DNA of 64,000 nucleotides from assembly GCA_036874045.1 (NCBI GenBank), contig CM072339.1, forward strand, positions 7,501-71,500, in the 5' to 3' direction. The notes beneath the pieces are model-generated. The model searched no databases. It was not told where the DNA came from and worked only from the letters and a program-made list of their open reading frames with translations. Position numbers and translations under genes: made by a program. Shown here in pieces: positions 1 to 64,000 of this stretch; position 1 is the stretch's first letter; every line of letters begins with the position of its first letter. Source of the stretch: Cymodocea nodosa. Its lineage: Eukaryota > Streptophyta > Magnoliopsida > Alismatales > Cymodoceaceae.

Positions 1-1443
1 AACATTAAGGGGAAGAGGATGTCAGTTTTCCGTTGGTCACCTTCTTTCTCACCTGGGATGGAAGCCACTTGGGCTCCAGTCTGGATACACCTTCCTCAGC
101 TGCGTGCACACTTACATACGCCCGGAGCTATTAAATCCATTGCAAAACTTCTAGGGAAATACCTCTGTTCACATCGTGATGTCTGCAATTTTACACGCCC
201 TGGTCTTACCGCCATCTGCGTTGAAATGGATCTTTCAAAAGCTCTTCCCCGCTCCATCGTCATCGACAATGGTGGAGAAATCATCAATCAAAAGGTCATA
301 TACCCGTTTGAACCAAAATTCTGTGAATTCTGCTGCAAAATCGGGCACACTACCCCAACATGCAGAAAGAAAGCTTTGTCTGACAGTACTGTTCCTACCA
401 GTACCACAACTGTCATTAATCCACGCAAAGACCCGCTGGGCAATTCACAATGGCAAGTTATAAATCGAAAAAGCAAAAGGAAAAATAATCAAGAACAGCC
501 GTCAGAAGCACTGGCAGAAGCGGTTTACACGCAAAAGGCACCAATGAACAGGGCTGGTGTGAACGCAAAAATCGCAAAAGAAAAAATCGGCAGGTCTGAC
601 AAAAGATCGGTTGAACTGGAGAATACTACGGTACAACCGAAAGAAAAAGTTGAAATCTCCGACGCTGTACTGACAGAATCACCAGTCGAACCGATAGGAT
701 CATCAGTCCAACCGAAGGAAAGACAGCTTATGGTGTCAGACCAGATCGGCAAGACCGCAATTCCTCCGGTGGAACCGAAAAACATACCTGACAATCCCAC
801 CGTCGGACAGAAAAATACAGAAATAAAAAAATCTGTCAACTTCAAGGACGCACAGTATGCTACGCCTGACAAAGCAGTCAACCTATCGACAGAAGAACCG
901 ATATGCATATCTGACAAAATCCTGGGGGAACCGGAAAATACAACAAGACAAAGAGGAAAAAGTTCGCCGGACTCACCTAGTTATCAAATCAACCTGCCAA
1001 ATGAAACAGAACCGTCGGTTCAGCTGCAAGCCTTGACCGACTCAGAATGGAGACTGGTTACACGCAACAGGAAATCAAATAAAGTTGTCACTCCTTCCAC
1101 AGAACTCGAGCAACCTTATGAACAGCTATCGGCGGAACACTTACCAGACAAGCATCCATTAACAGAACATATCTTATTAAATCAGAAAGATTCAGGCATT
1201 CTACGAAATCAAATGTCCTTAGAAATTTTAAAAGGAAAGCTGAAACACTTGTCAGAAGGACCCAACTCAGAAGACGACTCTTTTTCCTCAAGCAACCATC
1301 AATCTGACACAGAAGATACGATCTCACAGCAGGACTTTAGAATAACCAGATCAAAGAGACAAAGCATTCGTCTCCGACAGAAAAAAAGCAAGATTTCTAA
1401 TGATGCTGTATCTTCCCACAGCAACAGCAGCATTTCTCAATAA
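1..1443 (+). CDS. LINE-A ORF1 (nucleic-acid-binding, DUF4283-like plus CCHC knuckle), 5' partial
   Basis: The frame is open from base 1 to the TAA at 1441-1443 (about 480 codons in the window). The N-terminal part matches the DUF4283-type domain of plant LINE ORF1 proteins. A zinc knuckle (C-x2-C-x4-H-x4-C, reading CEFCCKIGHTTPTC) is encoded around 319-362. The C-terminal half is polar and low in complexity, with repeated VEP...VQPKE-like phrases. At DNA level those phrases carry the same CGGT-NNN-ACCG motif that fills the 3' UTR. The likely role is RNA binding in the retrotransposition particle, by analogy with the family. The first ATG in the window (19) is not the real start; the sister copy extends the frame upstream to an ATG at 9821. 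Confidence 0.9.
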   Translation, partial: NIKGKRMSVFRWSPSFSPGMEATWAPVWIHLPQLRAHLHTPGAIKSIAKLLGKYLCSHRDVCNFTRPGLTAICVEMDLSKALPRSIVIDNGGEIINQKVIYPFEPKFCEFCCKIGHTTPTCRKKALSDSTVPTSTTTVINPRKDPLGNSQWQVINRKSKRKNNQEQPSEALAEAVYTQKAPMNRAGVNAKIAKEKIGRSDKRSVELENTTVQPKEKVEISDAVLTESPVEPIGSSVQPKERQLMVSDQIGKTAIPPVEPKNIPDNPTVGQKNTEIKKSVNFKDAQYATPDKAVNLSTEEPICISDKILGEPENTTRQRGKSSPDSPSYQINLPNETEPSVQLQALTDSEWRLVTRNRKSNKVVTPSTELEQPYEQLSAEHLPDKHPLTEHILLNQKDSGILRNQMSLEILKGKLKHLSEGPNSEDDSFSSSNHQSDTEDTISQQDFRITRSKRQSIRLRQKKSKISNDAVSSHSNSSISQ

Positions 1444-1469
1444 TTCTCTTTCCTCCTTCTTGATTTTAT

Positions 1470-4400
1470 ATGAATATATTATTTTGGAATTGCCGTGGGC
1501 TGATCAATCGATCAACCCAAATATATCTCAAAAATCTTATCAAAACTCAAAAATTAGAGGCAATATGCATATTAGAACATTTTATGAAGCCTGAAGATAC
1601 TCAAAAATTTGCTGATAATATTAATTGGAATTATCATTATGGCAATTCCAAAATCTGCACTCTCTGGTCGGATAATCTTACTTTTCAGATTATAGATATA
1701 CATCCTCAAGTTTGTACTTATAAAGTATCAAATGCCACTTACAAAGATTTATTTATTTCGGTTATTTATGCCTCTTGCAACCAATATACCAGACGTCAAC
1801 TCTGGAATCAATTATTAGAGATTAATTCGATTGCAGATAAAGCAAGCTGGATTTTAGGGGGAGATTTCAATGTGGTCAGGCATATTGGAGAAACCAAAAA
1901 TATTTTGTATAATCAACAATCAGCTATGCAGGATTTCAATGAATTTATTCATAACAATCTCCTCACGGAACCTTTTCATCACGGGAATCAATTATCTTGG
2001 TGCAATAACAGATCAGAATCTGATAGAAGGTATGCCAGACTAGATCGAATCTTAATAAATTCACAGATGGCAACACATATAGCAGAAGATATAATTTATG
2101 GGAATCGAGTAAACTCGGACCATGCATATATTATCCTTCAGAATACGAGCACTATCTCTTGGGGGCCAACCGCTTTTCGCTTCAAAAATATGTGGCTGAC
2201 TTATGAAGATCTACCAAATATGATTCAAGCGGTATGGCATAGTCTCACATATCAGAATCCTATTACAAATTTTAGTGCAAAACTCAAGCTGCTCAAAGAA
2301 AAACTAAAGATTTGGAATGCAGATAGAGTGGGCAATATCTTTGTAGAAGAAAAGCAGATAATTAGAAAAATAAATTTTCTGGAACAGGACTTCCAACTCA
2401 ATGGTAGCACCTCGGAGAAACTTTCCTGTCTTCACAATTATCAAGAAGACCTGCGAAAAAACAATTATCGGCAATCTCTATATTTTAGACAATCTACACA
2501 CATTGATTGGTTGAAGGAAATGGATCGAAACACAAAATACTTTCATCAAATTATCAAAAGAAGAAGCACGAAGGACTGCTTCAAGAGTATGCTTAGATCA
2601 GATATGTCCAATCTTTCTTGTGATCAACTCAAAATCAAAGGAAAAAATTATTTCAACAATTTACTGACATCCCAACATACGCATATGATGGATAGTATGA
2701 TCAGCAATATTCCCAATATTCTTAATCAGGAGGATAACAGAAAACTATGGGATATTCCCAACATCAATGAGATCAGAACAGTTGTATTTGATCTTCCCAA
2801 TAACAAAGCTCCAGGTCCTGATGGCTTCACTGCAGAATTCTTCAAACACTTCTGGAATATTATTGGTAATGACTTTTGTCTAGCAGTTCAAAGTTTCTTT
2901 TCAGGATCTTCTCTGAATGATAAATGGAAATCTACTTTCATTACATTAATTCCAAAGAAGAAACAACCAGAGGAGTTTTCAGACTTTCGTCCTATTAGTC
3001 TTTGCAACATCTCTTATAAATGCATTGCCAAAATCTTAGCTAATCGGATATCGAAAATCATACCCAACATAATATCTAATACTCAAGCAGCATTTATTAA
3101 AGGCAGGAGTATTTTTGACAACATATCTCTTACTCAGGAGCTCATACAATATATAGACCAAGGCCATAGAGGGGGAAATCTTATGATTAAACTCGATATG
3201 GAAAAAGCTTTTGATAGAATGGAATGGTCAGCTATTTTTGACACACTTGCTGCCTTCGGATTTGACACTACTATTATTGATCTAATATCAAGATGTCTAT
3301 CGTCGAATCCCACCTCAGTTCTTTTCAATGGAGCTAATTCTCAAGTATTTTATCTAACCCGAGGATTACGACAAGGTGACCCTCTTTCTCCTCTTCTCTT
3401 CATTATCACTGAAGAATTATTATCCAGGGCTCTCCTTAAAATGCAAATGGAGCAAAATTATGTCCCTTATAAATGCCAAGGAAGACATTGGAAAATATCT
3501 CACCTGCTTTTCGCTGATGATGCCATTCTTTTTCTCAATGGCCGCAAATCGATGTTAGACAAAGCTCTAACCATTTTGCAGCAATATGAAGCATCTACGG
3601 GTCAAAAAATCAACTACAATAAGAGTAACTTCTATGTCTCCAAAAAAAGTCCGGAGCACAGGAAGATTGTTTTCTCTACTATGATTGGATGTCCTCAAGG
3701 CAAATGGCCTTTCATCTACCTCGGCTGTCCAATTTTCAAAGGTCAATCTCGTATCAAATACTTCCAATATCTCATTGACAAAATTCAAAACAAAGTTGCA
3801 GGTTGGAAGGCTAAATTTCTTAGCCAAGGGGGAAGATTAATGCTTATTAAGCATGTGTTAAATTCTATTCCTATACACACTTTATCAGTTTTGCCCCTTC
3901 CATGTGGAATCGTTCAGAAGATCAACAATATTTGTGCTCGTTTTTTCTAGTCAGGAGATAGTAATCAGAAAAACTATCATTGGCTCAAATGGGAAAAAAT
4001 CTCCACCCCAATTCCCGAAGGTGGGCTCGATATCATAAATTTAAAAGAGCAATTAGTAGCATTTCAACTAAAGCAAATACACAAGCTGATCAATAATAAT
4101 GACATCTGGGTTGAAGCAATCAAGGCAATCTATGGCAGTATGGACCATATTTTTAATATCCACAGAGACAGCAACATAGGCAAAACATTGGGCAAAACGT
4201 GGCATAGATATTATCAAACTCTGCAGATTCCAAGATTTTCCGTCAAAGTGGCTTGGAATTCTATCAGAAATCATCTACACTGTAACAACAAACTATTGGG
4301 TTTTTGGAGTTCGGGAATACCTACAAAAATTTCTGTTTTTCTATGGAAACTCAAAAACAAATTTCTTCCAGTAGATGAAACCAGAAAAAAGATGGGACAC

Positions 4401-4733
4401 CAATTACCATCCATATGCGGATTCTGCAGGAACGACACAGAAACTATCAATCATATCTTTTATAATTGCTCTTTCACTCAAGATGTTATCAAATGGCTTC
4501 GATTATTGACCACAGCAAATCCTATCCACAACTGGGAAATATGGAGCAGGCAGCAGCTATATTCAAGAAAAAAATCTTCTCGGAATCACTTTTATAAATA
4601 TCTATCGGCATTCACTCTTTGGAGCTTGTGGAAACACAGATGTGAGATAATATTCGGCAATAAAAAGCCTAATATTACTACTATCGTATCCCAGATTATT
4701 TATTATATCAATAGTTTCAATATCCGAGAATGA
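1470..4733 (+). pseudogene. LINE-A ORF2 endonuclease/reverse transcriptase with a single in-frame TAG
   Basis: The ATG at 1470 lies 26 bp after the ORF1 stop. The frame encodes an apurinic-type endonuclease (about residues 1-220: FWNCRG start, GGDFNVV, a W-C-N-N element, SDHAYI) and then a reverse transcriptase (NNKAPGPDGF, FRPISLCN, KLDMEKAFDR near residue 575, GLRQGDPLSP, and the catalytic FADD near residue 681). The C-terminus holds a zf-RVT-like region (WSSGIPTKISVFLWK, CGFC, HIFYNC). The only break is TAG at 3948-3950, where LINE-B reads TGG; the same frame then continues unbroken to the stop at 4731-4733, 1088 codons in total. No frameshift is seen. Whether the copy is mobile is unknown. 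Confidence 0.92.
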
Positions 4734-6020
4734 TTATGCAGATTTCAAGATCTACAAGATACAAATCACAACTTACGAGGAGATTATTTGCTCGTCGCAT
4801 ACAACAGTCATCGGAAGTATTACTCTCGAAGAACAGCTGTTCTGACACTTCTCTGTTCACACGGAAACTCGGTACACAGGGTAACCATGTTCACACGGGA
4901 AAGGCTCTTCGGAAGAACCACTCTGGCTTCGGTTTTCGAAGGCTAAACCGAATCTGCCCCGGTTACACCGAAACCTGTACACGGTCACACCGACCTTTTA
5001 TCTTCTACCGAAAGTTCTCCAGTTGGACCAATCTCAGAATTCGGTCTCACCGACAAGCAACAGGCTTCGATTGCAGACAAGTCCCTGTTCACACCGAAAT
5101 CAGGTATCGGTCGCTGACAAGTCTATGTTCACACCGAAACGGTATCGGTCACAGATAAGTCTCTGTTCACACTGAAATCAGGTATCGGTCGCTGACAAGT
5201 CTCTGTTCACACCGAAACCGTTTTCTCGAATGAAAAATCCTTGTTCCGGTATGACCGTCATTTCAACGGTTAAACCGGATCTGCACCGGTCGCATAAACA
5301 GACACGGTCTCACCGATTTATATTCTAAATTCTCGGTCTAACCATCTGCTTCTCGGTTGGACCGCCCAGTACATTCTCCGGTGGGACCGATCACAGTGCT
5401 CGACATTTCAGCTCTTCGGACGAACCACTCTGGCTTCGGTTTTCGAAGGCTAAACCGAGTCTGCCCCGGTTACACCGTAACCCGTACACGGTCACACCGA
5501 CCTTTTATCTTCTACCGAAAGTTCTCCGGTTGGACCGATCTCAGCGTTCGGTCTCACCGACAAGCAACAGGCTTCGATTGCAGATAAGTCTCTGTTCACA
5601 CCGAAATCAGGTATCGGTCGCTGACAACTCTGTTCACACCGAAACTGTTTCCTTGAATGAATGATCCTTGTTCCGGTATGACCGTCTTTTCAACGGTTAA
5701 ACCGGATCTGCACCGGTCGCAAAAACAGACACGATTTCACCGATTTATATTTTAAATTCTCGGTCTAACCATTTCTCGGTTGGACCGCCCAGTGCATTCT
5801 CCGGTGGGACCGGTCACAGTGCTCGACAATTTCAACTCTCCTCGCACAGTTAAATATGTTTTCCGTCGACCGAAATTTTCGGTTAAGCCGAAAAGTATTT
5901 TCTGATATTTTTATATCTGATTTCACTCAATTTAATTTGAGTCTTGTAATGCCTTTTTTAGGCACACTCCTTTTTTTAGCAGGACTATCCCCTGATGAAT
6001 GCAAAGGATAGATTTTATAT
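4734..6020 (+). repeat. LINE-A 3' UTR packed with CGGT-NNN-ACCG half-palindromes and a 507-bp tandem duplication
   Basis: The 1.3-kb 3' UTR contains dozens of short imperfect palindromes of the form YCGGT-NNN-ACCGR (for example TCGGTCTCACCGA). Two long copies lie in tandem: the segment starting at 4905 restarts at 5412, an offset of 507 bp, and the second copy ends near 5827. The last 90 bp hold candidate stem-loops (TGCCT...AGGCA and CTATCC...GGATAG) just before the A-tail. No open frame of interest is present. Confidence 0.85.
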
Positions 6021-6037
6021 AAAAAAAAAAAAAAAAA

Positions 6038-6081
6038 CCCTAAACCCTAACCCTAAACCCTAAACCCTAAACCCTAACCCT
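6038..6081 (+). repeat. Telomere-type (CCCTAAA)n run
   Basis: About six plant telomere units (CCCTAAA, with some CCCTAA variants) lie between the LINE-A poly(A) tail and the first base of SINE-1. The boundary with the A-tail is ambiguous by about three A residues. Confidence 0.95.
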
Positions 6082-6504
6082 AGGTGCATTTACACCTACT
6101 ACCAGGCACTGACTCCTATAAGAACTCTGGAGTTAAGTGTGTTTGGGCGAGAGCAGAACCAGGATGGGTGACCACTTGGGAAGTTCTCGTGCAGTGCCTA
6201 TGGGCAGTAGTGTTGACTTTGCTCAAGCATTGGCAAGCTGTAGCTGTGTGCATCACTTACTAAAGTGGGCCTAGCAAGGCCTCCTACAAGCTTTCGTCTC
6301 TTTAGATACTTCTGGTGTATACCACGCCATTTGAGTGTCTATTGAGACTCACATGTTATCACCTCCATGGATACTCTTGGTGTATACCAGGCTGTTTGAG
6401 TGTTCATGAAGGTTCACCTTCTATCACCTCTAAGGATACTCCTGATGTTCATCAGGATGTTTGAGTGTCTAAGGAGGACCTTGAAAAAAAAAAAAAAAAA
6501 AAAA
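6082..6504 (+). mobile_element. SINE-1: 5S rRNA-headed SINE
   Basis: The first ~119 bases (about 6083-6201) align along their whole length with plant 5S rRNA. They include the three parts of its internal Pol III promoter: the A-box region (GGAGTTAAGTGTGTTTG), the intermediate element (GGGCGAGAG) and the C box (GGATGGGTGACCACTTGG). The two ends of the head can pair as 5S helix I (AGGTGC with GTGCCT, allowing G-U pairs). A ~280-bp unrelated tail follows, containing three ~65-bp modules, each with a hairpin. The element ends in a 21-A tail at 6484-6504 and is flanked by CCCTAAA on both sides. There are no TG...CA LTRs, so it is not a Cassandra-type TRIM. Confidence 0.88.
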
Positions 6505-6521
6505 CCCTAAACCCTAAACCC
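6505..6521 (+). repeat. Telomere-type (CCCTAAA) run of 17 bp
   Basis: Just over two telomere units separate the SINE-1 A-tail from the SINE-2 head. Confidence 0.93.
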
Positions 6522-6944
6522 AGGTGCATTTACACCTACTACCAGGCACTGACTCCTATAAGAACTCTGGAGTTAATTGTGTTTGGGCGGGTGCAGAACC
6601 AGGATGGGTGACCACTTGGGAAGTTCTCGTGCAGTGCCTATGGGCAGTAGTGTTGACTCTGCTCAAACATTGGCAAGCTGTAGCTGTGAGCATCACTTAC
6701 CAAAGTGGGCCTAGCAAGGCCCCTTACAAGCTTTCGTCTCTTTAGATACTTCTGGTGTATACCACGCCATTTGAGTGTCTATTGAGACTCACATGTTATC
6801 ACCTCCATGGATACTCCTGGTATATACCAGGCTGTTTGAGTGTTCATGAAGGTTCACCTTCTATCACCTCTAAGGATACTCCTGGTGTTCATCAGGCTGT
6901 TTGAGTGTCTAAGGAGGACCTTGAAAAAAAAAAAAAAAAAAAAA
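6522..6944 (+). mobile_element. SINE-2: 5S rRNA-headed SINE
   Basis: Near-identical to SINE-1 along its full length (5S-type head, three-module tail, A-tail at 6924-6944). The head differs in the intermediate element (GGGCGGGTGC instead of GGGCGAGAGC), which could weaken Pol III promoter function. It begins at the same base (AGGTGCATTT) directly after a telomere-type run. Confidence 0.88.
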
Positions 6945-6996
6945 CCCTTAACCCTAAACCCTAAACCCTAACCCTAACCCTAAACCTTAACCCTTA
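6945..6996 (+). repeat. Telomere-type (CCCTAAA)n run
   Basis: About seven units with CCCTTAA and CCTTAA variants lie between the SINE-2 A-tail and the truncated 5' end of LINE-B. Confidence 0.94.
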
Positions 6997-8439
6997 GTGT
7001 TATTCAATGGAGCACCATCACAAACTTTTTACCCTTCTAGAGGTCTTCGTCAAGGGGATCCACTTTCACCTTTCCTTTTTATTATTACTGAAGAATTGCT
7101 AAGTAGAGCATTACTCAAGCTCCAACAGGAATCAGACTATATCCCTTACAGATGCCAAAGCAGACATTGGCGTATTTCTCACTTGATGTTTGCAGATGAC
7201 GCCCTTTTATTCCTAAATGGTAGAAAATCTATGCTTCAGAAAGTCATCGATATTCTCAAGAAATATGAAATGACTACTGGCCAAAAGATTAATTATGAAA
7301 AAAGCAACTTCTTAGTATCCAAGAAAAGTCCATCACACCGCATTGCATTCATTGAGGATATTCTTGGTTGTAAGCAAGGTGATTGGCCGTTTATATACTT
7401 AGGCTGCCCCATCTTCAAAGGACAACCGAGGATAAAATATTTTCAATATTTGATTGATAAGATTCAAAACAAAATGGCAGGTTGGAAGGCAAGATTTCTC
7501 AGTCAAGGAGGTAGACTTATGCTGATTAAACATGTTCTGAATTCCATACCTATACACACTCTAAGTGCCAATCCACTTCCTTTAGGCATTATCAACAGAA
7601 TCAACTCAATTTGTGCTAAATTTTTCTGGTCGGGTGACAATACCAAAAAGAATTTTCATTGGCTTTCATGGGAAAGAATAGCTAGACCTATTACAGAAAA
7701 TGGACTTGATATCAGAAATATAAGAGATCAGATTACTGCATTCAGATTGAAGCAAATCAAAAAAATATTGGAAAACTCTGGTATCTGGGCTCATGCTATA
7801 AATGCTATACATGGGTCGATGGATCAAATAGCAGAAGAACAAGGCAATAATATCAACAAAATGTTCAATAGCTGTTGGAGAAATCACAAACACTTATTTC
7901 AGGAATCTGGAGCTTTAAGCGGTCATAATTTCTCGATCAAAACAGCTTGGGAATTAGTGCGAGATCATCACCATCAAGACAATAAGCTAAAAGGCATGTG
8001 GTCATCGCAGATTCCCACTAAAATATCAGTTTTTCTTTGGAAACTCAACAGAAATATCATTCCAGTAGATGATATTAGAACGCAGGCTGGATATTATCTC
8101 CCTTCTAGGTGCAGCTTATACAACAACAACTCAGAAACATCCCAACATATTTTTTACGACTGCAGATTCGTCAAAGATTTGATACATCGGCTTAACAACA
8201 TCCTAAATATTGACGGGATTACCAACTGGAAAGAATGGAGCAAACAAAAAATATTTTCTCGGAAAAAAGATCCTAGACTGAATATTCTAAAATACTTGAC
8301 AACAACAACATTATGGTGCATCTGGATACACAGGTGCGATATTATCTTTCGTAACATGCAACCAAATATTTCTGTAGTAATCGAGAGAATATCGCATTTT
8401 TTCCAACTTTTCAAAGTTTCGGAAGAAATGAGAAGATAG
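6997..8439 (+). pseudogene. LINE-B ORF2 C-terminal half (RT palm to zf-RVT), open frame
   Basis: 480 codons without a stop: GLRQGDPLSPFLF, the catalytic FADD, TGQKINYEKSN, YLGCPIFKG, then the zf-RVT-like region (WSSQIPTKISVFLWK, HIFYDC) and a terminal EEMRR before TAG. The N-terminal endonuclease and the RT fingers are missing by truncation, so it is non-functional even though the frame is open. It is closer in sequence to LINE-D than to LINE-A. Confidence 0.9.
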
Positions 8440-9272
8440 CAGTTTACTGTTCTTAAAAAACAAAGATCGAGGAATACAGCCTGTCGCTTCTTCAGTCTGA
8501 CAGCCGCTCGTCAGACGCTATCAGCAGCTTCGGCAGATGCACATGCAATAGTTAGAACATCCGGTTACACCGTTCACTTTACGGTCAAATCGACCCCAGT
8601 CTTGGTAAGAACAACCAATTTCGGTGACCTTCGGTTCAACCGAAACATTGTTTAGGTTCAAAAAAAAAAAAAAAAAAAAACCTACCTTTTACCAGCCCGG
8701 TTTGACCACTCTGTACACGGTTAAACCGAAAGTTTCTCCGGTCGGACCGAGCTCAGAGTTCGGCCTCACCGTTGAGCAACAGGAGATCTGACAACTTCTC
8801 CGGTCGAACCGAGCTCAGAGTTCGGCCTCACCGTTGAGCAACAGGCGATCTGACAACTTTACTAAAGTCTCTGTTCACACCGAGAAACAGGTATCGGCCG
8901 CTGCTCTGTTCACACCGAAACCTCTTTTCTTGATTGGATATACCGGTTTGACCGTTTTTTCAACGGCCAAACCGGAGCTGCTCCGGTCACACCTGAATCT
9001 GACACGGTCTCACCGATTCTGCTACTCGGTCGGACCGCGCACAAGGTTTAACCGGAAAGTCTCTGGTGGGACCGGTCTCAGAACTCGGTCTAACCGACAT
9101 CTTCTCCGGTTAAAACTGTTTTCGATGACCGAAATTTTTCGGTTCAATTTTCTGACATTATTTAATTCTGTTTTCACTCAAATTATATTTGAGTCTTGTT
9201 ATGCCTTTTATAGGCACACTCCTTTTTTTAGCAGGACTATCCCCTGATGAATGCAAAGGATAGACATTATAT
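8440..9272 (+). repeat. LINE-B 3' UTR with CGGT-NNN-ACCG motif array
   Basis: The region has the same motif density as in LINE-A, but only a short local duplication (CTTCTCCGGTCGGACCGAGC-like segments near 8737 and 8797) instead of the 507-bp one. It ends with a clean stem-loop: ACTCAAAT and ATTTGAGT around TAT, near 9176-9194. Confidence 0.82.
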
Positions 9273-9294
9273 AAAAAAAAAAAAAAAAAAAAAA

Positions 9295-9317
9295 CCCTAA
9301 CCCTAAACCCTAAACTC
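9295..9317 (+). repeat. Telomere-type run
   Basis: About three CCCTAA(A) units, the last changed to CTC, lie between the LINE-B A-tail and SINE-3. Confidence 0.92.
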
Positions 9318-9732
9318 AGGTGCATTTACACCTACTACCAGGCACTGACTCCTATAAGAACTCTGGAGTTAAGTGTGTTTGGGCGAGAGCAGAACCAAGA
9401 TGGGTGACCACTTGGGAAGTTCTCGTGCAGTGCCTATGGGTAGTAGTGTTGACTCTGCTCAAGCATTGGCAAGCTGTAGCTGTGTGCATCACTTACTAAA
9501 GTGGGCCTAGCAAGGCCCCCTACAAGCTTTCGTCTCTTTAGATACTTCTGGTGTATACCACGCCATTTGAGTGTCTATTGAGACTCACATGTTATCACCT
9601 CCATGGATACTCCTGGTGTATACCAGGCTGTTTGAGTGTTCATGAAGGTTCACCTTCTATCACCTCTAAGGATACTCCTGGTGTTCATCAGGCTGTTTGA
9701 GTGTCTAAGGAGGACCTTGAAAAAAAAAAAAA
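9318..9732 (+). mobile_element. SINE-3: 5S rRNA-headed SINE
   Basis: A third full-length copy: 5S head with intact A box, intermediate element (GGGCGAGAGC) and C box, the three-module hairpin tail, and a short A-tail at about 9720-9732. It is flanked by CCCTAAA runs on both sides. Confidence 0.88.
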
Positions 9733-9757
9733 CCCTAAACCCTAAAACCCTAAACCA
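9733..9757 (+). repeat. Telomere-type run
   Basis: About three and a half CCCTAAA units (one CCCTAAAA) lie between the SINE-3 A-tail and the 5' UTR of LINE-C. Confidence 0.92.
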
Positions 9758-9820
9758 TTCCTCACCTCCACTTTCTCTCTCTAGGTGATTTTCATCCTTT
9801 CCTCTACTCTTCCCTCTCTC

Positions 9821-11647
9821 ATGGCGGATTCACCATAAGTGCAACTTGGAGAACCTCCTCCTTTTGTTGATCCTCAAGCTTGGCAGAAAAATGCTCCACG
9901 TGCTTCTTTTGCAGCCACTATTAAGGAACATTTTGTTCCTCCAACTTTCTCGGATCTCCGAGTTCGTGAACCCATCATTGTAGATGGACAACAATAGATT
10001 TCTTTCAATATGGAGGAGATATCTACAATGGCAGCCCCATTTCATTATACCTTGGTGGGACGATTAGCTGGTCAACGTCTCGATCTACATTCTATTCTAG
10101 AGGGTATTAAAGCTACTTTCAACGTTTCTGAAGGGATTTTTCCCACTGCACTTGACTCTAGGTATGTTCTATTACGTTTTCAGCATCAACATATTTTCTT
10201 ACAAGCTTTAGTTAAAGAAAACTGGAACATTAAGGGGAAGAGGATGTCAGTTTTTCGTTGGTCACCTTCTTTCTCACCTGGGATGGAAGCCACTTGGGCT
10301 CCAATTTGGGTCCACCTTCCTCAGTTGCGTGCACACTTACACACGCCTAGAGCTATTAAATCTATTGCAAAACTTCTAGGGAAATACCTCTGCTCGCATC
10401 GAGATGTTTGCAATTTTACACGCCCCAGTCTTACCGCCATCTACGTTGAAATGGATCTTTCTAAAACCCTTCCTCGCTCCATCGTCATCGATAATGGTGG
10501 AGAAATTATCAATCAAAAGGTCATATACCCGTTTGAACCAAAATTCTGTGAATTTTGCTGTAAAATTGGGCACACTACCCAAATATGCAGAAAGAAAGCT
10601 ATGTCTGACACTACTACACTTGTCATTATCGCACCTGCCACTATTCCACACAAAGACCCGCTGGGCAATTCTCAACGGCAAATTGTCACTCGGAAAAATA
10701 AAAAGAAAAATAATCAGGAACAGCTGTTGGACACACTTGCAGAAGCGGCTTACATGCAGAAGGCAACAACGACAAACATGGCTGGTGTGAATGCAAAGCT
10801 AGCAAATAAAAAAGATGGCAGGTCTGACAAAAGATCGGTTGAACCGGAAAATGCTACGGTACAACCGAAAGAAAAAGCTGACACCTTCAACGTTGAACCG
10901 ATAGGATCACCGGTCCAACCGAAGGAAAGGCTGCTTGCGGTGTCAGACCAGAATGGTAAGACCGCAATTCCTTCGGTTGAACCGACAAACATATCTGACA
11001 ATCCTACCGTCGGACAGAAAAATAAGAAGGAAAAAAAATCTGTCAACTTCCAGGACGCATAGCCTGCTACGTCTGACAAAGCTGTCAGCCTCCCGGTCGA
11101 ATCAATATGCATTTCTGACAAAATCCCGTTGGAACCGGAAAATATTACACGATAAAGAGGAGAAAGTTCACCGGCCTCACCGAGTTTTCAAATCAACCTG
11201 CCAAATGAAACAGAAACTTCGGTACAGCTTCAGGCTTTGACCGATTCAAAATGGAGATTGGTTACACGCAACAGAAAATTAAAAAAAGCTGTCACTCCTT
11301 CCACAAAACTTGAGTAGCCTTATGAACAGATCTCTGCGGAACGCTTACTAGATAAGCATCCATTGACAGAACATATCTTATTGAATCAGAAAGATACCAG
11401 CATTACACGAAATCAAATTTCCCTAGAAATTTTACAAGGAAAGTTAAAACATTTGTCAGAAGGATCCTGCTCAGAAGACGAATCCCTTTCCTCAAGCAAC
11501 CACCAATCTGACACAGAAGAAACTATCTCACAACAGGACTTCAGAGTAACTAGATCAAAGAGACAAAGCATTCGTCTAAGATAGAAAAAAAGCAAGATTT
11601 CTAATGATGCCGAATCTTCCCGCAGTATCAGCAGCAATTCTCAATAA
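9821..11647 (+). pseudogene. LINE-C ORF1 with six in-frame stops and no frameshift
   Basis: The frame starts with ATG at 9821 and can be followed to the natural TAA at 11645-11647, 609 codons including the stop. Nonsense codons stand at 9836 (TAA), 9995 (TAG), 11060 (TAG), 11153 (TAA), 11315 (TAG) and 11582 (TAG). Where LINE-A can be compared (the last four), the intact codon is CAA or CAG. The DUF4283-type domain and the CCHC knuckle are preserved. It shows the N-terminus that LINE-A lacks in this window. Confidence 0.88.
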
Positions 11648-11674
11648 TTCTCTCTCTTCCTACTTGATTTTTCT

Positions 11675-12137
11675 ATGAATATATTATTCTGGAATTGTCG
11701 TGGGCTGATCAATCGATCAACCCAAATACATCTCAAAAATCTTATCAAAACTTAAAAATTAGAGGCAATATGCATATTAGAACATTTTATGAAGCTTGAA
11801 GATACTCAAAAATTTGCTGATAATATCAATTGGAATTATCATTATGGCAATTCCAAAATCTGCACTCTCTAGTCGGATAATCTTACTTTTCATATTGAAG
11901 ATATGCATCCTCAAGTTTGTACTTATAAAGTATTAAATGCCCCTTATTAGGATTTATTTATTTCGTTTATTTATGCCTCTTGCAACCAATATACCAGACG
12001 TCAACTCTAGAATCAGTTATCAGAGATTAATTCGATTGCAGATAAATCAAGCTGGATTTTAGGGGGAGATTTTAATGTGGTTAGGCATATTGGAGAAACT
12101 AAAAATATTCTTCATAATCAACAATCAGCTATACAGG
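11675..12137 (+). pseudogene. LINE-C ORF2 N-terminal fragment (endonuclease)
   Basis: It starts with the same NILFWNCRG motif as LINE-A ORF2 and follows it to the GGDFNVVRH region, then stops at the chimeric joint. Several in-frame stops are present (for example CAA to TAA after LIKT, and TGG to TAG twice). Confidence 0.85.
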
Positions 12138-12152
12138 CCTTGCATTGATAAT

Positions 12153-15100
12153 ATGGATATATTATTTTGGAATTGCTGAGGGTTGGTAAATAAATCAACC
12201 CAAAATTTCGTCAAAAATCTTATAGAGAAGCATAAATTACAAACTATATTCATCCAGGAACACTTTATGTCTGAAGATGATGCCCAACAATTTGCAGATA
12301 ATATTAATTGGAATCATCACTATTGTCTGATAATCTACATATTCAACATTGGGAGTCATACCCGCAAGCCATCACCTACAAGGTTTCAAAATCGTCTTAT
12401 CAAGATCTTCTTGTTTCGGTGGCTTATGCTTCATGCAATTAGACTATCTGTAGAAATCTCTGAGATTATTTAACGGATCTGAATATAAGAACTACACATG
12501 GCTCGTGGATGATTGGGGGAGATTTCAATGTTACTAGGCATAAAGATGAAGTTCAAAATATTATTCACATCCATCAGTCAGCAAGACAGGAGTTTAATGA
12601 TTTCATAAATCAAAACCAACTCATAGAGCCTGCTCATTTTGGAGATTCGTTTTCCTGGTGCAACAATAGAACTGGTAATAACAGAAAATTAGCAAGGTTA
12701 GACCGCATTTTGCTGTATATCTCTCTATTTGAACAATTCAAAGATGAGATTATTTATGGAGAACAGATTTGCTCAGATCATGCTTATATCCGGATACAAA
12801 ACAAAAACATCAGAGGTTGGGGCCCAAGATCTTTCAAATTTAAAAATTTCTAGTTAACTTATGAAGATATAAATCATATTGTCAGAAATGTTTGGAGTAG
12901 TGCAAAATTCCAGAATCAAATCACAAACTTCAGTGCTAAGCTTAAGATTTTAAAGAAAGTTCTCACTAGTTGCAATAGAAATAAAGTGGGAAATATTTTT
13001 TCTGAGGAACAGAATATATTGGAACAAATTCATTCTTTAGAATAGAATTTTCAAAAAGAGCCTGAGACTTGCACACTAGAGAAAAACTCTATGGTTATCA
13101 ATCTCAAAGAAAAGCTTATAAAGAATACAGCTCGACAATCAAGTTTCTTGAAATAAAGTTCTCACATTAATTGGTTATCAGAAATGGACAGAAATACAAG
13201 ATTCTTCCATCAACTTATCAAATGGAGAAACTCGAAGGATCATTTCAAAAGTTTGCATACAAGCAGTGAAGATGAAGATCAAATTAAAAAGAGAGGTAAA
13301 GACTATTTTTCAGAATTATTACATTCTCAACAAGTTACTGAGGATCAGAGTCTGTTTGATAATATATCGAGAGTTTTAAATGAAAGTCACAATAAGTGCT
13401 TATAGGAAATTCCTACTATTGCTGAAATAAAAGATGTCTTAGCCTCTCTCCCCAATAATAAAGCACCCGGGCCAGATGGTTTTACAGTAGAATTCTATAT
13501 GAAATTTTGGGAGGTAATTGGTACAGATTTCTGTGTTGCTGTACAATACTTTTTCATAGGTGCAAGACTTAACAATAAATGGAAAGCCACATTTATTGCT
13601 TTGATTCCCAAAAGAAAGCAACCAGGAAATTTTGCAGATTTTAGGACTATCAACTTATGTAATATCTTTTATAAGATAATAGCCAAAATTATTGCTAATA
13701 GAATCTCCAAAGTGATTACACTTATGATATCTCCCACTCAAGCAGCTTTTATTAAGGAAAGAAGTATTCATGATAACATTTTCTTAGCACAAGAATTGAT
13801 TCAATATATTGATCAAGGCCATCGGGGAGGTAATCTCATTGTCAAATTAAATATGGAAAAAGCTTTTGATAGAATGAACTGGACGGTTATTTTTCATACC
13901 CTTAAAGTTTTCGGTTTTGACTCCAAAATCATCAACATCATCTCAAACTGCATCTCTGACAATCCTACATCAGTGTTATTCAATGGAGCACCCTCACAAT
14001 TTTTTTACCCTTCTAGAGGTCTCCGTCAAGGGGATCCACTTTCACCTTTCCTTTTTATCATAATTGAAGAATTGCTGGGTAGAGCGCTCCTCAAGCTCCA
14101 ACAAGAATCAGATTATGTTCCTTATAAATGTCAAGGCAGACATTGGCGTATTTCTCACTTGCTCTTTGTAGATGATGCCCTTTTATTCCTAAATGGTAGG
14201 AAATCTATGCTTCAAAAAGTCATTGATATCCTCAAGAAATATGAAATGACTACAGGCCAAAAGATAAATTATGAAAAAAGCAACTTCTTTGTATCAAAGA
14301 AAAGTCCAGCACATCGCATTGCATTCATAAAGGACACTCTTGGTTGCAAGCAAAGTGATTGGCCTTTCATTTACTTAGGTTGTCCTATCTTCAAAGGACA
14401 ACCTAGGCTAAAATATTTTCAATATCTGATTGACAATATTCAAAATAAAATGGCAGGCTAGAAGGCAAGATTTCTCAGTCAAGGTGGTAGACTAATGCTG
14501 ATAAAGTATGTTCTGAATTCCATACCTATACACACTCTAAGTACCATTCCACTTCCATTGGGCATTATCAACAGAATCAATTCCATTTGTGCTAAATTTT
14601 TCTAGTCTAGCGACAATACCAAAAAGAATTTTCATTGGCTTTCATGGAGAAAAATAGCTAGACCTATTACAGAGAATGGACTTAATATCAGAAATACGAG
14701 AGATCAGATTACCGCTTTCAGATTGAAGCAAATCAAAAAAATACTGGATAACTCAGGTATCTAGGCTCAAGCCATAAATGCTATCCACGGGTCGATGGAT
14801 CAAATAGTAGAAGGACACAACAATAATATAAATAAAATGTTCAATAGCTGTTGGAGTAATTATAAACACTTATTTTAGGAATCTAGAGCTTTATTCGGAC
14901 ATAAGTTCTCAATCAAAATTGCTTGGGACTTAGTGCGAGTTCATCACCATCAAGATAACAAGCTTCAAGGCATGTGGTCTACATAGATTCCCATAAAAAT
15001 TTCAGTTTTCCTGTGGAAATTAAACAGAAATATCATTCCAGTGGATGATATTCAGACTCAAGTTGGATATTATCTCCCGTCTATGTACAGCTTCTGCAGC

Positions 15101-15415
15101 AATTATTCAGAAACATCCCATCATATTTTTTACGATTTCAGGTTTATCAAGGAGTTGGTAAACCGACTCAACAATATCCTAAATATTGACGGGATTACCA
15201 ACTGGAAAGAATGGAGCAAGCAAAAAAAATTTTCTTGAAAAAAATCCCCTCAGTTGAATATTCTTAAATATTTAACAGCAACTACATTATGGTGTATTTG
15301 GATCCACAGGTGTGATATTATTTTTTGCAACATTCAACCAAACATTTTTGCGGTAATCGGGAGGATATCTCATTTTATTCAACTTTTTAAAGTATCAGAA
15401 GAAATTAGCAGATAG
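12153..15415 (+). pseudogene. LINE-D ORF2 (endonuclease/RT) pseudogene
   Basis: A second ORF2 start (MDILFWNC followed by TGA) is seen here. Endonuclease motifs (GGDFNVTRH, WCNNRTG, SDHAYI), RT motifs (NNKAPGPDGF, KLNMEKAFDR, GLRQGDPLSP) and the zf-RVT region can all be followed through broken frames. The catalytic FADD has become FVDD near 14168, which removes none of the aspartates. Many stops occur (for example near 12853, 13405 and 14459), with an apparent deletion near 12320. It is non-functional. Confidence 0.88.
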
Positions 15416-16034
15416 TAGTTCACAGTTCTCAGAGATGAAATAACAAAAATTGAGGAATACGCCTCCATCATGCCCAAGCAAGTCAGCAGTCCTCAAGTCT
15501 GACAGTCGCATGTCAGACGCTAGCCGTACAACGGTCCCTTTAGCAGACGCACCTGACCTATGTCAGAAGTTTCGGTCGAACTGATTTTGATAAAGGCTAA
15601 ACCGATTCTCTAACCGGTCAAATCGATCCTAGGATCGGTTACGCCGTCAGTCTGCAACAGAAATTTGTGTCCTCCGGTCTAACCGTAAAGTTTTCGGTTA
15701 CACCGAAGTCTCTTCGATTCAACCACTCTACAGATACGGTTGAACCGAAATCAGCTTTATACCTTTTTTCTCGGTAAAATCGCTTTCCGACGGTTCAACC
15801 TGAGCCGGTCTGACCGGTCAGGCTCTTCAGTCAGACCGTTTCCTTTTTTCGGTCTTACCGATACTTAGGATCGGTTTCACCGAAAAGTCATCAATCTCTT
15901 CATAATCAGTTAGACCGTTTTTGAAATTCCAGCTAGACCGATTTTTTTCTCGGTCAAACCAATTTTCAAGGCTTTTCCTTTTTGCATCTTTTTGAGAATT
16001 GTATCTTTATTTCAAACCAAATTTTATTTGGTTT
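15416..16034 (+). repeat. LINE-D 3' UTR with CGGT-NNN-ACCG motif array
   Basis: Same short half-palindromes as in LINE-A and LINE-B (CGGTTACACCGAA, CGGTCTTACCGAT and many others) from about 15560 to 15960, although the rest of the UTR is diverged. Confidence 0.8.
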
Positions 16035-16047
16035 AAAAAAAAAAAAA

Positions 16048-16068
16048 CCCTAAACCCTAAACCCTAAA
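16048..16068 (+). repeat. Telomere-type (CCCTAAA)3 run
   Basis: Three perfect units stand between the LINE-D A-tail and the broken edge of a Copia gag. Confidence 0.94.
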
Positions 16069-17310
16069 TTTATTCAACATAAAGTTCAGAAAATCAATCT
16101 TATTTTCAGATTCATCTAGCATTTTCTTAGTGTTCTTTCCTTCTATTTTTACTTTCTTATATTTTCTAGTCAGTTTATTGTATTCAATAAGTAATCCATC
16201 AAAATTATCAAAACTAGCATTTTGATCAGAGGATACCCTACTGGATTTTGCCATGAAGCATACATTTGCTAGATTTTCTTCTGAATCTGATGTTGATGAG
16301 GATTCATTATTTGATGTTGAATCCTTTGTTTCTTCACTTTGTGAAGCTGAAGAGTCATCCCATGTCACTTTAAATGCCCTTCTCTTTCTGAATTTCTTAC
16401 TCCTGAAATTCCTCCTCGAATTCTTCTTATCTTTATTGAGAGGATAATTAGTTTGAAAGTGACCTGGTCTGTTGCACTTATATCATATGATTTTGTCTTT
16501 CGTGAATGACTTCTTCTCCATATCTTCAAATGTCTTTGTTGACATGAGGTTCTTGTATTTCTTCAATAGATTTCTAAATTTTTTGGTCAATAACAGTAAA
16601 TCATCATCAGAATCACTAATGACTTCTAAGACTTTATCAACCTCAAAAGCTAGATCCCTTCTAGGATTTTTTCCTTTTGGATCTAAATATTGTACTTCAT
16701 AGGTTGTCAGATTTCCTATGAGATCATCGAGAGTATATGTATTTAAATCTTTGGACTCTTCAATAGATGTTGTCTTTTGAGCCCAAATTTTAGTTAAAGA
16801 TCTAAGGATCTTTCTTACCAAGTCTTTTTCCTCGAATTTCTTGCCTAAAGATTTTAATGAATTTACAATCTCAAGAAAACGAGAAAACATATCAAAGATA
16901 GATTCATTTTCGTGCATTTTAAAAAGCTCATATTTATGTACTGACATATTAATCTTAGATTCCTTGACCTGGTTAGTACCTTCGTTGGTAACTTCTAATG
17001 CATGTCATATCTCATATGCAGTTTGGTATGCAGAAACTTTGTTAAATTGATCATGAGATAAAACACAAAACAATATATTTAAACCTTTAGCATTCAGTGT
17101 CATTCACTCCTTTTCATCAAAAGTCCAAGTATCATATGGAGTCGTAACTAACACTATAGGATTGCTAATTATATGCCATAGTTTGAAATCAATTGACTAA
17201 AAGAATACTTTCATCCTATATCTCCAATAGCCATAATTGCTACCTTCGAACATAGGAGGATGATTAGTGGTCTATCTTTCAGTCATAACTAAGATTTCAA
17301 TATTATCCAT
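16069..17310 (-). pseudogene. Copia gag (UBN2-type) fragment
   Basis: The start is at about 17310 (minus strand). The broken frames carry a PPMFEGSNYGYWRYRMKVF-type gag N-terminus and a MSVHKYELFKMHENESIFDM stretch in the open part at 16483-16947. A degenerate zinc knuckle (CNRPGHF...) and a serine/acid-rich tail at 16057-16368 follow. Frameshifts and stops are present, so it does not encode a full gag. The carboxyl end is removed by the telomere-type junction. Confidence 0.78.
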
Positions 17311-17396
17311 TTTAAATAGATGATCCGAAGTAAATGACAGGAAAAACTGATTCCTAAATAGAGAATGAAAACTTTTTTGGATGCTTTGATACTAGA

Positions 17397-18722
17397 TGTA
17401 ATAGAGTGTAGGCAATCTGACACACAATAAAAGAAAAACTGCTATGATACTAGTTATAGGATCGTTGTATCACAAGAGGGGAGGTGAATTGTGTCTTTAG
17501 TAATTAAATTACCAGCAGATAAAACAAGAGCACAAAACACTCGTAAATGAAATTCTATTCTTTATAAACTTTAAAGATAGAATTTACAATATCTTTTCAG
17601 TTCAATTCCCTTCTTGACGGTTTTGATACAGTAAAGTCTGATATACAATTCAAATAGAAAAATGAAGTTCTTATTCAAAACTAATTTTGAATTGTATAAA
17701 ACCTAATCTTTATGCATGTAGCTCCTTTTCTTCTTTTTGCTCAACTTCTATATCTCTTCTTCTCTAGTTGTCGAATTTCCATACTTCTTGCGTTTGTAGT
17801 TGCTTTTCTGAAATTGCTTGGAATTTTGAACTTCTTCTGATGTTGGAGAACTTTTCTAAATATGAATATTCAAACTTAACTTTTCAGTTAGGGATCTAGA
17901 TTGAATATTTAGACTTAGTTTTTGAGATTGGGATCCTCTATTTGTAATGTAGCTCGTACTCTCTATTAGTAGTCGAACTCTGTCGTCTTTCACGTTCAGC
18001 ATGTTTATCTACTTGATCCACAATCCATAATCCATAATCCACATACTAATTTTTTCTTTAATCCAAATTATTATCTATTTGAATTTCCACTTTCTCCACT
18101 ATCATTTTGAATTCCACGATCTCCACTCATAGATTCACTGAAACTTTATCTTCCTAGAGTTTTATAGAATATCTTCTAACTCTTCGATTTAGTCGAACAC
18201 TTATCCTTTAAGTCCTGTAAAAACTCAAATACTTATCTGTAACTCTTTGAGTTTTTGCACCTGCAAAATACGTGACTAAACATAGAAAACTTATCTATTC
18301 GTTAGTCAGTTTATAAAACTTAAAGACTTATCTATCCGTGCGTATAAAAACTCGAACAGTTATCTAACTATTCGATTTTCATTACCGAACGCACATGAAA
18401 AACACGTGACAATTTAAAACATTAAAAACACACGTGCAGATAACTTAACTATACGAGTTTTTAACATAACTATTCAACAAAAATGAAACGTTAACTATCT
18501 GAAAGTTTAACTATCCGAAAATCTTACTATTCGAAAACTTTAACTATTCGAAAGCTTAATTATCCGAAAGTTAACTATCTGAAATAAAAAATGAAACTTT
18601 TCGATAATCTGTTAACATTTAATTTATGTGATAATTATACTTACAGAATATTATTTAGACTTATTTTAAAAACATTAATAAAACATACATCATCAAAACA
18701 AAATTCCTAACAAACCCCAACA
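17397..18722 (-). repeat. Probable Copia 5' LTR
   Basis: An AT-rich block without coding content lies between the primer-binding-site-like sequence and SINE-4. It holds degenerate repeats of AACTATYCGAAA (about 18360-18590). The TG and CA ends are plausible but unpaired. Confidence 0.5.
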
Positions 18723-19007
18723 AGTTGGGAATCTTTGTGAGACAAAGTGTGTGATACTTGGAAAAAATCTATCATGTTGGGGCCTAGCAAGGCCTCCTAC
18801 AAGCTTTCGCCTCCTTGAATACTCCTAGTGTATACTAGGTCGCTTGAGTGTCCATTGAGACTCACATGTTATCACTTCCATAGATACTCTTAGTGTATAC
18901 CAGGTTGTTTGAGTGTCCATGAATGTTCACCTTCTCTCACCTCTAAAGATACTCCTAGTGTTCACTAGGTTGTTTGAGTGTCTAAGGAGGATCACAAAAA
19001 AAAAAAA
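18723..19007 (+). mobile_element. SINE-4: same hairpin tail, non-5S head
   Basis: From about 18780 it matches the tail of SINE-1 to -3 (GGGCCTAGCAAGGCCTCC, then three GATACTC...TTTGAGTGT modules). The upstream ~60 bp do not match 5S rRNA; instead they match the head of SINE-5. It ends in a 12-A tail followed by telomere-type sequence. Confidence 0.75.
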
Positions 19008-19156
19008 CCCTAAACCCTAAACAAACTAAAATCCTAAACCCTAAATAAATCAAAACCCTAAACCCTAAATAAGCCAAAACCTTAAACCTTAAACAAACTG
19101 AAACCCTAAACCCTAACCCTAAATCTTAAACCCTAAACAAATTGAAACCTTAAACC
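19008..19156 (+). repeat. Telomere-derived satellite with a 24-bp higher-order unit
   Basis: Several units of 24 bp, each two telomere-type units (CCTAAACCCTAAA) followed by a ~10-bp spacer of the form YAAAYYRAAAM, plus one longer 44-bp variant. Confidence 0.85.
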
Positions 19157-19555
19157 ACCAAGAATATTCATGACCCTTGGTAGGAAGTTCAACCAGATAA
19201 CAACAGTTAATGAAGTTATTAAACTCCTCTTGAACTCCCCCTCTTATAAGAGGGGAAGAGGACTTAGATTGAAGTCTCCCCTAATAACCCAACTAGAGCT
19301 CCCTAATTTGGCCTTGATTTGACAAAGGTGGTTCCAAAGACAACATCTTAAGGAATGGTCACAAGCAGTATAAATGAAAGATAGATATATAAGATCATCC
19401 ATGTGAACCGTGCTCGTAACTCAGACATCTTGATCGTGAACAATCCAATCAGACAGATGGAGGTGATCTTACCAAAAAATCCAAATTTTCTTATTATTAG
19501 TAAACACATGGTCAAATTTAAGGTGAATCTCAATCGACTTGGTAGATAGGGCTAC
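19157..19555 (-). pseudogene. Antisense L1-type endonuclease fragment
   Basis: On the minus strand, broken frames read like the middle of a plant L1 endonuclease: the IHLKFDHVFTNN region, a YLSFIL stretch, and a degenerate WLVGGDFN-like part near 19260. It is unrelated in detail to LINE-A to -D. No tail was found. Confidence 0.5.
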
Positions 19556-19786
19556 TTAGGGTACCCCTAACTAGTTGAAAATCTCTTTGGGATAAAGTAC
19601 ACGATACTTGGAGAAATCTACCATGTTGAGGCCTAGTAATACCTCCTACAAGCTTTTGCCTCCTTGGATGCTCTTAGTATATACCAGGCTGTTTGAGTGT
19701 CCATTGAGACTCACATAATCACCTCCATGGATACTCCTAAAGGATAAAAAAAGAGAGAGGTATCTTATTAAAAAAGAAGAAAAAAA
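19556..19786 (+). mobile_element. SINE-5: decayed member of the SINE-4 type
   Basis: The head matches SINE-4 (GATACTTGGARAAATCTA) and two of the three tail modules follow. The third is replaced by an A/G-rich stretch that ends in A residues and then CCCTAACCCTAAA. Confidence 0.65.
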
Positions 19787-19816
19787 CCCTAACCCTAAAC
19801 CCTAACGCTAAACCTA
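19787..19816 (+). repeat. Telomere-type run, degenerate
   Basis: About four units with a CGCTAAA variant, the rightmost telomere-type run in the zone. Confidence 0.85.
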
Positions 19817-19832
19817 ATGATTAGATAGATAA

Positions 19833-20021
19833 TTAGTTCATATAAACTCGCTAGTCAATTTCAGCAAATATTTAGCACAATTTAGCATGCCATAAAGACT
19901 AGAAGAAGTTAATTGATGGTAAATATTTAGCATGCTTACCACACTTGTCAATTTCACCGAGCATCAGAGAATATCCTATCCTAGTCTTTAAGCACAATTT
20001 ATTTATGTTTATATGAACTAA
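19833..20021. repeat. Small foldback (MITE-like) with 15-bp inverted ends
   Basis: TTAGTTCATATAAAC at 19833 is the exact reverse complement of the sequence ending at 20021. Inner pairs (for example AAAGACTAG with CTAGTCTTT) extend the fold. No clear target duplication was found. Confidence 0.55.
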
Positions 20022-20074
20022 GCACCTACATCCAAGTTAATATTATGTAAAGTATCTATAGATTCTATACCTAT

Positions 20075-20600
20075 AGGCAATGGGCGACTGCGAGTGACAG
20101 TAGGCAACTGCAAGCACACTAGTGACAGTGACAAGTGGGCGACCAAGTGAGTGTGAGCACACGAGCAACAACAACAAGTGAGTGACTAGGTGAGTGAGCG
20201 ACTAGGAGTGGCAAGTGGGTGACCATGCGAGCAGGCGACTACGAGTGACAAGTAGGTGACCAACTGGCGAGTGTAGTATGCAAGCGACAACGGTAAGCGA
20301 GCAACTAGGCAAGCGGTGAACTACAAGCAAGTGAGCCATAACAGGAGCAAGCAAGTTGGAGTAGGCGATTGCAAGCACAAAAATGCAAGTGGGAGTGTGA
20401 GCAAGTGAGCGAGAGCAGGTGATTACGAGTGACAATGGGCGAGTGCGAGCACGTGAACGACAATAGCAAGCGAGTGACTAGGCAAGTGGGCGACTACAAG
20501 GATGTGAGTAGCAACAGGAGCAAAGAAGTGGAAACAAGTTGCGGGCGAGTACAAGAGCGACAATGGCAGCTACCGAGCAAGTAAGCAAGTAAGCATAGGA
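20075..20600. repeat. GCGAC/GAGTGA-rich minisatellite
   Basis: Imperfect tandem array built from short words such as GGGCGACTA, GCAAGTGAG and ACAAGTGGG, with variable unit length. Translations of this block are repetitive and are not taken as genes. Confidence 0.7.
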
Positions 20601-20933
20601 AGATTCCTAGGTTTCGAGAGTAGGCAAGCACATGTAGAGAACAATAATGATTTTACAAGTGTAAAGGTTAGAAATGAACAAATAAAAATAAATATCTGTC
20701 ATTTTATATCACCAAAAATTATGTACATTCTTTTCCATTGAATCTGACCTAAGTGCACTAAACCCCCCTTACATCATTCTTTTTCCTTTCTTTGAAGTAT
20801 CGTCTTTTTCCTTTCTTTGAAGTATCGTCGTGTTTCAGGAGAAAGGCCAGAGGTCATCGTTCTGCTTTCTTTCTCGTGCCAAAAGAAAAGCTCCTCGTCA
20901 AGGTCAGGCGTACGCGTGGAAGGTGATTTGACC

Positions 20934-23900
20934 ATGGTAGTTGCGGTGCGATCGGTGGTTGGCGAGGAATCCCAATTGACCGCCGCGGAGGAACGTCTTC
21001 TCCACTCTCCGGAGACCGTTAGCCGCCAGATCCCCAAACCCGAGGTACGTAAGTAGGTGATGTGTGTGAATCTGTTGTTTTCTCCTTCCCATGTCGGATA
21101 ATTCGATCGAAAATACAAGGTAAACACCAAACGTCAACAGGTTGGCCTGGTCATAGGCAAGATTTATCCCGATCTGGACCGAGCTTCCATCTACACTCTC
21201 GTCCCCACCCCTTCGCCCACTGACGCTGGACTACCGGCATGCGACTTCATCTCCGCTACTGCTGACCGTAGCAACGACGACAGCCGCAAGAAGAAGAAGG
21301 TTTCCGCATCAGCGGCAACACCTCCTCCTTCCCTCCTCATCGACACCGAGTGGGTCGCCGAACATGCCCGGCAAGTCTCAAGGATGCTCCTCGGGGGCAT
21401 GGACGTCGTTGGCATCTACGTCTGGGCATCTGAAGCCTCTTTGAAGGCTTCCACTCCCTTGTTGTGCCAGACTATCAAAGCTGTGGCACACGCAGCCAAG
21501 CCATTTCTTCACGACCAACGACTTCTCCTCAATCTCTCTTATAGCCCTATAAGGTTGCTTATTTCTTCATTTCTCATCACTTTTGCAGTACCATCCCTAA
21601 CGCAACGTCACTCTCCGATGATTACTGATGTATTCTGTCTTTGCTCGCTAGGTGGACCTGCCGAATTTGCTCATTGACTTCTACCGGTAGAACGTCTGAT
21701 CTACGGCCTTGTGATTTCAAGATGGGAAAATTGTTAGTTTCTCTTCAACGTTTTACATGCACTTACAACTTTCAGATAAGGTAATGTTCGTATCATGGAA
21801 CATCTTCTGCATCGATTGTGCTTTCGCTATATCACTTGTTTATTTATGGCTTAGAATGATTCTTGAGTATATTGTGTCTTCAGGATCATATTATACACCA
21901 TTCATACCTTTTAAGGCACCCTGGCCATAAAAATATTATATAATTTTTTTTAAAATATATAATATATATATTTGATAATAATTTATGTATAAGTTATCTG
22001 GGAAGCTCAATATTCAAGGGGCAGACTGTTGAGTTTTGTGTGGAGACTGTAGGGCAGTTATCTAAAGGTCAGAGAGTTCTAAATTGAAGTTGCCAAGAAC
22101 ATCGGAAAGTAAATCATTTAGCAACTAGAGAAACTCATACAGTTAACTTACAAGTTGGTAAGTTAACGTGAAAAAGTTGTAGAGTTATTGCTAACTCTAT
22201 GAGTTTTGGTCACATGGAAGTTAAGTTTGCATGCGAAACTTTTCAATGAGTTAGCAGTTAAATAACTGAGATTTAGTAAGTTAACTAGTCAAACCTCTGA
22301 AGAGTGACATGCACAGGGAGCAGACAAACTGTTTAACTGGCCAAACGACCAAGGATCTCAGACAGTAAATGATTAACTATCGAAATGTGTGTGTGGATTT
22401 CGAGAGCTACTTTGACTCTTGTCCACTTGAATGCGTGTCTTAATGTAAACACTATAAATAGATGTTTAGTAGCTGTAATCAATATGCAGATATTTTGTAA
22501 GTGCATGTTTATAGCCCAGAATGTGACAATAGTGAGAATATTAGTGATTCCTTGTGTTTGTAGATGTAGGTTTTGCCGAACTACATAAATTTCTAGTGTC
22601 CTCTTTCTTGTTTGTGTTTTACTTAATCTTGTGTGTGCTTCTTCTCGTCCTCCCAAAGAGGTCTTGTTGTACTTAACATCATTCAATACATGTTCAATTG
22701 TTGTGTTTTTCCAACAATTTGGTATCAGAGTAGTAGGTTGAAGACATGTGGTGCTGTTGTTGAAGAAACTATAGAAAGAGTGAAAGTTATGATAGAAGAC
22801 AACAAAGTAAAGATTGACAAGTTTAGTGCAAAAGACTTTGGTTTTTGGTGTCTGCATCCTAAGGTTGTTGGGGATTGGGGTCGATGTGTCACTTTTATAG
22901 CAAATGTGGGGAGATGACTTGAGTGCTGAGGGAGAGGAATGGAGCTACGAATGCTTTTGCAAAGGTGGGACTTGAAGGAGGGAAACAGGTATGGTTGGTG
23001 GAGAAGGAATGTCCTAGGAAATACCAACAAGTTTTATTGCTGGATGGATGGGGAATTTTGGTGTGGTGAGAAGACAAAAAAGGTATTTGATGCATGTGAA
23101 AATGGTTCAATGCAGATGCCTAGAGTATTTGGCAGGTACTATGTATTGGTCTACATGTGCAACCTTATGCATGAATATTAGAAATTGGTCCTACCAGTGG
23201 TGTGTGAGTGGATTCTATCTTTGGTACAATCAAAATTTTCTGGTGCTACCATCAGATGATGGAATTTACGGATTGGTGAAAAGGTTTTTCTTTGGTCTGA
23301 AATCTCAATGGTATCAGAAGTCAGAGGTGGTGCTGACATAGATGTAGAAGTTGGCAGGAAGTTTTTATGGTCACACCAGAGTTTTTTCAGTGCAGTTGAT
23401 GTCAAAAGGTCTCCAAGACTTTGTGGTCACACCGGATATTTCCGATTCGATTGGGGTCGTATTAGGGTATGGTTCAAAATTTTTCAGTCTGCCGTCTCCG
23501 TCTTGTCAGAGGCTGTAGGTGTTTATCGAAAAGTCATTGGGTCAATTGGACTGTTGTCAAAGGGAGGTTTGATCTGACCATGTTCGAATTCAGTCATATT
23601 GGTGGATACCATTAGGTCCAGATATTGTGCTACCAAACTTTGGCAATTTTGCTGTTAGGAGTGCAAAAGTTGACAAGTAGTTCTTGCGGTCACACCAGGG
23701 TTTGTTTGATGTAATTGAGATTTGGATGAATGGAGGTTTGTGAATTTTTCCAAGGGATTTGCTTTGTTAGCTGCTATTGGCTTTTCTTTGGTTTTTCTTT
23801 GACATTTTTTGTGCGTATCAGATTTAGTTCCTTGGATGAATCAGAACTGCACCTTGATGTACATGTATATTCAGAATTTTTGCAGTCACCTAACCACTTG

Positions 23901-26900
23901 ATGAATAATACTGATTAGGATTTCTATAAAAATAAAAAAACTCTATTATTTCCCAAATAACATTCAAATTCAAAAGTAATCCCAATATAAGATGTAGTAA
24001 TTATATGTATAACATCAAACTGATATGTATATTTCCTTAACATATATAATTATATATTTCAATAATTATGTATATTTTAATAATATTCAATAAAAAATTA
24101 TTTTAATTTTTTTCAAAGAAAAATATTTAGAACCATTCAAAAAATATATTTTATCAACTGGATCCAACAAAAGATCGAGTCAATTAAAGACAAGGCAATG
24201 CAAGAAGGTAGGGGATGGTCAATTCACACCTTTGCACCTAGGCACACACCTTGAAAAGCTTGACACTGCTACTTCATGGAACATAACACTTGACCACAAG
24301 AAATATTCTTTTTCAAACTCTTTTTGAGTTCAGCACAATCAATTTAATTGCCTTGACAATTTCAATACATGTGCAGATTACCCATCTTTCATGAATCACC
24401 AAAAGTACGGGCATTCAAGGATGTAATTCAGTTCGGAATCAATTGTATTGCAAATGAGCTGAAAAGTGCCAGGGCACTAATAGATGGAAATTTGGTAAAA
24501 CCCTTTCAATGCAAATAAATTTTAGAAGTGTTTTTGCACAAATTGCAGTGCCTTTTTGTAGCATGTTTTTATTTGAAAATTTCTAATTCTTTGGAAATTC
24601 AGCAACTTGAAATTATTTATTTCTCTTTCAGTTTGGAAGAATTGTCAAGATATGATAATTTTCTTTTGAATTACTATTTATCTAACTCAAATCATACTCT
24701 CGGCTGCCAAGATATGGTAGGAGTTGCATCAACATGTGATAAAATGGAGAGAATTTCCTTGGGTGGTTAAAGCATGTTTAAGGAAGAAATTTATGTGCAC
24801 CTGTGGAGAAAGGAAGAACCCCCGTGGTTTTCCTGAGTTATCCCCAACCTATGATGCCTTGGTATAGATATAGGTAAAACTATGAATATAAGTATGGACG
24901 TGGATACCTTAAATTTTCTAATTGAATAATAGAAATGTAGGTATGGGTACCCCTTATAATGACAGATTCATGAGATGGATATTAGTACAATTAATATTTT
25001 AATGTATGTATGTGTATATACATTTAGTGGTTAACTAAGCTTTTTAATATAATTTTAAAGACAAAGAAGATGCTACATGAATGAAGAATGAGTTTTTTAA
25101 TATCTATATATGAGAATAAAAAGGACATACAAAACTGCATTAATTATTATGGTATGAAGTTAATGAGTTATACCATTGAAGTATAGGAAAGGGTTATTGA
25201 GCATGGGCTAAGGTATTGAACTAAAATCACAGAAAATCAATTTAGGTTCATGTCATATTAGTTAGCAGTGGAGGTTATTCATTTACTTAGATGATTAATA
25301 GAAAATTTGAGTTAGGAATGAGGACCTCTATACTCTTTTCATTGATTTAAAGAAAGCTTATGATGAAGTACCTAGAAAACTATTATGGTGAGTATTGGAA
25401 GAAAAGAAGTTTTTATAAGATATATTGGTATTATAAAGAACATGCATGAAAAAGCAATTGCTAATGTCAAAATTCTTGGTGGAGAAATTAAAGAATTTTC
25501 AATGGACATAAGTTTACACCGTGGGCTTTCTTTAAGTCCATACATTTTTTCTTAATTATGGATGTGATAACTAAGGAAATTCAAGGAGAAATACTCTAAT
25601 GTATGCTATTTGTTGATGACATAGGTTTAGTTAACACAAGTAAGGTAGGAATTAGTTTTGAATTAAAATTATGGAGAGATACTTTGATTTCAAAGAATTT
25701 AGAGTAAATCAAAAATTGAACATATGAAATGTAGGTTCAACAAAAATAAGAATAACAATAAAGGTATAAAATTAAATGTTCATAAAATTCATAAAAGTAA
25801 GACTTAAATAGTTAGGATCTACAATAAGTAGCAATGAAGAGAAATCATTGAAGAAGTTATTCATAAGATTAAAGTAGGATAGATGAAGTGAAGAAATGTT
25901 TCTACAATGTTATGTCATAGAGGGATATTCTTAAAATTAAAAGAAAAATTCTATAAAATTGATATTCACCTAGCTATATTTTATGGTTCAGAATGCTAGA
26001 CTATAAAATATAAGAATACTTGGATAAGTAGTAATATTATAATAGATGTATTAAAACATGTTTTTATTAGAAATAGAGTAGAAGTTGCAATAATTGGAGA
26101 TAAGATAAGAGGAAATCAGCTAAAATGGTTTGGTTATATTCTTAAGAGGCCAAAAGATTTACCAATTACAAAAACAGAATTAATTAGTATAGAAGAAATT
26201 AAAAGAAGGAAGACCTAAAACTACTTGACTAGGAATTGTGAGGAAATATTTAAAATTATGTAATTTAACTAAAAATTTAATCATAGATTGAAATATATAA
26301 ATAAAAGACAAAGATTTATGTAGCTGATCCTACATAGTAGAATTACGACATAAGTTGTTGCATGTGCACACACATATGTACAACAACAAGTTCAAGGTAA
26401 TATGTATATCACTATATACACACATATATATACATAATCTTGCATAAACAAACATCATCATCTATAAATATCTAGATAACTATCTAATTGTTTTGACAAT
26501 GCTACTTGCATTATTAAGAAAGAATAACTTTTTAAATATAGTTTGGTCCATCATTTGAAGGAAACAAATGGGACATTTGAATGCCTTTGGGGTGGGGGGG
26601 AAAAAGTGGTAGTAGGCTTGGCAGAGAACACCAAGACACTTACCTTTTGGTAAGGTTCTTAGAGGCCCTCATTCCTTCACTCCCTAATGGTGGGGGTTGG
26701 GTAATTAATTGTAAGACATTAGACAGGAAAAAAACAGCTTCCACATTGTAAGAGCCACCCTGTTGAATCTCCTTGCCATCATAGATGGGTATGTTTAATT
26801 TTAGTGAGGAGCATGGTAGGATACCTTCCACATTTTTTATTCCAATTTGCTCCATCATTTCTTTTTCCCCATTAATTCTCGTTGGGGTTCTTCCTTCTGC

Positions 26901-29900
26901 CAATGACTTGGTAGCTCCTATCATTTCCTTCATCATTTCCCAATGCTCATTAGCTTTTCTCCATTGGTCGGTCAAGAGTTTCATTAACATCTTACACAAT
27001 TCCTCAGCCTCCATGAATTTGTTTGGCTTTGATATCAGATTAATTTATTCTTGCACCTGTGCTTGAAATCCATGAAGTCACACTGAGCGGTGCATATCCT
27101 GTGGGGGTTGCTGGGAAGAGCATTGTTTTCCTATGGTGGAATGATATTGAAAAGGGGGTGTTGTACCAGCTTCTGTCCTTTATGGCAGTGACTTAGTAAC
27201 CTCTTGTTGGACCTTCTTCCAAGGAAGAAGCTTTTGAGATGGACAATTGGGGCAAAGGCAATGGAATCTCTGATGATCCTAGGTCACCCAGAGTTCCTTT
27301 ATAGTTATAGCAGGTAGATACAGCACAGGGTTGTGCAGGACATGCACAACCATATTATAGAAATTGGTCCCCTCTCCCTCTCAGCTATAACAACCAACTT
27401 GGCCCATTAATAACTAATCACAACATCTTCATGCTAAAAACATGTCTCGCATCAGTTTACTTCATAGACCAGGTTGAACTGGTCACCTACCTGATTACTA
27501 ACCTGGGAGTCAACTAGGTTTTTGGAGGAATGGAACTTTCAAATGATGATGAGATGGATAAGTTGAATGATGACATGGAAATGGGAGTTGAGGTGAATTG
27601 CATGGTGTGATGAGGATTGCCTTCCTCGTTCATCCTCCCCTCATAGAACAGATGTTGGGTTTCTCCTCTGAAACTTCTGCAACTGCTGCTGGTATAGTAG
27701 TGGAGGCTCCTCCAAGAAGGGCACTACTTTATCTCTATACTTGCAGGATGTCCTTGCTCCCCCTCAGACATGCCACATTGTCATGGTTGATCAGATGAGC
27801 TCCTGAGAGAAATGGACGGAATTTAGGTATTTAACTTTGGAACCAAAAGGCTAACTTTAAGAAGCATTGGTGCCAACTTGTAGAAGATGAGGTGGCTGTT
27901 GGGAATATCATTTCCAATGAACATTCTTGGAATGTTAAAAGGGCTTATGGGAGGAGCAAATAAAGGCACGTTGGAGACTTGGTGACACAAGCAGTGAACT
28001 TGCTTTGCCTTCAGGAGACAAAGTTAAGCAAGATTAGCTAAGTTTTGTAAGAATAGTGAGAAGGAGGGTGGCTTGACTGTTATCAAATGAAGAGATCTTG
28101 TGGGACATGGGCTGTTGATTCCTAAACACAAGAGTAAGATAGAAAGAAGAAGGAAGGAAGGAAGGAAGTCGAGGAGATGTATCCTGGAAAAACCAATTCT
28201 ATTGAATTGATAAAAAAACCAAGATTATTTTCACATCTGCCATTACACACATATATAAGGAGAAGACTAGACAACTCCTAGGAACTGCCACATATCCCAC
28301 GATCTCCCACCATGTTACACACTACATCTAACACATTTCATATATAGGGACATTAATATTTAAAGCAATATAACAATACTCCTCCTTGCTTTAAAGATTA
28401 TAGAATCCCATATTCTCTTGTAAGAACTGAAGCCTGGTAGCTGGGAGAGGCTTTGTGAATAAATCTACTAGCTGCCATTCAGTGCTGCAATAAGTGAGCT
28501 TAACTTCTCCCTGACTTTGCATCTCTGTTAAGGTGAACAACTTAATATTAAAGTGCTTTGTTTTGCCATGATATACTGAATTATGAGAGATTGCGATTGC
28601 TGCTTGATTATCAATATGAATCTCTGTAGCTTTCATTTGATCTAGCTCAAGATTATTTAATATTTTTCTAAGCCATATGGCTTGATTCACTGCTGCATTT
28701 GCAACAACTATCTCAGCTTCAGCCGTTGATTGAGCCACCCTTTCCTGTTTCTTACAACACCAAGAAAAAACATTAGAGCCTATAGAAAAACAATATCCGG
28801 AGGTACTCCTGAAATCCACTAGTGACCCACCAAAGTCACTATCAAAGAAACCGACCAAGATAGGTTGAGCATCAATATTTGCAGGCACACTAGTCTTCAT
28901 GTACTTCAGACCATAGTCTACTGTCCCAATCTCAAAATTCTCAAAATTCTTTTCACAGCTTGGAGGTGTTCACTTGTAGGATCATGCATAAATCTGGACA
29001 AATGCTGTCAGGTAACAAAATATCAGGTCTTGATGCTATCAAATACATAAGACTCCTCACAATCTTCCTGTAAGGTCTTTCATCCACCTTTTCTTCAGTG
29101 GATTTCTCATAGAACTTCTCTTTAGGATTCATAGGAGTGCTAATTTTTTTACATTCTGACATACCCAAAATGTTCCAGAGCATCTGCTGCATATTTTATT
29201 TGAGAGATTTTAATACAATCGTCACCTTGCTGTATTTGAATACCCAAAAAATAAGTCATCATCCCTAAGTCTGATGTCTCAAATTCAATCATCATTTGAT
29301 GCTTAAATGCTGAAATAAGATTGTCATCACTTTCAGTCACTAGTAGGTCATCTACATAAAGTGAGATAATAAGAATATCTCCACTTGCCTTTGAATGTAT
29401 AGAGTTGCATCAGAAAGTCTTTTTATGAACCCTATGCTCAATAGATAGATATCAATCCTGCTGTACCAGGCTCGAGGAGCCTGTTTTAACCCATACAGTG
29501 CCTTTCTGAGATGATAAACCTTGTTTGGATCTTTTACAAATCTTTCTGGTTGTTCTACAAACACTTCTTCAGTTAGATAACCATTCAAAAAGGCTGATTT
29601 TACATCTAAATGATGTACTCTCCATCCAAAATGTGCACTAATCGCAAGTAGTAATCTAACAGTGTCCAACCTAGCAACTGGTGCAAATGTATCAAAATAG
29701 TCGATTACAAACTGTTGTACATACCCCTTTACCACCAATCTAGCTTTATATTGGTTAATGGAATCATCAGGGTTTAACTTTAATTTAAAAACCCATTTGA
29801 CACCAATAACCTTCTTTTGAAAGGGCTGGTCCACCAAATCCCTAGTCTAATTTCTTTCAATGGAAGATAACTCCTCCTCCATGGCAGCCTTCCAGTGTGG

Positions 29901-32900
29901 AGATTTAACAGCAACCTCCACTCTTGTTGGTTCACATTCAGTTACATTTAATCTCTCATAAATTTCATTCAGAGATCTAGTTTCCACGCACTGGTATGTG
30001 ATCAACAAGATCATCTTGATCAAGATCAAACCTGATATCTTCATGTTGCTCATCATCTGAGTTATCCATTTCAATAGAATTTTCTTTTGATATGAACTTT
30101 TCAACTTTACCTTTCTGCCTGTTTAAGGACCAATCCCAAATTCCTGATTTATCAAATTGTACATCTCTTGACACAATCATTTTGTTAGATAAGGGTTGAT
30201 ACACTCTGTATGCTTTTGAAATTGTGCTATATCCAACCATAATTCCAACTTCAACTTTATTTTTTAGTTTATTGCAGTTTTTTTCTAGAATTTGTGTATA
30301 ACAAATACAACCAAAAACTTTAACATAGTGTAGAGATGGTTTTCTGCCATACCAGCCCTCAAATGGGGTAATATCTATCAAACCTTTTGTGGGTAATTGA
30401 TTTTGCAGGAACACTGCAGTATTGCAGGCTTCAGCCCAAAAGGACTCTTAAAATAGTATTTGAATATGTTGTCATTTCAAGTAGCAAAGTAGTCACTGTC
30501 ATGACGACAATATTTGTCATCATTTTATCTTCCTCTTTCAATAACATCTTCAAACGCTGTAAATTAGAAGATGAAGGCATACTTGTAATGCTATAATTCA
30601 TACCAAAATATTAATACCATTACATAACATGTTCATAACAAAACAATAACATCCATCATTACACAACATGTTCATACCAAAATAATATCTATCATTACAC
30701 AATATATTCATAACATAATAAAAACATCCATCATTATACATGTTCATAACAAAACTTTCACATCCATGATTACACAACATGATCAAAATAAAACAAAGTA
30801 AGTATTGTTTCAATCAAGAATAAGAAGTTTATTATACATCACTGTAATTTATACTTTAATCATTCTACTTTCATATCTTGTGGTATACACAAAAATTGAT
30901 GTTTATTTTTTCTATCTTTTAAAATCTCTAGGACTCTTAATCTCTCTTTTATATTAATTTTTGGAATAAAGAGAAGTTCATTTATAACTATCTTTATTTC
31001 TTGATTGTCAGAATCTATTCTACGTGTTTCAAGTTCAAGTATCTCTCTCATAATTGTATTTCATTCTTCACTTCTTTAATTTATTTTTTCAACAAAAGCT
31101 TCAATTGTTACTACAACTTTGTCTACAACAGTAGACAATTGCATAGGATTTTACATACGGTTTTGGACTTTTTTCCTCTTGAAAAACTCACTACTTGTGC
31201 TACAATCATTTAGTGAATGTGTTTGGCTCTGAGAAGGTAAATCAATAGGCTATCGTGTGTAAAATTAGATGTCTTCATCCATGTTAATCTCAAAAGAATC
31301 ATCATTTAGTTGTGATGCTTGCATAGGTTCATTGGAATGAATTGCATCTCTTCCTAATCTTATATTAGTCTGAAAAAACGTATCAAGTTAAGAGTAAATA
31401 GGACATGACTTCTCCCTCTATGAATTATACTTTGGATGTGCTTAACTAACAAAAGAAATACAATTAATGTGATATAAATTACATTGAAAAATAAATACAA
31501 ATGATGTTAATTTTACCTTAATAAATTCTTCTCATACTTCTTTTGAGATATCTATATAACTATTGACATAATCTCACCTTCATCTACTTTGATTTGAAAT
31601 TAAAGTATAGTTCTTGTACATAAGTTGCCAAGTCTTTATTTGACTGTCAATAATTTTCTTTTCAATTGCACATCTTATTTTCTCATTGTATTTTTTAATT
31701 ACTTTTTTCCATGTCTTTAGTTTAACTTTTTCATCGTGAGTTTTCTTATTTTCTTTATTCAAAATCTCACATAGTATATTTAAAAATAATGTATCATTTT
31801 GACTATTCCAATTGACATAACTTCTTTCAAATTTCTTATTGTTGTTAGGATTTTTCATAAGTACTTCACTAAAAACATTCAAGTTAAAGTAATATAATTC
31901 TAGTTAGTAAAGATCAACATTTAACAAAAAAAAAATAAATGAAAACTATTCCAAACAATTAAGTAATATCAACAACTATATATAGTTTAAGCAAGAACAA
32001 TGCATGAAGAAAGATGCCTACATAGGTTTGATCATTAATTAAAAGCACTACTATTAATATTGAAAAGAATAAGTAGACATTATTTATTTATATAGAAACA
32101 CAACCTATAAGTAGACATTAGCAATGGGTGATAACCATGGTCGCAAAATTCTATACCCATAATGTAGTTTTGTCCATCCAACTTCTTAGACATTAATTCT
32201 GTGTTGACAAATATGAACTAAATGGCAAGCATGATATGGATTGATTTGAAAACATTTTTGGTACCCTACAAATTTCTATGGTACCCACAGGGGTACCATA
32301 TGTTTTGTCATACTTTTATTCAAATGAAATGCTATGCCATAAACAACTGTACCTTGAATTTCATATTCTATAACAAAAGCTGGTGCCAAGTAATTTTTTA
32401 GATTCACCATTCAATGGATATTTTCTCCATTTTCTAGCATGATTATTTTCATTTCATGTATTTCTTAACAATTTCTCCACTTTCTAGCATAATTATTTCT
32501 TCCTACATGTTTCTAGTGAATTCCCATAACAAATATAGATGATAATTTGTAGCTTTAATAATTAGAATTGTGGATCAGGGCTTTTGAATGATAGAATTTT
32601 TGTCATTGTTTGATTAATTATTAATCTGAGAGAAATATGGTAGACTTGATTAATTTTGTTATTTAGTCTAAATTTGTGTATAGTTTGATGACAAAATTCA
32701 TAGAGGCAAGTTTCAATACTGCTATATCTCTCTTGTTTTGATTGATAATTTTTTTTTGTAAAGGCCCTTATTATGGTGTGGGTTTAGGTTTAGTTAAATC
32801 TCATGATCTATTTTCAATCTGTAATATGATTGTGCAGTATTTGAACCTTACAAGGATTCAAAAGTGGACCTTATTTTACCTAATTTCACTGATATGGATT

Positions 32901-35900
32901 GAAATCATCAAAACTTTGCCAATATAGACCTAGTTTCACTGATATAGACTGAAATCATCAAAATGTATAACAGATAAGTGTATAATAGATGATTCAGTTT
33001 CAATTTATGAAGCATGTTAAAAGGAAATACTCATCAAGCATGAATATCTCAATGTTTTGCCACTATGGGAACTAGCTCGGATAGAAACCATGAGTAAATA
33101 AGGGGAAAACAAGATCGACACACCTAAGGGTGAAGGGTGATGCTTGAGAAAATAGGACGGTGACGCTTTTGGGACCGATGCTCAAGCAGATAGTGCTTTT
33201 GGGATTTCGCAAGCTTGAGAAAATAGGACAGCGACACTTTCAGGATTAGTGGTCGAGCGAACAATGCTTTTGGGATTTCACAAGCTTGGGAGCTTATGAG
33301 ACCAACACTAGAGAGGGTAAAATGGGCAAATGTAACAACAGTAGCGACAGATATGATTCTCAATCAAAAAGGGCAAAATGTAATATGCATTTATGTGGCT
33401 ATTGGTCAAAAAACATCTTCCATAGCTTAGGTAGTAACTACTTTCAAAGAGCAAGGGGCTATGGAATACACTTTTGTAGTAGCGGAAACGGCAAATTTGT
33501 CTACGAGAGGGTTTAGTACTTTCGAGATTTCGTGAGCTCAAGAAAACAGGATGACGATGCTTTCAGGATCGACGCTCGGGTAGACAATGCCTTTAGGATT
33601 TTGTGAGCTTTGGGATTTCTTCAAGTGCGTTTCGGGAGTTTGCAAGCTAGATGGAAAGTTGTGAGCTTTGGGATTTTGAATTGAAGAGGTGTGAAAGTTG
33701 GTGTATTTATACCTAGGAAAGTTTGAAATAAATTTCTAACTTTCCTAGATGGTACAAATGAGGGAAAAGTCAAGAAACCTTTGACACAAATCTCCCCTAA
33801 AGGAAGCCATGGATTTACTTTAAGGCTAGCAAGTCTTTTTAGGGCAAACAATTAATCCTTCCAAGAGCTTCTACATTACTTTGACGAAGAGCTCTCAAGC
33901 TAGAATTTAGATGATTGAAGAGTTGATTGGTTTCAATCGAGGATATTTTCCTTTCAAATACTTAGGTTTTTTTTATCTTTAAACGTAGATCTAAAGCTAT
34001 CTACTTTGTGGAATTAATTCAAAATTTTAAGTTATCTCTCTTTGTGGTAGAATAACTTTGATCAAACATGTACTCTTTGGCATGTCAATTCATCTCTTGA
34101 GTGTTTCTGATCTTCTTGTTGGCATATTTGATAGATTTCAAAAATTGTGTGCAAATTTTCTTTGAGGCCGCTCCAATGAAAACCATCTTGCTCATTGGGT
34201 GAGTTGGAAATAAATTACCAAGCCTATCTTAGAGGGAGGGCTTGGCTTTCGAAACTTGAAGGAGTTGATAGGTGTCATTTGTACAAAAATGGCTTGGAGA
34301 CTCAAGTGCGATGATAACATCTATTTAGATTTAATAAAGAAGCTACTACATAATGATTCTAACCTTGGAGGTGACAAAATTTCTGCAAGATGCAAGATTG
34401 TTTTGGTTGCTCGGGGCAAGGTGTATTCATTGGCCGAATGGTCTAGAGGCAAAGGAGATATTGACTTTTGAAGAAATTGGTAGTTGGATAGAGGTAGGCT
34501 GATTGATGTCACATTGAAAGTGAACCCAGATCCTATCTCCATTGCTAATGTGCATAATGATCCAAGTCTTCTGGATTCCTTCTTATTCCTAGATGATCTT
34601 GTTTGTGAAATTAAGGATAAGCTCAGAAGCATTAATGATACAAATGACCATTCAAATGGATATGGGATAAAAAAGGCATTTTATCAGTGAAATGAGCTTG
34701 GGAAACTATAAGGGCCAAGAAAGATCTTCTAAGCTAGAACCTAGGAATTTGGAGATCTTTTCTGCCTACCAGTCTCTTTCTTTCTTTCTGTGGAGGTGGT
34801 TCCGCAAAGCTCTTCCTACATATTATATACTCCACTGTCTCCCAATTTGTTTGTTGCAAGATTGTCGAGGGCACAGACTTATTTGATCACACTTCTTTTG
34901 AGAGTGATAGGGCTCATTTGAGAAAAAGTTGGTTCGCTAGATTATTTCACTTGAGTATATACAATCAAAAGGACTTACAAAATTGGGTATTGAAGATATT
35001 ACAAAAGTAGAGCAGTTCCAAATTTTATAAATTCCAAAATTTGCAGTAGCCAGTTTGTTAAGGGAATTTTGGAAGGAAAGATGTAGAATTATCTATGATG
35101 GAAAATCAGCCTTGTTTGAAGATATAAAAAGGAATGTTCTGAATAGCCTTCATGAGTTAAAACTTGCCCATAGGTTGTTGAAAATCCCCACATTCAGAAA
35201 GCAGATTAGCTGGATTAGATGAAGGAAACCATGTCTTGGAAAACTAAAATTAAACTCGATGGTACCTACAGTTGCAATTATATTGGGGCAGGAGGCATCA
35301 TTCTTCGTAATGTGGTTGGGGATATGATTGTGGCTAATGCAGATTTCTATGGGCATTGCGGCAACACTTTGGCTGAATTGAGAGCCCTCTATGATGAGTT
35401 GTGCCTTTGCCTACACTTAGTCAACACTTTGCCTTGATCACCAAATCTAGCTCCAACTAGTTGACGTCAAGATCAACACTTACATTGTTTACAATGCAGT
35501 TTTGAACCAAGAATGTCCTATCTTCTGGCTTGTGATCTTCTGGTTTGACCTACTACACATGCTATCATAGATTGGGTCAATTTCCCATGTCTATAGAGAA
35601 GCTGATGGTGTTATTGACAGCCTTGCCAAGGAGGGTTTAACACAATGCCATAAACTCATTTTTAAACAAGTTGAAGACCTTCTGAAGGAGACAAAAAGTC
35701 AAGTCTCACTTGATAAATGGGATATCCACTATAGTAGGATTACTTAAAAACCTCTTTTCTGATCTTGTTGTCACTTATACTCTTCTTTTGGTTTGGCTTT
35801 GGCCTTTTGATGTAACTACTTAAGTTTTTTGGATCCCTGCCCTATTAATAGATTGGGGGTCTTAAACTAGAAAAAAAAGTGTGATGTTTCCTACCTTCCT

Positions 35901-38900
35901 ACTTAGGTTGGGTAGAAATGCCCCTCTTGTTTCCATTGCATTTCTCCTTCACTTCTATCTCCTTTTTCTTTTATCAATGCCTTTAGAAGCACCCAATAGG
36001 TCAACTAAGGTAGAAGATCCTTGGAAAAGGACACTAGAGAGGTAGAGAAGCATATTGGAGTTAGCATCTGGTGAAGCAACTCTCCAACTTTGCTATCCAT
36101 AATTTTATGGCTTTCATATAGTCTCATCTTTGTCCATTTTTGTAGATCTTAAGGTAATATTAGATGCTTGTTAGATTTCTTTAATCTTTAAGTAAATCTA
36201 TTAATATTGTCCTTAGCTCTACTATGAAAACATGTACATGTCCATAGATCTAAATTGAAAAATGCATCTCTCAAATCTAACTTGAAGATGTATGTTTCTT
36301 TTTTCCGCTCAATATTTAAATTTCAGCATTTTTTTTAAATTTCAGAGGATTTTTCTAACTTAGAATCTAAGATCTACCTGAAAACATGCTTCTCCCCTTA
36401 GATAGATAGTGAAATATATTTCTTTATTTCTCCACTAAATATTTTAATTTTTGGCATTTTTTAAAAATTCAGAACTTTTTTTTACAATTACAAAGTAGTT
36501 TTCGTACGAATTTTGTGAGATTTAATTCAGAATATTTTTCTCAATTTTTATATGATTTAAGTTATTTATTGATTTTGGTTGAAAATGCCAACCTCAACCC
36601 CAACCACTAACACAAGAAGAGGTTTCCCATCATTCTTTCTACTAGCCTACTTAATAACCTTCCTACCAGCCTCCTCAACTGTCTCACATCCTCAAGGTAT
36701 CTACGTGCCCATTGCATTGGTTCATTAAATAATCAGTTGTTGGTTTTCTTATAAACTTGGCATAAAATCAAAATCATTGATGCATGATTAAGTATAGAAT
36801 ATACTATTCTTTTATGCCATGGTAAGATTACTTGTATTGGATAGAAAGCAAGACACAAGAAGCTCATTGAGAATACTTTCCTCAGGACCAATAACAAGAG
36901 CAAGGAGATTTTGAGCAGGTTATTCAACATGGTATTGAGGTTTAATGATGTTAGTGTTTTTCTATTAGCATCTTTATTAGTGTATTTTATAATTATCTTG
37001 TACTTTGGCACTCTAGTTTCATAGTATTTTGTGTGTTGATTGTTGTAAATGCAAAAAGTTTATTTTAAATATTCCTAGATGCATATTATTGATATCTTTA
37101 GCTTGTTTTAAAATCTCATGTCAAAATTCATAGTTTTTAATTATTTTTATGGACTTCTGTGACTTTACCAAGCTCCCACAAACATTTCCACTGAAGTCTG
37201 ACATATTTTCTTTTTCCAAAGGACTGAGGTTCGACAAAAAATTGAAGTTAAATTCTTTGCTATTGATGAGATCAAGAGTGCAGTTTGGCAGCTTGGGATT
37301 GATAAGCTCAGATTTCTAGTTTTGTTCTCTTAACATTTCTATCACATCATTGGTAGGTACCTGGATTACATGATTTGATCCTTTTGTGAGATAATAAGGG
37401 TTTTGATGCCATACATAATCTTTCATTGTGCTTATTTCTAGTTGATTGGTGTTTTAGAGATTTTAGACTTCTGCTCTATTAGTCTCATGAAATCTGCCAC
37501 GAAGTTCATTACAAAACTCCTTACTAATCACCTCCTACTCACCATTAACAAGCTAATCCTTCCTGCTGCCAAATTTTCTCAAGGGGAGGAGCCTCTTGGA
37601 TGGTTTTGTTTCTACCCTCGAAACACTTTTGAATGATTGGAGATGTAAGTGCCTCAACTTCATTTGCAAGATTGATTTCAAAAGAGGCATTTGACAACAT
37701 TAGCTAGAATTTTCTTTTGAATGCTATGCAAGCCTATAGATTCCCAGGTGGGTTGGATGGATGACAAATGTCCTCAAATCAACTTTGGCATCGGTGCTCA
37801 TAAATGACAAAGCAACAGGTAAGTTTATCTTCTATGGGTGTTACAACAAGGAGACCCACTTTGCCCATATGCTTGCTTTGGCAGTGGAAGATGGCTGGCT
37901 CAATGGTTCAGAGGTGGATAGAGATGCGATAAAGGCTTCATTATGCAGATATACTGATCTTTGATGAACCAGATCAAGAGCAGGGGCATTCCTTGAAGAT
38001 GGTTTTTGTGTTTTTGAAATGGTCTCTGAAAATCAGCTATCATAAAAGCTCCATCATTGGGGTTGATATGGACCCGGCAGTGGTTGATAAACTGGCTTGT
38101 GTGCTTAATTGCAAGGTTGAAATATTGCCTATTAAATACATTAGCCTTCCTCTTTCATTAATAAAGCCTAGAGTGGTGGAGTGGCAGTTCCTAATTGGCA
38201 AAATGGAGAACTTGGAGGTGGAAAACTTGATGTTTAAGGTTTGGTGAGAGAATTCTTCTTTTAAGACCTGTGTGGGTGTTGTCTCTTGTTCCATATGTCT
38301 GTTTTTAAGCTTCCAGTTGGTCTGTAGGTCTTGGCTGTGGAAGGGGTCCAGAAATTAGAGTATTCATCTTCTGAATGGTCTAATGTGGGAACACCCACCA
38401 AGGCTGCATGCCTGGGTTGCAGAGACCTTGCTTGTGTCAATAGTGCCTTGCTTTGCAAATGATGGCGGAGATGGAATGCCAATGAAGATGGTTTTTGGAC
38501 GCAAATTCTGATCAGCAAGTATGATACTATAGGGAAGATCTGTGATCTGTGGTGCCTAAGTCAGAGGCATGCTACCCTTTTGAAAGCAGATCCAGAATTC
38601 AATTCTGGTTTGACAGATGGCATAAAGGTAATCCTTCTGGGCTTATCCTGAGTTCTTTGCTGTAGTTAAAAATCCTTCTGCTGTTATTAAAGATTAGTGG
38701 GAGAATAACTGTCTATAGCTGGTTGGAATCTACACAATAGAATGGCCCCTAAGGATGGTGAATTTCAGCAGCTTTTGGATCCTCTTTGCTTTCCTTCCCC
38801 AGCAGATTGATCTAAAACCATGCAGCAAGGACCAAATGTAACATTTCATTTATTTCTGTAATCTTTAAAACTGTTATGTTAGGGGGTTATCCATCTGTAC

Positions 38901-41516
38901 TAAATGGGTGTTTGGGCAGCCCAATAGGTGGGAGTATAATCTCAGCTGTAACTTAGGGCAAACTATCCTTTGAGTACTTTGTGAAAAGAATAATCTGAGG
39001 GAGACAGCTGCCTCTTGAAAGCAGCCCTAGTTTCACCATTTCCACCTCATTCTACAATTGCAACCCTAGATCCATGGAAAGTTTGTTGCTACCAGTGGTG
39101 AGTGGCTTGGAATTGAAGCAATTGTCACACCAAACAATTTGGGAAGATTTGTCTTCAGGTCTTTTTTCTGTTAAAAGTTGACACACTTCTATCTGTGAGC
39201 CTTTCCAACACAAGTGGGGTACTCATTAATTGATCTGAAAAGCTAAATCCCCCTTTAACGTGAGAGCTTTTATTTGTCTTCTTTTATGCATGGAAGGGTT
39301 CTTTCTAAGCAACTCAAGCACATGGGCTGGAACGTCTGATATGATGTGCATTTCTGCGGGCATGCACCCCTCAATGGTTTAGTGGAAAGATTTTCTCAAC
39401 ATCATTGCCTATTAGCGACACATGCTATTTGCTGGAGTATATGGATTTGCCAAAATGATTTTATTTTTAATAGACACCAGAGTGGGGCTGTTGGCATTTT
39501 TTGTTTGGCTACAGTTTTGTCTGAGTCTTGGGTGGCTTGTTTCTTGTTGGGTGTCTAATTTGAGTTCTGTTTTTGGTGTTGATTTATCTATTTTTGATAA
39601 ATCTCTTGTACTTTTCCAATTCTTATTAATTAAAAAGCATTGTTACCCTTTCTAAAAAAATGAAGTTTGGTCCATCATCTTGATACTTTTTATTTTCACA
39701 TCACATTTTCTTTTCTATTCTATATAGGTGACTGAAGACCTGCGTTGTACTTCAGAAGGATCGCATGAAGTCGAACTACTACTACCATTCATGAAAGAAC
39801 CATCCGAATGTGTGTACTTTAATGGCTTAATTTTTTATTTTTTCCATTAATATTCATATTGTTACTATCATCTTACAATTTCAGTTTTTGATCTTCATAT
39901 TCCATTCTTCATCTTATTTAAAAGTATGCAGGCAAGAAGATGTTACTGGCCTTGTTTTCTTTAGTGGAGTGGTATGCACTACTGCATACTTAGGCTCAAA
40001 GGCTCCTTTATCACAAGTTATTTCTGATATAAAGGTAAAGTGCATGAATCAAAAAAATTATTATTATATGCCATTCTATTTCATAAATTTCCCCACTTAT
40101 GGGATTGGGGCACTATATTGCTATTTCACATTTGCCTTGCTATTTGGTCTGGGTCCTGTATGATGAAGTGAATTACATCTATAAATTGAATATTTGTGGA
40201 CATAACTGGTTTATAACATTGTTTATTTTAAATATTCTTGTAAAATATATGAATCACATAGTCTAGACTGTAGTTACGTGTATGATTGCCATGGGGCTTC
40301 GCTAAACTCTTCCTTGGTCTTTTATAGCATTGACTACATCTCATTACTCCACCCAAGGTATTTTATGGGCTTGTGAATGATGTTAACTGTTGCATTTCCA
40401 TTTGTCCTAACCACCTTCGCAAGGGAACTGTACTAGAATTTCCAATGGAAAATACGGGGTGAATGCCAAACAGAACTGTCTACACCAAAACAAAGATCCT
40501 TCAGGAACATAATCATATAACCACTACCCAACCTTATAATGACAAATGGAGGGTCTCTCATGTATTTACGTTTCAGGTCTCTTATGTCTAAATGAATACC
40601 CTTAATTATGAAACAAAGAACTAAGGGTTTCTTCAATGATAGTAAGCTATTATTGGATGCCAAAATGGAACTACCATCTAAGTGCAGTGTTAGATTGAGC
40701 TAGGTGTTTGTTCTTGCGCACTTTAATCTACTGTTCCTTTATCCTATCACATTGGTTCATGATCTATTCATTTACTCAATGGAGTGTTTCTTTCTTAGTC
40801 ATCTTTACTTCACTAATACTGCATTAATAACCATGCTTAGTCTCACAGTAGGGAACCATATGCAAAATGGATGACAAAACTACAATACCTTTGTCCTACC
40901 CTCTGCCGTTGGCAACATGAATCCACTCTCTCTATTTAGCTTATCAGCCTCTTATATCATTAATTATGTGTTTAGCTGGCAAGGTGAATTTATTCTCTTT
41001 TTTAACTTATGGGCAAAACTAAACTTTTTAGAAACATTTGCTTGCATGCCATAGAAAAGGTATTGAATTACTTATACATCATTGAAAAATCACTCTCCAG
41101 TGATATGTAATCAAAAAGTGACGTGCAAGTAATTCAATACTTTTTGAGGGAATGCAAGCAAAAAAAAATCATTTTTTATTATGCATACATTGAGATGACA
41201 AAGTACAAAACTTTATATTCTCTAATTTAAATGTTTCTGTTTTCAATCATGTGGTTTTCACACGAGGTAATGGACTGACTCTTAAAAAGTTTTTCTTCAA
41301 CATTTGAAGAATTCTCCCCTAGCATCAAACTTTTTCTAACAAGTGAAGATGTGTGAGTTGGTCAATGTACTCTTTTGTTTCTTAATTCTATGTATTTTTC
41401 ATATGTATATGACTTTTGATTCTTTCTTAGTTATAGGGAAAAGTTGTATGACACCTATTTATCCATGACGCAATGTATTGTGTGCGAAGAAAGATTGGAA
41501 GAGAATTGAGAATGCC

Positions 41517-41563
<47 letters not shown>

Positions 41564-44500
41564 AATGAGACCTTAGCATAAATTGATATCCATACTTAAA
41601 CATAACTCCTCTCACACTCTTCCTCAAACTAGAGCACATATATCTATTATGTTCAGCTTATTACATAGAGTCTCAAAAAAATTGGTGCTTAAACATTTGG
41701 TAAAGATATCTTCAAGCTATTCTAAAGACTTTGTATAAGGAGTGGCAATCAACCCCTTTATTATCATGTTGTGAACATAGTGGCAATCAACTTTAATATA
41801 CTTGGTGTGCTTATGAAATGTAGGATTATTTGCTACATCTATAACACACCTTTTAAGTAAACTTGGGAGGTTCTAGAATAATCAACAAAGGTAACATTAG
41901 TATCTGTAATTAAATGTGGAAGTGACATAACTAGGACATTAAATATTACAATGAACTAAATTAAAGAGACTTTGATTAGATATTAACTAAAGACACTTAA
42001 AGATAGCACAATGGTGTTTCACTTAATTGACACAATTCACAATCAAATGGCAACACAGACATCTAGCTAAGAGCTTGTTGTAGCTTGTGATGGAAAGGAT
42101 ATCTAAGACGATAGTGTCACAGTATAGAAGGCTTGAATATAGTTGTCAATGTCAGTGCCACCAATCCACATAGAATCTCATCTTGAACAAGAAAGTATAC
42201 TCCTTCATGCTTATGACATAAACCAGTCTTCTTCCTTACTTGTAGGCTCTAAATAGTGTAATGAAAGAAAAGAGGTTACATAACACATCAATTGAATAGT
42301 AATTGCACTAATTGAGAGTAAATTGATCGAGAAGTCAGGTACATAAAGGAGTTTGTCTAGTTTGATCTGAGGAAAAGCTTGAAGAACGTCTTCTCAAGAT
42401 ACAAAACATGAATCACCATCAACTTTAATTACAAAGGTAATATTTGGTAGGGTATTTAAGTAGGTAAAGAGGTCACATGTACCTGACATTTGGGAAGAAG
42501 TTCTAAAGTTTTTAATCCAGAAATGCTCCCCCTAGCTACCATAATTCTACTTGTACCTAGAGTGGAAGCAAAGGATGCAATGGTTGAAGACTTAGCCGTT
42601 TAAAACTGAAGGAGCCTCTTATAATTAGCTTGTGATATAGTGATTGTCAAAGTTTTAACTGAGGTTGTGGTGGGACCATCCAATGCTATGGTGGTGGTAC
42701 AAGTCTCTATGGCTACTTATGCCCAAGCAGGTCTCCCAAATTTCTCTCAACACTTGTTAGATCTACGGTTCATGCACCCACAAAACTCACATGATGTGTG
42801 TCCTTGGCCATGACCACAACCTTGAGTAGCTGCTATGGCAAAGTGATCACCTGCATGTGTGCCCATGCTAGTCAAGATCTGTAGCATACAAGTGAAAACA
42901 GCCTCCAAATCTGTTATGGAGTCAACCCCAAGTATTCGTCCACACACCTAAGATAAGAGCTCTAGAGTTAGGCTCGGTAAGTAGGAAGCAATGGTAAGCT
43001 CATCTTGATGGTGCTCCATAGTTACTATATCGGAGGTCAAAGGTTGATAAACCTCCAACTCCTTTAGTAACGTGTGTAGTGTTTTAAAGTACTATTGAAT
43101 GATCTGGTCTCCCATGTGCAACATAAAAATCCACTCATTTATCTCAAAAATCTTAAACATGTTTTTCTCATGTTCATTCATCTACTTCAATGTGTCCCAA
43201 ATCTTCTTTGTAGATCTTAACATCATTATTCCTCTATTGATATTGGGCTCCACACTATTTTCCATCCAAATTACCACTACTGAACCATCAACATACCAAT
43301 CATCATAACTATTGCCATTAAGCTTTACATCAGGTTGCAAGTCTATAAGGTTTTTTTCTTTACAATATGTAGTAATAATTGTCTAAAAATTTTGTGACAA
43401 GAGCAAATAATTCTTGCCATTAAGCTTCTCAGACGTGCCATTTAGGTTTTTGGTAATTAGATCCTATGCAACCATTGAGGAGCTTCAAAAGAACAGTCAA
43501 AAACTGATCTGAACCTCCAGGGGACGTGGAGGTAGTAGTAGTAGAGATAGAGAACTTTCAGGAGATGTGGAGGCAGTGGTAGTAGAAACTCAGCTTTGTC
43601 TAGGGTTGAGCAGTAGTTGTAGAAGAAAGGAGACTGTTGTTAATGCATCTGCTGGCAATAGTCAGTGTAACCCCAAAAAAAGGGCTGCAGTAGATGGATC
43701 AACCCTGGAAGAGAGTTGACAATTCAGGCTTAGACCTAGCTGGGGCTTCTCAGAGCCTAGGCAGGCCAGCATGACATTGGGAAGGGGGCTGCTGGGTGGA
43801 CAGAAGGTGGATCTTGGTTGGTTTGCCCTAGGAGTGGAGAATAGAGGGATGCAGGTGGCTAGAGGTGAAGTGTGTCAACTAGAATAGGGTTAGGCTTTGG
43901 GTTTCCTATACTCTTGTACCATGTGAAAAGAGAGATTGGAAGAGAATTTAGAATACCTTTTCTGGAAAAGTAAGTCAATTTAGAATACCTTTTCTGGAAA
44001 AGTAGGTTTAGTAATATATATATAGAGTAAAATGAGATCCTAGCATAAACGGATATCTATTTACTCATACACCATAATACTTAAACATTACTATCACAAT
44101 ACTTGACTTCTCTCACATATTAGAGGATCAAATAATAACATATGTAAAGAAGTTGGTTAAGAACTAAAGATAGACGATCACCAATAAATTACAAGATGAA
44201 TTAACTAATGACTTCATTAGGAATAGAGTGAAAGGTACACAAATTGATGATTAAATAGAGAAAATCATCATATATGGTTTGATTTTATTTGAAGAAGACC
44301 TCTAGGTGGACGTGCAAAGAAAAGAGAATAAGTAAATCAATCTAACAGGAATAGGGGAAGATTGTAATTACATTGATAAAAATGGCAAAACAAATTGAAA
44401 GTACATAATCTAATAAACAATATTATGATGGATGGGATGATTGGAGAGAAAAACTTCATTTGTTGATCTCACATGGTAAGACTAAGGCATTGATGCCTAC

Positions 44501-45400
44501 CTTTTTTGATAATGGTACAATGGTAACATTTTTGCCTCAATTCATGTGGCTACAATCTGCCCTGTGATTTGCTCCACCCATGCTCTTAATGGGCCCCTTG
44601 TGTTTACTTCTTTCCAATTTTCCTTATATTGTTCCTTCTTTGATTTTTGGGTTTCTCTGTTTGAAAATCCTTGCTTTATGTTTTTTTTTTTTTGTGATAA
44701 CCCACCTATGGCTTGTGTAGGCCCCCTTTGCTTTTCTTGTTTTTAATGAAAATTAATTTGTGGCTTCTCAAGAAGAAAAACATTTTTACCTAGATTTGAA
44801 TCTCATCTCCTTCCCTAATAGAGTGGTAGATCAAGTACATCCTTCAATGTTGATTAGGCATTGATGGTTATTCACTGTTTGTGTTTTGGACTCTTTTGCA
44901 TGGTTGTGCTTGGAAATGCTTTCTAGGCAACAAATTTTCAGATCCAAATTCCAGTTGTACCTTTTATTTTCTTTCCAATTTTTGATCATTTTTTGTTTGT
45001 TGTCATAGGGCGATGTTGTTGCCAGTTTACAAAGTCGTTTGGACATCATTTGCGAGGGGGACATAGAAGGAGATGTAATTTTACCTACTACCAATAAAGA
45101 TTTAAGTGAAGGCACGTCAATCCAAAAGATTGAAAGTGATCCACATCTTCATAAGGCAAGGTATGCTCAATAGATGTCTTTTGGTTGTTAGCTCATTCAG
45201 TCTCCCACATCTTTTAAAAACTTCTCTTGGGTTCCGCCTGTGTTGGGTGGATGAAGATGTGCGAGGATGATAATGTCAAAAAAGAAGTCTTGTGCATGAG
45301 ATGAGGATAATAATGTTGCATGCATGCATTGATGTGATAAATCACTTCCTCCTATATAAAGAAGGGGGGTGAATCTTGAAAGGTAAATTGCAAGAGAAAA

Positions 45401-45433
<33 letters not shown>

Positions 45434-48400
45434 AGAGAGAAAGGAGAGGAGAAAAGGAAAAGAGGACAGAAAGATGAAGAAAAGGTAGTGAAAATTCAAT
45501 AAAACAAGAATAGAAGTTAAAGAGTTAGGTAGGCAAATTACCTGGTCAAGTTTATTAGGTAAGTAATTTTTGATAATATTATTCAAGATATGTATTTTAA
45601 CTATTTTGAATATTAGGTGTATTTTATGAGATTAATCTTGTGATAGATATTGAAATTAATTTTAGAATTTTGAAATGTGATTTATTACATTCTTTAACTC
45701 ACATGATCGATTTCATATGTTTTATGTGAATAATTAAGATTTGGAAAATTTACCACATGATAGATATTATTGACACACAAGAAATAGGATGGAATTTATA
45801 TATCATTCATAAGTAAACATCTCCATATATAAAGGCTACATGGAAGGAACAAACATAACTTTAAAATTTGAGACTAAACACACTTATAATACATAGAATG
45901 ATCTATTTATTCATAGACTAACATTTCCCCTCAAGCTAAAGCATTCAACTTGCATTCATACATAAACAAATTATAATAAAATAAACAAGGAGATGTATAA
46001 TGGATAGATATAACTAGAAGTGGTAGTAATGCTATGCAAGTAAAAAAAATAGTCAAACCCTAGTTGACCACTAAAATAAGTGAAAATACTAATACATTGT
46101 TGACATCATTCAATCACATATGAATACCTCTAAATACTAAAAGACTTGCATACATGCTTCTACAATATTAGTACCATTATCATCAACCATCTAATAAAGA
46201 TAATAGGACAACACTATCTAAGATTAAGATTAATCTCTTAGAGAACTCACAACTTTGACAGAACACTATTGGTACAACATCCACACTTAATGAGAAAAAT
46301 ACAATTAATTTAATTGGAGATTGATAATGAAATATTAAACACTTTTTTGTCTTGTTTTTCTCTCCCTAATTTACTTTTTTGATTTTTTATGCATTTTTTC
46401 TCCCTTTCCTCCTTTCTCCCCTTTTTCCTTTTTTTATTTTTCTCTTTCCTTTTTCTTTTTTTAATCTCACGTGCTCCACACACTTTTTCCCCTTCTTAAT
46501 TCTTCTTCCTTCCTTTTTTTTTTCTTTTTCTTTCCCTTCTATCCGCCTTTTTTCCTTCACTTGCTCACAACCTTCTTCTTTTTCATCTATTGGTCTCCCC
46601 CTCTACAAACCTAATGGCTGTAGACGATAGTGGTAGCTGCAATGGTAACCTAAGGTGAAGGCTGAACTTAAACCTCCAAGTGACAGTGGCTATGCTAGCC
46701 AAATTGAGTGGTCGATGATAGAAAAATGGGTGTGGAATGGATGTGAGTATGTTTGCACCCAACGATGCCAGTGGTGGCAGCTACTATGATGGCAGTGGTG
46801 GTTAAGAGGAGGGTGTGACCAGGATTTTCCTCCTCTTTATTTAGATCTTTCATATTTAATGAACTCTCAGAACCTAAGTTTTGATATCATATTGAAACAG
46901 AAGAAATAGGGTGAGAGTTGTATATCATTCATAAACAAGTAAGACCTTTATATATAGAGGTTACATGAAGAGAACAAACATAACTCTAATAATGTAGGAT
47001 CAAGCCCACTTACAACACAGCACACTTAGGACTCATCCAAGGATCTATTTATTTATAGACTCTAATAGATATGATCATTGTTATTTTGTTCTTATGATGA
47101 TTTTAGAATAATATTCTTGTGATAATTATGATTATTGTTGTGCTATTTATTCTTATAATGATTTTGTACCCAAGAAATATGAGAATTATCATTTGTTTCA
47201 GTTGGTATAGTATTTCCATTGACAAGATTCTTTTATTGTAAGAGTTTTGAAATGTAATAAGAGGTAGTAGGTCTATGATCTAGGTCCGACTATAAGAATT
47301 GTTATCATAGTATTATGCATATAATTAGAGAGACTAGTTAAAATGATAATTATCTGGGTCCCATCACAGAGTTGGTATGTAGCATCTGTCACAAGACTTG
47401 TACGTGACCTTAGTTTGAAGGACCTTAAAAAGCCTTAAGGCTATGTTTTGGATTTGACTATAAAGGTTGGTACTGTAACATTATGTACATAATTAAAGAG
47501 ATTAATGTTAGGTATGTAACATCTAGGTCATTGTCACAAGGCTTACATGTGACCTAAGCCTGTAAACTATAAAATATGAGAAAAAATTCAGTAAAATTTC
47601 AATACATTGAAATGGTATTATTTTGTAAGAAATAAATAAGTATTAAAATTATCAAACATGGTATATTAAGAATGATGATTTTCAGTATGTTGAGAATGAA
47701 GAGTTTTATTTTGAATTATATGTGGAATACTTAATATATAAGTAGCCCTTCTTTTATGAATGCTTGCTGTATGTTTATTTTATATTTGTAGATTTATATT
47801 ATATTGCATATGCCATTGCTCTTGTTTTATGCGTGATTGTGTCTATATATGTATATTATGTTGTTTAGTGAAGAAACTGATGCTACGCTGCATGCATGCA
47901 CCAAATCTTTTGTGCTTAATATATTAACAGTGATGTTATTACATATTGTAATTTGTTGCTACCACTTATGTCGTATTGCTTCCTTCCATTTTCACATGTA
48001 TCTTGGAACAGGCATCCTTGCAGTCTTTTATTTCCTAGAAGAGTTTACATTCCTTGGTTTGCAAACACTCTCGTTTGCGACTATCTCAGGCAGTCAGAAA
48101 CATTTGAGGTTTGTACTTTGCAGTCTCTTTGTAGTCTGCGTAAATAATTAGTAAGAAAATATTTACAATTGAGAAATTAAAATCAATTTTTTTATATTCC
48201 AAGCGAAGAAGCCCAAGGAAAGTGCTTATTTGTTTGATTTTTGCTTGCATTCCATTATAAAATTTTATATTGTGAGATATGCACCGTCACTTGGTAATCT
48301 GATTAATTATTTAGTAAGACAATATTTACTATTGAGAAAATGATTTTTTTTGCATTTCTATCAAAGAACTGCCCAAGGTAAAGAACATATATAATAATGG

Positions 48401-51400
48401 GTGTTCCTGCGCACAAACCCTTAGAAAATGCTTCTTTGTTGGATTTTTTTGTTTGCATGTCATTATAAAATTTTATATTGTCATGTATGTCATTATAAAA
48501 TACATATTAGTATACCCTTTTAAAGTCTAATGTTATAATAAAATGTCATTTTTTTTTATATATTTAACTTATACTTAGTTATTACTTTAGCTTACATGTG
48601 AAATGATTAAATTACCTCAACTACTTTCTGATTTAATCTAAATTACTACCTTTGACACGTTTCTTCATCATGGGTATAATTGATTTGCTTCACCACCCAT
48701 GGTGTTGAGGAAAAGAGGGAACAACAATTTGAGCTATAATTCCATTGTATAGGATTAGTCATATGAATCTTTTTCTTTTAAATATTTTTATCTATTGCTA
48801 ACTCTTCGATTAAATTATATAAGTTAAATCTTTTCTCATAATTTCTAATTAAATAGTTTTAGGTTTTCTTTTACTTATTTTAATTTCTTTTGTACTAATT
48901 AATTCTCCTTTCTTAAGCGGTATATTCCTTGGTCTCCTAAAAATATGACTAAATGACATATATTGATTTTCTCTTATCTTCAATAGATGCAAATCGTACT
49001 CTATTTCTAATGAAATCATTTTGTAGCTTATCCCTTATAATGTTACCATTTATCCATTTATAAGTTTATGCATCTCAGCAACTCTGATGTTTTGCATATG
49101 ATCATGGTTTAGAATCCAACATTCGAAATCATAAAGTATAACCAAGCAAATAGTAGTTTTACAGAATTCGCTTTTTAATTTTAAAGGTATCATTCTATTG
49201 CATAGCACTTTAGAAGGATTTTTCCACATTATTTATCCTATTTTACATTTAGTTTTTGACTTATTCAATTTAAATCCTTCTATTCAATATAAATCCTTTG
49301 AACTTTGAAGTATTTTTTTGCAAAGTACTCTAAAGTATTTTTTTCATAATTTTAATTTAGAATTAATTCCTGACTTTCATCAATTGAAACTATCTCATCA
49401 ACAAATAGCATATACAAAGACATTTTTCCTTAAATTTATTTAGTTATTTCATCTATAACTAACAAGAGCAGATATAGATTTAAGACTTTTGTGTAAACTT
49501 ATATCTATTTGAAATTCTTTAGTTTCTCCTCATATAGTTTTAATACCAGTAATTATTCTTTCATACATGTTTTTGATAATATCAATACATCCTATGAGTA
49601 TTTTTTTTTCTAATAACCCACTACAATAGATTTTTTTGTACTCTATCATAAGTTATTGAGGAAGTAGAAAGTAATTTAATGACTAGGAGGAGGATAGAAC
49701 AATTCACATTCAAATAATAGCTTAAGCAAATGTTAAATCATAATTGTTAACCATGATGATATTTTAGAAAAGTCAACTTTTGAAAGGGTATAATTGATAC
49801 ATAAGGTTTTATAATAGAATACACGACAATACCATTAGCATACAAGAAAAAATTCTATTGTTTTGCCTTTGTTAGAGAAAATAATGTATTAGGGTTTAGT
49901 TGTGTATAGGTTTAGTCTCACATTGTGTAAGTGTTATTTATCTTCTTTGTATAGTCTTTATAAATAGAAGTCTTATATTTGCTTATGAATAATAATTTAC
50001 TTCTATTATTTCTTATGCTTTAATATGGTATTAGAACTTAGACACAGGTTTTAAGAGTCCATCAAGTATGAGAGATCTAAATAGGGAGGAGGGCTAAGGT
50101 CACTCTCCTCCCAAGCCCCACTGCCAACAGTCACTTTTTCGGCCATCAGTGTCTCTCCTCTCGTGTCCAACCACTATTTCCAGTTTCATCCTTTCTCGAT
50201 TCACTCTAATGAAATCAAAAGCGATGTTTACTTTTAAACTATCTGCTCTTGTCTTCTCCCTCTCCAAATCTAGTTTTTTTTTTTCCTGGGGTTTCCAGTG
50301 TGTTCCTCCCCAACTCTTAACCTAAAGGCATCAAATCTGCCCACTCCCCCTTGCCATAGCTATTTCTCTCTCTTTGCTAGCTTCTCTTTCCACATCTAAA
50401 CCAGTAGTTGTCGGAAGCTCCCATCAGTGCCTCTTCTATCATCGGAAAAATCCTACCCTCCACCCTCTTACCACCTTCAAAATTGCTTGCCACTGTTGTT
50501 TGCGATGCCTATGGCCTAGTCCGACTCATCCTAGGCCTTCCAGTTGGCCTTCTAGCCTCCTTTTTGGGGCCGATCAGTTCTTGCTATCATCCTAGGGTTG
50601 GCAACTGCAACTTCTTGCCACGACAAGCCATGCTAATAATCCTCCACTGATTAACTCAATTGAGGATGGAGCATGTCTCTTCACCTATTTTTTTCTGCCA
50701 CTGAAATTTCCAAGAGTTCATTTTTTTTGTCTTCATTATCAATCTCCAGTTAAATTAATTATATTTTTTCTATTTTCATTATTAATTATTTTTTTCTCGT
50801 CTTATTTTGTCAAAATTGTTTGTTTTCTGCAAGATTTGAGGTTCATAGAATACCTCAAGTAACAATTTACATCTTTATTAAATAATTGATTATGTTTATA
50901 TTAGTATTGTAGAAATATATGTGCAAGTTTTTTTAATATGTGCAAGTGTACATATGTTTATTAAGTTTAATGATATCAACAATATATTAGTATTTATATC
51001 TTTTTTAGTGTGGTCATTTAAGGCTTGACTATTTTTTTGCCTGTACAACATTACTACCACTTCTAGTTATATCTGTTTATTATGTATCTTCTTATTTATT
51101 TTGTTATAATTTGCTTTTGTATGAATTTGTTGCAAGTTAGATGCTCCAATTTAAGAGAAAGTGTTGGGGAAAATAATTTATTAGAATTTTAGGTGTGTGT
51201 GGGTTTAGTCTCACATTACTTAAGTTTTATTTATCTTTGTGGTGTAGCTTTTATAAATATAGGTCTTATGCTTGCTTATAAATAATAATTCACTTCCACC
51301 ATATCATCTACGACTTATGTTTCAATAGCCTTCATATCATTTAAGTATTGGCTTAGATGTGGAAAAAGGCACCGATTTCAACCCACACACATATCAACTT

Positions 51401-52245
51401 TTTGCCACTTCATATCATCTATGACTTCCATTTCAACCTTCACTACTAGTTTGGTGGAAAATTAAGGATTTTTATTATGTAATCTGTGAGCATTTGATTT
51501 TGAAGTTATATATTGACATATTTGATAACTATTGTTAGACAAGTATTAAATTAAATACTTTAAATCTTGGACATTGATTTTTGAAATATCAATAATTGGG
51601 GAATTCTGCTTTGAAGCTTGCCTGAGATTATGATAGTAGGGTGAGGAGAATAAATCTTAGCATGGTTGATGCCATCATGTTTGAAAATTTAATGGTCCTC
51701 CCTGTGTTTTTATTCTTTTTTCCTGTCTGTCTTCATTCTTCGGCATGAAAACTTTTAAATAGAAACAAAGATGAAATATTTTCTCAACACTGCTAGGTTC
51801 CCATTTATAGTTTTTACACAGCATTTTCCGTAATCTTACTATTGCTGGATGTATGCTAGCTGTTGTATGATTGCTATTACAATGATTGCTTGCTGTTGTA
51901 TTTGAATTTGCTATTACAAATGTGCTCCCATTTTATCAGGATGTAAAGGATCATTGCAAAGAGATGTTATCCATGGAAATTTCTATAGAAAAGAAAATAG
52001 AACCTGAGATGGAAGCAATAGCTGCAATGGACAATTCATTCTGGAGTTCTGCAAGTAGGATTTCAGTGCCTGCCACAGATACGTCTACAAAGATGGTAGG
52101 TTCCTGCAAGAGCAACTACGACCACAGGTCAAACCACTTGAGCCTCAAAGTTTTGATTATGGCCTTTGTTATCGTTCTGCTTTCTGTATTCATTGCATGG
52201 TTTCTTGGCCATCATTCCCTTCGTAAATATATGCCGACGTCATGA
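20934..52245 (+). CDS. ODR4: ODR4-like membrane protein, nine exons over 31 kb
   Basis: Exons by eye: 20934-21044, 21141-21553, 21652-21780, 24377-24494, 39728-39813, 39932-40034, 45009-45160, 48012-48108, 51940-52245. All junctions are GT-AG and the phases agree, giving 1515 nt (504 residues). Family-like blocks in order: [15 protein letters not shown] with PTPSPTDAG (about 38-65), [25 protein letters not shown] (exon 2), RWTCRICSL and [19 protein letters not shown] (exon 3), HEVELLLPF (exon 5), a YLGSK...QVISDIK stretch (exon 6), [11 protein letters not shown] (exon 7), [15 protein letters not shown] (exon 8), and a transmembrane helix at about 474-493 with a short tail. ODR4 proteins of animals help fold and deliver membrane proteins and partner with a UFM1-system protein; that role is inferred here. 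The exon 5 donor could also be 2 or 4 bases upstream, but only 39813 keeps the frame. Function of the allele is unproven given 15-kb and 5-kb introns full of transposons. Confidence 0.87.
22027..22726 (+). repeat. LTR of a Copia-type element (ODR4 intron 3)
   Basis: A 700-bp block with matching ends (TGTTG...CAACA). It is followed by a primer-binding site (TTGGTATCAGAG, complementary to initiator tRNA-Met) at 22729. It is also preceded by a polypurine-like AAGGGGCAGAC, which would normally sit upstream of a 3' LTR. Confidence 0.75.
22727..23930 (+). pseudogene. Truncated Copia gag and internal sequence
   Basis: After the primer-binding site a gag-like start ([13 protein letters not shown]) can be read around 22810-22850. 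Later sequence has GGTCACACC-rich repeats (23370, 23424, 23690) and no pol domains. No 3' LTR was found. Confidence 0.6.
25200..26400 (+). pseudogene. RTE-clade LINE remnant (ODR4 intron 4)
   Basis: Broken frames give RT motifs: [32 protein letters not shown] and the catalytic region as FVDDIGLV. The usual RTE tail ([13 protein letters not shown]) follows. It has many stops and frameshifts and a short CAACAAC-like 3' end near 26380. Confidence 0.75.
26590..27920. other. Intron 4 stretch without a recognised gene
   Basis: An open minus-strand frame (26640-27014, 124 codons) includes an [10 protein letters not shown]-like phrase that faintly recalls a Gypsy gag. This is too weak to call. Nothing else is recognised. 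Confidence 0.3.
27930..28112 (+). pseudogene. L1-type endonuclease N-terminal fragment
   Basis: Sequence near 27940-28040 reads [14 protein letters not shown] in one frame and [13 protein letters not shown] (metal-binding Glu motif) near the end. It is truncated at the Copia LTR. Confidence 0.5.
28113..28375 (-). repeat. Copia 3' LTR (ODR4 intron 4)
   Basis: A 263-bp block TGTTGATTCC...AATATAACA with TG/CA ends. On the minus strand a purine tract (AAAGCAAGGAGGAG) lies just upstream of it, as expected for a 3' LTR. It contains an (AAGG)n microsatellite at about 28150-28168. The matching 5' LTR is absent. Confidence 0.75.
28376..30448 (-). pseudogene. Copia pol remnant: integrase end, reverse transcriptase, RNase H
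   Basis: Minus strand in order: integrase C-terminal part ([20 protein letters not shown], 30414 downward), a linker, RT ([50 protein letters not shown] at 29837-29352; YVDDLLVTE across the frame break near 29340), then RNase H ([35 protein letters not shown], ending [13 protein letters not shown] at 28391). Gag, protease and most of integrase are missing; the element stops near 30448. At least four frame breaks make it non-functional. Confidence 0.85.
30619..30800. repeat. AT-rich tandem repeat of about 39 bp
   Basis: Four to five imperfect units of the form CATGTTCATAACAAAA...CATCCATCATTACACAA. They give repetitive open frames on the minus strand that are not taken as genes. Confidence 0.7.
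30860..31882 (-). pseudogene. Myb/SANT-like gene of the PIF/Harbinger type, remnant
   Basis: Minus strand 31580-31882 encodes a Myb/SANT-like block ([16 protein letters not shown]...[15 protein letters not shown]...[14 protein letters not shown]) of the type carried by PIF/Harbinger elements and plant L10-interacting MYB proteins. A downstream frame (31051-30860) gives the usual C-terminal [20 protein letters not shown] stretch. The frames are interrupted. No transposase or inverted ends were found nearby. Confidence 0.6.
31900..33060. other. AT-rich intron sequence, nothing recognised
   Basis: No coding, repeat or RNA signal stands out on either strand. Confidence 0.4.
33128..33610. repeat. 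Imperfect ~72-bp repeat (three units)
   Basis: Units begin at about 33133, 33207 and 33533. Each contains a CTTGAGAAAATAGGA-like start, a CGACGCTTT-like centre and a TGCTTTTGGGATTTC end. The third is separated from the second by ~255 bp. Confidence 0.55.
33960..35885 (+). pseudogene. L1-type LINE 3' half with RNase H domain
   Basis: Frames in order: RT end ([10 protein letters not shown]), [21 protein letters not shown], an RNase H-like domain at 35219-35437 ([21 protein letters not shown] then [11 protein letters not shown], keeping the expected D and E) and a short 3' end with an A-run at about 35870-35878. It lacks endonuclease and most RT and is broken by stops. It is a different lineage from LINE-A to -D, which show no RNase H. 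Confidence 0.72.
35890..37190. other. Intron 4 stretch, nothing recognised
   Basis: AT-rich, with pyrimidine-rich patches. No domain could be read on either strand. Confidence 0.4.
37200..39657 (+). pseudogene. Second L1-type LINE remnant
   Basis: Decayed frames: an [10 protein letters not shown] stretch (37260), [20 protein letters not shown] (37480-37540, matching RPISL..-type RT motif 2), a [12 protein letters not shown] then [10 protein letters not shown] stretch (RT motif 4 region, 37790-37880), and a C-terminal [12 protein letters not shown] near 39450. It ends in a short A-run (39650-39657), 70 bp before ODR4 exon 5. Confidence 0.65.
40035..41440. other. ODR4 intron 6, left part, nothing recognised
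   Basis: AT-rich intron without a readable domain. A short inverted segment (AATTCAATAC... at 41065 and 41130) was noticed but is not long enough to name. Confidence 0.35.
41470..44125 (-). mobile_element. Copia element with internal deletion (ODR4 intron 6)
   Basis: Minus strand: 5' LTR at about 43915-44125, gag with zinc knuckle ([14 protein letters not shown], 42870-42780), protease-region text ([15 protein letters not shown], about 42345-42300), then directly the RNase H tail ([28 protein letters not shown], 41830-41640) and a 3' LTR at about 41470-41630. The LTRs share AGATTGGAAGAGAATT and a downstream AGCATAAA..GATATC block but are diverged. Integrase and RT are deleted. LTR ends are approximate. 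The 3' LTR holds a (TA)n(GA)n microsatellite at 41516-41562. Confidence 0.7.
44130..44500 (+). pseudogene. RTE-type LINE 3' fragment
   Basis: Broken frames resemble the RTE ORF end ([10 protein letters not shown] then [19 protein letters not shown]). It is short and diverged. Confidence 0.45.
45393..45470. repeat. (GA)n-rich microsatellite
   Basis: AGAGAG-type purine run in ODR4 intron 7, about 300 bp after exon 7. Its antisense translation is a serine/leucine-rich artefact. Confidence 0.85.
45768..47067 (-). mobile_element. Non-autonomous LTR element with 5-bp target duplication (ODR4 intron 7)
   Basis: Two similar LTRs (45768-45923 and 46890-47067), both starting TATTGA and ending in TAACA/TAATA, enclose ~970 bp without pol. 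Target duplication GATAT stands at 45763-45767 and 47068-47072. On the minus strand a primer-binding-site-like TGATATCAAAACTTAGGTTC adjoins the right LTR and a GCTTGAGGGG purine tract adjoins the left one, so the element reads right to left. The interior has a long pyrimidine-rich segment (46360-46600). Confidence 0.78.
47073..48011. other. ODR4 intron 7, right part, nothing recognised
   Basis: AT-rich sequence with two loosely similar segments (AGGTCCGACTATAAGAATTGTTATC near 47282 and a related one near 47452), perhaps an old local duplication. No gene was found. Confidence 0.35.
48590..49680 (-). pseudogene. Antisense RTE-type LINE remnant (ODR4 intron 8)
   Basis: The minus strand resembles the RTE ORF end and palm region (a [15 protein letters not shown] stretch near 49150, with degenerate RT text further on), with many stops. 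It is the opposite orientation to the RTE copies at 25.2 kb and 44.1 kb. Confidence 0.55.
49870..51327 (+). mobile_element. Non-autonomous LTR element with 5-bp target duplication (ODR4 intron 8)
   Basis: LTRs at 49870-50025 and 51162-51327 (TGTTRGRGAAAATAAT start, TTTMAATA end) enclose ~1.14 kb. Target duplication GCCTT stands at 49865-49869 and 51328-51332. TGGTATTAGAACTTAG at 50026 is a primer-binding site of the TGGTATCAGAGC type; AATTTAAGAGAAAG before 51162 is the purine tract. No gag or pol domain was recognised inside; a serine/proline-rich frame at 50374-50650 is probably chance. Confidence 0.85.
51333..51939. other. End of ODR4 intron 8
   Basis: AT-rich. A TTTTATCAG acceptor precedes exon 9. 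Nothing else is recognised. Confidence 0.4.
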
Positions 52246-53469
52246 AAAGATGTATTTTACATTGTTGTTGCTAGTTATTTGGTTTTTATTATCTGATCAT
52301 AGTTAAAAATAATTATTACATTGAATACGTGGTCGTTATGTGCTCCGAAATGTTTGTGGATGATAAGCATGCCTCCGTGATTTTGAATGTGAATGAATAT
52401 CTGGGATGAATATATACATAGGAGGTAAAGTGGAGTTAGCTAACAAAATACAGATCGAATGCAGATATTCCCAACGTGGTACGTCGAATAATGGTACGAA
52501 GACAAACCCAACACGACGGTTGGTGTACGGGATTTCCAGCGAGTATGGTTGTAGCTGCCTCGAATCAGAGTGCATGCCAATGTGGTAGCGTAAATGACTT
52601 GTCCATGTTACATGAGGATCGTCTCCATGAGTTTTCCTTTGCTACTCCCTTGCTCCCTTGGCGAGGGAGGTGATTGTTTTATGCATATTTGGTAAGAGAG
52701 GTGATGCAGTTATATATGGATTAGCGTCAACCCAACTTCATCTAACGTGGTCTGAAACATTGTGACAACTTTAGCGAATTGTTTGGTTTGGAATGAAAGA
52801 TTTTCTTCTTCTTTTTCTTTTACTAGCTGGTATAAGACTGAGAAACCGATTGCCCACTGATATCCTTCTTTACAAAGCCACCTTCTCATCCTCTATCTAG
52901 AATGTTCGCCCATGAGTGCCTCTCACTGTGATGATACGAGCACAAAATGATTTTAAACAAATTAAATTAGTTAAAAATTGGAATCGTCTTTTGTGCAAAG
53001 AGTCAGCTTACTTTGTAATAATACGTACTGTCATAATAATAGTATAATGGGTTTTTGTTATTTGGAGCACGTCTCTTCTATTATCAATCAGGCGTGAGGG
53101 TGACAACCGGTTATCTTAAGCTATAAGGAAATGTCGAAGGTAGTGAGGGCTCAGGATTGATGTGGAAATTGCTGCCGACTGTTATTAATTTACGTTCAAA
53201 ATAGACACGGATAGCGATGTGCCGACCTACATCGATTAGAATTGGGGAAAGAAGGGAAAGAATGCAAACAAACACAGGCTGAAAGAACATATTGTCCAGC
53301 AACAACAGTCAGTTAAACTGGTAGAGCTTGCGAGAGGACAAGGCAAAGCGAACATATTCCGCTCACTCCGGAAGCGCCCACACCCAACCGTGTTCGTTAT
53401 CAATTACCTAAATACTTGCTCTCCTCGATCGCCAGTCGACGCCTCCATCCCTCGACCGTGGGTGTTCCG
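52246..53469. other. Intergenic: ODR4 3' flank and CYSTM upstream region
   Basis: No coding signal stands out. Several short overlapping frames at 52336-52680 have no recognisable domain. A specific TATA box could not be assigned. Confidence 0.4.
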
Positions 53470-53887
53470 ATGAGCAACCCCAAGTACGGCTATCCTTATC
53501 CTGCTCAAGGTACGTAACCAACTTTCTGATCAGTGATCATGTGTGTTCCTCTGATGCATACTATCTTATATATATATATATATGAAGTACCGATCGTAAA
53601 TCTACAGGATACTATCAGGGCCCGCCTGTGATGGCACCTCCTCAGTTCGCCGCCGCCCCGCCCCCGCAGAAGAAGCTCGGCTTTCTCGAGGGATGGTAGG
53701 TTTAATTAATTAATTCCTGTGGATCATGGTAATCGTATACGATCTGCTACATGCTGTTGCCGATGACCTTGTTGTTGACGTTTTTAATATATTTTTGGTC
53801 CTTAATTGATTTAGCCTCGCCGCCCTGTGCTGTTGCTGCTTTCTCAACGCGTGCTGCTGCGATCCTTCCATCATATTCGTCACCTGA
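53470..53887 (+). CDS. CYSTM-type cysteine-rich tail protein, 66 residues, three exons
   Basis: Exons 53470-53509, 53608-53695 and 53815-53887 (GT-AG, 201 nt). The protein opens with MSNPKYGYPYPAQGYY, continues Pro/Ala-rich (GPPVMAPPQF, AAAPPP), then QKKLGFLEGC and a C-terminal CLAALCCCCFLNACCCDPSIIFVT tail split over exons 2-3. That layout (short Tyr/Pro/Gln-rich head, Cys-rich membrane tail at the extreme C-terminus) is the CYSTM family, small membrane-associated proteins linked to stress tolerance and, for some members, cell fate. The specific role here is unknown. Intron 1 holds a (TA)n run near 53571. This start is the first ATG that gives the family head. Confidence 0.88.
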
Positions 53888-56166
53888 ACTGATCCAAACC
53901 TCCTCCTCATTCATCCATCTGCTAGCTGCATGCACCCTTCCTTCCTTAATTTCCTCCGTATTAATTGCAGTTATTGTAATTATTGATCATAAACTTAATT
54001 TCCTATACACGTTTGTTTGCTGTAGCGGTACCTATCTATTATTGGACGACGACGATGCTGTTAGATACCAATATATATGTGACGCATGTATATTAATTAT
54101 GTATGTAATCATTCTAATATTTTTAAGATGATGAATGACGGACTGCTCTTTTGATCCATATTCATCATTCATTCGTTCATCAGTGCTCCTTTGATGTGTT
54201 CAGTGTTTGTTGGAAACTGGGTCGCCCGCTTCATTAATATATTCACACGACGTGCATATGAATCAAGTCTAAGTTTTACTTCCTGCGTAATCAAGTTTTA
54301 GTTTCTGCACAAGCTTAATTTTTTACATACGATATGAAAGATGTTTGACAAAACAGCGCATATGCGAATCAGATGCCATGATTCATGGCCAAAACCCCAT
54401 CAACGTCAAATGAACGCTTGCGTAAAAATGAATAAAACTAAATTTATAAACCACATTCAATAAAGAGACCTTTCTTGTTTGCAATAAATATTCTTCTAAT
54501 TGTAATATTTCTAGCGTGTCCTCAAAGAAAAAAAATGGCGATGAATTGAGTGATTCACAACAAATATTAGGACACAAACGAAAATACTTTTCCAATTTCA
54601 AACGCATTTATAAAGAATATTTTCACGCAAATTAATCACAGAAAGAAAATTATAAAGGGAAAATATAATAAAATTAAAAATGATGGATCTAAAATAATAA
54701 ATCATTTTCTTCTTAATATTAAAAGAAGAGTTCATTTCTGTTTTTCTTTTTTCCGATATTATACTTACAACATTATAAAAATTACCAAAACAATAAAATG
54801 ATTATTTAGTGATTTTTTATTCCTACATCAAATAAACACATAAAAAAGGAAATACGAAAACAAACTTCAACTCATATGTAAAAATATCTTCATGCAAATG
54901 AAATTTTAATATGACAAATAAAAAGAGAAATTACAATACATATCATTGAAAACAATGAGCCTAACTAGCATTGAATGCTAAAAGATAAACTAAATATCAT
55001 TTATTCCCAATTGGGTGCAGCATGGCCCTCCTCTTACCCCTTCTAGGCGCTTCTTCCGTGGTAAGAGGTCAGTCGAGAAATTTTTTTGATACTAACATAC
55101 TTTTCCATTAATTGACTACACGAAGTGTCGCTAGTTGTCTCAGCTTCTGCATTGTACGTAGTCACTTTGAAAGCCCTTGATCAATTGGCAGGGGTTCATT
55201 GCATTGCGATGGATTTTGTTCAAAAGCTCCACTAACTTTACCGATGGAATTTCTCTTTCCCTCCCCTTTTAAAAGAAGAAGGATTGTTTCGATCGTAAAA
55301 TGAGCCCGAAAACTTTGAGATTTGACAGGGAGTGCCTACCAAACAAGGCAAAAATCGAATGCAATTAAGGTAAATGAATGCTTATCTTGTGTTTGGATAA
55401 GTTACTCATCTCCTGCACTTGTTCGAAATTTTCAAAAGCTAATTGACTAATTGATTTGGCTTTTCAATTAGTTTCAAAAAATATTGCAAAATTTTAAGAT
55501 TTACGTACTCCTAAAAAATTAATGGGTTAAACCACCATTAACGATTCTTCTCAATATATACTTCACATGAGAAAATTCCAGTTCAATTTTGAACTCATAT
55601 ATAAAGTATGTTTTCATGCAAATTAAAATTTTTAAGGAACTAAAAGGAGAAGAAATGTAGTAAAATTAGAAATGCTTAAATAAAAAACTACAAATATGAA
55701 AACAATTCATCTTGGATGACAAACTTTCAAATTATTTAAAAAGTTAATAAGGTAACTAAAAACTAATGAAAGCATGCTTAATTTTTACGTGCATATGGCT
55801 ACCATTAAAAGTGGGTTAGTTTCTACATGTTCTCTAAAAAACTTTTTTATAACATTGCCAAATTTAGCATGCGCTCAAAAAATGAAATGATTATGAAGTG
55901 ATTCTTTTACAATCCTACACAGCATACTAATTCAATTTAGAACTCATATATTAACTTCTTTTTTACTCGAGCGGTTGCTTGACAGTTAGATTTTATTTAA
56001 TTATATTGCTCTTCGACTCCAAAGAAAAACACGGGGAGACGTACCTGTTCCGTTATTAGAAAATATTTCTTTTTTTGAAGCATAAAAAAATATTTGTCAC
56101 TTTTTAGGAGAACGTGGGATATCAGGATATGGCGAGAGCGATTTGACGAGAGATCGCGGGCAGACG
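53888..56166. other. Intergenic region with AT-rich dispersed repeats
   Basis: Three related AT-rich segments (around 54615-54690, 54880-54930 and 55600-55680) share TTTTCAYGCAAATKAA followed by an ARAAGGRAAAA-like stretch. No gene was found. A short upstream frame (ATG at 56129, stop TGA at 56144-56146, five codons) sits 20 bp before the mutarotase start. Confidence 0.5.
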
Positions 56167-59100
56167 ATGTCGACGTCGCCGCAGGAGGATGGAGCAGCGG
56201 AGCTGTTGGAGTTGAGGAACGGGAGCATGGTGGTGAAGATCACCAACTACGGCGCCACCATCACATCCCTTCTCGTCCCCGACGCGCAGGGAGATCTGGC
56301 CGACGTGGTCCTTGGATTCGACACCGTCCGGCCGTATCTGGTTCGTCCCTGGCCCATCGTCTGCTGCGCTCTTCTTACGTACCATGCACGCATTCAATGC
56401 CAATGTTTTGGAAGGAATTCGTTGATTTGTTGAAAATCACAAACACCTACGCGCACAATTTATCGCAGGAAGGAGCAGCACCCTATTTCGGATGCATCGT
56501 AGGGCGCGTGGCCAACAGGATCAAAGGGGGCAAGTTTAACCTCGACGGCATCGACTATTCTCTGCCCGTCAACAATCCCCCTAATAGTCTCCACGGTATG
56601 AATATGTTGCTGCTGCTGTCGCCGCTAATTCGGATCGACTGTTTTTATGTTTATATCTGTCTTCTGTTTTGGGGTCAGAAAAGCGCAGTTTTCAAGTACA
56701 TTACACGTCGCTTTGCAGTTTTCTTCCTGCCGAATTCCATCCACCTTTGATTTGCCTTTTTTCTTGCGGTTTACAAGGTAGACGAAAATGCATGCGTTCT
56801 ACCGTCTTTTCTAGTTCTGCCTCTCGTGATTAGCAGACAGGGAAGCCGCGTTTGGTTGTGATATTTCACTTTCAGCCAAGCCTCTTTTTTCATCATTTAT
56901 TTTATTATGACGGCTCCGCCTAATGCTTTAACTTTTTATTTTTATGATAACAGCGACATTGAATTCCGGAATTCGCTTCTTCATCCTGTGTTTCCCATTT
57001 GAGTTAGTTAGCCCTTCAGATATGCTAATTTTGAAAACTGCAGTTCCTTCTAAATTTTTCTTCTTCTTTTTTCAAAATTACAAATTTCGGGAACTTTTAT
57101 GTAAAACTAGAGTTCTAACATTTATGCAAGAAAAAAACCAGTTCTAACAGCCACATTATGCCACATGAGCCAACGTGACAGCTAAGTTTTATGAAAAATA
57201 TTAAGTCACGATGATACAAATACCATGATTTTTTTGTACCGATCTTGGTGATACATCATGACTATGTATGTATTGCCATGATTGATTGAAATTAGCCATG
57301 CATCATGGTGACTACTTAAAGCCAATCAAGGTGTTTGTATAATCGAGATTGGTTCAAAACAAAGATTACACTGTTTTAAAATATCATGACTAGTTAAAAT
57401 GAATCAGAGTGTCTTAATCACCATGATTGGTTGTTATTACAAAAATTGGCAACCACATGGTACCGTGTGGTGCCACGTGGCTATCAGAATAGTAGATTTA
57501 CAAATGAGTTTTCAAGAGATGTAGTTTTGTGAAAAATACGCGAAATGGTGCCATCCATTTGAAATGTCTGTTGAAACCACCCCGCATATTCTCACTAGGA
57601 GGAAGCTGACCGGTTGGTCAAAAGTTGCATACAACGTGTTCATTGTAATATGCATATAATAAGTTTTACAAAAGAAATCCATACAAAATTAAAATTGACA
57701 AGAATGGCCACATATTATTTTTTTGCAAATAGCTTGATATGGTCCATTCTTGTAAAAAAATAAATGGTCGATACTTGCCAAATCAAGTTATGAATGAAAT
57801 TTTTGTAAATTTCACAAAGTATAACAATAATATAATGTGTATATTATAATAATATGCATACATTGTAATATCTATATAATTAAAGGAAGTAAATGGAATG
57901 GAGGTAATTACATAATTTTTCATTCTTTTCCCCATAGAAGTAAAATATAATTTTATTTATTGATAATCACAATCCATCTTTCACATCTCATCTTTTTTTG
58001 CAACATGCACAAGTGCATGTATAAATTTCTCGTACATCTAAACATACGCGCATAATAATAGAATTAGTTTTTCATACTTATTGAGGACCAAATTGGAAAA
58101 TCACACTTAGAAATCTTAGCTTATTGAAAGCTCTCTCAAATGAGATTTTCACACAAAAAAAGAAAAATGATTTCAATAAGCTGATAAATTTTTATATAAG
58201 CTAATTACATGAATTGTCTGGAATTGCTTATTATGTTTATTAGATTATTGAAAATCTCGGACCAAAAAAACTCCTCTAAATGTTTCCAAATGGGACCCAA
58301 GAATTTTGAAGGACACGTTTACTGTTCCTGTAATTGGTCTCTCAACCAGACGTACTTTGAAATTCTGTACCTGCCCAAGGCTTCAAGGATGGCATGTTTA
58401 GTTCTGCTTTAATGATGACAGTTATGTTAACGCATACTTGTCTAGTAATCGAGTAATGCTTTCCTTGTTTTATTACATTCATTTTTCTTATCCATGTTAA
58501 CATCATCGGAAGATGCATCCATAAATGCATCAGTCAAAACTACATAATCGTATACACATTGTTTCTATTAGCAAAAGAAAAAACATTGCTTTTTTTCTGT
58601 AAGATGGCCATGAATTGGTTCGCTTTCAGGTGGAAACAAGGGATTTGACAAGGTGATATGGGAAATCGTAGAACATAGAGCTGGTGAACTACCATCACTT
58701 AAGCTCAAATATCACAGTCAAGATGGGGAGGAAGGTAATGTACGGCTGAACCTTTTCTTTTTTTATTAAGAATGGACGTTGAATTTCCTCTTGTCTAGGA
58801 AATTTGATCACTGGAGCATATGACTGACTAAGTTTTCTTAGAAAAGGCTATCCTGGGGATGTTACTGTCACTGCAACGTACTCCTTACCTTCAAACACTT
58901 CTCTGAGGCTTGACATGGAAGCTGTGCCTGGAAACAAGTCCACTCCAGTTAACTTGGCTCAACATACCTACTGGAATTTAGCTGGTCACAATTCTGGAAG
59001 TGTGCTTGAACACTTGATTCAAATATGGGCTACTGAGATAACACCTGTTGATGAGAACATGATCCCTACTGGAGAAATCATGTCAATCAAAGGCACGCCA

Positions 59101-59475
59101 TTTGATTTCACCTCCCTGGAAAAGGTGGGGAGGAGGATTCGTCAGGTTCCTGGTGGGTACGACCACAACTACATACTAAGCGGTGGCAAGGAGAAGATGG
59201 GCCTGAGGCATGCTGCAAGAGTGAAGGATCCATCAAACTCAAGGGTTATGGATTTGTGGACTGATGCACCAGGCATGCAGTTTTACACGGGCAACTACAT
59301 CAACAGTGTCGTCGGCAAGGGTGGGGCTGAATACATCAAGCATGCAGGCCTATGCTTAGAGACACAGGGGTTTCCAAATGCAGTTAACCAGCCTGACTTT
59401 CCATCCGTAGTAATTCAACCTGGAGACAAGTACAGGCACTCCATGCTCTTCGACTTTTCCATCGAAAAGGAATGA
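56167..59475 (+). CDS. Aldose 1-epimerase (galactose mutarotase), 344 residues, four exons
   Basis: Interconverts the alpha and beta anomers of hexoses; cytosolic enzyme by family. Exons 56167-56340, 56469-56595, 58630-58734 and 58847-59475, all GT-AG and in phase (1035 nt). Motifs: [21 protein letters not shown] (exon 1), [14 protein letters not shown] and [14 protein letters not shown] (exons 2-3), [11 protein letters not shown] (exon 4), [27 protein letters not shown]. The four catalytic positions of the GalM family are present: His100, His175, Asp241 and Glu307. Length is normal for the family and no signal peptide is seen. The ATG at 56167 is the first in-frame ATG. For exon 4 the acceptor at 58846 is the one that keeps the frame; AG at 58841 does not. 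Confidence 0.95.
57140..57490. repeat. Repeat with inverted ends in mutarotase intron 2
   Basis: The left end (AACAGCCACATTATGCCACATG near 57146) and the right end (its inverse ATGGTACCGTGTGGTGCCACGTGGCTATC-like, to 57485) are imperfect inverted repeats. The interior repeats CATGATTGG-like words. It could be a decayed DNA transposon or MITE. Confidence 0.45.
57500..58620. other. Rest of mutarotase intron 2
   Basis: AT-rich; the ORFs here have no recognisable domain. Nothing further is seen. Confidence 0.4.
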
Positions 59476-60055
59476 AAACTTCTTTACGTCGTCTTACGTA
59501 TCTATTTGTTTTAGATTCTTTTGTTTCGTGCTAGGTTGTTGTATTTAGGTTTGGAAGCATGTTAACTTTCTAATAAGTGAATGCATTTGATATTCAAGAT
59601 TTGAACATTAATATCTGATAATTTCATGATCAGTCGTTACTTGACGAATGTTCGCTTGTTTCGGTTTTCGAAAACTAGCTTACTCAACTTCAATCACATA
59701 TCCTTGGGGGGAAAGTGGAATTTTCATCACCATATGACCATTCATTAGATCAAGTGTCCCGTCATGGAAATTTAGTCGTCGGAAAACGGGAACGCAACAT
59801 GAATATTGTGAAGGCCATCTCGATGTTTAACTTTAAAAAAAATAAAAATAAAATACATTATGGGTTTGGTTATTGATTACTGATCTTCGCATTGAGGAAA
59901 GTGCAAAACACGGTCATCGAAACCTCAAAACGACGGTATCCACTACAGGTCTACAATACACATGTACATGGTTTAAGGTCTACTCTTCACATTGATGAAT
60001 GATGATGGCTAAATGGTTTAAGGGCATATGCATCATAACATATAGGTCAACTTTT
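59476..60055. other. Convergent 3' region between mutarotase (+) and the At4g37920-like gene (-)
   Basis: About 580 bp hold the two 3' ends. No coding signal was found; polyadenylation sites could not be fixed. Confidence 0.5.
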
Positions 60056-63000
60056 TCAATCCTCTGGCTCCAACTCTTTGGATGCCTCACCTCGTAACTT
60101 TCGTTTGAAGTATTCTTCCTCGATGGTCTCCTTGAGGATGAATAGCCTTTGAATGACAACTGGATCTGTCATATTTCTTGCTTCCTTCAACTCTGTCTCT
60201 TCCTTGTTCAGCTGGTAAGCATCTAGCATTATCTTAATCCATTTATGTAGCTCCTCAGGTGTGCTGTCCCACAATACAGAAGAAGACATTGTCAGTCAGA
60301 TATCCCATTCCAATAGGCTAAAGTTGCAATTATCTTATGCTTAAAAATGGCTGCAGCATAATACCAAGTCAAAACTGTTTTGCCCACAGAAAAACTGTTG
60401 CATTAAAATGCAGATATTTCACTAAGGATTTTGGATCAGCTTCTAAAGTTGTTACTCTCAAATGCTGTGAACTACTAAAAGCTATTCCAAATAGAATAAT
60501 ACAACTTAAGAGAAAGAAAGTACATAATACTCTTCAACAATAATAACAATCAATGTTTTCATCCCACTGTTAAATTACTCTTCAACAACATGAATCTTTT
60601 TCTTCGATTTATTTCTATCTAAAGTTAGAGTCTACTGTTAAATTATATAATTTTAAATGTTTTCGCTATTTTCTAACCAATTAATTTTTGGTCGTCCTTT
60701 ACCTCTTTTAATCTCATATTATTATTAATTAATCATCTGTTCCTTGTAAGTGGAATTATAGACCTCCCATGGATATGTCCAATCTGTCTAAAATGATTTT
60801 CTCTTATTTTATCCACGACTAGTGACATCAATGAAATAATTTTTTATTTATCTTTTGTTGTATTATCACTTATCCATCTTAACATTCAGATTTCTACAAT
60901 ACTAATTTTATGCACATACTTATGTTTAAAGAAGTGCATACTCTAGAGAAAAAATATGAATGATGACCACTTCTAACATGGGTTTGGAGCACTTCTACTG
61001 GAAGTCCAGTCGAAAACCCAGAACCAGAAGCCAGATTCCCACGGAAGTGATCCTACATAGACCATGATTCTTGGGGATAGGTGCCAACAGAATCTACACG
61101 AAGAAGCAATGAATGGGAGAACACAGAAGCATGCCAAGTCCTACAAACAGAAAAAGGAAAAAGGAAATGTTCAGTGTCACAAGATTTCAAAGCCAGACGC
61201 ATAAAAGAAAGGAACCATCAAATAAGAAACTCTAATCCCCATTTAATGCATTTAGGTTCAGGTTCTATAAATTCTTAACGGAAGAAATGCATAAAAGGAA
61301 GCTCACATTTCTGAGTCATAGAGTTGACCTCTTTTACCCTAACCCCCGAAGTCCAAGAAGCTTGTGATTTCTCAATATATGCATAAGATTTAGATGACTG
61401 TCCTTTTTATGCAGATCTCTGTTGTTGATTACATAGCAATCCAACTTTAGGAGGATATATGTCAAAATTATTTAAAAAAGGATAAATCTAACACATGACG
61501 TTGTCATCAATGTAAGGTTTAAAAAGGACACTTTTTGTACGCAATCCCGCTTCTACATGTGGAAAGAATAGTTGGTCTGACATGTGTGCTGCACGAAATT
61601 AAAAAATATATAATTTAAAAGTATAAAAGAGTTGAACATAATAATGACTATGCAAACTATGTGTCTTGTATTATAAAACATGTAAATGCAACTAAGATAA
61701 TTTTATGTTGATGCGTGCAAAGCATCACGTTTATATAAATATATTAGGTCATAATATTCAATATGTATAGCATGTAACATATAGTTCGTCTTTCATTGTC
61801 AAATATATAAAAAGTCAATATATTATATTTTATGATACTAAAATGTAAAATAATTATTTTTTATGATAATATCGAAAATATTATATAGTAAGCCCATTAT
61901 TGGTTGATATATAAAAAATTTTATATAATAGGAATTAATCTCGTATCAATTTTTTCTAAGAGATGCAGAGACATAATATTCTTAGGAATAGTCAAGATAT
62001 ATGCAAACTAAACCTCAAAACTATTGCTTTTTAAAAAGCTATAGAAAATATTATTTAATAATGAACTTATTATTTGATATATTTTAAAAATTTAAAATAT
62101 ATTTATTTTAATAAATATTAAAGAATATAAATACGTTCATAGTTTTTTATTATATTCATTCTAATGAATAAAGAAGGAATTAACAAGTAATAAAAGATTA
62201 AAGAGTGTCACATACTAAATTTTTGTATAACTTAAAAAAGGAGTAGAAATGTATATTACATAATTGAAATTAAAAAATGAAAAGCAATAGTTATGTAGAA
62301 TGATATTATAAGAAGTGAATCTAAGTAATCTAAATAAATAAAGAAGTAATTTTTATGAGATGTTAAATATTTACTTAACATTGAATGTAATGTTAATATA
62401 ATTAGGTACAATAAACTTAGTGTTGATCTTATGATAATTATAAGTGATAAATACCATGCAACATTACACCATAGTATGTGATACATGACATGATATTGGT
62501 AATTGTCTGTTAACAAGTGGTAAATTATGAAGGTCGTAAAGAATTAAACTGTTGTTTTTATAGTAACACAGATTAAACGAGGATTTCACTTTGCCCTCTA
62601 GCTTACACTGGAGAAACATTACTTTTGAACCAAGATTAACCACATAAGATGAATTAATATGAAAAGTCGATCATAACTTATAGAAACAAGCAACAAGTAC
62701 TTCAAAGATTGAACATGTCACCTGCACAAAAATTCTTTATCCTTGATTTCATGTTCGTTCCTGGGAGAGAAAGCAGAAGCCAGTGCTGAAAATCTTTCTT
62801 CTGGATCCGTAATATTTAACAAGTATTTGAGTAGCTTTATCTCCTTTGGTGCAATACTTCTAAGGCTGCTCTTTGTAGTTTTGTATATGTGATACATTAT
62901 GTCCTTGACCTTCAAAAAGTTTTGTATCTATGATTACAGATTAATAGAAAAGAAAAAAAAATGATTCTTCAGTGTGTATGCATATGAAAAACCAATCTGT

Positions 63001-63757
63001 ACAAGGATTTTTATCATGTCGATGTTTTCATTAAAAATAATCACTCACCTTAGTTTCAGTTTATGGTACCTTGTACAACCCATACTTTTTAAAAGTGAAT
63101 TTCAGCTTCAACCTATTAAATATAAGATTCTACTAGAAAGCATAAGAGACAAATATATTCTAGTTATAAGGATGGGCAAATAGATGGTATTTTATATGCC
63201 GCAGTTTATTTCATATCTGGCAATATATTACCAATGTATAAGTTTTCTTCAACAACATTTGCTATTCTGAACTCACTTCTCCTGTCAACCATCTTAAGAC
63301 ATCTCCATAAAATGAGGGAACTAAAACAATTTGCCTATGAAAAATAACACTGCCTAAGACAACCATGAAATAGAACATTGGAATAAATTGTGCAGAAAAA
63401 GAGAAGCTATTCTATCATATGTCATCAACAATGACTTCAAAACAACCTGTTTGGTAATACAAATTTCTGTGCAAGAGTTTTACCACCGATAACCAAATAA
63501 TATGAAACTTACTGGACTCTTCATTGTTGGAGAATCTTTTGCCGCAGCCCAAGATCTGTTTATCAATAGAACCAGTGCTGAATCAAGTTCCTTTGCTTTA
63601 GCCAAGCTCCTTATCTTTTCACAAGCTACATCTAGCGAAGGAGAGTTCAAGATGTCATCCAACTTTGACTGAGCATTATCTAACATTTCCACATTTTCAG
63701 CAGCATTATCATATGCACTAACTGCAGACAGGCACTTAGCTCCAAGCCTAGTTATTG
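60056..63757 (-). CDS. At4g37920-like plastid protein, last three exons (5' part beyond the window)
   Basis: Minus-strand exons 63757-63513, 62909-62722 and 60263-60056, phases consistent, stop TGA at 60058-60056. They encode about 211 residues: LGAKCLSAVSAYD..., LDDILNSPSLDVACEKIRSL, SWAAAKDSPTMKSP, VKDIMYHIYKTTKSSLRSIA, PKEIKLLKYLLNITDPEERF, SALASAFSPRNE, then TPEELHKWIKIMLDAYQLNK and PVVIQRLFILKETIEEEY with an acidic end. This resembles, from memory, the family of the chloroplast-predicted protein At4g37920; its molecular function is not known to me. Start and transit peptide lie to the right of the window. The middle exon could also begin at 62927 (acceptor CATAG), adding six residues; 62909 fits the family better. 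The first splice acceptor could be 63760. The 60264-62721 intron carries an RTE remnant. Confidence 0.8.
60560..60960 (-). pseudogene. Antisense RTE-type LINE fragment in intron
   Basis: The antisense text resembles the region near the end of RTE ORFs (the same kind of sequence as 48.8-49.2 kb). It is heavily decayed and short. Confidence 0.45.
60970..62715. other. Rest of the 60264-62721 intron, nothing recognised
   Basis: AT-rich, particularly 61600-62400. No repeat with a clear unit and no coding frame of interest. Confidence 0.4.
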
Positions 63758-64000
63758 CTGCTCAAGAAAGGGACTGTAAATGTAAGAGTTTGAAAAAGGC
63801 CCGATCCATACAGGGATAAAATTGTTATTTCCCAGAGAAGTCATGTGTTGCAAGCAAAGCTCATTCTCAACAGACTTAAGGCATTAATAGTATAGCCTAA
63901 TTGTTGGTATAAGATGACAACGACAATAACAAATTTCCAGCTATTTTGCCGAAATATAAGTGTCGCACAGCATATGAATGAAGGAATTATTCTTCAGTAG
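63758..64000. other. Probable intron of the At4g37920-like gene up to the window edge
   Basis: No exon in frame with the one at 63513-63757 was found here on the minus strand. The upstream exons are probably beyond the edge. Confidence 0.4.

Follow-up and report, generated by a model that had tools for sequence, protein, structure and literature searches.

Telomere repeats as a probable preferred, but not exclusive, target of an L1-like LINE and a 5S-headed SINE in a plant genome

Results

In the plant genome analyzed here, copies of a LINE and a SINE are found repeatedly in the telomere repeats at chromosome ends, almost always in one orientation, but are present elsewhere as well. The explanation that we regard as probable is that an L1-clade LINE, together with a 5S-headed SINE using its machinery, inserts preferentially into the telomere repeats at the base of the chromosome ends. 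The insertions were found in a stretch of 64,000 nucleotides (the window) that begins 7.5 kb inside contig C7, counted from one of its ends, and were confirmed to be general in the genome.

The elements of the window described below all lie on the + strand. LINE-A (1-6020), whose 5' end is located upstream of the window start, harbors part of ORF1 (19-1443, from the ORF list), ORF2 with endonuclease and reverse transcriptase (1470-3950; ORFs, Pfam and similarity to human L1 ORF2p) and a zf-RVT frame (4140-4733; ORF and Pfam). A scan for A-runs and repeats showed that its A17 tail leads into telomere-type repeats (6021-6081), which are followed by SINE-1 (6082-6484), an A-tail with telomere-type repeats (6484-6521), SINE-2 (6522-6924, 97% identical to SINE-1) and another A-tail with such repeats (6924-6996). 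In LINE-B (6997-9272, ORF frame 6997-8439) the reverse transcriptase is interrupted by a 5' truncation; Pfam detected part of RVT_1 as well as zf-RVT, and the 3' part aligns with LINE-A. An A22 tail with repeats (9273-9317), SINE-3 (9318-9720) and a further A-tail with repeats (9720-9752) precede LINE-C (9753-12137; 9750 to ~12137 in the alignment), which comprises a 5' UTR, ORF1 (frame 10010-11062, DUF4283) and the start of the endonuclease. It adjoins LINE-D (12151-16034, or to 16036 in the alignment), with the start of an endonuclease, a reverse transcriptase (frame 13499-14461) and a 3' region, which ends in an A13 tail with telomere-type repeats and then non-telomeric sequence (16035-16068). 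LINE-C had been listed under a name of its own. The alignment revealed no A-tail between the two parts (12137/12151); LINE-C is 87% like LINE-A, and LINE-D reaches 65% over the aligned portion only. LINE-C is most likely the 5' part of a chimera of two LINEs, with LINE-D stemming from another LINE subfamily. An older layer (18780-19156) consists of the 3' part of a SINE (88% identical to SINE-1), an A12 tail and degenerate telomere-like repeats.

The six element 3' ends noted initially, at which an A-tail runs into CCCTAAA repeats, were all present, with A-runs of 13-22 bases ending at 6037, 6504, 6944, 9294, 9732 and 16047 directly before the CCC of the telomere-type repeats. A seventh, older A-run of 12 bases ends at 19007, beyond the region initially described. 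CCCTAAACCCTAAA occurred 10 times in the window, always on the + strand, and 0 times in 100 shuffles.

The LINE frames matched the Pfam families DUF4283, Exo_endo_phos, RVT_1 and zf-RVT. ORF2 matched human L1 ORF2p over 3-811 (~5e-47), while R2 proteins scored 2e-19 or weaker. L1 ORF2p was also its best solved relative at full coverage, and no R1-type chain was found among 11 matches to solved proteins. Judged by this ORF2 similarity, the LINE would belong to the L1 clade. Structure prediction of the endonuclease without an alignment gave a pLDDT of 36.

The SINE heads at 6082-6200, 6522-6640 and 9318-9436 matched 5S_rRNA (Rfam RF00001) over its full length with 41-46 bits (gathering score 38). 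The element is a single A-tailed unit with target duplications and no LTR, consistent with its classification as a 5S-headed SINE.

Genome-wide, the exact junction A10-CCCTAAACCCTA was detected 49 times. All but one of these junctions (48/49) are located at most 60 kb from a contig end, spread over 21 ends, and all 48 have the same sense. The opposite-sense junction was found 0 times genome-wide, while the same gapped pattern gave 193 overlapping matches in the observed sense; the predicted single orientation of the elements relative to the repeat thus holds well beyond the window. At the 30 of the 49 junction loci that were read, the A-tails belong to these LINE and SINE families, although at three of them the upstream element was left unclassified by the script and was assigned to the LINE by eye.

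The distribution of both families was then determined with exact matches to tags derived from the telomeric copies of the window. The LINE 3'-end tag gave 69 copies, 39 of them near contig ends (63-fold enrichment), and the SINE tag 56 copies, 20 of them near ends (40-fold enrichment). Near ends, 36/39 LINE and 18/20 SINE tags have the junction sense; the one opposite-sense tag that was read among the remaining three LINE and two SINE tags (a SINE on C3) has non-telomeric flanks and a duplication. Of 150 scored zf-RVT copies (from 1926 candidates), 58 lie at most 65 kb from an end and 55 of these have the junction sense. The end zone was set to 60 kb at each of the 56 ends (65 kb for zf-RVT) and is larger than the telomere repeats themselves. 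Since the sequence consists of N over part of some ends (C7:1-7500, C16:1-17500, C15:1-10000, C1:28852501-28860000), the near-end counts are lower bounds; the end-distance scripts ran without the lengths of C22 and C24.

Strict telomere specificity was ruled out, as the contig ends are more than 60 kb away from 30/69 LINE and 36/56 SINE tags and the 3' flanks of all 16 interior LINE copies read were non-telomeric. At these 16 3' ends, for which 3' flanks only were read, A-tails were always found, one of them impure, and in one flank (L084) the tail is followed, after a few bases, by a single CCCTAAA unit. A seventeenth fetched flank, from a C2 copy ~6 kb from the contig end, was telomeric and was excluded; C2:11767388 was left out, as the match ends before the LINE 3' end. 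Unrelated flanks with ordinary duplications, which according to the original prediction would speak against targeting, were thus found for a large part of the copies, but not for all. Its telomere-targeted LINE with a like-minded SINE stood as far as many insertions, at many ends, in one orientation and in both families are concerned, whereas strict targeting did not. In two cases, a LINE and a SINE were found at the same site of an interior repeat.

The frequency of possible target sites was compared between telomere and background. TTT/A sites number 141.8 per kb on the G-strand of the telomere, against 0 on its C-strand and 19.4 in the background, a ~7-fold higher density in the telomere. 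TTTT/RR, the best-known type of L1 site, is rarer in the telomere than in the background (0.9 versus 7.0 per kb), which counts against the proposed preference. Because the repeat carries TTT/A on the G-strand only, one orientation needs no targeting. This density and strand bias, together with the many interior copies at ordinary sites, would fit an ordinary L1 and SINE that land by the density of usable sites, with copies at the telomere base being tolerated and retained, so that enrichment builds up and the single orientation is a product of the repeat sequence. We consider this unlikely, since the 63- and 40-fold enrichment was obtained even though the end zone is larger than the repeats, and exceeds the ~7-fold site density. 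Moreover, the A-tails at the junction loci read belong to these two families, and among SINE copies with at least 97% identity 6/15 lie in telomere repeats (3/12 without the window's own; 40 of 1085 SINE candidates were scored, and 40 of 86 for the LINE), so that the excess is also present among young copies.

SINE copies were examined for target duplications, 22 of them telomeric and 18 not, of which 20 and 17 were used; C11, C6 and C7:14041583 were dropped, since an A8 run was missing where one was expected. Exact duplications of 12-17 bases were found in 12 of the 17 non-telomeric copies. For the telomeric copies, a first test by permutation of matched sequence was not significant (12.3 versus 11.07, sd 0.87, p 0.086). 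A second test, devised after the first, compared the class of the repeat unit before and after the 20 telomeric SINEs: it was the same in 17/18 scorable cases (p 0.0007) and, under looser rules, in 17/20 (p 0.007), while the eight other pairings gave p values of at least 0.29. Relative to the agreement of neighbors inside the arrays (0.637), p was 0.003 (17/18) or 0.034 (17/20). One repeat unit thus seems to be duplicated across telomeric insertions.

This duplication speaks against an addition to the end itself, in which a short telomere would use its G-strand overhang as the primer on poly(A), without a nick, and telomerase would add the outer repeats. Nick-free end addition is known from HeT-A and from L1 at dysfunctional telomeres. 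It predicts an identical orientation and 3' junction, and fits the A-tail junctions and the nested stacks as well as a weak lengthening of SINE terminal branches in copies farther from the end (Spearman 0.46, p 0.018; 26 copies including the interior L023). However, the repeat-unit class is equal on both sides, as a target duplication predicts, and the distal copy is the younger one in only 14/22 within-end pairs, so that age layering at contig ends is weak. Interior SINE copies bear target duplications, which indicates that a nicking machinery is at work. End addition is therefore a quite improbable source of the insertions.

Subtelomeres readily exchange sequence between chromosome ends, and a few original insertions could have been spread in this way, or the arrays could be an assembly artefact. 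Two SINEs on C1 (28839231 and 28845954) are sisters and possibly arose by local duplication, as exchange would allow. In a tree of 44 SINE copies, however, telomeric and interior copies are interleaved, the telomeric side being enriched as near-end places were specifically fetched. In addition, the order, truncation and tails of the elements differ among the contig ends read, and junctions are present at 21 ends. Exchange or artefact is thus hardly credible as the origin of the pattern. In one interior SINE (L023), labelled telomeric in the tree owing to its tail, this tail is followed by two telomere units and another A-run, as though the element had arisen from a telomeric copy through readthrough.

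Discussion

The preferential insertion proposed here could proceed as follows. The LINE endonuclease would cut at GGGTTT/AGGG on the G-strand, and the ...TTT end released in this way would serve as primer on the poly(A) tail. Target-primed reverse transcription would then insert the copy and duplicate about one repeat unit plus parts of the target. The junctions are compatible with the TTT/AGGG nick suggested originally. As TTT/A is confined to the G-strand, each copy's sense strand would coincide with the C-strand, and its 3' end would face the centromere. The SINE would be mobilized in trans by the LINE machinery. Repeats at the telomere base would persist while the distal tract is maintained by telomerase, and nested stacks would therefore accumulate; one TERT domain was found in the genome.

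The extent of the enrichment suggests an active preference above site density and retention. That LINE and SINE are actively steered to the repeats at most ends, whether through the endonuclease or through a telomere protein, with telomeric copies as sources, is an idea that we put forward tentatively and stop just short of endorsing. A literature search limited to open-licence articles found no telomere LINE of land plants and no 5S-derived SINE of plants. If the steering is true, no LINE that targets telomeres would have been described from a land plant before, and the SINE would be the first one known to occupy the niche of such a LINE. If our explanation is right, a plant with a telomerase gene becomes available for asking how a loosely site-selective L1-type element favors telomeres, whether a SINE inherits the niche of its partner LINE, and how insertions are layered at the telomere base.

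Similar to TRAS and SART of Bombyx and other insects, the elements described here are non-LTR elements inside telomere repeats, and the poly(A) end of TRAS likewise adjoins the C-strand repeat. For TRAS/SART, the endonuclease is reported to cut TTAGG between the T and the A (PMC4700185). TRAS and SART are R1 families (PMC10088271), whereas the LINE here is L1-like by similarity. Their telomere specificity is near-exclusive; here, 30 of the 69 LINE tags are interior. According to the cited part of PMC4700185, Bombyx telomeres harbor only full-length TRAS/SART copies and telomerase activity is barely detectable; here, in contrast, a truncated copy (LINE-B) lies in telomere repeats, and a TERT domain and long pure telomere tracts are present.

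Tx1-1_ACar, MoTeR1 and FoTeR occur in other hosts and belong to other element clades than our LINE. FoTeR (Fusarium) is described as a retrotransposon in telomere repeats, as are Tx1-1_ACar (anole) and MoTeR1 (Pyricularia) in the cited part of PMC10088271. This part names telomere-inserted retrotransposons for insects, fungi, Giardia, rotifers, a lizard and Chlorella, with Zepp of Chlorella vulgaris as the only case from Viridiplantae. By its description, Zepp resembles our LINE as a LINE-like element in telomeric regions of the green lineage, but its host is an alga and not a land plant, and the passages cited mention no SINE companion.

Like Cassandra, a plant TRIM with 5S-derived sequence inside its LTRs (PMC10886601, in the section cited), the SINE is a plant element bearing 5S-derived sequence. 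An identity with Cassandra was ruled out, as the SINE forms single A-tailed units with duplications of 12-17 bases, as opposed to 5S sequence within two LTRs and short fixed duplications. It resembles SINE3, whose 5S-like head is expected to act as Pol III promoter according to the same section, in its 5S-like head (a putative Pol III promoter), A-tail and target duplications, and no coding frame is expected. Unlike the SINE3 families named there, which are from animals, it belongs to a plant genome, where it has its telomere niche in common with a LINE.

Composition of the element array

The window covers positions 7501-71500 of contig C7. LINE-A, SINE-1, SINE-2, LINE-B, SINE-3 and a LINE-C/LINE-D chimera follow one another in the same orientation from the window start to position 16068, separated by CCCTAAA/CCCTAA repeats of about 17 to 50 bases; C7:1-7500, in front of them, is N. 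It was originally noted that six A-tails run directly into CCCTAAA repeats, and indeed six A-runs of 13-22 bases adjoin the repeat, while a seventh, older junction was located at 18996-19007. The sequence CCCTAAACCCTAAA occurs in 10 copies in the window versus 0 in 100 shuffles. The three SINE heads match the entire Rfam 5S rRNA model, and the LINE frames harbor DUF4283, endonuclease, RT and zf-RVT domains. LINE ORF2 matched human L1 ORF2p over residues 3-811 (about 5e-47); its matches to R2 proteins were no stronger than 2e-19.

Within 9753-16034, LINE-C, of which the 5' part is LINE-A-like, abuts LINE-D without intervening A-tail or repeats. The junction falls at the start of the second endonuclease, and the segments 11674-11845 and 12152-12323 of the chimera are 74% alike; template switching could account for the fusion, as could a deletion between two copies. 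An A20 run inside the LINE-B 3' region (8661-8680), followed by non-telomeric sequence, may mark a junction within the element or be a tail that slipped. Short CGGT...ACCG-like motifs, partly arranged as 40-, 62- and 78-base tandem repeats, are abundant in the LINE 3' regions (5076-5246 and 8734-8859). By eye, the frames at 28391-29837 and 56094-59475 resemble pieces of Copia retrotransposons and an aldose-1-epimerase-like gene.

Junctions, orientation and enrichment at contig ends

The genome (374.6 Mb in 28 contigs) contains 49 copies of the junction A10-CCCTAAACCCTA, 48 of which lie at most 60 kb from a contig end, spread over 21 ends. The single orientation described for the window applies to all 48, which are in C-strand sense (CCCTAAA on the element sense strand) with the 3' end facing the contig interior. 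The opposite-sense junction (A10, 0-7 bases, TTTAGGGTTTAG) gave 0 matches genome-wide; turned to the observed sense, this gapped pattern yielded 193 overlapping matches. At 30 of the 49 junctions the tail owner was read, three times by eye: 20 belong to LINEs, one being of the LINE-D type, and 10 to SINEs, all from the window families. Perfect telomere runs (four or more units, ending in a non-C base) number 50, and judged by coordinates none is farther than 30 kb from a contig end; therefore no long perfect interior arrays of that kind were found.

The outer 60 kb at all 56 contig ends, taken as the end zone, make up 0.9% of the genome, yet 39 of 69 copies of an exact 19-base LINE 3'-end tag fall there, a 63-fold enrichment. 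The SINE was proposed to share this preference, which is borne out by 20 of 56 copies of an exact 22-base tag (40-fold). C-strand sense was detected for 36/39 LINE and 18/20 SINE tags near ends, whereas 18/30 and 17/36 interior tags, respectively, are on the plus strand. A protein-profile sample of 150 scored zf-RVT domains from 1926 candidates agrees: 58 are no more than 65 kb from an end, and 55 of these have the C-strand sense; the three exceptions coincide in position with those of the LINE tag (C2:34272, C12:21896192 and C13:20832727). A near-end SINE tag in the opposite sense is located at C20:1576518. Insertion of the LINE and SINE into telomere repeats is thus real and general in this genome.

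None of the 16 interior LINE 3' flanks read is telomeric. Exact target duplications of 12-17 bases flank 12 of 17 SINE copies outside telomere repeats; they begin with AA, which may merge with the A-tail. Since interior copies sit at ordinary sites, the proposed telomere-repeat targeting holds as a preference and not as strict targeting. Short repeats bearing AACTCAACG-like motifs (7-13 matches per locus) contain or adjoin four of 19 interior SINE loci (L005, L016, L022 and L025), with a tandem array of period 32-33 at L022 and L025; such repeats are perhaps a second favoured target.

Proposed nick site and mode of insertion

A nick at TTT/A in the telomere G-strand would yield the observed orientation and junction, special recognition being unneeded. 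The telomere G-strand offers 141.8 such sites per kb and the C-strand 0, compared with a window background of 19.4 per kb on both strands. The predicted TTT/AGGG nick accordingly agrees with orientation and junction in being available on the G-strand only. TTTT/RR, the site usually quoted for L1, is rarer in the telomere (0.9 per kb) than in the background (7.0 per kb). The site density, roughly 7-fold, remains below the enrichment found; therefore steering, retention or both must contribute. Retention alone as the source of the end enrichment fits less well, as 6 of the 15 scored SINE copies with at least 97% identity lie within telomere repeats (3 of 12 once the window copies are set aside).

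For 20 telomeric SINEs, the match length across the insertion was 12.3 versus 11.07 in 2000 permutations, which was not significant (p 0.086). Repeat units were then classed by length as six or seven bases, and the unit directly before the SINE fell into the same class as that directly after the tail in 17/18 scorable pairs (Fisher p 0.0007) or, with looser unit rules, in 17/20 (p 0.007); eight alternative pairings under the looser rules gave p 0.29 or more. Against the neighbouring-unit agreement within arrays (63.7%), p was 0.003 (17/18) or 0.034 (17/20). This concordance favours insertion into pre-existing repeats with target duplication over end addition at the telomere, with the caution that the unit-class test was designed only after the permutation test had been run.

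Comparison of 17 LINE and 19 SINE flanks revealed two interior cases in which a LINE and a SINE on different contigs share one insertion point in a repeated sequence, to within the bases merging with the A-tail. L076 and L011 are 96% alike over 51 bases; for L078 and L016, the latter with an impure tail, the figure is 94% over 48 bases. Together with the common telomere niche, these pairs support one endonuclease serving both elements, and we infer that the SINE is mobilised in trans by the LINE.

Insertion history and telomere maintenance

Telomeric SINEs interleave with interior ones in a tree built from 44 copies, and most telomeric copies therefore look like separate insertions. Distal copies are only weakly younger (Spearman 0.46, n=26; 14/22 within-end pairs). 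Stop-free frames of 1021-1117 codons were found for 8 of the 150 zf-RVT matches scored (of 1926), five near ends and three interior, and the LINE was therefore likely active recently in both places; longer frames (3471, 7668) probably pass through N.

The sole A10-CCCTAAACCCTA junction away from contig ends belongs to L023, a SINE at C17:6056135-6059541 (6.06 Mb). Its A-tail is followed by CCCTAAACCCTA (two telomere units), a second A-run and a nearly duplicated target site. The simplest reading of this single case is a possible 3' transduction from readthrough RNA of a telomeric copy. C17:1-10000 comprises 1417 CCCTAAA units, leaving no space for elements, and one TERT RNA-binding domain was found in the genome; therefore telomerase most likely maintains the chromosome tips.

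Comparison with known systems

In the open-licence literature searched, neither a telomere-inserted LINE in land plants nor a plant 5S SINE was recognised, an absence that is weak evidence; the portion of PMC6410037 covered holds nothing on plant LINEs in telomeres. The CCCTAAA telomere and the DUF4283/zf-RVT LINEs are in keeping with a land-plant host. SINE3 and Cassandra are described in the part of PMC10886601 covered. Telomere-inserted retroelements named in the section of PMC10088271 covered are SART/TRAS, GilM/GilT, Zepp, MoTeR1, Tx1-1_ACar and Athena, Zepp being the sole Viridiplantae case among them. Like TRAS, described with SART in the part of PMC4700185 covered, the Cymodocea LINE inserts into telomere repeats; unlike TRAS, it is L1-like, only partly specific and accompanied by a 5S-headed SINE.
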